NCBI RefSeq assembly: GCF_001660705.2
Contig: NZ_LYBV02000030.1
Span: 62,001 to 126,000 of the forward strand
Direction: 5' to 3'
DNA: 64,000 nucleotides
Source: Saccharicrinis aurantiacus
Lineage (GTDB): Bacteria > Bacteroidota > Bacteroidia > Bacteroidales > Marinilabiliaceae
In this document: piece by piece, positions 1 through 64,000 of the stretch
Layout of the letters: every line of letters begins with the position of its first letter
Numbering within the stretch: the stretch's first letter is position 1
The notes under the pieces: model-generated
The model's input: the letters and a program-made list of their open reading frames with translations, nothing else
The model's database searches: none
What the model was told of the DNA's origin: nothing
Translations under genes and position numbers: made by a program

Positions 1-463
1 CGGAGCAATTTTTGAAGTGAAAGCTTTAGATATGGAAATTGGTAGCATTACTGGAGGTGGACGTTATGATGACTTAACGGGTATCTTTGGTTTAAAAGAT
101 GTATCAGGAGTTGGTATTTCATTTGGAGCTGATAGAATATACGATGTAATGAATCAATTAGATTTATATCCTAAAGATTCTATTGTATCTACTCGTTTAT
201 TATTTATCAATTTTGGAGAACAAGAAGCACTTTATTCATTAAATGCCTTACAAGAAATTAGAGAAGCTGGTATTAATGCAGAGTTATTTCCTGACGCAGC
301 AAAAATGAAAAAGCAAATGAATTACGCCAATAAAAAAGAAATTGCATTTGTAGCATTGGTGGGAGAAAATGAAATGAAGGAAGGAAAAATCACTCTAAAA
401 AATATGAACTCTGGTGAGCAAAATCTTCTTACCGTAAAAGAGTTAATTGAAGCGGTTAGATAA
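1..463 (+). CDS. hisS: Histidyl-tRNA synthetase, C-terminal part (5' end outside window)
   Basis: The reading frame is open from base 2 and has no start in the window, so this is the 3' part of a gene that begins upstream. The visible part starts just before class II motif 3: it holds GGGRYDDL and then [15 protein letters not shown], the histidine and ATP binding signature of HisRS. The last ~90 residues form the alpha/beta anticodon-binding domain ([15 protein letters not shown]... to the end). The enzyme charges tRNA-His with histidine in the cytoplasm. An ATG-less in-frame GTG at 17 is not a start; it lies inside the catalytic core. A strong hairpin terminator follows 22 bases after the stop. 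Identification is secure from the motifs; only the missing N-terminus limits it. Confidence 0.93.
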
Positions 464-484
464 ATAACACTTCATTATAAGATT

Positions 485-518
485 AACCCGAACTCTACTT
501 GTAGAGTTCGGGTTTTTT
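485..518 (+). terminator. Rho-independent terminator of hisS
   Basis: A perfect 14-bp stem (485-498 with 501-514) with a 2-base loop is followed by a run of T. It begins 22 bases after the hisS stop. Confidence 0.9.
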
Positions 519-574
519 GTTTAAATATATAATTTAATGTTAATAAGTGTTTAAGGATTGTTTTGTTGGCCAAA

Positions 575-594
575 TATTTTTGAGTTCCCCCCCC
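575..594 (+). promoter_or_regulatory. Candidate promoter (-7 box TATTTTTG) with C8 tract at the start point
   Basis: TATTTTTG at 575-582 fits the Bacteroidota -7 consensus TAnnTTTG. A run of eight C (587-594) starts five bases later, where transcription should begin. No clear -33 TTTG is seen at the usual spacing. The adaptor gene starts 82 bases after the C tract. Confidence 0.4.
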
Positions 595-675
595 TATTTA
601 GATCCTTTTTACCTGTATTTCTGAGAATCATTAATTAGTTTTGAGCATTCCCAATAACGAAATATTTTTTAATCT

Positions 676-1902
676 ATGTTTAAAAACAAAAACACTGCTA
701 GCATGGTGTCGTATATACAAGCCTTTGCTATATGTGGCATGCTATTAACGCTTTCTTGCCAATCAAAACATACTAAGTTAGTTCGCGGAAACTTCCAATC
801 AGTCACAGTTGATAAGGGAAATATTGAAGTACTCGAACCTGCTGAGGGAACCGCACAACCTTCAAGTAAAGTTATTTTGCTTAGTCCTGCGCCTAGCATA
901 GTAAAAAAGATTTACAAAGAACCAGGACAAAGAGTAAAGCAAGGAGACGCAATTATCATGTTAGATACCAAGGGTGTTGAAAGTTCAATAGAACAGATTA
1001 ACGACCAACTTGCGGTAAAATATAACAACCTTGAGAAAACAAGATTAAGTGCTCGTGCTACAAAAGCCGATCTGGCATATAATTCCGAAACTAAAAAACT
1101 AAAAATAGCATCCATAAAATCAACCATTGAAGATCAGAAACAATTGTTAGATGTGGGTGGTATCTCTCAAGCAAAGTTTGATAAAACGCAACAAGAATTG
1201 GTTTTAGCTCAGAAGGATCTAAAGCTCGTTCAAGAAAAAAACGTTATTAAATTGGCTCAACTTGCCACGGAAGAGAAAGGTTTGTTGTTGCAAATTTCAA
1301 TGCAAGAAAAGGACCTAGCTTTAAAGAAGGAGTTATTACAGAAGATGATAGTAAAAGCCCCTTCTGATGGTATAATTTTAAGTGTAGAAGCCAAAGCAGG
1401 AGAGAAGATTCAAGGAGAGAAGGTATTGGTAAACATGTCTGATTTGAGTAGACTAAAAATTGCGGCATCTGTAGAAAGTAAGCGCAAACGGATGATTAAA
1501 ACGGGTAAGCGCGCCTATGTAATTGTTGATGGAGAGCGTTTTCCAGGTCGTATTGGTTCAGTAATGCCGCAAATAGAGAATGGTAAATTACGTTTCTCAA
1601 TTCATTTATCAGATGATTTAGATGTAAAATTAATTCCCAATCAACGTGTAGATGTTGAAATAGTTAGAATTGGTAAATATAAAGTAAACCGTTTAAAGGT
1701 TGGTGGTTCAATTACCGATAAAAACGATAATGAGTTATTGGTTGTTAAAGGGGATAGTGCCATCCTGAAAACAGTTAAACTTGGTTTAGTTACCGATCAA
1801 TACATAGAAGTAAAGGAAGGGTTAGAAGAAGGAGATGAGGTAATTATATCTTCAGATTTTCAACTTCAAAAATTGCCTGCATATTATATCGAGAATAATT
1901 AA
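676..1902 (+). CDS. Efflux periplasmic adaptor (HlyD/MFP family) lipoprotein
   Basis: Membrane fusion proteins bridge an inner-membrane pump and an outer-membrane TolC channel. An N-terminal hydrophobic stretch ends in a lipobox (LTLSC, Cys28), so it is probably a lipoprotein. Residues ~45-95 form the first half of a lipoyl/barrel-sandwich domain (KIYKEPGQRVKQGDAIIMLD). Residues ~95-220 are a long helical hairpin rich in K, E, Q and L. The second lipoyl half follows (KAPSDGIILSVEAKAGEKI), then a beta-barrel and membrane-proximal domain with LKTVKLGLVTDQYIEVKEGLEEGDEVIIS. The 408-residue length is normal. A second in-frame ATG at 703 would give a shorter, more typical signal peptide. The TolC-like gene follows after 11 bases, so the two form an operon; no pump gene is present, so the substrate is unknown. 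Confidence 0.85.
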   Translation: MFKNKNTASMVSYIQAFAICGMLLTLSCQSKHTKLVRGNFQSVTVDKGNIEVLEPAEGTAQPSSKVILLSPAPSIVKKIYKEPGQRVKQGDAIIMLDTKGVESSIEQINDQLAVKYNNLEKTRLSARATKADLAYNSETKKLKIASIKSTIEDQKQLLDVGGISQAKFDKTQQELVLAQKDLKLVQEKNVIKLAQLATEEKGLLLQISMQEKDLALKKELLQKMIVKAPSDGIILSVEAKAGEKIQGEKVLVNMSDLSRLKIAASVESKRKRMIKTGKRAYVIVDGERFPGRIGSVMPQIENGKLRFSIHLSDDLDVKLIPNQRVDVEIVRIGKYKVNRLKVGGSITDKNDNELLVVKGDSAILKTVKLGLVTDQYIEVKEGLEEGDEVIISSDFQLQKLPAYYIENN

Positions 1903-1913
1903 AAACAGATCCA

Positions 1914-3416
1914 ATGAGAGCATTTATAGTATTCCTATTTCTGTCGGGTTTTATTGGTGCGTTTGCAATAAAACCTCCAAAAGAAGAAAGAGTAAGAAAG
2001 ACCATTCCTCTAAGTTTGCAGAATGTTGTAGATTTGGCAATTAGTCAGTCATCTTCAGTGAAATATGCGCAAAATAGATATGAAAATTATTATTGGAGAT
2101 GGAAGAATTTCCAAGCGCAATTTATGCCACAGTTAGTTTTACGTGGTAATTTACCCGAGTATGTTGAAGGTACTGAACCCGTAAAGCAAAATGATGGTAG
2201 TATTGAGTTTAAAGAAGTGGGTCGTTTTCAAAATACAGCATCTTTATCAGTAAATCAATCAATACCACAAACCGGTACACGTATTTACGCCAGTAGTTCT
2301 ATATTTAGAAATGAAGATTTAATAAAAGACGATATTAATTTCTCAGGAGATCCATTTTTGGTAGGTTTTACGCAACCCATATTTGCCTACAATTGGATGA
2401 AATGGTCAAAGAAAACAGAACCCTTAATTTATACAGAGGCACAAAAACAGTATATACAATCCATTGAGCAAATATCAAGGACAGCAACATCGCGTTTTTT
2501 TAGATATATGCGAGTGCAAACCAATTACAAGTTGGCCGAAAATAATTTAGCTAACAGTGAAGATAATTTGCGTATTGCTAAAGTAAAAATGCAGCTAGGA
2601 ACCATAAGTGCAAACGATTTTTCGCGTATTCGTTTATCAGTTTTAACAGCTCGTAAAGCATTAACGCAGGCCAATATGGATCTTAAAAATGCCGATTTTG
2701 AGTTGAAATCTTATATCGGCCTAGAACAGGCTACTGCAATTGAGTTATCAATGCCTCTTAATATGACTTTATTTAAGGTAGATGCAGAGAAAGCCTTAGA
2801 AGAGGCAAATAATAATCGTAAGGAAAAGGAGCAGTACGAACGTAGGTTAATTGAAGCAGATAGAGACTTGACCAAAGCAAAGCGAAATAATGGCTTGGCT
2901 GCTACTTTGCACGGAAGTTATGGTACTTCAAACATTTCGCCTGATTTAGCTGGGGTATATGATGATCCTGCCAACCAAAAAGCGGTGCGTCTATCCGTTG
3001 CAATTCCTATTTTAGATTGGGGTAAATCGAGCTCAAACGTAAAATTAGCTGAGAGTAAGCGAGATTTAGTTTTATTCGATGTACAGCAGGATAGAGAAAA
3101 TTTTGAGCGTACCGTAGTTGTGCAAGTAGAGCAATTTGGTTTGTTAAAAGAGCAATTAGAAATTGCCAAGGAAGCCGATAAAGTTGCAGGTAATGGATAC
3201 GAAATTGCCATTAAGAAATTTCAGAATGGAGAAATAAGTATTACCGATTTAAATATTTCTTTATCAGATAGAGAAAAAGCAAAACGCGATTATATTTCGT
3301 CGCTTGAATCTTATTGGGTAGCTTATTATCGTTTACGCGAACTTACCTTATACGATTTTGTAGCTGATAGCAAAATATACTACGAAAATCCGTTATTGGT
3401 TAATGTGAAAAAATAA
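1914..3416 (+). CDS. TolC-family outer-membrane efflux channel
   Basis: This 500-residue protein has a signal peptide (residues 1-18, ending near GAFA) and the two long helical repeats of the outer membrane efflux protein family. The first is around residues 30-260, with the typical 'LAENNLANSEDNLRIAKVKMQLGTIS' arrangement that leads into a conserved helix turn. The second is around 290-490, with YEIAIKKFQNGEISITDL. It forms the trimeric exit duct that works with the adaptor encoded 11 bases upstream. The two genes end at a strong hairpin. The inner-membrane component (ABC permease or RND protein) is not next to them, so the pump must be encoded elsewhere or shared. Family assignment is firm; transported substrate cannot be told. 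Confidence 0.85.
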   Translation: MRAFIVFLFLSGFIGAFAIKPPKEERVRKTIPLSLQNVVDLAISQSSSVKYAQNRYENYYWRWKNFQAQFMPQLVLRGNLPEYVEGTEPVKQNDGSIEFKEVGRFQNTASLSVNQSIPQTGTRIYASSSIFRNEDLIKDDINFSGDPFLVGFTQPIFAYNWMKWSKKTEPLIYTEAQKQYIQSIEQISRTATSRFFRYMRVQTNYKLAENNLANSEDNLRIAKVKMQLGTISANDFSRIRLSVLTARKALTQANMDLKNADFELKSYIGLEQATAIELSMPLNMTLFKVDAEKALEEANNNRKEKEQYERRLIEADRDLTKAKRNNGLAATLHGSYGTSNISPDLAGVYDDPANQKAVRLSVAIPILDWGKSSSNVKLAESKRDLVLFDVQQDRENFERTVVVQVEQFGLLKEQLEIAKEADKVAGNGYEIAIKKFQNGEISITDLNISLSDREKAKRDYISSLESYWVAYYRLRELTLYDFVADSKIYYENPLLVNVKK

Positions 3417-3464
3417 AAATATCCATGCCTTCTATTGAATTAATAAGGAGGCATGGATATTTCT
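3417..3464 (+). terminator. Hairpin terminator after the TolC-like gene
   Basis: A perfect 14-bp inverted repeat (3417-3430 with 3449-3462) starts directly after the stop codon and ends in TTTCTT. Its symmetry would let it also serve the convergent minus-strand gene at 3507-3749. Confidence 0.75.
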
Positions 3465-3506
3465 TCATATTTTTAGTTGAAACCTGCTTTTTAGTATTGT
3501 AACTAC

Positions 3507-3749
3507 CTATTCTGTTTGGCTCTTCCAGCTAACATCACAAGCCTCGTTTAATATTTCAAATACCTCAAACTCATCCAAATTTGTTTGTTTGAGTAAGGTG
3601 TCCTTAAAATTATCGGCAAACATATTCATGTAGCTAAAATCACCACCCGAGTTCAATAACTCTTTCGCATACGGCGCAAAAAGCTTAACCAATTCTGTAA
3701 TTATATCTTCTCTACTGCTTGTTGAATTTACCTTATCTATATTATTCAT
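3507..3749 (-). CDS. Small hypothetical protein (80 aa)
   Basis: I do not recognise this protein. It is acidic and predicted mostly helical, with no signal peptide or membrane segment. Its middle part (ITELVKLFAPYAKELLNSGGDFSYMNMFADNF) reads like a compact helical domain, and there are few charged repeats that would mark a spurious frame. It sits alone between the TolC-like gene (convergent, sharing the hairpin at 3417-3464) and the end of the cellulase locus. The frame is closed by stops on both sides and no competing frame is open across the region. It could be a small regulatory protein, but nothing in the sequence shows that. Confidence 0.5.
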   Translation of the reverse strand: MNNIDKVNSTSSREDIITELVKLFAPYAKELLNSGGDFSYMNMFADNFKDTLLKQTNLDEFEVFEILNEACDVSWKSQTE

Positions 3750-3839
3750 GTGAATTTTTATTTTACGCTGTAAAAATAGAAATATTAGAATAATACTTGA
3801 TATATTTTAAAAATTGCTCTTGTTCAATCAGTAAAAATG

Positions 3840-3956
3840 AGTTCGATGTTATAAGTTTCAGTTATTAAAAAAATAACTTGTAGCTTATAATTATTAATCA
3901 GGACATACTTTGTTAATAAATAGATAAACTGCCTATTATTTATCCAACATCGAACT
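3840..3956. other. Long-range inverted repeat downstream of the GH5_1 gene
   Basis: An 11-base sequence at 3840-3850 (AGTTCGATGTT) is repeated as its exact reverse complement at 3946-3956, about 95 bases away. The repeat lies 16-132 bases past the stop of the GH5_1 gene. It could fold into the 3' end of that transcript. There is no T tract of terminator type next to it. Confidence 0.35.
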
Positions 3957-3971
3957 TTATAATTATCAGTA

Positions 3972-6152
3972 TTATTTTATTATGATGGTTTCAGTAACAT
4001 AACTATCATCATTGTAACGAATAGTTACAAAGTAAATTCCGGTAGAAAATTTTTCAAGATTAACTTTATACGTATTCATTCCGGCCACGTTAGCATTATA
4101 CAATAACTCTCCCTTGCTGCTGGTTACTTTGATATAGTTAGCATCTACAATTCCATCAACAGTAAAAATTCCATTCGATGGATTTGGGAAAATAGATAAA
4201 GTTGAATTGTTTGTAACCGTTTTCATACCAGTAGAGCTCTTAGTCATTCCAAATATTTCAACATGTGACCATGCAAAAGAAGCTTTGTACGAAATATAAT
4301 AATTGCCATCTATTTTAGCAGGCATTTCATCAGCCCAAGTATTGGTAAAATCAGTTCCGTTAATAAGCAATGAATCTAAATTCCATGAACTAACATATGA
4401 AATATCCTCATCTGTAACCCAACAATAATCACCTGCACCATCTTGCTTGTAAGTTAAGCTTATCGATGTAGGATTAGTGCATCCGTTACTAAGTATTGTA
4501 AATACTGCATTAATTACTTTGTTGGTATTCATTACTACCTCAGTCGGATTTTCATTTGAACTAACATCACCTGTCCATTCTTTAAATGTATAACCAGACT
4601 CAGCCGTAGCAGTTAAACTCACAATAGTACCATCAGTAAACGTATTTCCTGCTGGTATATGGCTTACTGTACCCATGCCGCTAGTAGTATTTGTTAATGT
4701 ATAAGTAATAGCATCTGTTACAGTAATATTACTGGTTGCCGTAAAATCGCCATCATTTGTAATAGCACTTATTGTGGCATTACCAATAGATACTGCAGTA
4801 ATTTCACCCAAACTATTTACAGTAGCTACAGTTTCATTACTACTTTTCCAAGTTACATTTTTATTACTTGCATTACTCGGAGATATATTTGCAGTTATTT
4901 GTGTATTTTGGCCAACATTTAGAGTTGTACTATCAGGGTTAACACTTATGCCATCTACTGGTATAACCACGCTAGTTTGGCAATTTGGTATCTCGCTTAC
5001 TAAATAAGGGCGCAGTTTGTCCATTTTCCAATCCACAACGTTTTGCCACTGATCATCTAACAACCCACCTGTATCACCTGAATTTGGATTCCAACACCAA
5101 AATGTCCAATGATGTCCTTTTTCTCCCATGAAAGCCACAAACTTATCAAACCAAACTTCATCTTGGCCACCTTCATCCTTAATACCAAATTCACCAAAAA
5201 ATAGTGGCGAAGTATTTAAAGTATGTAAATAATTAAAGTTCTCTTCCCATATGCCGGGCATATTATCCGGAAAATCTGGGCTCGAAAACCAATCTTGCAT
5301 ATGCACTGTTGGTCCATATTCATGTGGCGAATAAACTAATTTTTCAGGATGCGTTAATTCAACAGGATAATCCCTTGCACCTTGCAAATTGCCACCCCAC
5401 CAATAACTAGTTTCTTCAAACTCCTCCGTTCCTTCAACCATAATTAGCACATCAGGGTTAACCTCTAAAATTGCATTACCACATTCTTGTGCAGCCAATC
5501 TCCAATCATTCTTAATATCACCAGTTCCCCATCTCGATCCACCACCGTATGCACCATGTGGTTCGTTATTAATATCCATTGCAATAACCGCATCATATTC
5601 TTTGTATCGCTCGGTTATAAAAATCCAATCTTCAATCCATTTTGCATGACTTACCTTCTCGGTATACCACAATTCTTCTGTCATATAGCCATCAGGTTCT
5701 CGAGAGTGATTATCTAATATCACCTTCATATTATTTTCTTGACACCATTGTATAGCAATATCCAATATTTCTAACGATTTGGTTTTGGTGGCTTCAATTT
5801 CATTCATAGGTGAAACACCCGAGTATGGGTCAGTTCCATATGCATTTATGTCACCACTAATATCCTGTGTTAATATGGCATTATTCCAAGGTATCCGGAT
5901 ACAATTAAACCCTAAATCCTTTATTTGTTGCAACATGCTTTTATGGTCACGTGCCCAAATGCCATGAAAATACCCCATCTGAGTTTCAAAGCCAAACCAA
6001 TTTACGCCACGTAAAAAAACCTCCTTACCATCAGCATCAAATAACTGATTACCCTGAGCTGTTAAATAGTTTTTTTTGCAAGTTTCTGCATTCATGCACA
6101 AACTAATTAGCAATAGGCATGCAAATATGAGCAACTGTTTTATTTTTTTCAT
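3972..6152 (-). CDS. GH5 subfamily 1 endo-beta-1,4-glucanase, T9SS-secreted
   Basis: This endoglucanase should cut internal bonds of cellulose outside the cell. Signal peptide 1-22; GH5 catalytic domain ~28-388; BIG2 Ig-like domain ~397-479; bacterial repeat (InlB B-repeat-like) ~483-552; shared uncharacterised module 558-635; T9SS type A sorting domain ~650-726, ending in TIIIK. The catalytic domain closely follows the pattern of the Acidothermus E1 enzyme (GH5_1): RGVNWFGFET near 49-57, SYWWGGNLQGA near 249-259, DFPDNMPGIW near 293-302. The acid/base is Glu197 in INNEP and the nucleophile is Glu321 in FFGEFG. It is the last gene of the minus-strand cellulase locus, 255 bases after the GH5-like gene, with a palindromic intergenic element in that gap. 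The subfamily is from memory of motif patterns, the GH5 call itself is firm. Confidence 0.92.
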   Translation of the reverse strand: MKKIKQLLIFACLLLISLCMNAETCKKNYLTAQGNQLFDADGKEVFLRGVNWFGFETQMGYFHGIWARDHKSMLQQIKDLGFNCIRIPWNNAILTQDISGDINAYGTDPYSGVSPMNEIEATKTKSLEILDIAIQWCQENNMKVILDNHSREPDGYMTEELWYTEKVSHAKWIEDWIFITERYKEYDAVIAMDINNEPHGAYGGGSRWGTGDIKNDWRLAAQECGNAILEVNPDVLIMVEGTEEFEETSYWWGGNLQGARDYPVELTHPEKLVYSPHEYGPTVHMQDWFSSPDFPDNMPGIWEENFNYLHTLNTSPLFFGEFGIKDEGGQDEVWFDKFVAFMGEKGHHWTFWCWNPNSGDTGGLLDDQWQNVVDWKMDKLRPYLVSEIPNCQTSVVIPVDGISVNPDSTTLNVGQNTQITANISPSNASNKNVTWKSSNETVATVNSLGEITAVSIGNATISAITNDGDFTATSNITVTDAITYTLTNTTSGMGTVSHIPAGNTFTDGTIVSLTATAESGYTFKEWTGDVSSNENPTEVVMNTNKVINAVFTILSNGCTNPTSISLTYKQDGAGDYCWVTDEDISYVSSWNLDSLLINGTDFTNTWADEMPAKIDGNYYISYKASFAWSHVEIFGMTKSSTGMKTVTNNSTLSIFPNPSNGIFTVDGIVDANYIKVTSSKGELLYNANVAGMNTYKVNLEKFSTGIYFVTIRYNDDSYVTETIIIK

Positions 6153-6204
6153 AATTTCAGTTTTAATTGATTAATCAATTCTTCTTTATTATTGGAGCTT
6201 TCCT

Positions 6205-6300
6205 TCGCCTCAAAAGCTCAGGCCGGGCTATACACTATATCTTTGTTTCGCCATAATGGGCTCACAAAGGATGCCGTTCCTATCCTTGAGCCAATTGGGT
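6205..6300. repeat. Candidate Bacteroidota intergenic palindromic element
   Basis: This GC-richer stretch in an AT-rich gap contains GGGCTATACACTATATC, then CAAAGGATGCCGTTCCTATC. GGCTCA(CA)AAGGAT at 6259-6272 pairs with ATCCTTGAGCC at 6282-6292, leaving a 9-base loop. The word order (GGCTAT..CACTATAT..AAAGGATGCCG..) resembles a short intergenic repeat that I recall from many Bacteroidota genomes; the family is unverified here. It would lie in the 5' region of the GH5_1 gene. Confidence 0.4.
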
Positions 6301-6361
6301 TCGGTGTGTATATAAATTATAAGTGTAATGTATTATCAATAAGTTAGCTTTATTAAGCTAA

Positions 6362-6401
6362 AATAAGCTAGGTAGCATACTACAGAATTGCTACCTAGCG
6401 C
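6362..6401 (-). terminator. Hairpin terminator of the GH5-like gene
   Basis: A perfect 11-bp stem (6367-6377 with 6389-6399; GCTAGGTAGCA and its complement) lies 9 bases after the stop of the gene at 6408. Read on the minus strand it is followed by TTATTTT. Confidence 0.75.
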
Positions 6402-6407
6402 ACTTTT

Positions 6408-8270
6408 TTATTTAATAACTATCTTTTTTGTATTAACGGAACCATCCACATATTGTAGTTTTACAAAGTATGATCCGGTTGAATATGCAGATACAGGAAT
6501 CTCAATAGAATTACAATCGGCTATTTCCTTAAATGCTACTTTTGTACCAGTTGCATTTAATATAGTATAAGAACTTACATTGATTGTATTTTTAATATTA
6601 ACAACATCGCTACTTGGGTTAGGATATATTATAATATCTGTAGAATTGCTTATTGCATCATGCGAAATTGATTTTAGATCGCTACTAATAACTTCAATAT
6701 GCGACCAATCATATGATCCTTTATAATAGATATTGTATAAACCATCAATTTTATCAGGAAAGCTATTGGTATACGTGTTGGTAATATCAACACCATTAAT
6801 CTCAATTATATCTGTATTCCATGAGTTGATGTAGCTTAAATCAGCAGAGGTTTGCCAGCAGAATTCTCCTTCACCATCAACTTTATGAGGTAATACAATG
6901 CTACTAGGATTGGCACATGCAGGTTCTCTTTTTATTACCGTAACCACACAGCTGTCGATAAAGCTACCATCATTTGTTGTAACTGTAATAATAGTTTCAC
7001 CTTCTAAAATTGCAGTGATTGTTCCACTACTTATAGTAGCAACAGTTGGTACTGATGATTCCCAGGTAACTCTTTTATCAGAAGCGTTACTAGGTATTAG
7101 GCTAGCAGTGAGTTTAATTGATTTGCTCTCTTCAATAATTACAGAATCATCAGAAAGTGTTACTCCAGTAGCAGGCACTAATACAGAACCTATCGGATAG
7201 ATTAAGTTAGGATGATTGTTGTAAAAATTATTAGTTGCTTCGGCTATATTCTCAAAGGTACCATGTCCGTCATTCTGTGGTGTTTTCCAAGCGCATACGC
7301 CATCAAAACCATTTGTATAGGCACTTTCGTACATTTCAGAAACTGTTTGACAAACATATTTATCGCAAACATCATTTCCTTCTGATTCTCCTACAATAAC
7401 AGGTCTGTCATCAACGTCGTATTCGGCGGTGGTCATTGTAAAAGGTGAACTCATCCATTCTGATTGCCAAGGGTACCAGTGGTATTGATAGAAATCAAGA
7501 AATGCATTAGGGTTATTGATAGCTGCAGATAGCGCTTCATCAGAAAACATATTACCTTCATAATCACCCCAATCATCATAAATAGGCGAATTCCATTTTG
7601 GTGCAGCAGAACCAGTTGTTACAAACTTTGTTGAGTTTTCATGAATTGCAGCAGCTAGCATAGCATGCATTTTTTGAACGTCGTTGAACTCTTGCGGACC
7701 ATGTTCTGAATTTTCAAACATCCACTCAGGCTCATTACAAATTTCCCAAGCCAATAAGTAGGTTCTGTTATCATAGCGCTCAAGCATTGGTATTAAAACA
7801 TTATCGATATAACTTTGAATATTTGCTTCGCTTTGAATCCACTTTCTCCATTCAGCAGTTGTTGCATATCCATCTTTAGTTATATCAAACGAGAAAAGTG
7901 CTGGCATAACATAAACTTCATTTTCTTCGGATACATTCATTAAATGATCCATATGATCCCAAAAAATATCATTTGTGCCGTCAACAAAGCCTGTAGCATC
8001 AATGTTAGGGCTAAATTCTCCCGACATGTGTACCCAAACTCTTGCTAGGTTAATATTGTTTTGTTTGTATTTTTCAAATTCGTTAGACCACCATTCAGGC
8101 TCAAAGTCATGACGGCCAAAATCGCCAAATAAATGCCAAGGGGTGTTAATTCCATTGAACCATATTTCACTATTATCTACAGTAAATTTATTACCACTAA
8201 TCTTTACATTTTGTGCAACCATTGTACCTATAGTACTCAATATTGCGAGTATTAATATTATTTTTTTCAT
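6408..8270 (-). CDS. GH5-like clan GH-A hydrolase (mannanase type), T9SS-secreted
   Basis: A secreted glycoside hydrolase of the GH5/clan A TIM-barrel type, most like beta-mannanases. Signal peptide 1-20; catalytic domain ~21-355; BIG2 ~365-446; shared uncharacterised module 451-529; T9SS sorting domain ~543-620, ending KKIVIK. The likely acid/base is Glu180 in AWEICNEPEW and the nucleophile Glu295 in VIVGESEG; the LARVWVHMSG strand (75-84) fits the GH5 arrangement. Unlike the GH5_1, GH48 and GH9 proteins it lacks the InlB-like repeat between BIG2 and the shared module. The mannan preference is inference from the general look of the domain; cellulase or xyloglucanase activity is possible. In the locus it would remove hemicellulose that coats cellulose. 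Confidence 0.82.
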   Translation of the reverse strand: MKKIILILAILSTIGTMVAQNVKISGNKFTVDNSEIWFNGINTPWHLFGDFGRHDFEPEWWSNEFEKYKQNNINLARVWVHMSGEFSPNIDATGFVDGTNDIFWDHMDHLMNVSEENEVYVMPALFSFDITKDGYATTAEWRKWIQSEANIQSYIDNVLIPMLERYDNRTYLLAWEICNEPEWMFENSEHGPQEFNDVQKMHAMLAAAIHENSTKFVTTGSAAPKWNSPIYDDWGDYEGNMFSDEALSAAINNPNAFLDFYQYHWYPWQSEWMSSPFTMTTAEYDVDDRPVIVGESEGNDVCDKYVCQTVSEMYESAYTNGFDGVCAWKTPQNDGHGTFENIAEATNNFYNNHPNLIYPIGSVLVPATGVTLSDDSVIIEESKSIKLTASLIPSNASDKRVTWESSVPTVATISSGTITAILEGETIITVTTNDGSFIDSCVVTVIKREPACANPSSIVLPHKVDGEGEFCWQTSADLSYINSWNTDIIEINGVDITNTYTNSFPDKIDGLYNIYYKGSYDWSHIEVISSDLKSISHDAISNSTDIIIYPNPSSDVVNIKNTINVSSYTILNATGTKVAFKEIADCNSIEIPVSAYSTGSYFVKLQYVDGSVNTKKIVIK

Positions 8271-8379
8271 TGTTGTAGTTTTGTTTCTTCTTGGATTAGA
8301 GTTTGTAAAGTAGTTTTATGATGTTTGTAAAATTCAGAAGTGACTTACAATTTTTCAGTACTACTTTAAATAACTTTAT

Positions 8380-8414
8380 ATAAAAAAACCGATGCAGAAT
8401 ATTCTGCATCGGTT
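8380..8414 (-). terminator. Rho-independent terminator of the tandem GH48 gene
   Basis: A perfect 28-base palindrome (8387-8414) with no loop bases ends, on the minus strand, in a run of seven T. It starts 12 bases after the stop at 8426. This is the strongest terminator of the cellulase locus. Confidence 0.9.
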
Positions 8415-8425
8415 AACCAAGAAAA

Positions 8426-11400
8426 TTATTTAATTATTAGTTTTTTAGAATCTGTACTACCATCCGTTCTTGTTACGGTTACAAAGTAAAGTCCTTTAGC
8501 AAAACCATTAGTGTTAACTAACACTGATTTTTCACCATTTAGCTCTTGACTATAAACTGTACGAGTCGAATTTCCTGTAATTACAATACGTATAGCTTTA
8601 TCAATTCCACGAATAGTTACTTTTTCTCTCGCCGGATTAGGATAAATACTTAATGGTTCACTTAAACTTGATTTTTCTGATATGTCAGTAGCGCTTTTAT
8701 TAGCACTGAATATCTCAGCATGACCCCAATCAACAGATGATTTATACTCAATACAATACTTGCCGTCTATTTTATCAGGCATAGTATTTGACCATCTATT
8801 GGTAAAATCTGTTCCGTTAATAATAAGCTCATCTAAATTCCATGAGTTAACATATCCTATTTCGTCAGTTGTAGTCCATAAGTAAGTACCTGCGCCATCT
8901 TGTTTATGTGTTAAAGTAATTGGCGTTGCATTAGGACAAGTACTAGATACTTCTGTAAATACTGCTGTTACGTTTTTATCAGCATCCATTACAATATCAA
9001 CTGGGTTTGTGGAGCCTGTAATATCTCCTAACCATTCTGTAAATACAAAACCTTCTGCTGCAGTTGCAGTTAATGTAACAATTGTACCTTCAGTATAAGT
9101 TCCGCCTATAGGCAATAACGCTATGCTACCCGAACCTGAAACTGCAGTAGTTAATGTGTAAGTAGGAATTGTTGAAACCGTAATTATTGCAGAAGAAGTA
9201 AATCCACCTTCTTCAGTAGTTGCTGTAATTGTAGCTTCACCAAGTGCGATTGCTGTAACTTTACCATCACTATCAACTGTAGCAATAAATTCGTCACTTG
9301 ACGACCATGTTACTGTTTTGTTGGTGGCATTATATGGCAATACTTTCGCAGTTAATTCTACAGTTTGGTCAATAGATAATGTAACAGAGTCAGGACTAAC
9401 TTCAACACCAGTTACATCAGCAGGAGTATTAACACCAAAGAATCTACCAAACTCTGCATTTGCAAGTGCGATATCTGCTTGTCCCCAATAACGGTGATAA
9501 GCTGTTTTGTAATTTTCACCTGCATTATAAGCAGCCTCTAATTTTGCAAATTCAGGATCATTTTTATAATCAGAACGAATATCGATAAACTTAACACCGG
9601 ATTTGATTTCATCTCCGTTTGCCATTGTACCGCTATAGTCAGAAGGAACATATACTTCTTGCTCAAAGAAACGTTTATAATCTTCGCGTTCTTCAATTAT
9701 TGTAATACCTAAACCATCAGCTTCATAATAGTTATCCCACATTCTATCAAGAATTTCTTTTGCTAAATCACGAGCTTCAGTATCAAGAGTTTCATATTTT
9801 TCTGTTGCTGCAGCATAGTATGTAATTGCTTTAGCAAGACAAGCAGCAATACCTGGATCTTGTGAGTAATCACTAACGTTTACGTGTAAGTTAGTGTTAG
9901 CTTGAGGGTTTGAAGGATCCCAAGTATTAGGTTGTCCAGTCCATTCAAGAGTAGCAGGAATCTCATAGCTACCATCATCCGTAAGTTTAACTTCACTTTT
10001 AACCCAAGGAATCCAATTTTCAAGAAGATTCTTAGCCATTTCATTGTTAGAGATATAATACAACTCTGCAATTCTTTCCATTGACCAAGCTTGCATACCA
10101 AACCATTGGTTACTGCCTGGATCATGATATACAGGGTGCTCAGTATAAGCCATGTCATAAAAAGTTGCAGTACCTGCTGGGTAGGTATCATAGCTACCAT
10201 TCCAAGAGTTTGTTGCACCTCCAGCAATTGCACCTTCGGCAGACTGTAACCATGTATAAAATTCTAACTGGCGTTGCATACTTTTACCCCAATCTGTAGC
10301 ACCATTGGCTGTAATTGGTTTAAGTTCTTCTGTTTGACTTAATGCATATGCAGCAACAGGGTTTTGGTAACCAAAGTGATTATGGCTACAACCAATACGC
10401 CATGACCAGCTTGATGTTTCAATAGGTCCACCCCATGCAAAATACCACGACATTAAATAATGAGCACTATTGTAACCAGTAGCACCTTCGCCATCTTTAT
10501 CTTGAACTCCCATTGGTTTAAAGTACTTATCAAACATAGAAAGGCGAACAAAGTCACCCATTTTACTAGCTTTAGCAGTAGGTACCGTAGTTTGAGGATC
10601 TAAGCCTTGCTCTTTAGCAAATTGAACAGCCCAATACATTGCTTGTACTGCACGCGCATCAGCATCAGGAGCATTTGTATATCTCCATTGCTTAGTAGGG
10701 TTTGGATCCTCAATAAATAATGGAAGGAATCCTCCATTTTCACCAGCTCCCCAAGTAAAGTCTTCCCATGATGGATGTGGAACAGTTTCCCATACCGACT
10801 CTTGTTCACCACGTTGGAATGTGTTAATATAACTAGGTGTGCTTACACCATCACCAAAATTACCATAACCATAAAAGTTATCACAATCAAATAGCCAATG
10901 CATAGCATATACATTAGAACCATAGGCACTATTTAATTCATTAGAAATAGGGTCTTGTCCAACAGGAACAGAACTTTCTATAGCTGATGGGTAGTAATCT
11001 GGTAATGGGTGCTCTCCTGCATAATCAGCTGGGTCAGAAGGGTCGTAATTACTAATATTTGGCTGCATTTCGGTAGTTGGAATAGCTTTTTCTTCCATTT
11101 TAGTCCAAGCATTATTAAGTGAAGACCAATCTCCTGTAATTCCACCATACATCGTTTCCATCCAGATCCAGTAAGAATAAGCTTCAGAGGTAGTCTCATG
11201 ACCATGATCCGGAGCTTCTGCCATTAGTGTTTCTACTGAATGGTATGGTACACCATCTTTACTGAAATACCCATTATCAGGATCATTCATTTTTTCTCGT
11301 AATTCAAGGAAACGGTTAGTGTACTCATTGTTCCCGCCCATTAGAGATTCCTTAACGGTTACAATGCAAGTATCAGTTAAGCCTCCACCTGCAGTTGTTA

Positions 11401-13579
11401 CAGTTATAGTAGCAGTACCAACAGAAACACCTGTTACAATTCCATCAGCATCTACTGTTGCAATAGCTTCATCATCAGAACTCCATATTACCTCTTTATC
11501 AGTTGCATTTACTGGAGTAATTACAGCAGATAGTTGTGAAGTAGTTCCAACTGTGATAGTAAGAGTTTTGGGTTGTATTGTTATACCTGTAACATACACA
11601 GTATCTTGTTCACCAAAAAACCTTCCATACTCTGCGTTAGCAAGAGCGATATCTGCTTGTCCCCAATAACGGTGGTAAGCAGTTTTGTAACTTTCACCAG
11701 CATTATATGCAGCTTCAAGTTTTGCAAATTCAGGATCATTTTTATAATCAGAACGAATATCGATAAATTTAACACCGGATTTAATTTCATCTCCGTTTGC
11801 CATTGTACCACTATAATCAGAAGGAACATATACTTCTTGTTCAAAGAAACGTTTGTAATCTTTGCGTTCTTCTTCAACCGTTATACCTAGGCCATCAGCT
11901 TCGTAATAGTTATCCCACATTCTATCAAGGATTTCTTTTGCTAAATCGCGAGCTTCAGTATCAAGGGAATCATATTTTTCGGTTGCTGCAGCATAATACG
12001 TAATGGCTTTTGCAAGACAAGCAGCAATACCAGGATCTTGAGAGTAATCACTAACAGTTACGTGTAGGTTAGTGTTAGCTTGAGGATTTGAAGGATCCCA
12101 TGTATTAGGTTGTCCAGTCCATTCAAGAGTAGCAGGAATTTCATAGCTACCATCATCAGTAAGTTTAACTTCACTTTTAACCCAAGGAATCCATTTTTCA
12201 AGAAGACTCTTGGCCATTTCGTTGTTAGAAATATAATACAGCTCGGCAATTCTTTCCATTGACCAAGCTTGCATACCAAACCATTGGTTACTACCTGGAT
12301 CGTGATAAACAGGGTGTTCTTGATATTCCATTCCATAAAACGTAGATACGCCAGCTGGGTATTCATCATATCTTCCATTATGAGAGTTTGATACTCCACC
12401 AGCAATAGCCCCTTCAGCTGATTGTAACCAAGTATATAATTCTAACTGACGTTGCATACTCTTTTCCCAATCAGAAGCTCCATTTGCTGTTATTGGTTTA
12501 AGTTCTTCTGTTTGACTTAAAGCATAAGCAGCAACTGGGTTTTGGTATCCAAAATGTGAGTGGCTACAACCAATCCTCCAAGCCCAATTATTTGATTCAA
12601 GAGGACCACCCCATGAGAAGTACCAAGACATTAGATAATGTGCACTTTCGTAACCTGAGGCACCAGGACCATGAAGATCTTCCGAGCCAATAGGCTTAAA
12701 ATATTTATCAAACATTGCTAAACGAACAAAATCTCCCATTTTACTTGCTTTCGCAGTAGGAATAGTTGATTTAGGATCTAAACCTTGCTCTTTAGCAAAT
12801 TGAACAGCCCAATACATTGCTTGTACTGCACGTGCATCTGCATCAGGAGCATTTGTATATCTCCATTGTTTGGCAGGATTACCTTCCTCAATATACAATG
12901 GTAAGAATCCTCCGTTTTCGACAGCACCCCAAGTAAAGTCTTCCCATGATGGATGTGGAACAGTTTCCCATACCGACTCTTGTTGACCACGTTGGAATGT
13001 GTTAATATAACTAGGAGTGCTAACACCATCACCTAAATTACCGTAACCATAAAAGTTATCACAATCAAATAACCAGTGCATGGCATATATGTCAGAACCA
13101 TAAGCGCTTGTTAATTCGTCTGATATCGGATCTTTTCCTACAGGAACATCTGTCCATAAAGAAGATGGATATTGATCCGGAGTTTCCCATTCAGCTGCGA
13201 AAGTAGCAGGAGCTCCAGAGTCATAATCGCCAGAAGTAGGTTGCATCGCAGATGTTGGAATAGCCGTTTCTTCCATTTTTTGCCATGCGTTATTTAGGTA
13301 GGTCCAATCACCAGTAATACCACCATACATAGTTTCCATCCAAATCCAATAAGAATAGGCTTCACTAGTAGTTTCATGGCCATGATCAGGCGCCTCAGCC
13401 ATTAGTGTTTCAACAGAATGATAGGGTACCCCATCTTTGCTAAAGTATCCGTTGTTCGGATCATTCATTTTTTCTCGTAAATCGAGAAAGCGTTGTGTGT
13501 ACTCATTTTGAGCATTAGTACTACTTGTGGCAAATAAAATTGCCATAAGAAATACTGAAAAACAGAATTTTTGTTTCAT
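8426..13579 (-). CDS. Tandem double GH48 cellobiohydrolase, T9SS-secreted (1717 aa)
   Basis: GH48 enzymes are inverting, processive cellobiohydrolases that run from the reducing chain end, the key exocellulases of clostridia. Order: signal peptide 1-23; GH48 copy 1 ~25-656; BIG2 ~662-743; GH48 copy 2 ~751-1382; BIG2 ~1388-1469; bacterial repeat ~1473-1542; shared module 1548-1625; T9SS tail ~1640-1717 (KKLIIK). Both copies are full length and keep the active-site stretch [20 protein letters not shown]: Glu62/Glu73 in copy 1, Glu788/Glu799 in copy 2. By comparison with CelF, Glu73/799 is the proton donor. Both keep [11 protein letters not shown] (from 244 and 970). The copies align without net gap at an offset of 726 residues, about 87% identical by my manual count. 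The gene follows the GH9 gene after 66 bases that contain only a hairpin. I know of no other protein with two GH48 domains; from memory GH48 is rare in Bacteroidota. Confidence 0.95.
9434..11329 (-). repeat. GH48 coding repeat, copy 2
   Basis: DNA of the second GH48 domain (residues ~751-1382). It matches 11612-13507 at a constant distance of 2178 bases, in frame and with no net insertion or deletion. Many third-position differences show that the copies are genuinely separate and not a read-assembly error. Confidence 0.92.
11612..13507 (-). repeat. GH48 coding repeat, copy 1
   Basis: DNA of the first GH48 domain (residues ~25-656), the direct-repeat partner of 9434-11329. The near-identical stretches are the first ~65 and the last ~190 residues of the domain. 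Confidence 0.92.
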
Positions 13580-13604
13580 AATGTTGTGTTTATTGATAGT
13601 TAAT

Positions 13605-13635
13605 ACCGACTGTTGTATAGATTACAACAGTCGGT
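13605..13635 (-). promoter_or_regulatory. Intercistronic hairpin between GH9 and GH48 genes
   Basis: A perfect 13-bp stem (13605-13617 with 13623-13635, 5-base loop) lies in the 66-base gap between the GH9 stop and the GH48 start. On the minus strand it is followed by ATTAACTATC, not by a T run, and the GH48 ATG is only 25 bases away. It therefore looks more like a processing or stabilising hairpin within one transcript than a full terminator. Confidence 0.6.
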
Positions 13636-13645
13636 TAGAAAAGAA

Positions 13646-16576
13646 TTATCGTTTTATGATGATATAGTCCTTCAGTTGAACATCATTATTTTGGAATTTG
13701 ATAATATATGAGCCAGCTTTATATTGTGATAAATCTAAGCGATGTGTTGGTTTTGCATTCACATTTTCTTCAAACAATTTATTCCCACTAACATCAAATA
13801 TGAGAATTGATGTAGCATCAGGTAAGTTTGAGATTGTAACTGCATCAGAAGTTGGATTAGGGAAGATGGTGATATCTGTATTCAAATCTATTTTCTGAGT
13901 TTTAGTAGCTCCTTTAAGAGTACCTAATTTAACTTCAAGATGTGACCATGGAAGAGAAGAAACATAGTGAATTATATATTCTCCATTTATCTTGTCGGGC
14001 ATATTATTGGCCCATTTATTAGTATAATCAGTTCCATTAATTTCAACTTTATCCATGTTCCAAGAGTTAACAAAGTTAATTTCGTCACTTGTAACCCAAC
14101 AGAATTCACCAACATCATTTTGCTCAAATGGAAGGGTTATTGGAATAGGAGATGAACATCCGGTACTTTGTGGCGTAAATTCGGCTGTAATACTTTTGTT
14201 AGTATTCATTGTTACAGTAATGTCAATATCATTACTAATAACATCACCACTCCAACCGCTAAACATATAGCCACTAGCTGCAACTGCAGATAAACTTACT
14301 ATTGTTCCTTCATCGTATATTCCTCCTATTGGAGATATTACAATACTTCCTTGACCAAGGGTGTCTGTGGTTAGTGTATATTGAGGTAATGGAATATCCG
14401 TAACAGTAATTACACTGCTGGCTGTAAATCCACCATCTTCAGTTATAGAGCTTACGGTTGCAATACCCTCAGCAATAGCGGTTACTACTCCATCTGTATT
14501 TACAGTTGCGATAGTAGCATCACTAGTATACCATGTAACATTCTTGTTACTTGCATTACTTGGAGATACTGTTGCAGTTAAGGCGCCTGTTAATCCTTTA
14601 TTTATTGTTATGGTTTCAGGACTTATGCTTATTCCCGTAACATCAATTACTTCTATCGGACCAGGTTCGTTACCAAATACTAGAACACCATCTGCATACA
14701 TTGGTATATTTGTAACTTCGGTTAAATCTGCACCAACACCAACGGCTGACCAATCATTTGAAGGGTCCCAAGCTGTATCAGGGGCATCATATGGTAAACG
14801 GATTCTTACCTGTGATTCTCGTCTGGTTTCACTCTGACCACCAGGGTAAATAATCTCATCGCTATTAAATTCGACTTCAACATAATATATCTCATTTTCT
14901 GCATCAGCAGGTAGAAGAGATGAGATTGTTGCGTTATTAGTGTTTGCTGAAATGATATAGTCAGATGCAGAATAGCCCGCACTAACCCCTTCACTAATAT
15001 CAACGAATAATCTAAATTTAAAGCTTGGTACACGTGCAGGCCAAGCAGTTCTGTTGTGTACCCATACAGCATATTCTGAATGAGTTGTTCCGGTAGAATT
15101 CATTTTGGCTTCTACTAAAAATTCGCCATTAGGCGTTTCCTCTTGAGGAAAATCGGACAAGGGTTCTCCACCAAAGTCGGAATATAAACGAGCGACAACT
15201 CCAGTAAAAAGAGAATTGTAATCGCAAGCTACTTCATTCCAATAGTAGTCGTGCCTGCTATCAACCCAATCAAAATCATCAGCAGTTTTATGACCGCCAA
15301 CAAGTGCACCATAAAGCGTGTGACGAGTTTCTTCAGGAATACTTTCATCTCTATTCCAAGGGCCATGTGCAGTTCTATGGTGAGGGTATAACGGGAATTT
15401 ATTACCATAACCAATTACATAACTTGTTTCTTGAGGATTATCACCTAACAAGTAATCAGTTATTTCTTTGGCTCGATCTCTATATTGTTGTTTCTTAGAG
15501 GCATTAGTCATGTTATCGCTTTGTTCTAACATTAAGAAAGCGGTGTTGGCAGCATACCTAAAAGAACCCCAAGTATCTAGAATAGGAAAGCCCGATGGGG
15601 TAAAATCAGGACCTTTACCATTTGAATTTGGTGCAAACCACTGATCTAAGAAGCGTTCTGCATCATCGTTATATTCTTGTTCCCCAGTTAAGGATGCCAT
15701 TAATATGTAGCAACCATATTTTTTATCATCCCAAGCTAATGTCCAACCATAACTTTTAACATCTTCACGCTCTTCATTTGATAATAAACTATATTCTTCT
15801 TTCGCTTTTTCGAGATAACTATTATCACCAGTTGCTTTATACAACCATATAGCACCCCAACATAGTTCATCTTGATAACCACTCCAAGATTTATAAAAAC
15901 TACCAACAGGAATTACATCTGAATATTTACCTCTATAATTATCCGCAAAAGTATACAGCTCTTTTGCGTGGCTTAATAATGTAGCACTATAAGTAGGATT
16001 AGAGTCATTAAATATCAAACTTGCAGCTGCTAGAGCAGCTGCTGTTTCACCAGCTAAATCAGTACCAGGATTAGCAGCGTCAATTTTGTATGATGAGCGT
16101 TTTGAGCTAATATGAATAACTTCGGCCGGAACCCAATAGTTATGATCTTCGTCGCCATCACCAACCTGAGCATAGAATTCGTTAGGGGAGGTGTGACATT
16201 TTAAAAGATAATCAGTAGTGTGCTTAACATTTTCTAAAAAAATAGCTTCTTGATTGCTTGCAACATACGCCGCTTTGTTTTCGAGGTATCCCCAGCATAA
16301 TGTTGTAACAGAATATGCCATGGGGAAGTTAAACTTAACGTGGTCTCCAGCATCAAACCAACCACCAGTTAAATCAATACTAGCGTCGTTTCCATCTTCC
16401 ATAGCTGCATTAGCTCTCCAGCCAACTCGGTTATTTGGGCTCAGGCTACCTGCTTGTTGTGCCTCGTAGAAGAACATAGATTTTTGGAGAATTTCTCCGT
16501 ATTTATGCTGTCCGTTTACGGAAGTACCTGCGAAGAGGCAGCACATAATAATCAAAAGAATAATTGAACTTTTCAT
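13646..16576 (-). CDS. GH9-CBM3c processive endoglucanase, T9SS-secreted
   Basis: A theme-B type GH9 cellulase, in which a CBM3c next to the catalytic domain gives processive action. Signal peptide 1-22; GH9 ~24-470; CBM3c ~484-635; BIG2 ~644-726; bacterial repeat ~733-801; shared module 807-884; T9SS tail ~895-976 (YIIIKR). Catalytic Asp75 and Asp78 lie in GGWFDAGDHVKF and the acid Glu448 in YYWNEVACDYN; the His signature PHHRTAHG is at 398-405. The CBM3 part carries SEYAVWVHNRTAWPAR and later DTAWDPSNDWS. Such GH9-CBM3c enzymes are best known from clostridia (Cel9G, Cel9I), so with GH48 next to it transfer from Firmicutes is plausible; the tail modules are Bacteroidota. The gene is 66 bases upstream of the GH48 gene and probably co-transcribed. 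Confidence 0.94.
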   Translation of the reverse strand: MKSSIILLIIMCCLFAGTSVNGQHKYGEILQKSMFFYEAQQAGSLSPNNRVGWRANAAMEDGNDASIDLTGGWFDAGDHVKFNFPMAYSVTTLCWGYLENKAAYVASNQEAIFLENVKHTTDYLLKCHTSPNEFYAQVGDGDEDHNYWVPAEVIHISSKRSSYKIDAANPGTDLAGETAAALAAASLIFNDSNPTYSATLLSHAKELYTFADNYRGKYSDVIPVGSFYKSWSGYQDELCWGAIWLYKATGDNSYLEKAKEEYSLLSNEEREDVKSYGWTLAWDDKKYGCYILMASLTGEQEYNDDAERFLDQWFAPNSNGKGPDFTPSGFPILDTWGSFRYAANTAFLMLEQSDNMTNASKKQQYRDRAKEITDYLLGDNPQETSYVIGYGNKFPLYPHHRTAHGPWNRDESIPEETRHTLYGALVGGHKTADDFDWVDSRHDYYWNEVACDYNSLFTGVVARLYSDFGGEPLSDFPQEETPNGEFLVEAKMNSTGTTHSEYAVWVHNRTAWPARVPSFKFRLFVDISEGVSAGYSASDYIISANTNNATISSLLPADAENEIYYVEVEFNSDEIIYPGGQSETRRESQVRIRLPYDAPDTAWDPSNDWSAVGVGADLTEVTNIPMYADGVLVFGNEPGPIEVIDVTGISISPETITINKGLTGALTATVSPSNASNKNVTWYTSDATIATVNTDGVVTAIAEGIATVSSITEDGGFTASSVITVTDIPLPQYTLTTDTLGQGSIVISPIGGIYDEGTIVSLSAVAASGYMFSGWSGDVISNDIDITVTMNTNKSITAEFTPQSTGCSSPIPITLPFEQNDVGEFCWVTSDEINFVNSWNMDKVEINGTDYTNKWANNMPDKINGEYIIHYVSSLPWSHLEVKLGTLKGATKTQKIDLNTDITIFPNPTSDAVTISNLPDATSILIFDVSGNKLFEENVNAKPTHRLDLSQYKAGSYIIKFQNNDVQLKDYIIIKR

Positions 16577-16693
16577 AAACTTTAATAATTAGAATAAGAC
16601 ATACAATTTTTGATTTCAAGTAAATATTATCATAAAAAAGGCATAGCAATGGTGGGAGTTAATGGTGGTAAACTCAGTTTTTGAAGCCAATTA

Positions 16694-16732
16694 AAATAGT
16701 ACCCTCCTCTAAGTAAAGAAGAGGAGAGTACA
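16694..16732 (-). terminator. Hairpin terminator of the GH5_2-CBM6 gene
   Basis: The arms at 16699-16710 and 16720-16731 form a 12-bp stem with one mismatch (GTACCCTCCTCT with AGAGGAGAGTAC). On the minus strand TATTTTAATT follows. It starts 16 bases after the stop at 16747. Confidence 0.7.
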
Positions 16733-16746
16733 TCCCAAAAATGAAA

Positions 16747-19665
16747 CTACTTGATATATAATGATTTTGTTAATTTACTGCCATCACTCAATGTTACCAC
16801 AACTATATAGGCTCCAGGGCTTAAGTGATTAATATTAAGTTTTAGTGATTTTACATCATGTGACTTTTGTTTAAGAACAGTTTGCCCTAGCATATTTATA
16901 AACTCGATATGCTTAGAGTTATTTAGGCCATCAATAGTAAGCTCTGACCTAACAGGGTTGGGATACATATTAAACACAGGAGTATTATTGGATAAATATG
17001 CTGATTTTAGGCATGGATCAGAAGCAGAATTGCTGAAGTATAGTGTATAACTATTTGATTTTTCAACTAAAACGAAGTTGTCGCCATCCAATGTAGCCCA
17101 ATATGTACCATCAAGCCCTGTGAATCCGCTGCCTGCAATTGTAATTGATGGACTGACAGAATTAAAGTTCTGAGTAGATCCTGATAAATTGTTATACCAA
17201 TCAGGAGATCCATCTGTTGTGCTTATTGATAGTTGCCATAGTCCATTATTTGCTAAATCCCAGTTGATGGTTAAATTAGATACATTGCTTAAATCAGGAC
17301 CATTTCCAATAACATGTATGTTATTATAAGCATTATTTATTGATGGTAACGGTGTTGTTAATGGTGCGTCAAAATCACAACCTGGTGTAGTTGATTCGGA
17401 AGTAAATGTTGCTGTTACCGTTTTATTAGCATCCATAATTAAAACAGTACTAGCATTTGTACTACTAATGTCACCACTCCATGAGGTAAATATATAACCA
17501 TCAGCAGGTGTTGCCACTAAACTTACTTCGGTACCAGCTTCATAACTAGGACTAGTTGGTATTGATTCTACAGTTCCCATACCTACTGTATTTACATTAA
17601 GTGTATAAGTATTAGGAGTGCTTTCAGTAACTGTTACCTGACAAGTACTTTTTATAAGTGGGTCAGATGAGGTTGCAGTTATTGTTGCAGAGCCAATAGC
17701 AAGGGCATTTACTATACCTGCATCAGATACTGTTACAACATTTGTATTACTAGAACTCCAAGTCACCGATTTATTACTAGCATTACTAGGTAATACTGAT
17801 GCTGACAGAGTGCTAGTTTGATCAGTACTTAAACTTAATGTGCTTGGTGTAACCTCAATACTTGTAACCGGAATTATGGTTCCACCACCTTCGAAGGAAA
17901 ACTTGCTAAAGTTAAAATCTCCGGCATCAATATACATTCTCATGACTTGGATACCGGCCTCAAGAGCTATGCCGGTAACAGTTAATTCTTGGTAATTACC
18001 CCAGCTGCCAGAGCTTGGCACATCAATAAGCCCGGTTTTATCAACTTCATCAAATTCGAGATGAAATTTGCCACCGCCAGGCTCTGATCCGAAACGAAGT
18101 ACCATTGAATAGGTATCAGTACTTGCAACGTTCACAGTATATTCTAACCATTCTCCTGTTATAACATACCCTATGTTCCCAACTCCGTCGCCACCTTCGG
18201 TATCAACACCTTCGTCAGGTCTGATACCACCAACTCCTTTATTAGTGGCATCATCGTCATGATAAGCAATTCCTTCACCGCCATCATCGTAATTTACTGC
18301 AGATATAGCACCAGGTATGCTAGCTGGAGTATTTTTATCAGGGTAAGGGTCTTGAATAATTTGGGTAACAATATTGGTTGTTACTTTTAGCGAACTATTT
18401 GTTGCGTTTGCATCATCGGTAACAACCGAATGAATTGTATAGGTATTTGCTGTACTTGGCGACCAAGTGATAGAGTAGGGAGCTGTAGTATCTTCTCCAA
18501 CTTTTACATCGTTGGCATAAAATTCAACTTTAGAAACAGAGCCGTCTGTATCACTTGCTGTTGCAGATATATTTATATTGTCACCCACTTCGTAATAACT
18601 ATTATTGTCAGGTTTTGTAATGCTAGTTACTGGTGGTATATTGCCACCAGAATTCGCCCAAGAATCAGCTGGTGATAGTATCTTACCTTTTATATATTCC
18701 CCTGAGGTACTTGTATTGTTCCAGTCAGAACCACATGACCCCGGTTTTAACGCCGCTGAAATTTCATCCTTTGCAGAATAACTCCAATTACACCAGCTTA
18801 TCTTATTGTCGGCCATAAAGTTCATCCAAAGGTCAGATTCATCCAAGTATGGACCTCCGTCACCGCTAGCTTGGCTTGTCCCAAATTCGGTTACAAATAA
18901 AGCAATTCCTTTGTTCATGGCAGTGGTAGCTTTATCACGTAGCCAGGAAAGGTGTGTTCCTGAGTAAAAATGTAAAGCATACATTATATTATCTCCTATT
19001 ATAGGTGAGTCGGCTGCTGTATCTACATCTTGAGACCAATTTGGTGTACCTACAATTATTATGGTGTTAGGGTCATTGGCACGTATAATTGGTATTATTA
19101 CATCTGCGTATTCTTTAACGCGTGGCCATTCAACACCATTCGGTTCGTTACATATTTCGTAAATTACATGCTCTTTGCCAGCATGTTTTTTCGACATGTA
19201 ATCCCAGAATACCTTAGCATCTTCAATATTTGCATTCGGATCTCCAGGAGTAAGTACGTGCCAATCAATAAGGCAATATACACCAAACTGTTCGCATAGG
19301 TCTACCATATCATCAATCCAACCGCGCCAATATTCAGGAGCAGTAACATAGCCATTTTCTTCTATATACATAGCTAGCCTCATAATATCAATACCCCATT
19401 CATTGGTTAGTGCATTCATACTATCAAAGTTGTAGCATTCTCCAAACCATTGTGGTCCGTGCGAACTCATCCCTCGAAGTTGAATAGGTGTTCCTTGTTG
19501 GTTCACCATTGATGAACCAGAAACACTTAGTTTTCCATTTGCACCTACTGGTGATTGTGCTGTTAACGCTGCAGAACTAATAAGGGCTAGTATTAAGAAA
19601 ATAGAAATTCGTATCGATAAGCTTAGTACATGTTTTTTTAAGAAACTCGAGTAGATTTTTTTCAT
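16747..19665 (-). CDS. GH5 (subfamily 2-like) endoglucanase with CBM6, T9SS-secreted
   Basis: A secreted endo-beta-1,4-glucanase. Signal peptide up to ~36; GH5 domain ~37-330 with the GH5_2 signature RGMSSHGPQWFGE (64-76), acid/base Glu174 in EICNEPNG and nucleophile Glu260 in FVTEFGTS. Then an Ig-like domain ~343-432 (EFYANDVKVGEDTTAPYS), CBM6 ~440-592 (GEWLEYTVNV), BIG2 ~598-679, bacterial repeat ~685-755, an unknown module ~762-886 and the T9SS tail ~893-972 (SLYIK). The unknown module differs from that of the other four enzymes: it has INWDLANNGLWQLS and later a TGLDGTYWATLDGDNFVLVE strand pair. It is the first enzyme gene after the regulator, with its own candidate promoter and three repeats of ATGTCGTAG upstream. 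The subfamily is a recollection of motifs; the GH5 call is firm. Confidence 0.92.
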   Translation of the reverse strand: MKKIYSSFLKKHVLSLSIRISIFLILALISSAALTAQSPVGANGKLSVSGSSMVNQQGTPIQLRGMSSHGPQWFGECYNFDSMNALTNEWGIDIMRLAMYIEENGYVTAPEYWRGWIDDMVDLCEQFGVYCLIDWHVLTPGDPNANIEDAKVFWDYMSKKHAGKEHVIYEICNEPNGVEWPRVKEYADVIIPIIRANDPNTIIIVGTPNWSQDVDTAADSPIIGDNIMYALHFYSGTHLSWLRDKATTAMNKGIALFVTEFGTSQASGDGGPYLDESDLWMNFMADNKISWCNWSYSAKDEISAALKPGSCGSDWNNTSTSGEYIKGKILSPADSWANSGGNIPPVTSITKPDNNSYYEVGDNINISATASDTDGSVSKVEFYANDVKVGEDTTAPYSITWSPSTANTYTIHSVVTDDANATNSSLKVTTNIVTQIIQDPYPDKNTPASIPGAISAVNYDDGGEGIAYHDDDATNKGVGGIRPDEGVDTEGGDGVGNIGYVITGEWLEYTVNVASTDTYSMVLRFGSEPGGGKFHLEFDEVDKTGLIDVPSSGSWGNYQELTVTGIALEAGIQVMRMYIDAGDFNFSKFSFEGGGTIIPVTSIEVTPSTLSLSTDQTSTLSASVLPSNASNKSVTWSSSNTNVVTVSDAGIVNALAIGSATITATSSDPLIKSTCQVTVTESTPNTYTLNVNTVGMGTVESIPTSPSYEAGTEVSLVATPADGYIFTSWSGDISSTNASTVLIMDANKTVTATFTSESTTPGCDFDAPLTTPLPSINNAYNNIHVIGNGPDLSNVSNLTINWDLANNGLWQLSISTTDGSPDWYNNLSGSTQNFNSVSPSITIAGSGFTGLDGTYWATLDGDNFVLVEKSNSYTLYFSNSASDPCLKSAYLSNNTPVFNMYPNPVRSELTIDGLNNSKHIEFINMLGQTVLKQKSHDVKSLKLNINHLSPGAYIVVVTLSDGSKLTKSLYIK

Positions 19666-19735
19666 GGCTATACATAATTAATGAATTTAACATAGATAAA
19701 GATTGCGTTTATCATTGATTATTGCACGTTTATCA

Positions 19736-19786
19736 CTACGACATAGCTACGACATTGAGTTTTTCGATGAGACAAAACTACGACAT
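19736..19786 (-). promoter_or_regulatory. Promoter and direct repeats upstream of the GH5_2 gene
   Basis: Three exact copies of CTACGACAT (ATGTCGTAG on the coding strand) lie at 19736, 19747 and 19778, spaced 11 and 31 bases, about one and three helical turns. The coding-strand -7 box TAGTTTTG (19780-19773) overlaps the copy furthest upstream. The set fits binding sites of a regulator on the face of the promoter. Confidence 0.5.
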
Positions 19787-19822
19787 GATTTTTTAATAGT
19801 ACATAGCTTTATATACTAAAAG

Positions 19823-22819
19823 CTATATGTCAGATATATATCGTCCTATGTTTATTTCGGAGTTAAGTTCAAGTTTTTTTCTTAATCGAGATCGGGATTT
19901 TTCAACTCCTCTTTGAGAAATATTTAATAAGGATGCGATTTCTTTTGTTGACAAATCTAGTTTTAAATAAATGCATAGCTTTAAGTATGTTTGGGAGAGG
20001 TCGGGATACTTTTGTTTTAAACGTTTGATAAAATCTTTGTGAACATTATTAAAATGCTCTTCAAAGCGATTCCAATCTTCTTCTACTTTAAATTCATTAT
20101 TTATTTCACTAATGAGTGATTTAAAATCTTTTTTTAAGACAGGGTCATTTGTTTCCTTCGAGAAGCTAATAATTTTCTTTTTTACATAATTCATCTTCTC
20201 ATTTTTATGAGTAAGAAGTGTTGTTGTAGATATTAGTTGTGCATTTTTATAATTTAGTTCGTCAGCTCTAAATTGCTCTTTTGCAGTTTCTATTCTAGCA
20301 TGTAAATTTCTGCGTTCTTTTTCCGATTCCTCAATTTCGATATTAAATTGTCTTTTAATGGTATCGCGTTGTTGTTCAATTGTTTTAATGCGTGAACGCA
20401 TCACAAATATGCCAACCGTAGCAATGGTTAATATATATAATAGCTTAAACCACCAAGTTTCATAAAATGGAGGAAGGATAATTAAGGTAAGTTCTTTAAT
20501 GTTGCTGTTAAGTCCTAAATTAGATACTCTAACCTGAAAGGTGTACGAGCCTGCTTTTAAATTGGTATAGGTAACCGATTTGTTTTGTGCATTGCTTACC
20601 CACGAATCTGAAAATCCTAGAAGGCGATATTCATATTTAATTTTGTCGCTATATGCATATGAAAGGGCAGAATAACTTATAGTAATAACATTTTCTGCTT
20701 TTAATAACTTAATATTTTTTGTGTAATTAATAGTTTGATCCAAGATCACTCGGTTATCAAACCTTTCATTAACCGCTATTGATTTATTGAAAATTTTAAA
20801 GTCAGTAAGTATTATTGGTATATTATATTGATAACTTTTAATCTCTGAAGGTTTAAAAAAGCTTAATCCAGAAATTGAACCAAAATACAAATAGCCATTT
20901 TGCGCTTTGAATGAACTCCTATTAATAAAGGTATTAGAAACTAAGCCATCAGTTTTGTTGTAATTGGTAAAAGATTCGGATTTACTATTAAATAAAGAAA
21001 TACCGTTATTTGTACTTAACCATAAGTTATTGTTATTTGTTGCAATTATATCGCTAATAATATTATTAGGTAAGCCATCTGTAGTTGTATATGTGGTAAA
21101 TGTGTCGGTAGACCTGTCATATTTATTTAGTCCGGAGCTAGTGCCAATCCATAATTCTTTACTTTTGTCTTCAGTTATTGCGAAGATTACATTTCCGGAT
21201 ATTGTTTTTTTATTGTTTGTATCGTATAAATATTGCCTAATGGTATTGTTTACACGGTCGTAAACATTCAAGCCATAGGTTGTACCTATCCATATAAAAC
21301 CTAGTTTGTCTTCGTAAATTACTCTTATCCAATCTAAGCTAAGCGTCGATTTTGGTTTATCAAGGTTGTGTTTAAGTTGTGATACTTGAGTTCGATCTGT
21401 ATTAATTATACTGATCCCTCCTCCATTGGTTCCAATCCAAATATTACCTAATCGGTCCTCAGTTATGCATCGAATATCTTTATTCTCAATTTTTAAATTT
21501 GGATAAACCTGTTCTAAAGGTTTAATATTATTTGTAAGTGGATTATATATATAAATACCCTCTAAGTATGAGCCAATCCAAATATTATTAGAGTTATCTC
21601 TGAATAAACATAATATTTTGTTTGGGCAATATCCGGTTAGTAATTGGTTCAGATTTTTATTTAGGTGATTATAAATTATTCCATTTTTTATAATATTAAT
21701 ACTTCCACCATCAGTTCCAACCCATATGTTGTTATTATTATCGTCGCAAATAGCACTGACTAAAGAATAACTTAATGAGTTGTTACTAAGCGGTGTTTTA
21801 TATATATTATTGAATGCATTTTTTTTGCGATGGAGACTGATACCTCCATGAAAGTGGCCCAACCATAAGTTTGTTTCTGAATCAATAAAAATTTTACGTA
21901 CAACATTATTACTTATGGTACTTGAGTAGCTACCTGAATTTATATATACTTCCTGATGTTTGGTCTTTGGATAATATTTAATCAAACCTTCACCATCTGT
22001 GCCTAGAAGTAAGTAGTCTTGGTCTTTAATAATATCAAACAGTTGTAAATTATTAGTGGAATTTCTGGTAAGAATTTGAATTTTATTGATATCAAGGCTG
22101 TTTGAGTTTATTTCTATTAGTCCACGATCGTAGGTTGCAATTAATAAGTTTTCAGAATCAGATTTTATAATCTTTCTTATCTCAGATTGCGTAAATACAG
22201 ATCTTAAATATCCTTCAGTATAAACAAAAAGCCCTTTGTCTAAAGTCCCAATCCAGACTCTATCCTCGTTATCAATATGAATGGCAGAAATTCGTAATCC
22301 AATTTTACTTAAATGTTTATTAGGCAAAAAGTGAGATTGTTTTTTTGTAATCATATTAAAACTTCTAAGTCCCCCTCCATCAGTTCCAATTAGCAAGATG
22401 CTGTCATTTAGCTGTTTAATTTCAATAACATTTACTCTGTCTTGATGAGGTAGATTGGGTAAAAAGTAATGTTGAAAACTATCAGTAATTGGATCATAAA
22501 GCTCTAGCGAAAACTTAGTGCCGATCCATAGCTTGTCATTATTATCCATAAATAATTTAAGAACCTGATTATTACTTATTGAATTATGATTGTTTTTATC
22601 GTGCTTAAATTTTTTAAATCTATAGTTGTCATAAAAGGCGGCACCATCGTCTGTAGCAATCCATATTTGTCCATTTTTATCTTGTAATAGATCATTTATT
22701 GTACTGTGAGGGATGCCATCTTCTATGGTAAAGTGATCAAAATCAATACTTGTTTCCTGTGCACATATATTCGCTTGGAATAAGAGAATAATGTACATGA
22801 TAATACTTATATATTTCAT
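19823..22819 (-). CDS. Membrane-anchored propeller/Y_Y_Y regulator with C-terminal HTH
   Basis: Likely the sensor of the cellulase locus. Signal peptide ~1-20; then a large periplasmic sensor built of two-component-regulator propeller repeats (NGQIWIATDDG, DRVWIGTLDKG, NIWVGTDGGS, GNIWIGTNGGG and more, ~25-690); a Y_Y_Y domain ~710-783; one membrane helix ~790-808; coiled coil ~810-870; C-terminal LuxR-type HTH ~945-985 (LSTKEIASLLNISQRGVEKSRSRLRKKL). There is no histidine kinase, receiver or AraC domain, unlike the usual hybrid two-component systems of Bacteroides PULs, so the signal seems to pass straight from propeller to HTH. It lies 157 bases upstream of the five cellulase genes on the same strand. 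Control of these genes is inferred from position. Propeller, Y_Y_Y and HTH calls are firm. Confidence 0.88.
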   Translation of the reverse strand: MKYISIIMYIILLFQANICAQETSIDFDHFTIEDGIPHSTINDLLQDKNGQIWIATDDGAAFYDNYRFKKFKHDKNNHNSISNNQVLKLFMDNNDKLWIGTKFSLELYDPITDSFQHYFLPNLPHQDRVNVIEIKQLNDSILLIGTDGGGLRSFNMITKKQSHFLPNKHLSKIGLRISAIHIDNEDRVWIGTLDKGLFVYTEGYLRSVFTQSEIRKIIKSDSENLLIATYDRGLIEINSNSLDINKIQILTRNSTNNLQLFDIIKDQDYLLLGTDGEGLIKYYPKTKHQEVYINSGSYSSTISNNVVRKIFIDSETNLWLGHFHGGISLHRKKNAFNNIYKTPLSNNSLSYSLVSAICDDNNNNIWVGTDGGSINIIKNGIIYNHLNKNLNQLLTGYCPNKILCLFRDNSNNIWIGSYLEGIYIYNPLTNNIKPLEQVYPNLKIENKDIRCITEDRLGNIWIGTNGGGISIINTDRTQVSQLKHNLDKPKSTLSLDWIRVIYEDKLGFIWIGTTYGLNVYDRVNNTIRQYLYDTNNKKTISGNVIFAITEDKSKELWIGTSSGLNKYDRSTDTFTTYTTTDGLPNNIISDIIATNNNNLWLSTNNGISLFNSKSESFTNYNKTDGLVSNTFINRSSFKAQNGYLYFGSISGLSFFKPSEIKSYQYNIPIILTDFKIFNKSIAVNERFDNRVILDQTINYTKNIKLLKAENVITISYSALSYAYSDKIKYEYRLLGFSDSWVSNAQNKSVTYTNLKAGSYTFQVRVSNLGLNSNIKELTLIILPPFYETWWFKLLYILTIATVGIFVMRSRIKTIEQQRDTIKRQFNIEIEESEKERRNLHARIETAKEQFRADELNYKNAQLISTTTLLTHKNEKMNYVKKKIISFSKETNDPVLKKDFKSLISEINNEFKVEEDWNRFEEHFNNVHKDFIKRLKQKYPDLSQTYLKLCIYLKLDLSTKEIASLLNISQRGVEKSRSRLRKKLELNSEINIGRYISDI

Positions 22820-23227
22820 AGGTTTATTAATCTATTACGAGATTGTATTTAGTAGTAATATTAGGGTTCAATAGGCATACAACGATTCTAACTCCTAACA
22901 GATAGATAGAAATAGTGTAATTAGTCTATTGTTTTTGACCGCTTACTTAGTTCGTAATGATATAGTAAATGAAAATTTGAGAGTTATTTAGTAGTACGAA
23001 GTTCTTGCGTATGTAACTTCTATTATGGGGGTTGCATGTTAATGCATCGTACCTTGGGTCGATTTTAGTATTCATAACTATTATTTTGAGGTTTAGACTC
23101 AAAATATACTCAAAATATAATCAACAATTGCCTGAAGCTTGAATAAAAAAGAATATTTGAGTCTCATTCTTAATTAACATATTTCTAAAAAGTGTAGCTT
23201 TACAGTATCCACTTAATGTTATAATTT
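22820..23227. other. Divergent intergenic region with ACTCAAAATAT repeats
   Basis: A 408-base gap between the minus-strand regulator and the plus-strand membrane gene. It must hold both promoters. An 11-base unit ACTCAAAATAT occurs twice head to tail at 23098-23119, and the inverse ATATTTGAGTC follows at 23153-23163. No small gene or RNA is recognisable. Confidence 0.45.
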
Positions 23228-24136
23228 ATGTTTAGTAATATTGCTCTTGATGTAGCCATTGGGCTATTTTTTATTTATGCTTTGTATAGTTTATTAGCAA
23301 CAACAATTACCGAGTTAATTGCATCCATTTTTAATGAGCGAGGAAAATATCTTCGTAAAGGTATTCAGCGAATGCTCGATTCGGACACTGAAGAAACCAA
23401 TACAAAAGAGAATTTTAGTGAGGAATTCTTTAAATTACCCCAAATAAAATATCTAGGTAGAAAGTTAAAAAGCGGAAAAGTTAGATACCCATCCTATATT
23501 AAACCGGTAACATTTGCAAAAGGATTTTTGAATACCTTGGGATATATAAAATCAGAAGCATCGAGTCTTAGTGAATTAAAAGCAAAACTTAATTCGGATA
23601 ATGAAACGCATCAAATGATAATTCATTTAATTGATGAGGCAGAAGGTAGTGTAAGTAAATTTCAAAACTTGCTTGAAGAATGGTTTAATGAAACAATGGA
23701 CAGAGCGGCAGGTTGGTATAAACGAAGAATTCAAACCATAACTTTTTTTGTAGGGCTAATAATTGCCTTAGGACTAAATTTGAATACCATAGAAATTAGT
23801 AAGAAACTAGGTACTGACCCTCAAATGAGATTGGCTATGGTGGAAGCAGCTTCTGAATATACCAAAAATTCTCAAGAGAAACTAAATGTTGAGCTATCTA
23901 AGAAAGTACATGATCTATTTGAAGAATCTCAAGAGGTAACTTCAATAATGGAAATTAAATATCCATCAGTTGCCAGTGATGCGACATGGGAATCATGGTT
24001 TAGTTATTTGTTTGGATGTTTAATTACTGCTATTGCATTATCGTTAGGAGCACCATTTTGGTTCGATTTATTGAATAGATTAATTAAATTGAGAGGATCA
24101 GGATCTCAAGAAAGAACAGATACTCCAACTAAATAA
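23228..24136 (+). CDS. Unknown inner-membrane protein, first gene of a two-gene unit
   Basis: I recognise only a widespread type of uncharacterised membrane protein, typified by the motif LGAPFWFDLLNRLIKLRGSG near the C-terminus. Membrane helices are expected at ~5-30, ~171-188 and ~262-282. Residues ~30-165 form a charged cytoplasmic domain with several helices (FNERGKYLRKGIQRML, IIHLIDEAEGSVSKFQNLLEEW), and ~190-255 form a second soluble segment. It has no signal peptide and no known catalytic motif. A 754-residue protein of unknown function starts 25 bases after its stop, so the pair is very likely one operon. It is divergent from the cellulase regulator, and nothing links it to cellulose. 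Confidence 0.7.
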   Translation: MFSNIALDVAIGLFFIYALYSLLATTITELIASIFNERGKYLRKGIQRMLDSDTEETNTKENFSEEFFKLPQIKYLGRKLKSGKVRYPSYIKPVTFAKGFLNTLGYIKSEASSLSELKAKLNSDNETHQMIIHLIDEAEGSVSKFQNLLEEWFNETMDRAAGWYKRRIQTITFFVGLIIALGLNLNTIEISKKLGTDPQMRLAMVEAASEYTKNSQEKLNVELSKKVHDLFEESQEVTSIMEIKYPSVASDATWESWFSYLFGCLITAIALSLGAPFWFDLLNRLIKLRGSGSQERTDTPTK

Positions 24137-24161
24137 GTTTACTAATTATATTTTAAATAGT

Positions 24162-26426
24162 ATGGATCTAAAAAGCATTTTACCCTTGCCCAAAGGGAAT
24201 GATAAGAAGTTAGGGGAGGCTGATTTGAATCTTTATAACGAAGTAAGTTTTTCGGATAATATAAAGAAGGAGATACCAGCTATTGATTCAAAATTGAATC
24301 TGAATATAGAATCCTCCAGTAAATTAAATTCGTACATCATTAATGGTATTGATGATATTGAAGCTGCCAATTTAGAGAATTTTTACTTGTCGGAAGAGGA
24401 ACTGTCTAAGGTGATTGAGCGTAAGGTAATTGTAATACATTCTCTCAACGGAAGGTTAAATGCTACAGGGGGAATTCCTATTAAGGAGATTTTACAATTT
24501 GATTTGGGTATGCGAAAAGAGATTCAATTGAATTGGTATAAACCGTATGAAAATCACTTAACTGTAAAAGAAGCATTACTTGATGATTTAAGCAATTTTA
24601 AATCTCTAGTTACCAATGGGAACGAAATCGGTTTTTGGGAGTCGATGGAAATTAATGAGGCCTTCTCATATATTTATGATGGAGAAATAGATTTTAGTGT
24701 TGAGGTAAATTTAGTTCAACTATTGAGTGTTGTTTTTGCACCAGTGTTTTCATTGTGCAAGTCAGGAGTTAAAATACCATTAGAAATAAATCCTTCCTTA
24801 TCAGTAAAAGTAGAAGCCTCAAAAAAAGATGTATTTGAATGTTTGATTCAAAAGAAGAATGTTGATGATTTCCGTATTAGAATTAATAAAAAGAAGATTG
24901 CATCTAATCAGCTTTCCTTAGGCGGCAGTTTATCAATTAGTTTACTTCAATCAGATAAGGAAATGCTCACTGACCTTATTGATCAATATTTTGAAGATTA
25001 TTTGGGTAATACAATCTCGGGTATTGATGCTATTTTAAACAAGTATGAGAGTTACAAAGAGGATAACTTTATTTTAAAACTGGTTGAGAAAATTAAATAT
25101 GTAGGTGATTCGATTGAGGGATTAAAATCGCATTATCAGGAGTATAAATTAAAAGTAGAATCGGCAAAAGAAGCTGTATTAAAGCTTGTTCAACAAACGG
25201 TTAAAATAGGTTTAGATTGTAGTTTTAAAAAAGTAGTAGAGACAGGAACCTTTTTGGATGCCGATATCTCCTTAAACTTATTGAAGAAACATTTAAAGGA
25301 GATTTTGATATTGGATATGCGACCTTTAATTGAAATGGCGAAAAGCGGTGGTGAGGATATTTCTGTAAATTCATATTTTAATGAGAAATCAATCACATTT
25401 GAACGTAACTTTTCATTTGGACTTGCTGTAGGCAACTGGGCATTGCAATCTTCAAAGGAAGAAGTTTATTCTATCGATAAAAAGTTTCACGATTTTAATG
25501 ATAAACGTACTGTTTCAATTGCCTACTTATTCAATAAAGAAATAACTAATGGAAAGGAGAAACTAAAGTATGAAGTTTCTATGGCGAGTGAGAGTAATGT
25601 GCCAGACGATGATATTACATACGATGAATTGGATAATTCACTTTCGTTAATTGCCACAAAATTTGATAATAAAGTACGAAAACATGAGGTTAAGGATTTA
25701 AAGGCTTTCATAACTACAGCAGTATGTTGGGGAATAATTGATGGAAATGCAGGTGCAGACTATACAGATAAATTGTGGGAAAAGGTATTTAAAACGGGCG
25801 AGGTAAGCTATGAAACTAAAATCAGTATTTCAAATGCACTTTTTGCAAATGTACTCTCTGCCTTAGATGATTATATGAATGAAGAGACGATTGCTAGAGC
25901 AATGGCAATAGCTATTCTACCTACAAAAAAGATAGAGGAAAGTAATAATATGTCGGATCGAATTAATTTCTATTCGAAAATAATTTTAAATAGTTTTAGA
26001 CATATAGGAACCCTTGAAAGCATTACATCAGGTGCATACCCCTCAAGTTATAAGCGCTGGGCACACAAATTATCCGATGATATTCATGATGAGAAGAGTA
26101 GGTTTATTGCTGGCGTTACAATACCTACAATGAAAGAAGTTCAGAGTTTAGTTTCGGCAGTAAAAGTGTTCAATAATTATATAACAGAAGGTAAGACTTT
26201 AGAGAATCATCAAGATAGGAAATCGCGTACTGCCATAAATCTGTTTTTTAAAGAATTAAGAAATATTTCTAAGGATAGAACAGGTTTTAGTCAGCGTTGG
26301 TTCGGGCAATTGCTTGTGGCTTCAGTTAAGGAGAGCGAAGCTGAATTATTAGATGAAATTAGCAAAACTTTTTCAGTAAGGTATCAAGAAAAAGGAGTTG
26401 AAAAAGTAATGCTATTTGGAGCTTGA
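24162..26426 (+). CDS. Large cytoplasmic protein of unknown function (754 aa)
   Basis: I do not recognise this protein. It has no signal peptide and no membrane segment. The first ~90 residues are polar, followed by an alternating beta-rich part (~90-330), a helical part rich in K and E (~300-350, LIDQYFEDYLGNTISGIDAIL and EKIKYVGDSIEGLKSHYQEYKLKV), another beta-rich part (~370-520) and a helical C-terminal half (~540-754). No nucleotide-binding loop, metal site or protease motif is apparent. It starts 25 bases after the gene of the membrane protein and ends at a hairpin, so the two should work together, perhaps as a cytoplasmic protein docked to the membrane partner. That is inference only. 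Confidence 0.65.
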   Translation: MDLKSILPLPKGNDKKLGEADLNLYNEVSFSDNIKKEIPAIDSKLNLNIESSSKLNSYIINGIDDIEAANLENFYLSEEELSKVIERKVIVIHSLNGRLNATGGIPIKEILQFDLGMRKEIQLNWYKPYENHLTVKEALLDDLSNFKSLVTNGNEIGFWESMEINEAFSYIYDGEIDFSVEVNLVQLLSVVFAPVFSLCKSGVKIPLEINPSLSVKVEASKKDVFECLIQKKNVDDFRIRINKKKIASNQLSLGGSLSISLLQSDKEMLTDLIDQYFEDYLGNTISGIDAILNKYESYKEDNFILKLVEKIKYVGDSIEGLKSHYQEYKLKVESAKEAVLKLVQQTVKIGLDCSFKKVVETGTFLDADISLNLLKKHLKEILILDMRPLIEMAKSGGEDISVNSYFNEKSITFERNFSFGLAVGNWALQSSKEEVYSIDKKFHDFNDKRTVSIAYLFNKEITNGKEKLKYEVSMASESNVPDDDITYDELDNSLSLIATKFDNKVRKHEVKDLKAFITTAVCWGIIDGNAGADYTDKLWEKVFKTGEVSYETKISISNALFANVLSALDDYMNEETIARAMAIAILPTKKIEESNNMSDRINFYSKIILNSFRHIGTLESITSGAYPSSYKRWAHKLSDDIHDEKSRFIAGVTIPTMKEVQSLVSAVKVFNNYITEGKTLENHQDRKSRTAINLFFKELRNISKDRTGFSQRWFGQLLVASVKESEAELLDEISKTFSVRYQEKGVEKVMLFGA

Positions 26427-26434
26427 AAAATTGG

Positions 26435-26460
26435 GGAGAACATGTTTATGTTCTCCTTAT
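26435..26460. terminator. Hairpin between convergent genes
   Basis: A perfect 9-bp stem GGAGAACAT (26435-26443 with 26448-26456), 4-base loop, lies between the stops of the 754-residue gene and the VOC gene. Both strands have only weak T tracts. Confidence 0.6.
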
Positions 26461-26463
26461 GTT

Positions 26464-26892
26464 TTACTTTTTGTCGGCACTTATCATCCAATTAATTCCG
26501 AATTTGTCAGTACACATCCCAAAATACGATTCCCAAAAAGTATCAGCCATTGGCATACCTATTTTACCCTCAGTTGATAGTTGATTAAAAAAAGCATCGG
26601 CTTCTTCTTTTGAGTCTACGGATAGAGAAATAGCAAAGTTATCCCCAACGGTTACTTCTGTTGACCATCCGCCGCCAACATCGCTACCCATTAAAACAGT
26701 TTCTTTACTAATAGATAATGAAACATGCATAATTTTATCTTTTTCATCATCGCTAATAACAACTCCATCCATCGGTGGCATTTCACCAAATGTACTAATC
26801 ATTTCAAAATCTTTGTTAAACACGGTTTTGTAAAAAGTAAAAGCCTCGCGACAGTTGCCGTTAAAAGTTAGATAAACATTAATAGTTGCCAT
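26464..26892 (-). CDS. VOC-family protein (PhnB-like)
   Basis: A 142-residue protein of the vicinal oxygen chelate superfamily in its PhnB/YjdN-like form. The N-terminus has the characteristic MATINVYLTFNGNCREAFTFYKT start of these small dimeric proteins. The end has SYFGMCTDKFGINWMI, the typical C-terminal strand before the tail. Paired beta-alpha-beta-beta-beta units span ~3-70 and ~75-140. Members lack a common reaction, and most are unassigned or bind small molecules. The gene is alone and convergent with the 754-residue gene, sharing the hairpin at 26435-26460. No functional link to its neighbours is visible. Confidence 0.85.
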   Translation of the reverse strand: MATINVYLTFNGNCREAFTFYKTVFNKDFEMISTFGEMPPMDGVVISDDEKDKIMHVSLSISKETVLMGSDVGGGWSTEVTVGDNFAISLSVDSKEEADAFFNQLSTEGKIGMPMADTFWESYFGMCTDKFGINWMISADKK

Positions 26893-27086
26893 AGTATTTT
26901 ATTTTTATCGATTCTAAATAAAGGTAAGGCACTTTTATTATAATCTCAATAGGAGAGATAATTTACAGTTTTTGAAGATATCTTCTATGTCTTTATGGAT
27001 TACTCAAAAGTCTTCTTGGTCTATAATTGGAGCTCAGTATATATGACTTTTATGAGATACAATAAACACTTATAAAAATTAAAGTT

Positions 27087-27950
27087 ATGCGAAAAATTCA
27101 AATTGTATTAATAGTAGGTACATTGTTTTTAACTAGCTGTAATCTAAAGCAAAGCCAACAAACTAGCAATGATTCCATACGTCATTTTGCCGATGAGGTT
27201 GAGCATATTAGGTCAAGCATAAAGAGTGTAGAAGACATCAGCGCTATGCTAAAGTTGTCGGGGGTTGATTATAAACCAGAGCTCAGTCACGATCCTAATC
27301 TTTGGGTTCAATACCAGGGCAGCGAAATGCAAATGGCTGCTAATATGGGTTTATACATTGTTGATGGACTATATGAAGCCGCATATAGTGAAAATAGAAA
27401 TGGTTACTTAAGCTTTATGGCAGGTAAATCAATTGCTGAAAAGATTCATGCTGAAGATGCCTTTGAGGATATGGTAATTAATACCCTAAATCAAGGTGTA
27501 GCACCTTCTGATGAAGTACTTGATAAATTAAAGGAGGTGGTTTTCAATTGTGAAGATGTATTGACAGAACAAGATGCCATGCGTGTTTTCAGTGCTATGT
27601 TAGCTGGAGCTTACATTGAGAAGCAGTTTATCCTTTTTAACAGCATAACGGAACTGCCGGAGGAATTATCTCCTAACGAGAAGTTAGCCTTATCCTCAAG
27701 GTTGGTTATAGTGACAAAGGAGCAGTTAAAGCAGCTACCACATTTATTAAATTTAATTGATTTGTATAAAGCCACTAATGAAAATGATGTTATTTATAAC
27801 GATTTTGTTGTGCTCAACGATATGTGCGAATCTTTAAACTTAAATGAGTTTACAGGGATGGACTCAGCAGATGCCTTTGTTAATGATAAAAGGATAAAGG
27901 AGATTAATGATAAAGTTATTAAGATGAGAGCCTTTGTAGTGGGAGCTTAA
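27087..27950 (+). CDS. Hypothetical lipoprotein (287 aa)
   Basis: A lipoprotein of unknown function. Residues 1-18 are a lipoprotein signal with lipobox FLTSC (Cys18), so it should be anchored in a membrane facing the periplasm. The rest is predicted almost wholly alpha-helical, with segments such as RHFADEVEHIRSSIKSVEDI and LLNLIDLYKATNENDVIYND. No domain is recognised. It is a single gene: the previous gene is on the other strand 194 bases away, and a good terminator follows 14 bases after the stop. Confidence 0.7.
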   Translation: MRKIQIVLIVGTLFLTSCNLKQSQQTSNDSIRHFADEVEHIRSSIKSVEDISAMLKLSGVDYKPELSHDPNLWVQYQGSEMQMAANMGLYIVDGLYEAAYSENRNGYLSFMAGKSIAEKIHAEDAFEDMVINTLNQGVAPSDEVLDKLKEVVFNCEDVLTEQDAMRVFSAMLAGAYIEKQFILFNSITELPEELSPNEKLALSSRLVIVTKEQLKQLPHLLNLIDLYKATNENDVIYNDFVVLNDMCESLNLNEFTGMDSADAFVNDKRIKEINDKVIKMRAFVVGA

Positions 27951-27964
27951 TTCTTAAGATATAG

Positions 27965-28000
27965 AAAGAGCGACGTTCTAACACAGATCGTCGCTCTTTA
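27965..28000. terminator. Hairpin terminator after the 287-residue lipoprotein gene
   Basis: A perfect 11-bp stem (27965-27975 with 27989-27999; AAAGAGCGACG) with T at the 3' end and A at the 5' end. Its symmetry makes it usable from both sides, also for the convergent SusCD operon. Confidence 0.8.
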
Positions 28001-28022
28001 ATTGGAAATATATAGTACTTAT

Positions 28023-29738
28023 TTAAGGTCGTTCTTCAATATTTATCCATGAGAAACTATCCATGTACCACTCTTGATGGCCTTCGAAGTTTCCGGCTTT
28101 CGGATTGATTCGCAGTTTTACCTTATCACTAACCAAATCACTAGGTATAACTACATCTTCTGTAATTTTAACCCAAGTGTCTCTTGGTACTATTGATTCG
28201 CTAACATCAATAAAAGTTAAGTTAGAGTTAGGGTTGGCTGTTTGTATTTGCAATTCATTCATACCAGAACCCTGCTTTATATATATCATGAATGATAAAC
28301 GGTAGCTGCCAGCAGGCATTTTATCCATATCCAAGAATGTATAATCAATTCTACAGTTTCCTGAAGGGTAGGTGCCTTTTACACGCATAGAAGCTTCACC
28401 AATAATTTGACTAAATTCATCAGATTCAACTCGTTTAAAAATCCACGATTGACCATCAATATCAATGTTTGAGCCATTCATCCACCAACCCTGTGCTGAG
28501 GCTGACATTGCGTTTGCACTTGGGTTAAGTATTTCAAAACCTCCGAATTCAAGATCAATTCCTTCAAAGTAAAATGGTTTAACCTTAATATTGTCGAATT
28601 GGCTTAACATTCTATAATCAGTTGATTCAATTCCATTACCGGTATAGCTCACAGTAACCACATCAGAGTTATATATTCTTGAATCAAGTTCCAGATCAAT
28701 TACGCTATTGTCTTTCTTGCTGACTTGAGCACTTTTTACTTCTATAAAATCATCAAATCCGCTTGCAGCATTGGTAACGTACACCTTAAATTCACCTTCT
28801 TCATTGCTAAATGGATTGAGTAGGCCATTTACTTTAAAGCTGATTGAACCATCTAGGTTTTGCAAAATATCACCATCAATAATTAATGGTTTTGTGGATG
28901 GCACTACATTTACATGCAAAGGAATTTGTTTGCTTACGTTAGATCTAGGAATGTGCTCATCTCCTTCGCGTTCAGAGCGCATAGTTCCTAGTAGTTGAGG
29001 AAGAGGACCAACATTAAGGTAATTTACAATGGCTACAGAATCTGTAATGGTTTCAAAACTATTACTGTTGTGTATACGCCATGTTCTGCCTTCTGGTCGG
29101 TCTATAGTGGTTAAATCTACAAATTTAAGCGACTCACCTGCTTCAATATCCAATACTGGCCAATTGATAGAATCTGTAGTTTCAGGATTATCACTAGCTA
29201 ATACTTCTAACACTTCTTCCCAATCAGTAATATTACCTTCTTCGTTTAATATGCTTTTATAAATTTTAAAAGCAGGTTCCATATCGCCATATACATCCAC
29301 AAAAAATGTAGTATCAATAACCCAAATGCCATCTTTCTCAATGGCAGTTAAAGTATCATTACCATTAAATGTAACCTCCTCGCTAAAAGTATTGTATAGT
29401 CTTACTTTTTGTATACCAATACTATCGAATAACACATGTATGATTTCATCATTGGTTGATAAACCCATTTCAGGTAAGATAAAATCATATAGGTTGGTAT
29501 CTTGACGACTAAAATCATCAGACATAAAATAATTACCATCAGAGATGGCCCATTCATGACTTAATGCGCCTTGTGATAAATCCATGAATGAAGCAAAATC
29601 ACCTTTTTCAACAATGGCATGACTTGTTAAAGTATTAGTCCAGGTAACATCTGAAAAATCACCGCCAATAGATTCGTCTTTACATGAAACAAATCCTATT
29701 GCAATTATTAGTGCCGTTATATATAATTTGATATTCAT
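28023..29738 (-). CDS. Surface glycan-binding lipoprotein of the SusCD operon (SusE position)
   Basis: The third gene of a susC-susD-lipoprotein operon. The start chosen (ATG at 29738) gives a lipoprotein signal with lipobox GFVSC (Cys19); a TTG three codons upstream is less likely. Residues ~20-230 read like Ig/PKD-type beta domains (ALSHEWAISDGNYFMSDDF and, later, GRTWRIHNSNSF). The C-terminal ~170 residues form a beta-sandwich (GWWMNGSNIDIDG, PAGSYRLSFMIYIKQG, GHQEWYMDSFSWINIEE) resembling carbohydrate-binding domains of the CBM4/9/16 fold. It probably captures glycan at the cell surface for the SusCD transporter. Assignment rests on position and architecture, as SusE-position proteins diverge fast. 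Confidence 0.75.
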   Translation of the reverse strand: MNIKLYITALIIAIGFVSCKDESIGGDFSDVTWTNTLTSHAIVEKGDFASFMDLSQGALSHEWAISDGNYFMSDDFSRQDTNLYDFILPEMGLSTNDEIIHVLFDSIGIQKVRLYNTFSEEVTFNGNDTLTAIEKDGIWVIDTTFFVDVYGDMEPAFKIYKSILNEEGNITDWEEVLEVLASDNPETTDSINWPVLDIEAGESLKFVDLTTIDRPEGRTWRIHNSNSFETITDSVAIVNYLNVGPLPQLLGTMRSEREGDEHIPRSNVSKQIPLHVNVVPSTKPLIIDGDILQNLDGSISFKVNGLLNPFSNEEGEFKVYVTNAASGFDDFIEVKSAQVSKKDNSVIDLELDSRIYNSDVVTVSYTGNGIESTDYRMLSQFDNIKVKPFYFEGIDLEFGGFEILNPSANAMSASAQGWWMNGSNIDIDGQSWIFKRVESDEFSQIIGEASMRVKGTYPSGNCRIDYTFLDMDKMPAGSYRLSFMIYIKQGSGMNELQIQTANPNSNLTFIDVSESIVPRDTWVKITEDVVIPSDLVSDKVKLRINPKAGNFEGHQEWYMDSFSWINIEERP

Positions 29739-29752
29739 AACTTCCAATTTTC

Positions 29753-31576
29753 TTATTTCTTATTGAATATGTTAGGGTTATTCAATATCTCGCTTAAAGG
29801 AATAGGTAAATAGTCGTGTACTTCGTTGATGTAGTTTTGTGAAGCCGCCTCGAAATCATCAAGAATAATTGACCCATTACCTGGATCATAATCCACGATC
29901 ATGCTTCTCCAGTTATTTTTGTCCTTACCATCCAAGTCGGTAAACGTGAAAGTATCTACCCAATATTTACGCTTATACAAATCCTCAAAATTTTGTTTGG
30001 CAATACCCCATCGTCGTAAGTCAATATTTCTGATAGAATGTCCCTCTGAGGATAACTCTAATGGTTTATCGATGTGCATTAATTGCTTCATTAACGATGT
30101 TTGATCATATTCTACGTTATTATAGTCGTGATTAGCACCGTGTTTTGAACCTGATTCAGTGCCTAATAATTCTAAGCCCCAACGCACTCTAACATCATTC
30201 ATTAAATCAAGTGCTTCTTGAATCTCATTTTTTTGAATATGACATTCAGCCATTAATAACACTACTTCAGCCAAGCGGTTTACGGTTACATTTTTTCCTG
30301 ATCGGTTTTGACCTTCAGATAAATTTCGCTCACTATCAGTAATATCATGATTCGTATATTTTTTGTAATAAGCAAATTCGTAGTTTGAAAAAGTGGCTAC
30401 CTGCGGAACATTACCTATTATGTAATATTTAGTATCAATATCATTAACCAAGGCTACCATTGAAGAGGCTCGTAATGGAACGTTACGCATGCGCTGCATG
30501 CCATCGTCATTATTTACCCAGTTACGTTGGTCTTGACTATCCATTTTTTCGTGGCTATACTCATAAGCTAACCATGCAGTTGGCAACCATTTACGTCCGC
30601 CACCAATTGTTCCACCAGGAGCAGAGCGGCCTAAACGATTGGTTAAACTAGCTTCGTCGAAGTGATTTAACTCAGGACGAAGACCTAAAGCATAAACAAT
30701 TTCGAATATCGATTCTTTATTTAATTCCCCAGCCGATGTAAATAATAAATCCATATCATCAACCAATTCGTATGCATATTCTGGGTTATTGATTACATCA
30801 TCAAAATAAAACATTGCTGAATCAATGCTCTCTGTATTATTTATAGCAATACCATCTTTATACTCAACATCGTAAATATGACTCAGGCCAAGTATTGTTG
30901 CTGCTGCACCTTTGGTTACCTTTCCCTTATTGCGAGCTAGGTTTGGATATTGACTAGGTAGATTTTCATAGGCATAGTAAAGGTCGTTTCTTACAAAATT
31001 TACCACCTCTTCGCGATCAGAAACTGGAATGTTGAAATCATCTAAACCATTTTCTAAAGATGGAACAAAATCGCGTATGATTACTTCGCCGTTGTTAAAT
31101 GAAGTATAGGCGTAAAAGTGATATAGTGCCCTAAAGAATTTAGATTGACCCATTAATTCCGACCATCTATCTAAGTCGATATTCTCGTTGTTTTCTTTTA
31201 GATGCTCAAGGCCCTCAATTACTTGATTACTTCTGAATACACCCTCATAAATGGCTTCCCATTTTTTAGATACAGATACCGTTCCGTTATTGTAGGTTTG
31301 ATAGTACCATACAGCATTTGGATCAGTTGGACTTGGGCGATTAAACCCTGGGTATCCACAATCAGAACGTAAAGCTTCTTCTTCTATGTTCAGTATGTAA
31401 TGGTTCAGCATTGTACCATATACAGTAACTAAGGTTGCTTCAGCTTCATCAAGTGTTTTATAATAATCTTCTTTTGGTTTAAAGTTGGGGTTGGTTTCCG
31501 TTAGATAATCACTGCAGGATGTTAAAGCGCACACTGCAAGAGTTATAAAAAGGTATTTTATATTATTGATCTTCAT
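29753..31576 (-). CDS. SusD/RagB-family surface glycan-binding lipoprotein
   Basis: SusD-like lipoprotein that caps a SusC transporter and binds oligosaccharide at the outer face of the outer membrane. Lipobox ALTSC with Cys21, followed by SDYLTETNPNFKPKEDYYKT, the usual SusD start. The helical repeats follow (SELMGQSKFFRALYHFYAYTSFN is the characteristic RagB signature region; ALDLMNDVRVRWGLE is the conserved late helix), and the end carries HDYLPIPLSEILNNPN. Length of 607 residues is in the family range. It lies 21 bases after susC and 14 bases before the third lipoprotein gene, so the three form an operon. The sugar recognised cannot be told from sequence; cello-oligosaccharide is a guess from the nearby cellulases. 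Confidence 0.93.
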   Translation of the reverse strand: MKINNIKYLFITLAVCALTSCSDYLTETNPNFKPKEDYYKTLDEAEATLVTVYGTMLNHYILNIEEEALRSDCGYPGFNRPSPTDPNAVWYYQTYNNGTVSVSKKWEAIYEGVFRSNQVIEGLEHLKENNENIDLDRWSELMGQSKFFRALYHFYAYTSFNNGEVIIRDFVPSLENGLDDFNIPVSDREEVVNFVRNDLYYAYENLPSQYPNLARNKGKVTKGAAATILGLSHIYDVEYKDGIAINNTESIDSAMFYFDDVINNPEYAYELVDDMDLLFTSAGELNKESIFEIVYALGLRPELNHFDEASLTNRLGRSAPGGTIGGGRKWLPTAWLAYEYSHEKMDSQDQRNWVNNDDGMQRMRNVPLRASSMVALVNDIDTKYYIIGNVPQVATFSNYEFAYYKKYTNHDITDSERNLSEGQNRSGKNVTVNRLAEVVLLMAECHIQKNEIQEALDLMNDVRVRWGLELLGTESGSKHGANHDYNNVEYDQTSLMKQLMHIDKPLELSSEGHSIRNIDLRRWGIAKQNFEDLYKRKYWVDTFTFTDLDGKDKNNWRSMIVDYDPGNGSIILDDFEAASQNYINEVHDYLPIPLSEILNNPNIFNKK

Positions 31577-31597
31577 TTCTGCGTTGTTTTAGATTCG

Positions 31598-34500
31598 TTA
31601 AAAGTCAAGAACAATTCCCATGATATATTGCGCAGCTACCGGATAATTTCCCTTATCAAGTCCACGACTAGTAAGACCGTTACCGCCTACCTCAGGGTCG
31701 AAACCTGTGTAGTTAGTGAAGGTTAATGGATTTTGAGCGGTAACATAAGCTCTAAATTTTCCCATCCCCATTTTTTCGGCCAATGGCTTAGGGAAAGTGT
31801 AGCCAAATGTAATGGCACGTAAACGTAAAAAAGAACCATCCTCTAACCACATATCAGTATACCCGCGGTAGTTATCATGTGCTTTACTATCGCCTCTGTA
31901 AACAGGTAGAGGAGCGTTAGGGTTAGCATATGACCAGGTATGAATTTGATCGGCATGGCGTCCGTAGCTATATGCTGCGGCTTTGCTACCATTCATTACG
32001 TCGTTACCAACAGACGCATACCATTGCATCATAAAATCGAAGCCTTTATATTCAAGATTGGTATTGAAGCCAATTTCAAAATCAGGAAGACCACTTCCCA
32101 TATATTCACGATCATCGGCAGTAATTTCTCCATCACCATTGGTGTCAACATATCTTAAGTCACCCATTTGTGCACTAGGTACTAATTGGCGATATTGCCT
32201 CAGTTCGTCTTCAGTTCTGATAACGCCATCGGTTCTATGTAAGAAAAAAGCCCCTGCTTCATATCCCTCTGCAAGTACTGTAATTTTTGAGTTAGGATCA
32301 CCACTAATAAGCCCACTATCGGTTGAGTATATTGGGCCTGATCCTGTCATGTTTGTAATTTGATTGGTGTTTTTAGTAAACGTTGTACTAACGCCCCAAT
32401 TTACTTTTCCGGTTTGAGTTCTCCATCCAGCAGCAAACTCAAAACCTTGGTTTACCATATCTCCAACATTTAAAGTAACCCTGCTTTCAGCTCCTGTTCC
32501 AACACCAGCAGACGAGGGTAATTGAACTGGAAATAACATATCATTTTTACGTGTGTCGTAATAATCGGCAGAAAAGGTTAAACGGTTTTTGAATAAACCT
32601 AAGTCTATACCAACGTTGGCTTGGATTGAAGTTTCCCATTTAACCAATTCGTTGGCATATTGGGTTTGGGCTGCACCGTTTGCCAATAACTCCATACCAT
32701 ATTCTCCGAAAGGATAGAAAATACCTTGTGTGATGTTGTTATAAAAACTATACGAAGCAAAATTTTGATTTCCGGTAGTACCGTAACTAGCTCTAAACTT
32801 AAAATTGTTCGCTACGTCAGCAAGTGGTTGCCAGAAAGCTTCGTCAGAAATATTCCAAGCTGCCGAAACAGAAGGGAACATACCCCATCGGTACTCCTCG
32901 GCAAAGCGTGATGATCCATCGTATCTAACACTTGCACTTATTAAATAGCGGCTTTTATAATCGTACTGTGCACGTGCTATAGTACCCACTAATTTATCCG
33001 CCTTATCGCGCCCGTTAGAGTATATGTAAGGGTTAAGAATAGCACCATCAATTACTTTTATGTCATTATCTACAACGCCTCTTTTTCCACCATAGAAACT
33101 TTCAAAAGTATAGGCCTCTAAACTCATGGCTCCTGTAGCTGTAAATTTATGATCTTTAATCTTTTTTGTGTAGTTAACACTACCATCCCAACTTACTGCA
33201 GTATTTCTACTACTAGTCATTTCAACATAACTATCAAGTGGGTTATTAATTTGAACACCATCGTTATTCACAATTTTAAATTGAGGAGAAAAACGGTGTC
33301 TTCTGTCGTTACGTACATTGGCTCCAAAATTGGTGGTGAAACTTAATTCTTTGCTTGCCTGATAGGTGGCACTTACGTTACCAAAAAGTTTATCTCGGGT
33401 GTTGTTGTCTTCTGTTTGAAGTGCTCTTAGGGCAGAATTTAAAGCTGTTGCTTGAGGTCCACCGGCAACACCATCGGTTTCAAAAACATCACCACCATCA
33501 CTTGGTAAATATTGGTATGGCATCATTCTTATGTTTTGAGTAAGGATGTTACCTGCGGCTTTGTCATTTTCTTCAACCGTGAAACCAACGCCTGCTTTAA
33601 CACGCCATTTACCTTTTTTATACATGGTATTGGCACGTGCGTTATATCTTTCAAAAGCTGAGTTAGTTACAATACCATCCTGGTTATAATATCCAAACAC
33701 CACGTTGTACGATAAATCTTTACTACCCCCAGTAATGTTGATGTTATAATTTTGAACAGCAGCATTGTCGTTGTGCACCAAAGGAGATAGGCTATTATCG
33801 TTAACGTAATTGTATTTATTACGGTTGATTAATATATTTCCTTCATCATCGTTATTCCCATTAACATTTCGTTCAAAAAGGATATCAAAGTAGGTTTGTT
33901 CTTGCGCATTCATTAATGGAGTGCCCGATGTAATTTTTTGGATACCATAACTAGCATCCGCTTTAATTTTAATCTGTCCACTTTCTCCTTGTTTGGTGGT
34001 GATAAGGATAACTCCTGCAGAACCTCTAGTACCATAAATAGCACACGATGCAGCATCCTTAAGTATGTCGATAGTTTCAATTTCGTTATTACTTAGTCTA
34101 GGGTCGCCGTCTTGTGGAATACCATCCACAACGTACAAAGGTAAATTTGATCCAGTAACGGATGAAATACCCCTAATTTGAATATTTGAAGATGCTCCTG
34201 GAGCACCAGAACTTGCAGTGACATTAACCCCTGCAATTTGCCCTTGTAGCGCTGTTCCTAAATCAGAGGTTACAATTTTCTGAATATCTTCACCCTTAAC
34301 ATGAGCTACCGAACCGGTTAACTCTTTCTTTTTAACAGATCCGTATCCAATAGCTACTACCTCGCCTAAGTCGATAGTTTCAGGAGCTAATGATACATTA
34401 AGTGTTTTATCTTTAACTTTCTTTTCGCTTGTTTGGAGCCCTATAAATGAAAAGACTAAAATATCACCTTCATTTGCTTTAATACTATACTTACCGTTAA

Positions 34501-34696
34501 AGTCAGTAATAGTGCCAGTAGATGTTCCCTTAATCATAACACTTACCCCGGGAACAGGTAAGTTATCTTCATGCGAAATAATAACACCAGTAACGGCAAT
34601 ATTATTTGATTGAGCTTGCGATTCAATGCAAACAGCAAGCAATAAAACCCAAAGTAGATATCCCTTGCGTTTTAAAATCTCATGTAGTTGTTTCAT
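31598..34696 (-). CDS. SusC/RagA-family TonB-dependent outer-membrane transporter
   Basis: Energy-dependent importer of oligosaccharides (or peptides) through the outer membrane, paired with the SusD protein that follows after 21 bases. Signal peptide ~1-29; carboxypeptidase-regulatory-like domain ~32-105 (TGVIISHEDNLPVPGVSVMIKGT, the usual SusC start); plug domain ~115-230 with GQIAGVNVTASSGAPG and the SusC signature LYVVDGIPQDGD; beta-barrel to the end (~240-1032), finishing in AAQYIMGIVLDF with the terminal aromatic residue. The 1032-residue length is normal. No SusR, ECF sigma/anti-sigma or enzyme gene adjoins it. A gap of 525 bases lies upstream. Confidence 0.94.
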   Translation of the reverse strand: MKQLHEILKRKGYLLWVLLLAVCIESQAQSNNIAVTGVIISHEDNLPVPGVSVMIKGTSTGTITDFNGKYSIKANEGDILVFSFIGLQTSEKKVKDKTLNVSLAPETIDLGEVVAIGYGSVKKKELTGSVAHVKGEDIQKIVTSDLGTALQGQIAGVNVTASSGAPGASSNIQIRGISSVTGSNLPLYVVDGIPQDGDPRLSNNEIETIDILKDAASCAIYGTRGSAGVILITTKQGESGQIKIKADASYGIQKITSGTPLMNAQEQTYFDILFERNVNGNNDDEGNILINRNKYNYVNDNSLSPLVHNDNAAVQNYNINITGGSKDLSYNVVFGYYNQDGIVTNSAFERYNARANTMYKKGKWRVKAGVGFTVEENDKAAGNILTQNIRMMPYQYLPSDGGDVFETDGVAGGPQATALNSALRALQTEDNNTRDKLFGNVSATYQASKELSFTTNFGANVRNDRRHRFSPQFKIVNNDGVQINNPLDSYVEMTSSRNTAVSWDGSVNYTKKIKDHKFTATGAMSLEAYTFESFYGGKRGVVDNDIKVIDGAILNPYIYSNGRDKADKLVGTIARAQYDYKSRYLISASVRYDGSSRFAEEYRWGMFPSVSAAWNISDEAFWQPLADVANNFKFRASYGTTGNQNFASYSFYNNITQGIFYPFGEYGMELLANGAAQTQYANELVKWETSIQANVGIDLGLFKNRLTFSADYYDTRKNDMLFPVQLPSSAGVGTGAESRVTLNVGDMVNQGFEFAAGWRTQTGKVNWGVSTTFTKNTNQITNMTGSGPIYSTDSGLISGDPNSKITVLAEGYEAGAFFLHRTDGVIRTEDELRQYRQLVPSAQMGDLRYVDTNGDGEITADDREYMGSGLPDFEIGFNTNLEYKGFDFMMQWYASVGNDVMNGSKAAAYSYGRHADQIHTWSYANPNAPLPVYRGDSKAHDNYRGYTDMWLEDGSFLRLRAITFGYTFPKPLAEKMGMGKFRAYVTAQNPLTFTNYTGFDPEVGGNGLTSRGLDKGNYPVAAQYIMGIVLDF

Positions 34697-35221
34697 TCTC
34701 GTTTGTATGTTGTAGTTAGTAGTGTGTTTTTTTTCACAAACTAGAGAATGATGTAAGTTTTGTTCCTTATTATGTTATAAAAATTAATTAATAGTTTATC
34801 TCAGGTCGATGTAATTTTGCATAGGAGAGTTTTTATACGAAGAGAGGTTAATGGTGTTTGGTTTATAGGTGTTAAAATACGAATGCAAATATTTAACAAT
34901 TTAAACTAATAATGTTCTCATAAGTTTAATTAATGTGCTTTTGGGTTATAATACTATTTAAAGCTTGTTGTGTAAGTGGTTAATGCCTTTGTTTATTGTA
35001 ACTTACAGAAATGTGTGTTTTGATTTTAATTTTTAACACTTATCTAATGTAATTAAATTTTATATGTGATTTTAAAGAAAAGAACCACCATAGAAGGCAC
35101 GATTCCCTTGGTTATATTTCTAATTTTGGTTAAAAACCATAAAGAAAGGTATAATGGGTAGATGGTTTTTGAAAAATTGAACTATTATTGAGAATATTGT
35201 AAAAAAAACAAAATATATCGA
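34697..35221. other. Long AT-rich intergenic region upstream of susC
   Basis: This 525-base region separates susC (minus) from the patatin gene (plus), so it holds both promoters. A -7 box TAATTTTG at 35121-35128 could serve the patatin gene. No small gene, RNA or repeat is recognisable. Confidence 0.5.
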
Positions 35222-36103
35222 ATGTCAAAAAATGTAGCATTAGTTCTTTCAAGTGGAGGAGCACGAGGAATTTCTCATATTGGGGTTATAGAAAAGATTA
35301 TAGAATTGGGTTATAATATAACTTCAATATCGGGTACCTCAATTGGTGCGTTAATCGGTGGACTTTATGTAGCCGGACATATGGATGATTATAAAAAATG
35401 GGTTTGCTCATTGGGGAAAGGGGATGTTTTTTCGTTAATGGATTTTCAGTTAAAATCAGAAGGGATTATTAAAGGTAATAAAGTTTTCAATCACATGGAG
35501 CAGTGGTTGAATAAGTACAATATTGAAGATCTGGATATTCCTTTTTCTGCTGTTGCCAGTGATATATTAAATAGAGAAGAAATTGTATTTACCTCAGGCA
35601 ATCTATCTGATGCCATAAGAGCCTCAGTTGCAGTGCCTGGATTTTTAGCACCATTTAAACGTAATGACCAATGGTTATTTGATGGGGGCGTAATTAATCC
35701 AATTCCTCTTAATAGGGTAGAAAGGAGAGAGGGAGATATGCTAGTAGCCGTAGATTTGAATGCTTTTGTTCCCAATAGAACCGATTTAGTTGAAAAAGAG
35801 GATGAAAATCCAAGCTTATTTCAATCGCCAAGACTTACAGAAATGATGAATTGGTTCAATCAGCGTATAAGAGGGGGAAAGGATGGTGAAAAGCTTGATA
35901 TATCCTATGTAAACTTAATGACACAAATGTTTGATATGATGCAAGAACAAATTTCTAAAACCAGTATTGCAGCTATTAAGCCAGATGTATTAATAAAAAT
36001 ACCGCGAGATATTTGCAGTACTTTTGAGTTTCATAAATCTAAAGAAATGATAAAATTAGGTTATGAAACCGCAACAGAAGCTTTTAGCAAGATTGATTAT
36101 TAA
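35222..36103 (+). CDS. Patatin-like phospholipase
   Basis: A cytoplasmic or membrane-associated serine lipase of the patatin/RssA type (293 residues). The oxyanion loop is SSGGARG (10-16), the nucleophile Ser40 lies in SGTSIGALIGG, and the catalytic Asp154 in WLFDGGVINPIPL completes the Ser-Asp dyad. The remaining C-terminal part is helical, with no transmembrane beta-barrel domain, so this is the short soluble form and not a surface-exported one. It may cleave acyl chains from phospholipids. The 3' end overlaps the convergent acyltransferase gene by 20 bases, an odd arrangement for two lipid-turnover genes. A -7 box lies ~94 bases upstream. Confidence 0.9.
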   Translation: MSKNVALVLSSGGARGISHIGVIEKIIELGYNITSISGTSIGALIGGLYVAGHMDDYKKWVCSLGKGDVFSLMDFQLKSEGIIKGNKVFNHMEQWLNKYNIEDLDIPFSAVASDILNREEIVFTSGNLSDAIRASVAVPGFLAPFKRNDQWLFDGGVINPIPLNRVERREGDMLVAVDLNAFVPNRTDLVEKEDENPSLFQSPRLTEMMNWFNQRIRGGKDGEKLDISYVNLMTQMFDMMQEQISKTSIAAIKPDVLIKIPRDICSTFEFHKSKEMIKLGYETATEAFSKIDY

Positions 36104-36848
36104 TACCTTTTGCCTGTTCTTGCTCAATGTCAAAATCAAGTACTGAATTGTAAATTTTACGATGAACATTCTCCTTCAGTGTTTCTGGATCGCTATTTTT
36201 TTCAGGTTCCATAACACAGAGTTTTACTAAGGTTTCTTTTTTGCCCATCTGTTTAAAAAAGTGTTTAATAAACAATTCATCACCAATCCAAGCATCAGCT
36301 TTATCCATGTACCATAGAGCAATAGGAGTTATAGGTGTATTTAGTTTGGCAGCTATATGAAAACTTCCATTTTTAAATTTCCCGGGTATATGGCTATCGT
36401 TAATTTTTCCTTCAGGAAACAGAATTACGTTTTTGCCATTATCAAGGCGCTCCTTAATCTGACGCATGGTTTGAACCATTGAATGCAGATGACCACGCTT
36501 TACTAATATTATATCTCCTAACTCAATGGCATGCTTAATACCAGGCCATTGTCCAATCTCATGCTTGGCAACAATTGATGACGGATATATGGATAAGAGA
36601 ATAAAAATATCAAGATAACTGCGATGGTTACTCATAATTAAACCTTCGGGTTTACCACTGCCTTTAATAGAAGCCGTTACTTTTACATTAAGTGTTTTAA
36701 TGCATGCGCGACTCCATTTTTTAGCGACAGACTGCCTTACTTGGTCTTTATCATAGGCAAGTTTATATTGGATAATACCAATAACAACATAGTATAATGT
36801 GATTGCACATATTGCTAAAAAGCGAAATAGAGCTCTAATAAAAATCAT
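36084..36848 (-). CDS. 1-acyl-glycerol-3-phosphate acyltransferase (PlsC family)
   Basis: Acylates lysophosphatidic acid or another lysophospholipid in phospholipid synthesis at the inner membrane. An N-terminal hydrophobic segment (~5-28) anchors it. The catalytic NHX4D box is NHRSYLD (Asn74, His75, Asp80) and the substrate motif FPEGK is at 144-148. The length of 254 residues is typical. The last 20 bases overlap the convergent patatin gene, so the two 3' ends would give antisense transcripts if both are transcribed at the same time. Whether it is the main PlsC or a specialised copy is not clear; a second acyltransferase domain lies in the fusion protein at 46580. Confidence 0.9.
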   Translation of the reverse strand: MIFIRALFRFLAICAITLYYVVIGIIQYKLAYDKDQVRQSVAKKWSRACIKTLNVKVTASIKGSGKPEGLIMSNHRSYLDIFILLSIYPSSIVAKHEIGQWPGIKHAIELGDIILVKRGHLHSMVQTMRQIKERLDNGKNVILFPEGKINDSHIPGKFKNGSFHIAAKLNTPITPIALWYMDKADAWIGDELFIKHFFKQMGKKETLVKLCVMEPEKNSDPETLKENVHRKIYNSVLDFDIEQEQAKGINNQSC

Positions 36849-37012
36849 TGTAGTATGTAATATTTAATGCTCTTTTATCAATTATTATACCATTAATTTT
36901 AAGTAATAAAAAATTGCAGTATTCAGGGTTGTATCTATGATCCATGATTTTAGAAAAATATATATCAAGTACTGTATTTGGTATATAGACAACTTTGTTG
37001 TAAGTTGGATTT

Positions 37013-37960
37013 ATGCTTAAAATAAATTATTCTATGGATCTTCAAAAAGATTTTACATCTGAAATTATTGAACTAAGGGCAGATAACGAAGGAGAGGTTA
37101 TTGCTGTTCTCTTAAGTTCAAAATTTAATGTAGGTAAGCGTAAGTCAGTATTATATATTCATGGCTATGTAGATTACTTTTTTCATCCCCATCTTTGCGA
37201 AGAATTCCATAAGAATGAATTTGACTTTTACGCATTAGATTTGCGTAAGTATGGAAGGTCTTTATTACCACATCAAACGCCTAATTATTGCGAGAATATT
37301 GAAGAATATTATGAAGAGTTGGATTTGGCAATTGACTTAATCAGTAAACAAAGCGCTTCGGTATATCTTTTGGGGCACTCAACAGGTGGTTTGTTAACGG
37401 CTTCTTATATGAATAATGGTACCTTAAAAGATAAGATATCAGGACTCATATTGAATTCTCCATTTTTAGATATGACGCATCCATCTTTTCAAACCAAATT
37501 AGCGTATAAAGCATCAAAGGTGATAACCTTGTTTAAACCGAATGCTAAAATTGAAGGTGTATTATCGCCTATTTATGCCAAAAGCGTGCATAAGGATTTT
37601 TATGGCGAATGGGATTTTAATTTAGATTGGAAACCAATTAGTGGATTTAGTACTTACCTAAAATGGTATAGAGCTATTGTTAATGCTCAAAATGCTTTGC
37701 GTAAATCGAACATCCAGGTGCCGGTATTATTACTCCACTCAAATGAATCTTTTGAACCGAAAAGTTATACTGAAAAAGTAAAGCAGGCAGATACGGTGCT
37801 AAATGTTAATGATATGATTCGGATTGGGCCAAGTTTAGGGAACAGTGTTACTTTAATTGGAATAAAAGGTGGAATGCATGATTTATTTCTTTCGGCCTTA
37901 GAGGTTCGTAAAACTGTTTTTAGAGAACTTTTTGTTTGGATAGATATTATTAATAAGTAA
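37013..37960 (+). CDS. Alpha/beta hydrolase (lysophospholipase/S33-like)
   Basis: An alpha/beta-hydrolase of 315 residues with the nucleophile elbow GHSTGG (Ser123) and the oxyanion strand VLYIHGYVDYF (46-56). The YALDLRKYGRS segment (73-83) is typical of the monoglyceride lipase/lysophospholipase subgroup. A later GGMHDLFLS carries the likely catalytic His, and LLLHSNES precedes the acid residue. No signal peptide is seen, so it acts in the cytoplasm. A second in-frame ATG at 37034 would shorten the N-terminus by 7 residues. The substrate cannot be told. It stands among other lipid genes but is not clearly in an operon. Confidence 0.82.
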   Translation: MLKINYSMDLQKDFTSEIIELRADNEGEVIAVLLSSKFNVGKRKSVLYIHGYVDYFFHPHLCEEFHKNEFDFYALDLRKYGRSLLPHQTPNYCENIEEYYEELDLAIDLISKQSASVYLLGHSTGGLLTASYMNNGTLKDKISGLILNSPFLDMTHPSFQTKLAYKASKVITLFKPNAKIEGVLSPIYAKSVHKDFYGEWDFNLDWKPISGFSTYLKWYRAIVNAQNALRKSNIQVPVLLLHSNESFEPKSYTEKVKQADTVLNVNDMIRIGPSLGNSVTLIGIKGGMHDLFLSALEVRKTVFRELFVWIDIINK

Positions 37961-37998
37961 TTCTATAAACTACATTTCTTCCAGAATCAAGTTTCATT

Positions 37999-38006
37999 TA
38001 TATTTG
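37999..38006 (+). promoter_or_regulatory. -7 promoter box TATATTTG placed 6 bases before an ATG
   Basis: TATATTTG fits the TAnnTTTG consensus exactly. The following ATG (38013) begins six bases after it, where transcription should start, so the transcript may be leaderless. Confidence 0.5.
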
Positions 38007-38012
38007 CACTCT

Positions 38013-38783
38013 ATGGGTGAGCAGTGTTTTATTCCTTTTACTGGTAGGATCGATTATGAATTAATACCATCAGAATTAAATAACCCCTTTGTATTAATTA
38101 CTCCTGAAATTTGCAAGATAGCAGCAAAGCAATTGCAAGACTATTTGTTGAATAATCAATTAAAGTGGAAACATAACTTTGGTTTTAGCGAGCACAAAAA
38201 CAACCTTGTTAAAGGTAAAATGTTTGGTGTTTTAGTAGTTCAATCTAAACAAGGAGAGCTAGGTTTTTTGGCTACGTTTTCAGGTAAAATTCAAGATGAT
38301 CCACATCCTAAAATATTTGTTTCTTCTGTATTTGATGTGTCATCAGATGATTTCTTTATTAATAAAGGGATGACGGCTATTACTGAAATAGGCGTGCTTA
38401 TTAAGGCATTAAAAGAGGAAGGGTCAAAAGAATCATTAATTGAAGCAAAGCGTTTGAAGGAAGTACGTAGGCAGAATTCCGTAAGTTTACAGAAGCAGTT
38501 ATTTGACAACTATAAGTTTCAAAATAGGGAAGGGACAGTGAAAAATCTGTGTGATATTTTTACTGAATATGACGGTAGAAACCCTGCTGCTGGGGCGGGA
38601 GAGTGCGCAGCTCCAAAATTGTTGCAATACGCATTTGAACATGAGATGAAACCTTTGGCAATTGCAGAATTTTGGTGGGGGAAGTCAACCAAATCGGAGG
38701 ATAGAAAGCATAAAGAATTTTATCCGGCTTGTAATGATAAATGCCGTCCAATTTTATCATTTATGTTGGGCCAACGTTTTTAA
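38013..38783 (+). CDS. Stand-alone N-terminal domain of RluA-type pseudouridine synthase family
   Basis: The whole protein corresponds to the N-terminal half of the ~550-residue RluA-type pseudouridine synthases: start with CFIPF, then GKMFGVLVVQSKQGELGFLATFSGK, then PAAGAGECAAPKLLQYAFEH and AEFWWGKSTKSEDRKHKEFYPAC. It stops after SFMLGQRF, exactly where the catalytic pseudouridine synthase domain would begin, and no trace of that domain follows in any frame. The Cys-containing end (ECAAPK, PACNDKC) suggests a metal or RNA-binding role. Its function alone is unknown. I chose the ATG at 38013 because the family starts there; a TTG at 38004 lies inside the promoter box. Family recognition is from memory of these motifs. 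Confidence 0.75.
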   Translation: MGEQCFIPFTGRIDYELIPSELNNPFVLITPEICKIAAKQLQDYLLNNQLKWKHNFGFSEHKNNLVKGKMFGVLVVQSKQGELGFLATFSGKIQDDPHPKIFVSSVFDVSSDDFFINKGMTAITEIGVLIKALKEEGSKESLIEAKRLKEVRRQNSVSLQKQLFDNYKFQNREGTVKNLCDIFTEYDGRNPAAGAGECAAPKLLQYAFEHEMKPLAIAEFWWGKSTKSEDRKHKEFYPACNDKCRPILSFMLGQRF

Positions 38784-38921
38784 ATTCTGAGGAATTCTGC
38801 ATTTACACTAATAACCTGCGTTCGATATCAATTATGGCCTCATATCTGTGAGGGTTTTAATTTTATCAAACCCAGGTATATTATCTATAAATTTTAATTA
38901 CTAATTGTATTTTTATATTTA

Positions 38922-39992
38922 TTAGTTTCTTCCTCTCAGATATGAACGAACAGGTTCGTCAATCCACTTCATGATACAATAGGCAAATAAAACGCTTACT
39001 AACATTAACACAAAGGCAATAGAAAATTTCTGAATTATTGAGAATGTGTTTTGTGAAATGTATTCGCTATACAAAAACATAAATGAAATATGAGTGGTGT
39101 ATAGGGGGTATGATAAGCGCCCTAGGAAATTGCAAACAGTTGCTAATTTGGTATTAGCTTTTAGTTCGCACCCAGCACCTATACTTACAACTAATGGAAG
39201 AACAGCACCTATTAATATTATTTCAGTAATCCAATCATTGTCCTTATGCGGAAAGGTAAATGCAATAATCATAATTAATAGTGGTAACCAAATTGAGAAT
39301 TTGTGCTTAATTATCATATTAAAACGAAATATTAGCATACCACTAATAAAGGTCATGCAAACTCTAGGGAAGCCACCCCACATGGTTTTAAAATCCCAAC
39401 CTAAGTTTATCCATCCTGCCTGATAGGCTGTGTAGCTGAACCACGCAATGCAAGCAACTCCAACAAAGGCTAAAGATTTCTTTCCAATTCGGCATAAAAA
39501 TATTGCATATATTATACTAATAAAGTATTCAGATAAAAGTGACCATTGCGGCGAATTAAACGGAAATATTGAACCCCAACAATAAGGTAAATCAACTGAG
39601 GGTAACATTAACACTCCACCAATTGTGGCAATAGTTATATTACCTGCCCCTGCTTCTAATAATGTATTGTGATATGGATTTAATAAATAAAAAGCCAGAC
39701 CTACCAGTGTACCAATTATAACCATTGGGTGGAGCCTTATTAATCGGTTAATGAAAAACCGTTTCATTCCAATTTGTTTCATTCTATGGTCGTAAGCATA
39801 CGCCACAACAAAACCTGATAGTATAAAAAAGAAGTCAACTGCCATGAAGCCATGGCCAATAAAATTGGTTTCATAATCTTCGCCATATATGGCTTCGGTA
39901 TAATGAAAGAATAGTACCACGAGGGCTGCTATTCCACGTAAACCATCTAAAACGGTTAAATGGGGTTTCGATTGTAATGATGAATTTGTCAT
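38922..39992 (-). CDS. Acyltransferase 3 family membrane protein (OafA/NodX-like)
   Basis: A polytopic inner-membrane O-acyltransferase of 356 residues, which transfers acyl (often acetyl) groups to sugars of surface polysaccharides. The N-terminus shows the family motif DGLRGIAALVVLFFHYTEA with the conserved Arg and His, followed by GFMAVDFFFILSGFVVAYAY and RLIRLHPMVIIG. About ten hydrophobic helices follow to the end. The length fits single-domain members. It lies alone, 138 bases past the convergent end of the pseudouridine-synthase-like gene and 343 bases downstream of the dipeptidase gene on the same strand. The substrate is not visible. Confidence 0.88.
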   Translation of the reverse strand: MTNSSLQSKPHLTVLDGLRGIAALVVLFFHYTEAIYGEDYETNFIGHGFMAVDFFFILSGFVVAYAYDHRMKQIGMKRFFINRLIRLHPMVIIGTLVGLAFYLLNPYHNTLLEAGAGNITIATIGGVLMLPSVDLPYCWGSIFPFNSPQWSLLSEYFISIIYAIFLCRIGKKSLAFVGVACIAWFSYTAYQAGWINLGWDFKTMWGGFPRVCMTFISGMLIFRFNMIIKHKFSIWLPLLIMIIAFTFPHKDNDWITEIILIGAVLPLVVSIGAGCELKANTKLATVCNFLGRLSYPLYTTHISFMFLYSEYISQNTFSIIQKFSIAFVLMLVSVLFAYCIMKWIDEPVRSYLRGRN

Positions 39993-40335
39993 GATTGTCA
40001 GATTAATAATTTTTAGTTTGTAATTATTTCTGATAAAGGTAAGCTCGGATAAATGAGCTTAAGTAGAAGGATTATTATTGAAATAAGGGGGAAATTCCGC
40101 TTAAAAATCTAAATGGAGCCTATTATGTTGTGGATGTGTTACTTTGCTGTATACTAGTAGGTTGTGGTTTTTCTTGAGTAAAGATTGTTATTACCCGACA
40201 ATTAGAATTTTATTACCCCATCTCACTTTGAGTTAACGTGTTAAAAATGAATAATAAAGATTGTTTGTCAATTCGGATATCACATAATCAGGCTGTTGAT
40301 TGAATAATAACAGCCTGATATAGTGTAATTACGTT
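39993..40335. other. Intergenic region with one hairpin
   Basis: This 343-base gap lies between two minus-strand genes. Its only structure is a perfect 11-bp stem at 40287-40297 and 40309-40319 (ATCAGGCTGTT), just after the dipeptidase stop. The rest holds no gene that I can see. Confidence 0.5.
40287..40319 (-). terminator. Hairpin terminator of the dipeptidase gene
   Basis: An 11-bp perfect stem with an 11-base loop, 16 bases after the stop at 40336. The T tract is weak on both strands. Confidence 0.55.
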
Positions 40336-41808
40336 TTAATAGTTTTTTATTATAAAATTATATGCGTTGTCCGATAAAATCAGATCGACCAATTCTTCAA
40401 CCGGTTTTCCCATAGAAAGCCTTTTAAATTTTCTCATTTGGGGCATGTATTTAATCAGGCATTCTCTTAAACTAGGGAACTCATCGCTTGTAATAAAACT
40501 ATCTACAGGGTTAATCATACCATCAAAATCGGTTCCTAAGCTTAATACTGTCCATGCATTGTTTTTTTCATCTTCACTAAGAAGGTCTGAATCAACAATG
40601 GCTCCAATTATTCCTAAAATATTATCGGCTACACGTTCTGTCCAGAATTGCTTTACTTCCTCGGTGTTCTTTTTAATATCTCTATTGCTGAATAGCTCTT
40701 TTTCCTCTTCTATTCTATCGTTACCAGATAGTACTCTTTGATCTAAGTTGAGTCCTATAATCCCTTTTGATTGGTATATTTCAACAATCTCCTGATCAGA
40801 TAAATTGATGCTCCATGGGTTAAAATTACTTGAGTTATCATATTTATTTGAAACATTATCCGGAATAATGATAGAATCACTCATGGTTTTATGGTTACCA
40901 TAACCCATATGACTGGCAATAATAGGAATGGTATCTTCATTACTTTCGTTATAGCGTCTTATTTTTTCGTGATATTGCAAGCGTGAAGCAATACTCATAT
41001 GTTTGGTATCTATTAAAATACGTTTTGTGTGGTGTGCATAATTATTGATACCCAATAATGCATCAATCAATTGCATTCCCATATCGTTTATTGGCACATT
41101 TAAACCCACTTGTTGCGATAATACTTTAGCAGCAATACCCGGAATACTCTTGCAATGCCCACAGAATCCATTATAGAAGTGATGCGCAAATGTAATGTAC
41201 AGCGGATGTGCCGACCAACTTTTTAGTTTCTCAACATTGGCAATAACCTCGGTCATATTTATGGCTCCATTTAATATCTGATGATTATTACCAGATATTA
41301 AGGAATGTGCTCCTTCAACACTTGGAATCATTACAATTGTTTTGTCATCGCTCAAGGCTTTTTCTACTTCATAGGCAGTGTTTGGTAACACATACTTCCA
41401 TCCGGGTAATGTTTCTTTTTCAATGCCTTGGTTTTTCTCAAGGAATTCGAATTCTTTTTCTAGATATTCGAAATAATTAAATCTGGAATTTTGAACTACA
41501 TTAATATAGCTGGTAGGTAAATCTACAACAAACTGTTTGGCCAATATATCTGTTAAGGAGCCTGTTCCAATTAATGCTGGATTGAACCATTTTTGTTCAA
41601 TTGGATATAGAACTGCCACCACCAATTTAACATTGCCTTTTACCAAAGCGGGCATATTGCACTGAAAAAACTCAGGGAACTCACTGTTGCGTTGTATATC
41701 TTTTGGCGGATTATCCCACCATAAATCGTCTTTGCGTTTCTTACCAACATTATAAAAAGTAAATTGATGTAGGGTAGGATGGCAGTGAATATCAGCTATA
41801 GCTTTCAT
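40336..41808 (-). CDS. Peptidase M19-like (membrane dipeptidase-type) amidohydrolase
   Basis: A metal-dependent hydrolase of the amidohydrolase fold, close to renal dipeptidase (M19). The N-terminal DIHCHP (Asp6, His8, His10) supplies the first metal ligands. PSVEGAHSL in the middle supplies the bridging acid, ASHMGYGNH a later His, and LGTDFDGMINP the late catalytic Asp typical of M19. At 490 residues it is longer than typical M19 proteins, with an insertion around residues 20-120. There is no signal peptide. The substrate may be a dipeptide or another amide, but it is not settled by the sequence. Confidence 0.75.
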   Translation of the reverse strand: MKAIADIHCHPTLHQFTFYNVGKKRKDDLWWDNPPKDIQRNSEFPEFFQCNMPALVKGNVKLVVAVLYPIEQKWFNPALIGTGSLTDILAKQFVVDLPTSYINVVQNSRFNYFEYLEKEFEFLEKNQGIEKETLPGWKYVLPNTAYEVEKALSDDKTIVMIPSVEGAHSLISGNNHQILNGAINMTEVIANVEKLKSWSAHPLYITFAHHFYNGFCGHCKSIPGIAAKVLSQQVGLNVPINDMGMQLIDALLGINNYAHHTKRILIDTKHMSIASRLQYHEKIRRYNESNEDTIPIIASHMGYGNHKTMSDSIIIPDNVSNKYDNSSNFNPWSINLSDQEIVEIYQSKGIIGLNLDQRVLSGNDRIEEEKELFSNRDIKKNTEEVKQFWTERVADNILGIIGAIVDSDLLSEDEKNNAWTVLSLGTDFDGMINPVDSFITSDEFPSLRECLIKYMPQMRKFKRLSMGKPVEELVDLILSDNAYNFIIKNY

Positions 41809-41946
41809 ATTTTAATGGGTTAAGAAATTATAGATCATACTTCAATTTAAGCAATATTTTTGGGGCATGCTTTAATTAGAGTCTTTTTTCTTTGATAATC
41901 ATAATGTTTACCCAATTATAATTAAATGCAGTAAGTGGTCAAAAGT

Positions 41947-43455
41947 TTACTCATCTTCAATTGATATTAAATGAAGCAAAACCTCATAAGCATCATCATT
42001 CATAATTTTTGCCTTTAGCCAAGCATAGTATACCGATGCATGTAAATCTTCTTGCTCAATGGGAATCCAGTTAAAACTGTTTTCCACTGTATCATAAAAA
42101 GCACTTGTTTCAGCAATGTCAGGCTCTTCAACAACTTTACTAAGTAGCTGTAAAAACACTTTCACTCTATCGAGTTGCGGGAGATTACCAAACCACTCTT
42201 TGCGTCTTAGAAGTGCCCTAATTCTATTGGAAGCTATGTCGAAGTTACCCAGTTCAAACTGAATGAAAATATCCAGAATATCCTTCTTAATTACCCATTC
42301 AATACCGGCAATTTTGGCACACCAAGCATTGCTATGTGCTATTGACGACAGTACTTTGATGGCTTCTTTAAAGTTCTTTTTAAATAAGAGGTATATGGCT
42401 TTGTTCAGCTTAAGGTTTAGCGTTTCATTTGGTTGGAATTTAATATCGCTGGTAAGGCTAATAGTATCAATTGCATCATCTATTTTACCTGTGAAGAATA
42501 AAAGCGCGCATTGCAATTGCGTAACTTTTGGTAAAAGCTTTGTGTATTCCGTTTTTACCAGCAATTGCATTTGCTCCTTTAGTATATCCACATATTCTGT
42601 GGCTTGTTTAAACTGTTTGTTTCTAAACAAGGTGTGTGCAATCATATATTGTATGCGCGCCAAGTATATCTTATCTCGCTCAGTAGGTTTGTCTGAAACA
42701 ATAATTTTAGAATAATATTTTAGCAATATGGGTTCAAAACTGTAGTAATCCTTGCTTGAGGTAGCTGCACTGCGTGTGATAGAAAGCAAGCGATATACCA
42801 CAGACGGACGTTGAGCCAGGGCCTCATTTAAATTATATTGATTTAAAGTATCGTCGATAATACTTTGCATATCGGGTGTGTGCACCGATGATTTTGATTT
42901 ACGGAGGTAGTATTGAATAATCTTATAAGCCGTATCAATCTTGTCGTCCTCAATGGCCAGGTTTAAGTATTTCTCTTTACGCTCTAAAATAGGCGTAATG
43001 TCTTGCTTAACTTCATGCAAAGGAATCTCTAAAAACAAACGCATGATTTGATTGGCTAAGGAGAATAACTCAGAAGAAACAGCCATTTGCTCGGCTTTTT
43101 TAAGGTATTTCCAGGCCAAGTTGTAGATGCTATGTTCTTTTAAATATCGTGTTAAACTAATGTATGCTGTAACTTGAGTTTCTGCAGTATCATCTTCGCG
43201 TAACTGTTTAAACAGGATGAAATCACTCAAGTGTTTGAGCAATTTCTTTCTGAGTGCATGGTAGGCTACAACATTTTTGGTTTCGTATAAGAGCGGTACA
43301 ATTTCGTTTTGCTGTAGTGCTGTATTCTTATGAAGCAGGAGAAATAACTCCAGATCCTTCCGGTTTTCTTTGCGCTTTTGCCTATTGATAAATGAACTAA
43401 ATTCAATAACATCGGATTTGCTAAAAGCTTTAATTATTGAAGTTAATGCATCCAT
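41947..43455 (-). CDS. Hypothetical alpha-helical repeat protein (502 aa)
   Basis: I do not recognise a defined family. The protein is predicted almost entirely helical from end to end, with paired helices of 30-35 residues such as YNLAWKYLKKAEQMAVSSEL and FKQATEYVDILKEQMQLL. This is the look of a TPR-like solenoid. The N-terminal ~110 residues (VIEFSSFINRQKRKENRKDLELF) are basic and may form a separate head. It has no signal peptide and no membrane segment, so it is probably a cytoplasmic scaffold. Its candidate promoter (TATATTTG on the minus strand, 43503-43496) lies ~41 bases upstream between two copies of a 15-base repeat. It is divergent from the DUF2339 gene. Confidence 0.7.
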   Translation of the reverse strand: MDALTSIIKAFSKSDVIEFSSFINRQKRKENRKDLELFLLLHKNTALQQNEIVPLLYETKNVVAYHALRKKLLKHLSDFILFKQLREDDTAETQVTAYISLTRYLKEHSIYNLAWKYLKKAEQMAVSSELFSLANQIMRLFLEIPLHEVKQDITPILERKEKYLNLAIEDDKIDTAYKIIQYYLRKSKSSVHTPDMQSIIDDTLNQYNLNEALAQRPSVVYRLLSITRSAATSSKDYYSFEPILLKYYSKIIVSDKPTERDKIYLARIQYMIAHTLFRNKQFKQATEYVDILKEQMQLLVKTEYTKLLPKVTQLQCALLFFTGKIDDAIDTISLTSDIKFQPNETLNLKLNKAIYLLFKKNFKEAIKVLSSIAHSNAWCAKIAGIEWVIKKDILDIFIQFELGNFDIASNRIRALLRRKEWFGNLPQLDRVKVFLQLLSKVVEEPDIAETSAFYDTVENSFNWIPIEQEDLHASVYYAWLKAKIMNDDAYEVLLHLISIEDE

Positions 43456-43463
43456 TTGTGTGT

Positions 43464-43546
43464 TTTTAAAAGTCTGTTTTGATATATGTATATCCCAAAT
43501 ATAGTATAATAATTTAGGTTATTGGGGTTTGTTTTAAAAGTCTGTT
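43464..43546. promoter_or_regulatory. 15-base direct repeat flanking a -7 box in a divergent promoter
   Basis: TTTTAAAAGTCTGTT occurs at 43464-43478 and again, identical, at 43532-43546. Between them lies CAAATATA (43496-43503), the minus-strand -7 box TATATTTG of the 502-residue gene. The arrangement suggests a regulator acting on the shared control region of the two divergent genes. Confidence 0.45.
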
Positions 43547-43634
43547 ATTCGGTAAAGTTGGTTTGTGCTTAGCCTTGATTACAGTGTATGTTTGTATCGA
43601 AATAATAAACATTCAAAACCGAAATTTTAATATT

Positions 43635-45227
43635 ATGAACGAGTTAATTAAGAAACACTGGATTACAGCATTGGGAATTTTATTCTTATTCTCATCTTTT
43701 GCTTATTTCTTAAAAATGGCCTTCGATAATGGATGGTTTCCACCAGAAATTAGAATTTTAGCAGGCTTTGCAATGGGAACAACACTCTTGTTTTTTGGCT
43801 ATCACTTTTATCATAAAAAGAACTTATACCTAAGTCAGATTTTATCGGGTACAGGTATGAGCGCTATTTATGCCACCTTCTCCTATGTGGCTTTTGCCGA
43901 TGGCATTCACTGGCCTTACAATATTACCTTTATTTCAATATTGGCATTAACCGTATCAACCACATATGTAAGCTACTACTATAACTTAAGAGGCTTAATG
44001 TTTATAAGTATGATGGGCGGCTTGTTATCGCCAATATTTATGAAGGCTCAAGCCAATAACGATTTATTGTTGTTTGCTTATGTGTTTATTTTAAATGTAG
44101 GTGCGCTTTATATGAGTATCTCAAAAAAGTGGCCCGAGTTACGCGCCATGTCATTTGTATTAACGGTAGCCATTTATACCAGTTATTACATCTGTTTTGA
44201 TCCTGATTTTTGGATGCGTCCATTTTTTTACGCGGCAACTTTATTTGTGAGTTATATGGTGGGTTCTATTTATGCATCGTACCGCGAAAAGGATTGTTTT
44301 AGTGGTTGGAATTTATATCTAAGCCTAATTAACGCCATGTTATTTATATTCTGGTCCATTTATATTTTAGATAGTTTTAGTATTTCGTTCACTGTGCCTT
44401 TAATGGTTGTGGGTTTCACATTTTTATTGGTTGCTGCTGTTATATTTTATTTAACTGAAAAACGAATATTTCCATCGGCTTTATACGTGGGTTTTTGTTT
44501 AATACTATTTGCCATGTCTGCCTCAAACATAAAGCCCTTTGGTTTTCAGGGATTAGAATATGTAATAGCCACACTACTTTGGTTATTAATTACTGTAGCT
44601 ACTTATACTGTGGCCATTTATACCAAAACTAAGTCTTTAGTAAAGGTAAGTTACGGAGCTTGGTTTTTATTAATTGCGTATTGGGTTAGCAATGCATGGG
44701 ATGTGCAATGGATAGAATTATTCGGCATTAAATACCTACCGTTTTTAAATGCAGGTGCACTTACGTGGATGTTGTTAGCAGCTTTTGGATTTTACATCAG
44801 CAAAAAGGAGCAAGCTAAGGATAAAAGCTTGAGCGTGATTTTGGCTATTATTTCTAATGTAATTGTGGGCGGATTGTTTGCGGTTCAGATTAATAATTTA
44901 TGGTTGGCCTACGATATTGCATCGCTAAGTAAATCTATTGTATTATCGTGTACCTACATTGTTTATGCACTGTTTATTTTTCTTTGGGGATCTTATATTA
45001 AAGAAATTGCTTACAGAATAATGGGATCCATTGTAATTATAGCAACCTCGGTAAAAGTGTTTTTCTGGGATTTATCTGGCGAAGCTAATATTAGTAAGAT
45101 GCTATTTTTAATGTTAATAGGAGTGCTTACTTTGGGTATTGCCTATATCAATAATCAATGGTTCAATAAACAATCGCGCAATATTGCAGTTAACACTGAG
45201 GATGCTGACGGTGATGTAATAGAATAA
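43635..45227 (+). CDS. DUF2339-like multi-pass membrane protein
   Basis: A strongly hydrophobic protein with at least 14 membrane helices over ~530 residues. The N-terminal part (HWITALGILFLFSSFAYFLKMAFDNGWF followed by RILAGFAMGTTLLFFGYHFY and LSGTGMSAIYATFSYVAF) matches the typical start of DUF2339 proteins. I chose the ATG at 43635; an upstream start at 43563 would put 24 poor residues before a normal membrane-protein start. The function of the family is unknown. The gene is divergent from the helical repeat protein and lies 98 bases upstream of the LplT-like gene on the same strand. Confidence 0.78.
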   Translation: MNELIKKHWITALGILFLFSSFAYFLKMAFDNGWFPPEIRILAGFAMGTTLLFFGYHFYHKKNLYLSQILSGTGMSAIYATFSYVAFADGIHWPYNITFISILALTVSTTYVSYYYNLRGLMFISMMGGLLSPIFMKAQANNDLLLFAYVFILNVGALYMSISKKWPELRAMSFVLTVAIYTSYYICFDPDFWMRPFFYAATLFVSYMVGSIYASYREKDCFSGWNLYLSLINAMLFIFWSIYILDSFSISFTVPLMVVGFTFLLVAAVIFYLTEKRIFPSALYVGFCLILFAMSASNIKPFGFQGLEYVIATLLWLLITVATYTVAIYTKTKSLVKVSYGAWFLLIAYWVSNAWDVQWIELFGIKYLPFLNAGALTWMLLAAFGFYISKKEQAKDKSLSVILAIISNVIVGGLFAVQINNLWLAYDIASLSKSIVLSCTYIVYALFIFLWGSYIKEIAYRIMGSIVIIATSVKVFFWDLSGEANISKMLFLMLIGVLTLGIAYINNQWFNKQSRNIAVNTEDADGDVIE

Positions 45228-45267
45228 ACAAAAAGTAGGATTCGTTATGTCAACCCCATAAATCACA

Positions 45268-45307
45268 TATATTTGCAAAGCTCCCCATTAAAAAAGTTAT
45301 TGGGGAG
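45268..45307 (+). promoter_or_regulatory. Promoter and 5' hairpin of the LplT-aas-like operon
   Basis: The -7 box TATATTTG is at 45268-45275. About six bases later CTCCCCA (45281-45287) pairs with TGGGGAG (45301-45307), so the transcript would begin with a hairpin. The gene starts 18 bases after it. Confidence 0.5.
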
Positions 45308-45325
45308 TGTATAAAATAGAAGGTT

Positions 45326-46564
45326 ATGAAAACAAGAAAAACATTTTGGCTCCCTTTATTTATTACCAATTTTTTAGGAGTTCTAAACGATAATTATCTC
45401 AAGTACTTGGTGTTTTTCATCAGTACCACATGGATAATGAAAGATAGTGAGTCGATTGTTATTATGTTGGCCTCGGCACTATTTGTAATTCCGTATATAT
45501 TGTTTTCGCCCATTGCGGGTAAGCTGGCGCGCGATTATTCTAAAGCCAAAATAATACAACGTGCCAAGCTGGCTGAAATTCCTATTATGGTAATTGCCTC
45601 GGCGGGTTTTATATTCGAAAGCATTATCGTAACCATGTTTGCCATATTTTTAATGGGACTGCAAAGTGCCTTATTTTCACCTGCAAAGTACGGTATCATA
45701 CGCGATATTGGGGGTAAAGAAGGAATATCGTACGGAACGGGCGCCATGGAAATGCTCACTTTTATGGGTGTTTTAATTGGAACATATGTAGCCGGTGTTT
45801 CTTCAGATATTAGCAAGAGCGAAAGTTTGGGTACTTATCAATTACCAATAGTTTGCAGTGCTTTAATTGGCTTTGCTGTAATAGGATGGTTGTTGAGTTT
45901 AAAAATTCATCCTCAAGAGAGCACTCCAGAAGAGGAAGACGATACTTCGTTAAATCCGATAATATTTCTGGTGCGTTCATACAAATGGAGCAAGCAGGTA
46001 AAAGGTTTAAATGTGGTAATCATGTCCTTGGCTACATTTTGGGCCATAGGTTCATTGTTGCAAATGAATATTACAGTGCATTGTCGTAATGTATTAGAGT
46101 TATCAGATACCGCAACAAGTTCTATAATGGCTTCGGTAGCAATTGGAATAGGTTTAGGGTGTTATCTCACTGGCGTGATTATGAACAAAGGCATCAAGAT
46201 GTACTTGGTTCCCATTGGAGGCTTGGGTATGCTCATTTGCGTATCCCTAATATTTGTATTGAATCCTTCTACCACACTTTTTACCATACTAATTATACTC
46301 ACGGCTTTTTTTGCCGGAGTTTTTAAAATTCCGCTAAATGCCTTTATACAGGATAGGGTAAAAGGACGAATGCTAGGCTTAATATTGGCCTATAATAACC
46401 TAATGCTATTCACATTTATTTTGTTATCGGCAGGTATTTTTGGCGTGGTAGAAACCGCAGCAAGTTCAATAGGGGTTTTTGCCGCAGTGGCCATAATAAC
46501 CTTAATAGCAACACTGGCAGCTTGGATAAGAATACCAGGCGCCATGAAATCAAAACAATTGTAA
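45326..46564 (+). CDS. MFS transporter, lysophospholipid transporter LplT-like
   Basis: A 12-helix major facilitator of 412 residues. The start FWLPLFITNFLGVLNDNYLKYLVFF and the later FLMGLQSALFSPAKYGIIRDI are typical of the LplT subgroup, which flips lysophospholipids across the inner membrane. The next gene, 15 bases downstream, encodes an acyltransferase fused to an acyl-ACP synthetase, the same pairing as lplT-aas in enterobacteria. So the pair should recover lysophospholipids and re-acylate them at the inner face. The final part keeps the LKIPLNAFIQDR-like loop (KIPLNAFIQDRVKGRMLGL). The functional assignment is by family and context. Confidence 0.85.
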   Translation: MKTRKTFWLPLFITNFLGVLNDNYLKYLVFFISTTWIMKDSESIVIMLASALFVIPYILFSPIAGKLARDYSKAKIIQRAKLAEIPIMVIASAGFIFESIIVTMFAIFLMGLQSALFSPAKYGIIRDIGGKEGISYGTGAMEMLTFMGVLIGTYVAGVSSDISKSESLGTYQLPIVCSALIGFAVIGWLLSLKIHPQESTPEEEDDTSLNPIIFLVRSYKWSKQVKGLNVVIMSLATFWAIGSLLQMNITVHCRNVLELSDTATSSIMASVAIGIGLGCYLTGVIMNKGIKMYLVPIGGLGMLICVSLIFVLNPSTTLFTILIILTAFFAGVFKIPLNAFIQDRVKGRMLGLILAYNNLMLFTFILLSAGIFGVVETAASSIGVFAAVAIITLIATLAAWIRIPGAMKSKQL

Positions 46565-46579
46565 ATTTTAATATTGGTT

Positions 46580-49261
46580 ATGAAACAACATCATCCTATA
46601 GTTATAAAGTTTGCTCAGTTATTTTCTGTATTGGTTCGTTTTATTCTCAGTGCGCGTTACCGAGTAAGCATTAAAAATGCATCCTTACTAAAAGGGAGAA
46701 TAGCAAGGGTTATATTGCCCAATCATCAGGCTATAATGGACCCCGTTATTTTGTTTGCCAATTTGTACAAATATACCTCGGCAGTGCCGGTGGTTACCTC
46801 GTCGTATTACGATATGCCGGTGGTAAAATCAATATTTAAAACTTGGGGAGCGGTGCGAGTGAGCGATTTAGAATCGGGCAGCAGAAATACAAAGGTGCTC
46901 GATCAAATTACCGATGGCATCAATAAGAGTTTAGATTTAAATAATAATGTGGTTCTTTATCCTGCCGGACAGTTAGCCGGACAAGGGTACGAGCGTATTT
47001 TAAATAAACAAAGTGCTTTTAAAGTAATTGGCAACATGCCCGATGATGCACAAGTATTAGCGGTTCGCATATCTGGTTTATGGGGTAGTCGTTGGTCGAA
47101 GGCATGGACAGGTAAATCGCCTAATTTTGGTAGTATGCTATTAAAGTGCTTGGGCCTGCTATTGGCTAGTTTGTTGTTCTTTTTACCAAGGCGTAAAGTC
47201 AGTATTGAGATTATTGATGTTACAAAAGAGGCTAAGGCAAAGAGTAAATTAGATAAAAAAGCTTTTAATGAATACCTAGAAAGCGTTTATAACCAAAATG
47301 GCGAAGAGCAGGTAAAGTATGTGAAGTATCATTGCTTGGCTCCTAAGCTTAAAAAACAATTGCCCGATACTATTGTAGGCTCGGTAAAGTTTGCCAAGCA
47401 AGAGATGGTAAGCGGTAAGCACGATATACCCGACGAAGTATTTAAAAAAGTACAGCACATATTACATCAGATATTAGAAGGGCTTACTGAGATTAAGAAG
47501 AGTGACTTTCTTCAAATAGATTTAGGGGCCGATTCCTTAAATATTGTGGAAATTATTGATGCCATTGAAAATGAGTTTGAGAGTTTTTCACCTCCTCAAA
47601 TTATTGAGGTAAAAACGGTAAGCGATTTATGCTTGGTGGCCATGGGACAGTTTAAAACCGATACGGATTTAAAGCCCACCAAATTGTACCACAATGTAAG
47701 TGAGGTAAAGAGATTGGCAATTAATGAAGATCAGAATATATTACAACAGTTCATCAAATCGTTTACCACCCATAAAAAAGATCCGTTTTGTTACGATGCC
47801 ATGTTGGGTTCAACAGATAAAAAGACCTTCTTTTTAAAGACCTGTGTGGTATCTGAATTACTAAAAAAGGAAGTAAAAGAGCAGCATGTGGGCATAATGC
47901 TACCTGCTTTGCAAAGTACCACAATGCTTATTGCTGCTTGTTATTTGGCCGGTAAAATTCCGGTAATGCTTAACTGGACGGTGGGCAAAAAAATACTACA
48001 ACATTGTATTGATACGGCAGGTGTAAAAACCATATTATCGGCAGGTGCTTTTATTAGCAAAATAGAAGAGCAGTTGCCTGATGATTTAAAGGAGAAGATT
48101 ATCCTGCTTGAGAAAAAAGTACCCGAATTAAGTACGATCACTAAATTAAAAGGAGCCTTAAAGGCTACCTTTCCTGGGGTATTTATATCGGCAAAGCGCA
48201 TACCCGATGAAGCGGTTATTTTATTTACTTCGGGTAGCGATGCCTTACCCAAAGCAGTTCCCTTAACGCACCGTAATATTGTAAGTGATTTGGCCAGTGT
48301 GTTTAAAATTATAAACCTCGATAACAATCAAAGTTTCCTGTCGTTTTTACCGCCATTTCATAGTTTCGGATTCTCAGTATTGAGTATTTTACCCCTCTTA
48401 ACAGGAGCTAAAGTGGCTTATACGCCTAACCCAACAGACTCAAGGGAGGTATTGCGAATAATGAAGCATGTTAAAGCCAATATATTGGTGGGCACGCCAA
48501 GCTTTTTAAAACTATTATTATCCGAAGGATCGGCATACGAATTTAAATCGGTACAATATGCCGTGTCGGGAGCCGAGGCCATGCCCGAAAGTTTAAAACT
48601 TCAGTTTGAAGCCCTCACACAAAATGGTATTATACTCGAAGGTTATGGAATTACCGAGTGTGCGCCAGTGCTAACTATTAATCCGCAGAGTAAACAAAAA
48701 CTGAATAGTGTGGGCAAATTTTTGCCCGATGTTACCGGATTGGTGCTTGATGTAGAAACGCATGAGCCACTAAAAGCAAACGAGGCAGGAATGATTTATG
48801 CCAAGGGCCCCAATGTATTTGATGGCTATTTAAATCAGCCCGAACTAAAGCCCTTTGAAGAAATAAATGGCGAGCGCTATTATAAAACGGGCGATTTAGG
48901 TTATATAGATGAGGAGGGTTATTTGTTTATCACCGGAAGGTTAAAGCGATTTATAAAAATTGCTGGCGAAATGATTAGTCTGCCTTTTATTGAGAAAATA
49001 TTATTACAGAAATACGGTAGCAGCGATGCACAAGTTTTAGCCGTTGAAGGAAGCGACAAAGTTAAACCGGCCCGCATTGCCTTGTTCGCAAAAAATGATA
49101 TCGATTTAAACGAAGCCAATGCCTATCTGCTACAAAATGGAGTAGCGCCCATTGCTAAACTCAAAGAGCTAATTGCCATTGACGAAATACCTGTGTTAGG
49201 AACAGGCAAAACCGATTATAAAGTATTGAAGGCTATTCTAGAGAAGGATTTAGTCAACTAA
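46580..49261 (+). CDS. Acyltransferase-ACP-acyl-ACP-synthetase fusion (Aas-like)
   Basis: A predicted 893-residue enzyme with three parts in one chain. Residues ~1-215 are a PlsC-type acyltransferase with NHX4D (NHQAIMD, Asn48, His49, Asp54); YPAGQLAGQG stands where FPEG is usual. A hydrophobic helix lies at ~185-205. Residues ~280-360 are an acyl-carrier-protein domain with the phosphopantetheine Ser319 in LGADSLNIVEI. Residues ~385-890 are an AMP-forming acyl synthetase with FTSGSDALPKAVPLTH (549-564), a YGITECAP core and YKTGDLGYIDEEGY. E. coli Aas has the first and last parts but no built-in carrier, so this chain could load its own carrier and pass the acyl group to a lysophospholipid. 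The ATG at 46580 is preferred to a TTG six bases upstream. It overlaps no other gene and follows the transporter by 15 bases. Confidence 0.86.
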   Translation: MKQHHPIVIKFAQLFSVLVRFILSARYRVSIKNASLLKGRIARVILPNHQAIMDPVILFANLYKYTSAVPVVTSSYYDMPVVKSIFKTWGAVRVSDLESGSRNTKVLDQITDGINKSLDLNNNVVLYPAGQLAGQGYERILNKQSAFKVIGNMPDDAQVLAVRISGLWGSRWSKAWTGKSPNFGSMLLKCLGLLLASLLFFLPRRKVSIEIIDVTKEAKAKSKLDKKAFNEYLESVYNQNGEEQVKYVKYHCLAPKLKKQLPDTIVGSVKFAKQEMVSGKHDIPDEVFKKVQHILHQILEGLTEIKKSDFLQIDLGADSLNIVEIIDAIENEFESFSPPQIIEVKTVSDLCLVAMGQFKTDTDLKPTKLYHNVSEVKRLAINEDQNILQQFIKSFTTHKKDPFCYDAMLGSTDKKTFFLKTCVVSELLKKEVKEQHVGIMLPALQSTTMLIAACYLAGKIPVMLNWTVGKKILQHCIDTAGVKTILSAGAFISKIEEQLPDDLKEKIILLEKKVPELSTITKLKGALKATFPGVFISAKRIPDEAVILFTSGSDALPKAVPLTHRNIVSDLASVFKIINLDNNQSFLSFLPPFHSFGFSVLSILPLLTGAKVAYTPNPTDSREVLRIMKHVKANILVGTPSFLKLLLSEGSAYEFKSVQYAVSGAEAMPESLKLQFEALTQNGIILEGYGITECAPVLTINPQSKQKLNSVGKFLPDVTGLVLDVETHEPLKANEAGMIYAKGPNVFDGYLNQPELKPFEEINGERYYKTGDLGYIDEEGYLFITGRLKRFIKIAGEMISLPFIEKILLQKYGSSDAQVLAVEGSDKVKPARIALFAKNDIDLNEANAYLLQNGVAPIAKLKELIAIDEIPVLGTGKTDYKVLKAILEKDLVN

Positions 49262-49954
49262 AAAACCGCTGTATCCCGCTAGGGGACTGCACAAAACCCT
49301 AGGGGACGATGAAAAACTCTAGGGGAGCAGCTCAATAAGCTAGGTGGCAGAATAATCTTCTAGTAGCTTTGCGTAATTGTTTTCGGGGGCGACCCAAACC
49401 TTTAGTAGTTTGTTGTCATTTGCCTGGGGGACTGCATATAACTCTCGCTGACGATATGAATACGCTAGGGGAGCAGTTGAATATATTAGGGGACGCTAAA
49501 AACTTCCAGTAGCTTGGTATCATCCACTTAGAGGATGGCTTAAACCTGTAGTAGTTTGGTGTTGATTATCTGGGGGAAGTATCAGAAAAATTATCAGAAC
49601 AAAGTTATTGGATAGTTAACACTTGATAGCTGCTTATGCGCAGCACAGTGAGTTGATGTGAGAATGCGAATAATTGGATAAAACTTTTTTAATGCAGCCT
49701 GCTTGAAGCTTCCGAAACTTTGTTCTATATTCGTTCGCGAGTTCCGTAAATTACACTTAATCTGAAGGAGATACATGCTGTATGGCGTTGCCAATTGCAT
49801 TCAAAGTTTAATTGAGAAATAAGTAGAACTAAGTTACAAAAGGATAAAAAATATTAGCCAACCGTAAGTTCGTCAGTCAGCATATAGCATAAGACCGCAA
49901 CCTTCAATGTTCGCTAACACCCTAATATATCTAAACATTAAAATAAACTTAAAC
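49262..49954. other. Long intergenic region containing the 21-bp array
   Basis: A 693-base gap without a convincing gene. Its first half is the 21-bp array (49279-49575). The second half (49580-49954) carries only a short minus-strand frame (49594-49800) that I do not accept, and the start region of the next gene. Confidence 0.55.
49279..49575. repeat. Two-level repeat array: ~21-bp units in ~146-bp blocks
   Basis: Fifteen degenerate units, each with a core like CTAGGGGA or TTAGTAG, follow at steps of 19-23 bases (mean near 21, two helical turns). Taking the third base of the core, units start at 49281, 49301, 49321, 49342, 49362, 49385, 49404, 49426, 49446, 49467, 49488, 49508, 49530, 49550 and 49572. 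Unit n resembles unit n+7: 1 and 8 share ACTGCA, 2 and 9 ACGAT, 3 and 10 GAGCAG, 5 and 12 AGTAGCTT, 7 and 14 TAGTAGTTTG. Each pair is 145-146 bases apart. It is non-coding and between the aas-like gene and the next secreted protein. Confidence 0.75.
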
Positions 49955-50989
49955 ATGAGATCGAAATTAACACTATTGCTACTATCAATTTTTATTGTAA
50001 TCGTAAACTTGAATGTACATGGCAAGGCCGAAACAGACGACAATGCCGAACTATTGGGATTGCCAGGAGATAACCTAGACCTCTATGCCACGCTCGACTT
50101 ATTTCAAGAATCTAAAACTATTGAGGAGTTTGAAGCATCGTTAAACGAAGAAAAAACAGGAATTAATAATTTGGATTTAAATCTGGATGGAAATGTGGAC
50201 TTTATAAAAGTAGTTACACAACAAGAAGGAGATGATTTTGTATTTGTACTTCAGGTGGATATTCTTGAGGAAGAAGTACAGGATGTTGCCGTAATTTTGG
50301 TTTCAAAAGACAAAGAAGAAAAGGTGTCTATTCAAATGGTGGGCGATGAGGAACTCTATGGCAAGGATTATATTATAGAACCTAAGCTAGAAGCTCCTGC
50401 AATTACTGCTAATCCGGCCTACTCAGGGCCTGACACTGTTGTGGTAAAAAGTGAACCAGCTACCGTTGTGGTTGTTGAATCAGAACCTATTATACATTAC
50501 GTATATTCTCCAATGTATAGCCCATATTATTGTCCTTATTACTATGGGTACTATCCGCCATATTATCATCCATACCCAGTAATTTCTATCAATATTTACT
50601 TTGGTAGAAATCGTCATCACCGAAACCATTACTATGGAGGACACCGCGGAGGTAATACAGTGGTGATTAATAATAACAATACCTACAATAATTATAGCAA
50701 AACCAGAAAGACATCCAATACGGTTAATAATAATAAGAAGGAAGGGAATTATAATCGAAATGATGTATCTAAAAAGGCACCTTCAAATGTTGAGAACAAT
50801 AATAAGGTAAACAACCAAATATCTACCCCCAACACTAAAGAAAATATTCAGAAGAGTAATGTAAAGGAGAACAAGACTAAGGTACCAACCAATAAGTCTA
50901 ATGCTGTGCCAACTTCAATGCCCGCGAGTAAACCGAGTGCAAAACCAGCATCTGTACCAAAAGGTAAGGGAAAAGTAAGAAGGAGATAG
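49955..50989 (+). CDS. Secreted hypothetical protein with Tyr/Pro/His-rich and Asn/Lys-rich parts
   Basis: A secreted or periplasmic protein of 344 residues of a kind common in Bacteroidota and without known function. The start chosen (49955) gives a clean signal peptide (MRSKLTLLLLSIFIVIVNLNVHG); the earlier ATG at 49907 adds 16 residues that spoil it. Residues ~25-120 form an acidic globular domain with an EF-hand-like LDLNLDGNVDFIKV loop followed by FVFVLQVDILEEE. Then comes a Tyr/Pro-rich segment (YSPYYCPYYYGYYPPYYHPYP), a His/Arg/Gly patch, an Asn-rich stretch and a basic Lys/Ser/Pro tail. The tail could bind an acidic surface polymer. No neighbour gives a clue. Confidence 0.75.
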   Translation: MRSKLTLLLLSIFIVIVNLNVHGKAETDDNAELLGLPGDNLDLYATLDLFQESKTIEEFEASLNEEKTGINNLDLNLDGNVDFIKVVTQQEGDDFVFVLQVDILEEEVQDVAVILVSKDKEEKVSIQMVGDEELYGKDYIIEPKLEAPAITANPAYSGPDTVVVKSEPATVVVVESEPIIHYVYSPMYSPYYCPYYYGYYPPYYHPYPVISINIYFGRNRHHRNHYYGGHRGGNTVVINNNNTYNNYSKTRKTSNTVNNNKKEGNYNRNDVSKKAPSNVENNNKVNNQISTPNTKENIQKSNVKENKTKVPTNKSNAVPTSMPASKPSAKPASVPKGKGKVRRR

Positions 50990-51235
50990 AAAAGTGTTGC
51001 AGTTACAATGCATTATAGAATTTGCTGGGCGGATTCGATTTGAAGTTCAATGACTGCCAAATCATTTCCGCCACGGCTTTTAGTCATGATTTATTAGGCA
51101 CGCGGAATGAAAGTGAATTAAGGCGGATAATTAAAACGGCTGAAGCTGATCAATAAAAATGATATTACAATCATTATTGTAGATAGTAACTTATCGCTGC
51201 TCTTGATATTTTAACCTTAACAAACAATTATAGAA
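50990..51235. other. Gap with a short orphan reading frame
   Basis: Bases 51019-51156 stay open in one frame (46 codons with the stop, no start codon) and the end SELRRIIKTAEADQ looks protein-like. It may be the last piece of a decayed gene, but I cannot name the family. A GGCGGAT word occurs twice in the stretch. Confidence 0.2.
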
Positions 51236-51700
51236 ATGAATTTTTCAAATGTTACAAATGGCATTCTACAGTATATTGATACTTGGGAACAAAAATTAAT
51301 TGATTTACCAGTTGATACGATTTCAAATAAGAGAAATACACAAAACAGAACTATCAAACAGATTCTTGGACATCTGATTGATTCTGCTTCAAACAATCAT
51401 CAGCGCATGGTTCGTTTACAGTATATCGATAAACTAGAATTTCCAGATTATCAGCAGGATAATGACTTATGGATTGCCATACAAGATTATCAAAATGCAG
51501 ATTGGAACACAACAATTCAGATGTGGAAGTATTATAATTTGCACATTATTCAGGTGATAAAATCCGTAGATCAAACAAAACTGAATAGTTCGTGGCAAAG
51601 CTTTGAGGATTTTACTGTAACGCTTCGTCAAATGATTGAGGGATACTTAGGACATATTGAGCTGCATTTCAATGAGATTCAGGATTTGATTGATAAGTAG
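51236..51700 (+). CDS. DinB-like protein
   Basis: A 154-residue member of the DinB/YfiT-like four-helix-bundle superfamily, whose members use three His to bind a metal and are often annotated as DNA-damage inducible or thiol-transferase proteins. The candidate ligands are His46 in LGHLIDSAS, His140 and His144 in LGHIELHFNEI. Function within this large family is usually unknown. It is a single gene with its own terminator right after the stop and has no signal peptide. The position between two secreted proteins says nothing about its role. Confidence 0.82.
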   Translation: MNFSNVTNGILQYIDTWEQKLIDLPVDTISNKRNTQNRTIKQILGHLIDSASNNHQRMVRLQYIDKLEFPDYQQDNDLWIAIQDYQNADWNTTIQMWKYYNLHIIQVIKSVDQTKLNSSWQSFEDFTVTLRQMIEGYLGHIELHFNEIQDLIDK

Positions 51701-51730
51701 ACCCACCCTTCAGAACACTCCCTTGTACAA

Positions 51731-51762
51731 CAAAGCCCCGATAGCAAACTATCGAGGCTTTG
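51731..51762. terminator. Hairpin terminator after the DinB-like gene
   Basis: A 14-base arm (51731-51744) pairs with 51749-51762 with one mismatch and a CAAA loop. The stem ends in TTTG. It is symmetric and may also serve the convergent DUF1254 gene. Confidence 0.75.
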
Positions 51763-51800
51763 TAATGCATTATTAAGCAGGTGCGAAAATCCAATCTGAA

Positions 51801-53300
51801 TTATTCTACTAGTTCAGCATCCGACGGATACCATTCGCCATCAAACCATGCTTCTAGCGGACCGTAAAGTCTGAATATCGTATTCCAACCCTTGTTAGGG
51901 TTTGTTTGTATCCAATTATTTTTCATTCCTTTCGGAGCCTTAGGACCAATAAAAATATCCCACGATCCATCTTTGTTTTGTTTCAAACCTTTTTTGTTGT
52001 TATCAATACCAGGGAACTGCTGATCTGTTTGTAACATCGATCTGGTTTGGTTATCGTATATGGTAAACGACCAAAAATCTTTCATCGGGGGATTAGCCGG
52101 AATATGAAATTTGTAGGTTTTACTACCATCAAAGGTATTTCCCTCTTTATCAGAGTAGGCAATTGCATATTGCGAGCCCTTTCCAATTATCTTCATCGAC
52201 ATTGCAGGCGTTATTCCCGTAGCGTAAAAGTGAAAAGCACTTCGGGCATCCAATAATTTGGCTCCACCATGTTCAAACAAATAACTTTTATAAGCCAGCG
52301 GATTGAGCCATTGCGTACCCTCAAACTTATATAAGTATTCACTTCGTGGTTTAGCCATTTGTGTTCTAACAATGGCGCTACCAATTTTAGCCGCTTCGTC
52401 TAAAATGTTTTGCATACGTGCATCAGGCTTAAACTCTTGTCCTTTTACAATACCAATAGCAGCAAGCGTTCCTAAAATTTCAGAACTTTCGCCAAAGCTA
52501 GGTTCCGACTGAATAACCGCATTTATTTCGTTATAAATCTCGCTATCCATTCTATGAATGGTATTGAATTCTTTTCCCGATACATTTACAAAATTCATCT
52601 CCGGAGGATTGTTCTTTTTTGATAGTGGATAAATCTTAAAAGTCTCTTTGGTTGCGTTAACAGCTGGCATTGGGTCGCCATCCTTCTGAAAGCCTCTCCA
52701 AATAACCCAGTGTCCATAGGTATTTGCTTGCTTCACAAAATAACCATCCGGCACCTCACCTTTGTAGTTTGGAGGTAGTATTAAAAACTTACCCCCCTTA
52801 GCTTTATCCGGTCCCAAACGACCGAAATCGGCAACATATTTAAAATAATGATCATCAATAATTCCTAATACATCAGGCGGAGTTTCAATCACCATTGGTT
52901 CGTCGCCAAGCTCTAACCACGATGTCATGTATACCGAAGTAGTGTTGGCCGTTAGAAACAGAGTTTTTGAATCCATCAGCTCCTCAAATATCAATGCAGT
53001 TTCATTGGCTTTACCCATCGAAAGAATCCCACGTTTCATAGCCTCCATCGATGCAATATGAATCCCTTTAGTATAGGCATCTACCGCATTTATTAAATCA
53101 ATATAATCATAAACTTTTTCAGTAGTTTCAGGCAGCGGAACCCCATCCGTAAATTTTAATTCACCAAGATGTTCTGATTCAATCGTGTTCGCATTCTCAA
53201 TACCAACAGGTATTGTTGTGGACATTTTCATTTTCTGCGCATAAGCATTGTAGCCTATGCCAACACACAATAACAAAAGTGCAATTGCTTTATTTCTCAT
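51801..53300 (-). CDS. DUF1254/DUF1214 domain secreted protein
   Basis: An exported protein of 499 residues with a signal peptide (~1-21, ending NAYA). The central part (VYDYIDLINAVDAYTKGIHIASM and later SVYMTSWLELGDEPMVIETPPDVLGIIDDHYFKYVADFG) matches DUF1254. The C-terminal part (PANPPMKDFWSFTIYDNQTRSMLQTDQQFPGID, then DIFIGPKAPKGMKNNWIQTNPNKGW and FRLYGPLEAWFDGEW) matches DUF1214. The pair of domains is widespread in bacteria, and no reaction is established for it. The gene is convergent with the DinB-like gene and sits downstream of a 743-base region without genes. Confidence 0.9.
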   Translation of the reverse strand: MRNKAIALLLLCVGIGYNAYAQKMKMSTTIPVGIENANTIESEHLGELKFTDGVPLPETTEKVYDYIDLINAVDAYTKGIHIASMEAMKRGILSMGKANETALIFEELMDSKTLFLTANTTSVYMTSWLELGDEPMVIETPPDVLGIIDDHYFKYVADFGRLGPDKAKGGKFLILPPNYKGEVPDGYFVKQANTYGHWVIWRGFQKDGDPMPAVNATKETFKIYPLSKKNNPPEMNFVNVSGKEFNTIHRMDSEIYNEINAVIQSEPSFGESSEILGTLAAIGIVKGQEFKPDARMQNILDEAAKIGSAIVRTQMAKPRSEYLYKFEGTQWLNPLAYKSYLFEHGGAKLLDARSAFHFYATGITPAMSMKIIGKGSQYAIAYSDKEGNTFDGSKTYKFHIPANPPMKDFWSFTIYDNQTRSMLQTDQQFPGIDNNKKGLKQNKDGSWDIFIGPKAPKGMKNNWIQTNPNKGWNTIFRLYGPLEAWFDGEWYPSDAELVE

Positions 53301-54043
53301 GGATTTTAATAATTGAAGGTTAATACTCTATACATAACACTCCTATGTATTAAAAGGTTGTACTGACTAACTTAGTATAGAATTTACTCTTTTAAGATTA
53401 GGGCGTTCCCCTGGGTTCGTTATAACAATACCTAAAGCATAAATTTGCTCGGGGCGTGCTTTCCGTTCATACTCCTCGCTGCGCTGTGGGGTATCCACTA
53501 CAATCACTAACGCACAGAAGTAAATTACCTACGAACCTGCTCAATTTAATAGTTCTAGTTTTTCACTTTCTCAGCAAATCCTTTTGTTGCAAGCTATTCT
53601 TAGGTAATAATGGCAAAAATGGCTTATTCGAGAATACAAACCGGGAATAATTGAAAAAGTAAGATTACTCTGTCTCATCGGGTTTTTGAAAAATATGCCA
53701 AGAGGAATGTTTAATATAGATACAAAACTAGTAAAACAAAACATTTTTTCATCGTTCAAATTAGTACAATTTTGTGTGTAATTTATGGGCCATAACGAAA
53801 GTGGATAGATAAAAAATGGAGACTAGGTGAAGTAGAATTAGTGAAATAATAAAGGATCATAAAAAACAATGGGAGCATTGCTTCCCTTAGTTTTTTTAGG
53901 GTCATTATTCCCCAGTATTCAGCATTTGCTTAATGACTACAAAAGTAGATTTGAAACTCTTTTTGCTGCTTGAATTTATAAATTGGTGCGTATTAAATAA
54001 ATCCATAACTTGAAGAGTATGTTTAACAATAAAATCATGTATT
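53301..54043. other. 743-base region without genes; second palindromic repeat element
   Basis: Bases ~53400-53520 hold a GC-richer stretch (GGGCGTTCCCCTGGGTTCG, then GCGTGCTTTCCG, CGCTGCGCTGTGGGG, TATCCACTACAATCACTAACGC) that reads like the Bacteroidota intergenic repeat also seen near 6205-6300. A weak hairpin with TTAGTTTTTTT after it is at 53869-53905. Short frames at 53456-53650 and 53571-53759 are not convincing. I see no RNA gene. Confidence 0.45.
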
Positions 54044-54874
54044 ATGGAAAAATACGAAAATCTAATTGAAAAGGCTTACGAAGTAATATTGACAAAAGGA
54101 CCAAAAGTTTTGCTGGCTTTAGTAGTATTAATTGTCGGATTGTGGATAATTAATCGTTTAACAAAAGTGGCCAAAAATTTAATGATAAATCAAAAGGTTG
54201 ATGTGTCTTTAGTTGGCTTTGTATCAAGTTTAGTAAACATTGGGCTAAAAGTACTTTTACTAGTAAGCGTGGCCGATATGATTGGAATTCAAACCACCTC
54301 TTTTATTGCGGTATTGGGTGCCGCAGGTTTGGCCATTGGATTAGCGCTTCAAGGCACATTGGCTAATTTTGCAGGTGGTGTTATGATATTAATTTTTAAA
54401 CCCTATAAAGTAGGTGACTTAATACAAGCACAAGGATTATTGGGTTCAGTTAAGGAGATTCATATTTTTGTCACCGTTTTATTATCTCCCGAGAGTAAAA
54501 CCATCATTATTCCGAACGGAGCCATTTCTAATGGTGATATTACCAATTATACCACAGAGGGTAAAATAAGGGTAGATATGACATTTGGGATATCCTATGA
54601 ATCGAATATTAAAAAAGCCAAGGATATTTTGTTAGAGATAATGAGTAGTCATGATAAGGTGCTTAAAGATCCAGCTCCTTTTGTGGGAGTTAGCGAGTTG
54701 GCAGATAGTTCGGTTAATTTAGCGGTGCGTCCTCATGCAAAGCCTCAAGACTATTGGGAAGTTTATTTTGATATTTATGAAAAAGGAAAAATTGCACTCG
54801 ATGAAGGTGGTATTACTATTCCATTCCCTCAAGTAGATGTTCACCTAGATAAAAATGAATTAATAGCCAAGTAA
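54044..54874 (+). CDS. Small-conductance mechanosensitive channel (MscS family)
   Basis: An inner-membrane channel that opens on membrane tension and protects against osmotic shock. At 276 residues it is the short, E. coli MscS-like form. Hydrophobic helices lie at ~20-40 and ~58-85. The pore helix 3 motif GAAGLAIGLALQGTLANFAGG is at ~92-112, followed by VMILIFKPYKVGD, which leads into the cytoplasmic beta-domain (SVKEIHIFVTVLLSPESKTIIIPNG). A small alpha/beta end (ISYESNIKKAKDILLEIM and FPQVDVHLDKNE) completes the vestibule. All the usual segments are present. It is a single gene, followed by a small hairpin without a T tail (54944-54962). Confidence 0.92.
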   Translation: MEKYENLIEKAYEVILTKGPKVLLALVVLIVGLWIINRLTKVAKNLMINQKVDVSLVGFVSSLVNIGLKVLLLVSVADMIGIQTTSFIAVLGAAGLAIGLALQGTLANFAGGVMILIFKPYKVGDLIQAQGLLGSVKEIHIFVTVLLSPESKTIIIPNGAISNGDITNYTTEGKIRVDMTFGISYESNIKKAKDILLEIMSSHDKVLKDPAPFVGVSELADSSVNLAVRPHAKPQDYWEVYFDIYEKGKIALDEGGITIPFPQVDVHLDKNELIAK

Positions 54875-54987
54875 TTAACTTTCTTAGAGATAAAACTGCT
54901 AATATGAGTCAAGCTATTTTAGGATGGCTCATATATATCAAAGACCAGTTCAAGGAACTGGTAAAGAGTTAATAAAACTTACAATTG

Positions 54988-55058
54988 GGGAGTAGAAAAC
55001 AAATATGTAAATCTGATTAAATACTGAATCAAATGATACAGCCTTGTTTTCCACTCCC
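54988..55058 (-). terminator. Large hairpin at the end of the sulfatase remnant
   Basis: A 15-base arm (54988-55002) pairs with 55044-55058 with one mismatch (GGGAGT.GAAAACAA). It starts 2 bases after the stop codon of the minus-strand remnant and so looks like its old transcription terminator. Confidence 0.5.
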
Positions 55059-55060
55059 AC

Positions 55061-55282
55061 TTATTTTTTAGTTATTCTTTTACAGTAGGATGTTTTTTTA
55101 TTCATTGGAGCTTCCCACCAATTACTTTGTGGACGCTTACTATCCCATAAATCAAAATTATGTTGAATTTCGGCTTTCTTTTTTGGTGATACTTTAGATA
55201 AATCCGTACTTTCAAACTGATCCGTCTCCCTATCAAAAAGGTAAGATTCATAAGGGTCATAGACTAACTTCCATTTGCCTTG
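55061..55282 (-). pseudogene. Remnant of a sulfatase C-terminus
   Basis: Reading the minus strand from 55282, 73 codons and a TAA stop follow with no start codon; the first complete codon is preceded by TGA. The encoded stretch begins GKWKLVYDPYESYLFDRETD and includes KVSPKKKAEIQHNFDLW and SKRPQSNWWEA. This is the pattern of the last ~65 residues of type I sulfatases, where KLV.....ELYDL..D..E..DLS and a helix ending in W are common. The catalytic part with the C/S-x-P-S-R motif is missing, so the gene is dead. The terminator-like hairpin is still in place after the stop. It points to a past sulfated-polysaccharide gene here. Family call is from memory of the C-terminal pattern. Confidence 0.6.
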
Positions 55283-55474
55283 TCAAACAATAAGAGTAAC
55301 ATCAATAGTATAATAATGATTGATAATTTAGAGCAAGGATATTTGGTCATAGGCATTCAAAACGGTAAAATACCCGAGAACCCTATTGTATCGTTATTTT
55401 TAGAAAATGACTCAACTCATCCTTACATCCCTATTATATGGACTAGAAACTACCTTAATTAGCAATCAAAACGG

Positions 55475-55482
55475 TACTTTTG
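55475..55482 (+). promoter_or_regulatory. -7 promoter box TACTTTTG of the 55517-58830 operon
   Basis: TACTTTTG fits TAnnTTTG and lies 34 bases before the ATG of the first gene. No -33 box is evident. Confidence 0.45.
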
Positions 55483-55516
55483 TATTTCGTAAACAGATTA
55501 CTGATTTGCCATAAAA

Positions 55517-56551
55517 ATGAAGAATACAATAAAGCAGTACTTTAAGTTATTAAGTTATAGTTTATTATTTATTGTGCTTGGGGTTTCGTGCCAGCAAAAC
55601 ACCGAACCACAAATTGCCTTTTACCATTGGAAAGCCAATGCCGAACATTCTGCAGAGGTGGATGCTGCCATGAAACAGTCGGCCAGCGATAGGGTGTACC
55701 TACATTATTTCGATATTGATGTGGCTAAATCAAGTCCAACAGAAGGCGATAAATTTGAACCCGTTTATTTAATTAACAAGGTTGATTCTGCCTACCAAAA
55801 TTACAATATTATACCCGTTATATTTATTGTAAACCAAGTAATACGAGAGTTAAAGAACGAGGATGTTCAAACACTTAGTGAGCGTATTACACAGCTTGTA
55901 AACGAAATTAGCACGCATCACTTCAATGCGCCCATTAAGCACTTGCAAATCGATTGCGATTGGACGGCAGCAACACGCCATCAATATTTTGCCCTACTAG
56001 AATTGTTAAAGCAGCATTTTGATGTGAGTGTAACCATACGTTTGCACCAAGTAAAGTATCCCGATAGAACAGGAGTGCCCCCAGTAAAGTCGGGAGCCTT
56101 AATGTTATACAATATGGGCGATCTACGTAATTTTACCGAGAATTCCATATTAGAATCAAACATAGTGGCCGATTATATTAATACAAATAGCACTTATCCG
56201 CTTCAATTAGATTTGGCCTTACCACTCTTCTCGCAGACTGTATTGAAAAGTAATTCGGGCAAAATCAATCTAGTAAAAGATTGCAATCGCACCTTATTTG
56301 AGAGCCAAAAGCAACAATTTAAGCAGCTCAGTAAACACGTATTCGAGGTGCAAAAAGACACTTTATTCAGCGGCTTTTATCTGCGCAAAGGCAATCAAAT
56401 TAAGTTGGAAGAAAGCACCGAAGCCGAAATCATAAAATCCTATCAGATTATTAAAAGCAGTCAGCTCCCCGTTAACGAGATTATCTTCTATCACCTAGAT
56501 AGTACTACTTTAAGCAATATTAACTTTAAAAGTATTTTACAACAATTATGA
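55517..56551 (+). CDS. Hypothetical lipoprotein, possible TIM-barrel (344 aa)
   Basis: First gene of a translationally coupled pair. The lipobox is LGVSC (Cys25). The rest reads like an alpha/beta barrel: QIAFYHWKANAEHSAEVDAAM at the start is a first beta strand and helix, RVYLHYFDIDV the next, then IIPVIFIVNQVIREL, HLQIDCDWTAATRHQYFALLELL and GALMLYNMGDLRNF. This pattern is seen in a DUF3142-like family; the assignment is weak. HLQIDCDWT may hold an acidic active residue. It overlaps the start of the next gene by four bases (ATGA), so the two products are made together and may form a complex at the membrane. Confidence 0.65.
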   Translation: MKNTIKQYFKLLSYSLLFIVLGVSCQQNTEPQIAFYHWKANAEHSAEVDAAMKQSASDRVYLHYFDIDVAKSSPTEGDKFEPVYLINKVDSAYQNYNIIPVIFIVNQVIRELKNEDVQTLSERITQLVNEISTHHFNAPIKHLQIDCDWTAATRHQYFALLELLKQHFDVSVTIRLHQVKYPDRTGVPPVKSGALMLYNMGDLRNFTENSILESNIVADYINTNSTYPLQLDLALPLFSQTVLKSNSGKINLVKDCNRTLFESQKQQFKQLSKHVFEVQKDTLFSGFYLRKGNQIKLEESTEAEIIKSYQIIKSSQLPVNEIIFYHLDSTTLSNINFKSILQQL

Positions 56552-58830
56552 GAAAGTTATTTACCATATTTTGCCTTAATGTTATCATTATAAACCAGCT
56601 GCTGGCTTGCGGTGGCGGTTGGTCAGAGAGTTACTTTTGTTATCATTTATTCAATCAGGAATTAATGGCCGACGAAAGCTATTTTCCATTTCTAGAGCAG
56701 GATTCATATGCCAGTTGGGGCTATCAATATGCCAATTCGCCCATAAAGGCCAATGTAAAATTATGGCAGCAAAGTTTAGATACCTGGTCGGTGGCTGATA
56801 TTCATACCGCTTTAACCACCGATACCAGTGCAGTATTCGAGGGTTTATGGAAAAACAAGAATTCGGCTTACGAGCAAAAGGCTTACACTTACATGTCGCT
56901 TGCACGTGAGTGTTCCGAGGCCTACAAAAGCCGTACTTACAATCCTTGGCGCTATCGTGCAGATGATGAAGCACCACAAACGGATTTTAACGAACTTAGT
57001 GCGCGAACCATGTTGTTGTATAGTCAAGAAACCGACGCTACGCTTAAGTTGCGCTATGCCTATCAGGTGATCCGTAACTTTCATTACGCTAAGCAATACG
57101 ACGAGGCCGTTGCCTTTTTTAATGCCGAGGTGCGAGATAATAAAGTGAAGAACGAGATATATTATTACATACTCGATCAGGTAGCGGGCTGTTATTACTC
57201 TTTAAACGATTACGAGCAAGCGGCCTATTACTTTATCCAGGTATTCAACAACAGTGTTGATAGGCGAACTTCGGCATATAGTAGTTACCGATTTTGTACC
57301 CGAAATGGGAGCGAGGGTAAGTCTTTGTTTATAACCCCCGACGATGAGGCGGCCTATATCACCTTAAAAGCCATTCAGGCCTATTCGAGCGATTACGAGT
57401 ACCTCGATGAAATGCTAAAAGCCGATACACAAAATAAAAAGCTTGAGTTACTTTTTGTGCGAAGCATATATCAGTTAGAGCGTAACTCGTATAAACGTAA
57501 GATCGGACTTAAGTCCGAAACTTTGCTTTACCGTAATGATGAGGAGAGTCGACCTGATTTAGAGAAGTTATTGAGTATTTCTGATCAAATGCTTCAATTA
57601 AGTGCCAACAATCGCAAGGATTTTTGGTACCTCTGCAACTCCTATCTTCAATTTATAAATGGCAATATTTCTGTGGCCAACGCGCAATTGGCAAAAGTGT
57701 CAGCTGCCTCTGAATACGCCCAACAAGTATCAGAACTCAAGCAAATTTATACGGTACTAGATTGGGATAAAATAGATGCAATACACGAAACCTGTCTTAA
57801 AGAGATAACGGGAGATCAGCTACATGGAGGCGAGTTGCTATCCTTTATTAAGGAATACATTGGTCATTTGTATTATAAGCAAGGTGATATTGCCAAATCG
57901 TTTTTGGTTCACAATCGCTTGGATAATTTAAAAGATATTTCGTCCATCGATTTATTAAACAATATGGATGATTTTTTGCAGAAATCTGATAAAACGCCTT
58001 TCGAAAAGCTCTTGCTTAAAAATGCCTCAAGCAAGGCAGGTATAGAGAATCAATTGGCCGAAGTGAGTCATTTTAAAGGTTTGTATTACCTGAATCATGG
58101 CGACCCTGTTCAAGCTAAAGCGCACTTCGATGCAAAATCTACACAAGCATTTATATCTGCCAAGGTTTTTAGCAATAACATTAAGGAGTGTTTTTATTGC
58201 GATGATGATTTAATGGAAGATGAAGTGTATAAAGCCTCGTGTTTTTCGTTTATAGAGCCTGAGTTTACCTTTTACGATTTAAGCGATAACCTGATAAAGC
58301 TCGATTCTTTAACCCATGATCCGGCTATCTGGAAACAAAAACTAGCTTATTATCTGTTGGGCAATTATTATTTTAATGTTTCTAACACGGGTTATTATCG
58401 AGGTTTACAAAAGCAATATAGAAACGCATACTATAATAATGGCATCAAAAACAGTAAGGATTTAGATTTATCAAGTCCCAATAAGGTTGGTTATAACCTC
58501 GATGGTTTCAGTTTCGGGAGCAATAAGCGAATATACTATGCCTTGGCCGATACAGCCAATAATTATTACAACAAGGTGATTGATTTATCCACCGATAAGG
58601 AACTCAATGCCCGTTGTTCCTACTTAATGGCCAAATGCGAACTCAATCATCTTTACAATAACAACCAATCGCGTTCCTATGGTTATGGCTATTACGATGG
58701 CGCACTCAACAATGAAACAAGCGACTATAAAAAAGGCTTTAAACGCTTGAAAGACGATTATGCCGATACTCAATTTTACGACAGAATTATAAAAGAATGT
58801 AGTTTCTTTAATTACTATACTACACAATAG
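56548..58830 (+). CDS. Exported TPR-like protein of unknown function (760 aa)
   Basis: Exported protein with a signal sequence that ends in LLACGGGW (Cys21), so it could be a lipoprotein. The rest is predicted helical with repeats of the TPR type (LDQVAGCYYSLNDYEQAAYYFIQVF, LRYAYQVIRNFHYAKQYDEAVAFF) around residues 200-245, and more helices to the end. Similar ACGGGW-start proteins of unknown role occur in other Bacteroidota, as far as I recall. Its start overlaps the upstream lipoprotein gene by four bases, a sign of coupled translation. GC content and codon choice are a little richer than in the cellulase locus. A terminator hairpin follows the stop. Confidence 0.68.
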   Translation: MRKLFTIFCLNVIIINQLLACGGGWSESYFCYHLFNQELMADESYFPFLEQDSYASWGYQYANSPIKANVKLWQQSLDTWSVADIHTALTTDTSAVFEGLWKNKNSAYEQKAYTYMSLARECSEAYKSRTYNPWRYRADDEAPQTDFNELSARTMLLYSQETDATLKLRYAYQVIRNFHYAKQYDEAVAFFNAEVRDNKVKNEIYYYILDQVAGCYYSLNDYEQAAYYFIQVFNNSVDRRTSAYSSYRFCTRNGSEGKSLFITPDDEAAYITLKAIQAYSSDYEYLDEMLKADTQNKKLELLFVRSIYQLERNSYKRKIGLKSETLLYRNDEESRPDLEKLLSISDQMLQLSANNRKDFWYLCNSYLQFINGNISVANAQLAKVSAASEYAQQVSELKQIYTVLDWDKIDAIHETCLKEITGDQLHGGELLSFIKEYIGHLYYKQGDIAKSFLVHNRLDNLKDISSIDLLNNMDDFLQKSDKTPFEKLLLKNASSKAGIENQLAEVSHFKGLYYLNHGDPVQAKAHFDAKSTQAFISAKVFSNNIKECFYCDDDLMEDEVYKASCFSFIEPEFTFYDLSDNLIKLDSLTHDPAIWKQKLAYYLLGNYYFNVSNTGYYRGLQKQYRNAYYNNGIKNSKDLDLSSPNKVGYNLDGFSFGSNKRIYYALADTANNYYNKVIDLSTDKELNARCSYLMAKCELNHLYNNNQSRSYGYGYYDGALNNETSDYKKGFKRLKDDYADTQFYDRIIKECSFFNYYTTQ

Positions 58831-58854
58831 ATTACACCCATTATAGTATAAAAA

Positions 58855-58891
58855 TCACAAGCCTAATTCTTTGTTGGATTAGGCTTTGTGA
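58855..58891 (+). terminator. Hairpin terminator after the 760-residue TPR gene
   Basis: TCACAA-GCCTAAT (58855-58867) pairs with 58878-58891 with one bulged T. TGTTTAGTTTTT follows. It lies 25 bases past the stop. Confidence 0.8.
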
Positions 58892-58992
58892 TGTTTAGTT
58901 TTTGCTGTTTTATAGCTGTAGAAGTCTTTTTCTAGAAGCTTTCTTTTCAAATCTTGTCAGCCTTACTATTCACATATTACTATTATTTGTTT

Positions 58993-59022
58993 TACATTTG
59001 CAACTAGTATGTACTGGTAGGT
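58993..59022 (+). promoter_or_regulatory. gntR promoter with tandem operator
   Basis: The -7 box TACATTTG is at 58993-59000. Two bases later two 10-base units follow head to tail: ACTAGTATGT (59003-59012) and ACTGGTAGGT (59013-59022). The second unit is identical to the units in front of galT. The gene starts 5 bases after the operator, so the regulator probably represses itself. Confidence 0.65.
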
Positions 59023-59027
59023 AAAAT

Positions 59028-60032
59028 ATGGTTAAAAAGATAATAAAGATTACTTCAGAGCACTCGCAGGCAAAGTATCGTCAGATAATACAATCGGTAA
59101 TAAATGCCATTGGCGAAGGGCTTTTAACAAAGGGAGATAAGGTTCCATCCATTAACGAAATAGCCAACGAGTATAATTTATCTCGCGATACGGTTATGCT
59201 AGCGTTTAACGAACTAAAAGCACGTGGTATTCTGGGAGCAGTGCCAGGTAAAGGCTACTTTGTTGAGAGTGCCAACATCAGTATTGAAAAAAAAGTATTG
59301 CTATTGTTTGATGAGTTAAACTCGTTTAAAGAAGAGTTGTATAATGCTTTTATCGAGAATTTGCCCGATGACACGCAGGTAGATATTTACTTTCATCACT
59401 TTGATTCTAATGTATTTACATCTTTAATAAAAGAGCGCGTAGGTAAATATTCAGCTTACGTTATAATGCCTGCAAACTTAACCAATATACTACCCGTAAT
59501 TCAGCTATTACCAAAAGATAAAGTTTATGTAATTGATAGAAAATTGGATGAGCTTCAGGGGTATCCAGTAATTTATCAGTCGTTTGATGAGGATATGTAT
59601 TGTGGCTTAGAGGCCGGATCAGAAATCCTTCAAAAATACCAGAAACTAATATTAGTATATCCGGGAGGTAAGGAGCCTAAAGGCTTTTTAACTGGCTTTG
59701 GTCGATTCTGTGCCGATTATAATTTCCCGCATGAGGTTTACGATCAGCTAAAAGACAAACCCATAAACAAAGGCGATGTATTTATTTTACCTAACGATAG
59801 AATGTTGATTCGCCTGGTAAAACGATGTTGGGAGCAAAAGTTTGCCATAGGAACTGATGTAGGTATCATCTCAATTAATGAATCAGCCCTAAAAGAAGTG
59901 GTGGCAAATGGTATTTCAACCATTTCAACAGATTTTAAGTTAATGGGAAAAACCCTAGCTGATTTTGTTGAGAATAATAAATCGGGCGAAGTGAAAAATG
60001 TTTCACGATTTATGCAACGTTTATCCTTATAA
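59028..60032 (+). CDS. GntR-family regulator with LacI-type sugar-binding domain
   Basis: A 334-residue transcription factor. The N-terminal winged HTH (residues ~10-78; QIIQSVINAIGEGLLTKGDKVPSINEIANEYNLSRDTVMLAFNELKARGILG region) is the GntR type, ending in the GKGYFV wing. The rest (~88-330) is a periplasmic-binding-protein-like fold as in LacI: KKVLLLFDELNSF opens the first lobe and the second contains GTDVGIISINESALKEV. A sugar or a sugar phosphate is the expected inducer. It lies 249 bases upstream of galT on the same strand, and both genes carry the same 10-bp direct-repeat operator immediately after their -7 boxes. Control of galT and of itself is thus very likely; which sugar is sensed is not known. 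Confidence 0.9.
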   Translation: MVKKIIKITSEHSQAKYRQIIQSVINAIGEGLLTKGDKVPSINEIANEYNLSRDTVMLAFNELKARGILGAVPGKGYFVESANISIEKKVLLLFDELNSFKEELYNAFIENLPDDTQVDIYFHHFDSNVFTSLIKERVGKYSAYVIMPANLTNILPVIQLLPKDKVYVIDRKLDELQGYPVIYQSFDEDMYCGLEAGSEILQKYQKLILVYPGGKEPKGFLTGFGRFCADYNFPHEVYDQLKDKPINKGDVFILPNDRMLIRLVKRCWEQKFAIGTDVGIISINESALKEVVANGISTISTDFKLMGKTLADFVENNKSGEVKNVSRFMQRLSL

Positions 60033-60172
60033 ATTATAATTTCCTCAGTAATTACGAATTCAGTTTTGGGCTGATAATCATACATCCTCTAATTTAGTGT
60101 TTGTACTAAAACAGAATGTTTATAAACAAAGTATCTTATTGTGTGAAAACTTTCTACTTTAAAAAAAATATG

Positions 60173-60200
60173 TACTTTTGCCTACCAGTACCTACCAGTT
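60173..60200 (+). promoter_or_regulatory. galT promoter with tandem operator
   Basis: The -7 box TACTTTTG (60173-60180) is followed at once by CCTACCAGTA and CCTACCAGTT (60181-60200). Read on the minus strand these are two copies of ACTGGTAGG(T/C), the unit also present before gntR. The site covers the start of transcription, so bound protein would block RNA polymerase. Confidence 0.7.
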
Positions 60201-60281
60201 AATTATTGAGGGTATGATTTAGGTATTTTACAATATTTAGATAAAATAAGAAGAAAGAAAATTACTAAATGAATTAATGAT

Positions 60282-61331
60282 ATGGCAAAGTTTAATATGG
60301 AGGATCATCCTCATAGAAGATTAAATGTATTGACAGGAGAGTGGGTTTTATGTTCTCCACACCGTGCTAAAAGACCTTGGCAAGGACAAGTTGAAAAACT
60401 TAACGTAGCTAAGTTACCAGAGTATGATGATAAGTGTTACTTATGTCCGGGTAACGAACGTATTGGTGGCCATATGAACCCAAAATATACAGAGCCATTT
60501 GTATTTGTAAACGATTTTTCTGCTTTATTAAACGATACTCCAGAAGGAGGCGAGCAAAGTGAAGATGGTTTATTCCAATCGAAAAGTGAAAGTGGTATTT
60601 GTAAAGTAATTTGTTTTTCTCCACGTCACGATTTAACTATTCCAGAAATGGAAGTTTCAGAGATTAAAAAAGTAGTTGATCTTTGGGCTAATGAGTATAA
60701 AGAAATTGGTTCAAACGACTTTGTGAAGTTTGTGCAGATTTTTGAAAATAAAGGAAGCGTAATGGGATGTAGTAATCCACATCCACACGGTCAAATTTGG
60801 TCGTCGAGCTCAATTCCAAACGAGCCTGCTAAAGAGCAAGAGCGTATGTTGGAGTATTACAACAAAAACGGTAGAAGCTTGTTAGGTGATTACGTTAAAG
60901 CTGAGTTAGATAAAAAAGATAGAGTTCTTTTTGAGAACGAGCATTTTGTAGGTATTGTTCCTTATTGGGCAGTTTGGCCATTTGAGGCTATGATTGTTAG
61001 TAAGCGTCATGTAACTAACCTTACAGAATTAACAGAAGAAGAAAAAGAGGCATTTGCAGCAGCTTACAAAGAGTTAACTGTGATGTACGATAACCTTTTT
61101 GAGGTATCATTCCCTTATTCGGCAGGATTGCACCAAGCACCTACCGATGGCGAAGAGCATCCAGAGTGGCACTTGCATATGCACTTTTATCCACCATTGT
61201 TGCGTTCAGCTACAGTGAAGAAGTTTATGGTAGGATATGAAATGTTGGGTAATCCTCAGCGTGACATTACTGCTGAAACTAGCGCCCAAAGGCTTAGAGA
61301 CCTTCCAAAGGTACATTATAAGCAAAAGTAG
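60282..61331 (+). CDS. galT: Galactose-1-phosphate uridylyltransferase
   Basis: Leloir-pathway enzyme that swaps UMP between UDP-glucose and galactose-1-phosphate in the cytoplasm. The N-terminal CYLCPGN (Cys52, Cys55) gives two zinc ligands. The active-site motif NPHPHGQIW carries the nucleophile His169. Other GalT landmarks are SPRHDLTIPEM (113-123), ENEHFVGIVPYWAVWPFE near 218-235 and HPEWHLHMHFYPPL in the C-terminal HIT half. The 349-residue length is normal. It follows the GntR-family gene and has its own regulated promoter. No galK or galE is next to it, so galT is controlled alone here. The strong terminator 20 bases after the stop closes the unit. Confidence 0.95.
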   Translation: MAKFNMEDHPHRRLNVLTGEWVLCSPHRAKRPWQGQVEKLNVAKLPEYDDKCYLCPGNERIGGHMNPKYTEPFVFVNDFSALLNDTPEGGEQSEDGLFQSKSESGICKVICFSPRHDLTIPEMEVSEIKKVVDLWANEYKEIGSNDFVKFVQIFENKGSVMGCSNPHPHGQIWSSSSIPNEPAKEQERMLEYYNKNGRSLLGDYVKAELDKKDRVLFENEHFVGIVPYWAVWPFEAMIVSKRHVTNLTELTEEEKEAFAAAYKELTVMYDNLFEVSFPYSAGLHQAPTDGEEHPEWHLHMHFYPPLLRSATVKKFMVGYEMLGNPQRDITAETSAQRLRDLPKVHYKQK

Positions 61332-61350
61332 TTTTTTGGTTTTAGAATGA

Positions 61351-61383
61351 AGAGCTTGTTTTGGTAGACAAGCTCTTTTTTTG
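61351..61383 (+). terminator. Rho-independent terminator of galT
   Basis: A 9-bp stem (61351-61359 with 61368-61376; AGAGCTTGT) with an 8-base loop is followed by a run of T. The end of the convergent amylase gene lies 13 bases further. Confidence 0.88.
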
Positions 61384-61395
61384 CTTTATATTCTG

Positions 61396-63087
61396 TTAAC
61401 TCAATTCGTAAATCCTTCCTGAGTAAGGTTTTAGGCGTAACCCAGCTCCATTGGTAATGGCTACTTCTTGTGGGAAACTAATAATGTTTTCGCCACCTAA
61501 TAGGTCAATACCTTTAAAATACTTTTTACTTTCCATACCCATGCTGAAAAAGGCATGTGCTGGTATTTTAACTCTACACTTTAATTTTTCATCAGAAAAG
61601 TTTACCACTATTAAAAGTATCTTTCCCTTAAAATAGCGCAGAAAGGCAAATATTTTATCCCCATCAAAACTCGGGTTATCCTCGTTATACCACATCAAAT
61701 CGTATAACTGACCCTGAGTAATTGCTTCGTGGTTTTTTATGGTATTTATGAAATGAATATGCCAGGCACGTAAATCAGCGGCTGCATCACTTAATAACCC
61801 GCCATCAAACTTTTTATCATTCACCCAGTTTTGGAATTGCTCCACACCCCAATAATCGAATATTGTGGTTCTTCCATCTTCGCCACTAAAGCCCTCTTTA
61901 TCCATGCCGGCTTCTCCAAGCTCCTGACCAAAATAAAGCATTAATGGGTTGGTGTACATACAACCAGATACTATCATTGCAGGAATTCCTTTTTTAGCAT
62001 CACCAGCAAAAAACGGAGAAGCAATGCGTTGTTCATCATGATTTTCAAGAAAGAACAACATGTGTTGTTGAATACCTGTTACCGAATCCCATGCTTTAGT
62101 AATACTGTTTGGTTTAGCATGGCCTTGCATAACGGCCTTTAAACTATCATAAACCCCAACCTTATCGTATAAAAAGTCGAATCCACCATGTGTAATAAAT
62201 TGGCGGTAAAGGTCGGGATTGTATACTTCTGCAATAAAGATAATATGCGGATATTTATCTTTTACTTTCGGAATTACCCAATGCCAAAATTCAACGGGAA
62301 CCATTTCGGCCATATCGCATCTAAAGCCATCCACTTTTTTATTGGCCCAGAAAAGCAAAATTTCGAGCATGCGTTCCCAAGTGTTTGGTATTGGCTCAAA
62401 GTGTTTGCTATTGCCATTAAAAATATCAACGCCGTAATTCAGTTTAATCGTTTCGTACCAGTCGTTAATAGTTGGCTTGTTGCTCATGCAATCATTGCCA
62501 GTTACCTTGGCCGGTTTTTCTATATAATGTTCGTGTTCGTTTATACTACTAATTGGACTACTAAAAGGTTCTGTTGGTAAATAGTAGAAGTTATTGTTGG
62601 CATTAAAGTTAGTATCCGTATTGTCTGCCTCTCCAAACTCTTTAGTGTCTTTGGGTTTGGCATCTGAATTATATTGGCGTGCTAAATGGTTGGGTACAAA
62701 ATCAATAATTGTTTTTAAGCCAGACTCCTGTGTGCGACTTATTAAGGCCTCAAATTCCTGCATTCTATTGGGTACATCTTCTGCTAAATCGGGGTTTATA
62801 TCATAATAATCTTTAATAGCGTAGGGCGATCCTGCTTTACCTTTTACAACTTCGGGGAAATCTTTACTAATACCAAAGCGGCTATAATCAGTCTGAAGCG
62901 CATGTTCAATCACGCCAGTGTACCATATATGGGTAGTACCAAGTTGTTTGATTTCTTCTAATGCTTTTGGGGTGAAATCGTTTAATTTGCCGCAGCCATT
63001 TTCTTCATACGAACCATTAAACTTTCTAGTTCTATTGGTGTTTCCAAACAAACGAGGTAGTACTTGGTAAATAATAATTTTTGTCAT
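61396..63087 (-). CDS. GH13 family alpha-amylase-type enzyme (cytoplasmic)
   Basis: A TIM-barrel glucosidase of the alpha-amylase family (GH13). The four conserved regions are clear: IIDFVPNH (I), GFRCDMAEMVP (II, nucleophile Asp258), IAEVYN (III, acid/base Glu287), FLENHDEQR (IV, Asp351). The start chosen is the ATG at 63087 (563 residues), because MTKIIIYQVLPRLFGN is the usual start; the earlier in-frame ATG at 63114 adds nine residues. There is no signal peptide, so it acts inside the cell, on glycogen, maltodextrin or trehalose-type substrates. The subfamily is not recognisable by eye. It is convergent with galT and has no operator of the gntR/galT type upstream. Confidence 0.88.
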   Translation of the reverse strand: MTKIIIYQVLPRLFGNTNRTRKFNGSYEENGCGKLNDFTPKALEEIKQLGTTHIWYTGVIEHALQTDYSRFGISKDFPEVVKGKAGSPYAIKDYYDINPDLAEDVPNRMQEFEALISRTQESGLKTIIDFVPNHLARQYNSDAKPKDTKEFGEADNTDTNFNANNNFYYLPTEPFSSPISSINEHEHYIEKPAKVTGNDCMSNKPTINDWYETIKLNYGVDIFNGNSKHFEPIPNTWERMLEILLFWANKKVDGFRCDMAEMVPVEFWHWVIPKVKDKYPHIIFIAEVYNPDLYRQFITHGGFDFLYDKVGVYDSLKAVMQGHAKPNSITKAWDSVTGIQQHMLFFLENHDEQRIASPFFAGDAKKGIPAMIVSGCMYTNPLMLYFGQELGEAGMDKEGFSGEDGRTTIFDYWGVEQFQNWVNDKKFDGGLLSDAAADLRAWHIHFINTIKNHEAITQGQLYDLMWYNEDNPSFDGDKIFAFLRYFKGKILLIVVNFSDEKLKCRVKIPAHAFFSMGMESKKYFKGIDLLGGENIISFPQEVAITNGAGLRLKPYSGRIYELS

Positions 63088-63181
63088 GCAGATTTTATTT
63101 ACATCATTATACAATAGGTAATTATTTGCGTTTTAGCTAAAACAAGTACCCTAAATAAAGTGTATGCTCAAAGGAAAATAA

Positions 63182-63189
63182 TAAATTTG
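63182..63189 (+). promoter_or_regulatory. -7 promoter box TAAATTTG of the metallopeptidase gene
   Basis: TAAATTTG fits TAnnTTTG and lies 84 bases before the ATG at 63274 (69 before the ATG at 63259). Confidence 0.4.
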
Positions 63190-63273
63190 AACGCTGTAGA
63201 TATTGTTAACAGCAAGCAATGCTTAAATTCAATTCTAAATTAATTGAAATTACTGAATATGCCTTTTTTTAAG

Positions 63274-64000
63274 ATGAAAAAATACCTTTTAATTTTTGCA
63301 CTACTCCTTGCAACAAATATTAAAGCGCAATATTATGTTGCCGGTACTGACCCTGCGAGCATAAAGTGGAGTAAAATTGAAACGGAACATTTTAAGTTAA
63401 TATTTTCAGAAAAGTACGAAGTTAAGGCTCAGTATATCGCCAATTTATTGGAAGAAGTCTATAAATATGGAGGAGAATCTTTAAATCATTCGCCAAAGAA
63501 GATAAGTGTTGTGCTGCATAACGAAACCTCTTATTCAAATGGCTTTGTAACATGGGCGCCTAAGCGTATGGAATTGTTCACAGCTCCCAATCAGCGTATG
63601 CATGCGCAAGAGTGGTTGCAACAATTGGCCATGCACGAGTTTAGGCATGTAGTTCAGATTGACAAATTGAATACGGGCTTTACAAAGTTTTTATCCTATG
63701 TTTTGGGTGAGCAGGCTGTTGGTGGAGTACTTGGTTTATATGTTCCCCTATGGTTTTTAGAAGGAGATGCTGTAGTGGCAGAAACCGCTTTGTCGCAGTC
63801 CGGACGAGGACGTTTGCCATGGTTTGAACAGGGTATGCGTGCTCAAATAATGGATAAAAAGCTTTACTCTTACGAGAAGGCCAGCTTTGGCTCCTATAAA
63901 GATTATGTGCCTAATCATTACGAAATGGGCTATCAGTTTGTTGCGGGTGCCAGAGCTAAGTATGGAACTGATATTTGGGAGAAAGCGCTTTTAAATACAG
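63274..64000 (+). CDS. Secreted HEXXH metallopeptidase-like protein, N-terminal part (3' end outside window)
   Basis: The frame is open from 63259 to the end of the window (more than 240 codons). The ATG at 63274 gives a clean signal peptide (MKKYLLIFALLLATNIKAQ); the ATG at 63259 adds five residues (MPFFK). After it come TDPASIKWSKIETEHFKLIF and a zinc-metallopeptidase core: LAMHEFRHVVQID with His121, Glu122 and His125 (HEXXH), followed by LWFLEGDAVVAE with the third ligand Glu163. This is the gluzincin pattern of secreted Bacteroidota peptidases, which often carry a beta-propeller after the peptidase part. The C-terminus is not visible here, so full architecture is open. Confidence 0.8.
   Translation, partial: MKKYLLIFALLLATNIKAQYYVAGTDPASIKWSKIETEHFKLIFSEKYEVKAQYIANLLEEVYKYGGESLNHSPKKISVVLHNETSYSNGFVTWAPKRMELFTAPNQRMHAQEWLQQLAMHEFRHVVQIDKLNTGFTKFLSYVLGEQAVGGVLGLYVPLWFLEGDAVVAETALSQSGRGRLPWFEQGMRAQIMDKKLYSYEKASFGSYKDYVPNHYEMGYQFVAGARAKYGTDIWEKALLNT

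Follow-up and report, generated by a model that had tools for sequence, protein, structure and literature searches.

A probable product of GH48-Big_2 unit duplication: a rare protein with two complete GH48 domains in Saccharicrinis

Results

A gene of Saccharicrinis aurantiacus encodes a protein in which two complete domains of glycoside hydrolase family 48 (GH48) stand in tandem, and the existence of this GH48-GH48 protein is confirmed by the analyses described here. We consider it likely that the protein is a T9SS-exported double cellobiohydrolase tethered to cellulose by a CBM64 module, that it evolved by duplication of a unit within the gene followed by gene conversion between the copies, and that the doubling brings a benefit of dose and avidity; the activity, the substrate and the advantage of two copies are read from the sequence.

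Domain architecture and export

The window, that is, the whole stretch of 64,000 nucleotides that was analyzed (contig NZ_LYBV02000030.1, positions 62,001 to 126,000), contains the double-GH48 gene as an open reading frame coding for 1717 amino acids (Table 1). The earlier note on this DNA located the gene correctly at 8426-13579; that the gene is on the minus strand is added here. The GH48 profile PF02011 was matched twice, from position 1 to 619 each time (982 and 970.8 bits in the genome search; 1938.6 bits in total, in 2 stretches), and these full-length matches assign both domains to GH48 and reproduce the limits proposed previously, residues 25-656 and 751-1382. In the comparison with PDB sequences, the two halves matched solved GH48 cellobiohydrolases with E-values down to 5e-272. 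The NCBIfam equivalog model of the CbhB exoglucanase (NF041611) was likewise matched in two stretches, with 1687.4 bits, which is below the curated cut-off of 1950. Among the modules reported in the earlier note, the two GH48 domains, the BIG2 domain between them (Pfam Big_2) and the T9SS tail were all recovered, but the second Big_2, the Flg_new_2 and the CBM64 modules had been overlooked. AlphaFold models of domain A with the linker, and of domain B with the linkers on both sides, were built from a shallow alignment and reached a mean pLDDT of about 71.

The GH48 domains A and B are 86.8% identical at the protein level and 83.6% at the DNA level, and the longest exact stretch that they share is 58 bp, so that short reads would not confuse the halves and a collapse or duplication during assembly is unlikely. 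Although the S. aurantiacus genome is a draft (5.88 Mb in 69 contigs, with GH48 at this locus only), the probability that an assembly error produced the double domain is practically negligible and this explanation was rejected, given that the congener G002, with a genome of 4 contigs, encodes a 1719-aa protein with the identical domain order inside a 5.93-Mb contig.

The C-terminal domain scores above the cut-offs of both PF18962 and TIGR04183, which identifies it as a T9SS type A sorting domain, and SprA_N was detected in the S. aurantiacus genome with 593.9 bits. Export via T9SS, as claimed previously, is thus likely on the strength of the sorting tail and SprA; jointly with the CBM64 module, these features point to an exported, cellulose-bound enzyme that would reside at the cell surface or be released.

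Table 1 Features of the double-GH48 gene and its neighborhood in the window
Feature	Positions	Strand	Basis
Double-GH48 gene: signal region, GH48-A, Big_2, GH48-B, Big_2, Flg_new_2, CBM64, T9SS type A tail	8426..13579	-	ORF, Pfam/NCBIfam
GH48 domain A, residues 25-656; acid E73, proposed base D246	11612..13507	-	Pfam PF02011, residue mapping
Linker between the GH48 domains, bearing Big_2, residues 657-750	11330..11611	-	Pfam, boundary analysis
GH48 domain B, residues 751-1382; acid E799, proposed base D972	9434..11329	-	Pfam PF02011, residue mapping
Second Big_2, residues 1388-1463	9191..9418	-	Pfam
Flg_new_2 (InlB B-repeat-like), residues 1474-1544	8948..9160	-	Pfam
CBM64 cellulose-binding module, residues 1552-1623	8711..8926	-	Pfam; PDB sequence matches 5e9p, 5lu3
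T9SS type A C-terminal sorting domain, residues 1645-1716	8432..8647	-	Pfam PF18962, TIGR04183; SprA in genome
GH5 cellulase-Big_2-Flg_new_2-CBM64-T9SS	3972..6152	-	Pfam
Mannanase-like catalytic domain with Big_2-CBM64-T9SS tail, downstream of the double-GH48 gene	6408..8270	-	PDB beta-1,4-mannanases 2e-31; Pfam
Terminator-like hairpin, 12-bp stem and T run, directly 3' of the double-GH48 gene	8387..8414	-	Consensus scan only
GH9-CBM3-Big_2-Flg_new_2-CBM64-T9SS cellulase, upstream	13646..16576	-	Pfam; syntenic in G002
GH5-Big_7-CBM35-Big_2-Flg_new_2-T9SS	16747..19665	-	Pfam
Probable regulator of the cluster: Reg_prop propeller-Y_Y_Y-LuxR-type HTH	19823..22819	-	Pfam; syntenic in G002, Geofilum

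Conservation of the catalytic residues

Both halves retain the catalytic Glu of the TTSEA motif, at positions 73 and 799, exactly where the proton donors had been placed before, and the Asp of the NAPDADARA motif, at positions 246 and 972; the 11-residue stretch that the earlier note described as common to both halves is present around these Asp residues. The substrate tunnel was assessed using the list of 36 residues in Table 2 of PMC5707792, which were mapped by motif and compared with five solved structures. All 36 tunnel residues of domain A, and 34 of the 36 in domain B, fall within the residue types found in these structures; the exceptions in domain B are T106, replaced by D, and L121, replaced by I, two positions that are not constant across a set of 74 reference GH48s. 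Each half therefore has the catalytic pair and all or nearly all of the tunnel residues characteristic of GH48.

In domain A, the TNSW motif reads TNSH and the same loop contains several further unusual residues; the tryptophan is kept in 73 of the 74 reference GH48s. Inactivation of domain A through the loss of this tryptophan was considered and dropped because the position is outside the 36 listed tunnel residues and is variable in Bacteroidota, with L in both halves of the G002 protein and V, L, Y or W in other members of the phylum. The W to H replacement may tune the activity or preference of the domain but need not stop catalysis. With the active-site residues kept, both halves look catalytically competent, as had been anticipated, and most likely they work as exo-cellobiohydrolases in the usual GH48 manner, inverting and processive and acting from the reducing end.

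The cellulase cluster

GH9 is a natural partner of GH48, and a GH9 gene is located directly upstream of the double-GH48 gene, with a gap of 66 bp. Terminator-like hairpins were identified on the minus strand behind the double-GH48 gene and, at 16702-16725, behind the upstream GH5 gene; judging from these positions, the GH9 and double-GH48 genes may belong to one transcript. The downstream gene at 6408-8270 (minus strand) lacks a Pfam catalytic family, and the similarity of its N-terminal region to solved beta-1,4-mannanases suggests that the product is probably a divergent mannanase. Four of the five CBM64 modules of the genome are encoded in the segment 3972-16576 (minus strand), each followed by a T9SS tail, and the fifth is on contig C32. 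No histidine kinase domain was found in the regulator (19823-22819, minus strand), which accompanies the cluster also in G002 and in Geofilum. Three open reading frames (302, 754 and 287 aa) at 23228-27950 on the plus strand, for which no Pfam or NCBIfam match was obtained, separate the cellulase cluster from a SusC/SusD pair.

The order of six genes of the cluster (GH5, mannanase-like, double GH48, GH9, GH5 and regulator) is kept in G002, with 55-71% identity. In Geofilum rhodophaeum and Labilibaculum filiforme, a gene with a single GH48 domain adjoins relatives of the GH9 and mannanase-like genes, and the Geofilum locus additionally includes GH5 and the regulator.

Distribution of tandem GH48 domains

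Profile counts agree with the earlier proposal that GH48 is rare in Bacteroidota: with S. aurantiacus included, hits above the GH48 cut-off came from 3 of the 395 genomes in the phylum sample and 2 of the 295 in the class sample, and S. aurantiacus itself was the only one among 393 genomes sampled from the order. In the family, 5 of the 71 genomes encode GH48, namely, the two with the tandem and three with a single domain; in the genus, GH48 was found in 2 of 9 genomes, both with the tandem. No tandem GH48 was detected in 59 genomes of the family to which Labilibaculum belongs, in 396 genomes of Actinomycetota (10 with GH48) or in 340 genomes of Chloroflexota (21 with GH48). Genome contigs were also searched and yielded 80 GH48 loci, which belong to Bacteroidota, Verrucomicrobiota, Actinomycetota, Pseudomonadota and Chloroflexota, each with a single GH48 per open reading frame (in one of these, L009, a partial domain at the contig end) and no further tandem; a whole-genome check of 30 genomes from this set found no second tandem either. 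Across the genomes sampled from Bacteroidota, Actinomycetota and Chloroflexota and the 80 contig loci, tandem GH48 is very rare, being present in two species of one genus; within this scope, the suspicion that double-GH48 proteins are uncommon is thereby borne out.

Origin and homogenization of the two halves

The enzymes of G. rhodophaeum and L. filiforme have the architecture GH48-Big_2-CBM64-T9SS tail, with one GH48. The presence of this single-domain form beside matching neighbors suggests that the tandem probably arose by duplication of the GH48-Big_2 unit inside the cellulase cluster. Under this scenario, the unit of an enzyme of the Geofilum type would have been doubled in place, in an ancestor shared by a few species of a single genus within Marinilabiliaceae, the family of Geofilum.

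In the GH48 tree, domain A groups with domain B inside each species (support 100/98 and 100/100), and 242 alignment sites are split by species, compared with 5 split by copy position (A/A vs B/B) and 1 crossed. Both this grouping and the linker tree, in which the likelihoods of a shared duplication and of two duplications differ by an lnL of just 0.9, are compatible with each of the two species having undergone a duplication of its own, with no gene conversion involved. We nevertheless regard this alternative as unlikely. In G002, the GH48 copies are 98.4% identical in protein and 97.6% in DNA, yet the adjoining Big_2 linkers are only 52% identical in protein, a combination that could not result if the unit had simply been duplicated recently; the DNA identity falls from 99.6% over the last 258 nt of GH48 to 67% over the next 258 nt, in the linker. 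In S. aurantiacus, A and B differ over codons 1-120 about as much as the two species do (third-position identity of 50%, compared with 52-54% between species), whereas in codons 121-632 the identity reaches 72%, against 54% between species (p=1e-8). Furthermore, it would be unparsimonious for one locus to undergo this change on two occasions. The sharp drop at the end of GH48 in G002 and the regional pattern of third positions in S. aurantiacus are best read as the outcome of an old, ancestral duplication followed by segmental gene conversion, the latter being the putative cause of the similarity within species.

Additional observations concern the extent of the homogenization and the constraint on the copies. 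The synonymous distance between A and B of G002 is 0.10, compared with 1.3-1.8 between species, and a permutation test for long identical runs gave a weak signal (p=0.03 for S. aurantiacus and p=0.09 for G002), less clear than that of the regional comparison of third positions. A precedent for homogenized GH48 modules is found in C. bescii, where the three GH48 modules encoded by three genes are identical (PMC6892212). The dN/dS values for A vs B are about 0.11 in S. aurantiacus and about 0.07 in G002. Gene conversion and purifying selection together would keep the halves alike within each species, which makes it most likely that both are active.

Possible function of the doubling

Under the model that we favor, a single export event and a single CBM64 would place two processive tunnels side by side on crystalline cellulose, where the double enzyme would work alongside the neighboring GH9 and GH5 enzymes, the benefit being that each export event delivers a larger dose of GH48 and more avidity. 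The key exo-cellulase in many cellulose-degrading bacteria belongs to GH48, and the low activity of each molecule is the weakness of this enzyme. A dose benefit fits the report that GH48 alone converts insoluble cellulose poorly and is improved by GH9 (PMC5707792). The near-perfect homogenization in G002 argues for equal, redundant activities, that is, for dose or avidity, over a special division of labor. The proposal of the earlier note that two exo-acting sites on one chain could raise local processivity or grip two chain ends received no direct support.

A specialization of the halves of the S. aurantiacus enzyme, each attacking other cellulose faces, chains of other lengths or mixed substrates, would make it bifunctional within one family. 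In favor of this possibility, the protein sequences of A and B diverge by 13%, and the differences cluster at codons 85-147 and about 374-394; among them are the W to H change of the TNSW motif, T/D at position 106 and S/A at tunnel position 298. However, the catalytic and nearly all tunnel residues are common to both halves, neither half departs from the family consensus much more often than the other, and the halves of the sister species are 98.4% identical, which makes specialization rather unlikely. Quite improbable, in our estimate, is a more elaborate version, in which the Big_2 linker would fix the spacing and direction of the tunnels such that two neighboring chain ends are worked at once; such a two-legged, processive exo-enzyme would beat two separate GH48s in speed or dwell time, and conversion would be favored inasmuch as the halves must match. 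Finally, the double form occurs in two species only and the single-domain relatives manage with one copy, as would be expected of a neutral tandem expansion, with the second domain adding little, harmless and repeatedly overwritten by conversion; that each copy has remained uninterrupted, full-length and subject to purifying selection (dN/dS of 0.07-0.11) over a between-species synonymous distance greater than 1 renders this explanation very doubtful.

A natural enzyme with a doubled exo-domain, present in two species and unequally homogenized, lends itself readily to testing whether there is an advantage in joining identical processive sites. In Bacteroidota, a phylum where GH48 is rare, the gene also provides an example of a T9SS-tailed GH48 system of the non-cellulosomal kind.

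Comparison with known GH48 systems

Fusions of GH48 with other catalytic domains are already known, which limits the novelty of the protein described here; it is a genuine, rare variant with an interesting evolutionary history. The earlier note named the GH9-GH48 fusion CelA as the exception among GH48 enzymes; that fusion is indeed known, but its status as the sole exception had to be dropped because C. bescii, besides CelA, has GH10-GH48 and GH74-GH48 enzymes (PMC6892212) and further fusions surfaced in our searches. One of these, encoded at L096:8521-14541 (minus strand) in genome G158, from another family of Bacteroidota, is a T9SS-tailed protein of 2007 aa with the modules GH9-CBM3-PKDx4-GH48, and a like-sized open reading frame is present in G382; the G158 fusion resembles CelA but differs in the export route and the spacers. 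The other, encoded at L007:7304-14353 (plus strand) in a Verrucomicrobia MAG, comprises 2350 aa with GH5, Big_7, CBM35/CBM6-like, six Big_2, GH48, CBM2 and Cel124_C (GH124) modules and thus combines three cellulase families in one chain.

In the CANDy survey of 2024, six GH48 architectures "appear to contain two GH48 catalytic domains" (PMC11238990), a claim that likewise posits two such domains per protein. In that survey, "catalytic domain" is defined as GH48, and Table 1 describes CelA, a protein that combines GH9 with GH48, by the layout catalytic domain, CBMs and catalytic domain (PMC11238990); from this row and this definition, it appears that GH9 was probably counted as GH48, so that at least part of the doubling claim probably does not refer to true GH48-GH48 proteins. 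Beyond the CANDy count, we found in the open literature no experimental or explicit account of a true GH48-GH48 protein.

The closest counterparts are the enzymes of G. rhodophaeum and L. filiforme, which share with the Saccharicrinis protein the kinds and order of the modules, related neighbors and GH48 domains that are 71-73% identical, but have one GH48 instead of two and lack Flg_new_2. CelA (GH9-CBM3c-CBM3b-CBM3b-GH48) and the GH10-GH48 and GH74-GH48 enzymes of Caldicellulosiruptor are similarly large, secreted, multimodular cellulases with two catalytic domains per chain; in these fusions, GH48 is joined to a partner from a different family across CBM3 spacers, whereas here GH48 is joined to GH48 with only Big_2 in between and a T9SS tail at the end. 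With CelS and Cel48F (PDB 1l1y and 1f9o), the protein has in common the family, the catalytic Glu and Asp and the tunnel residues; unlike it, these enzymes of cellulosomal clostridia have a single catalytic domain, without CBM64 and without a T9SS tail.
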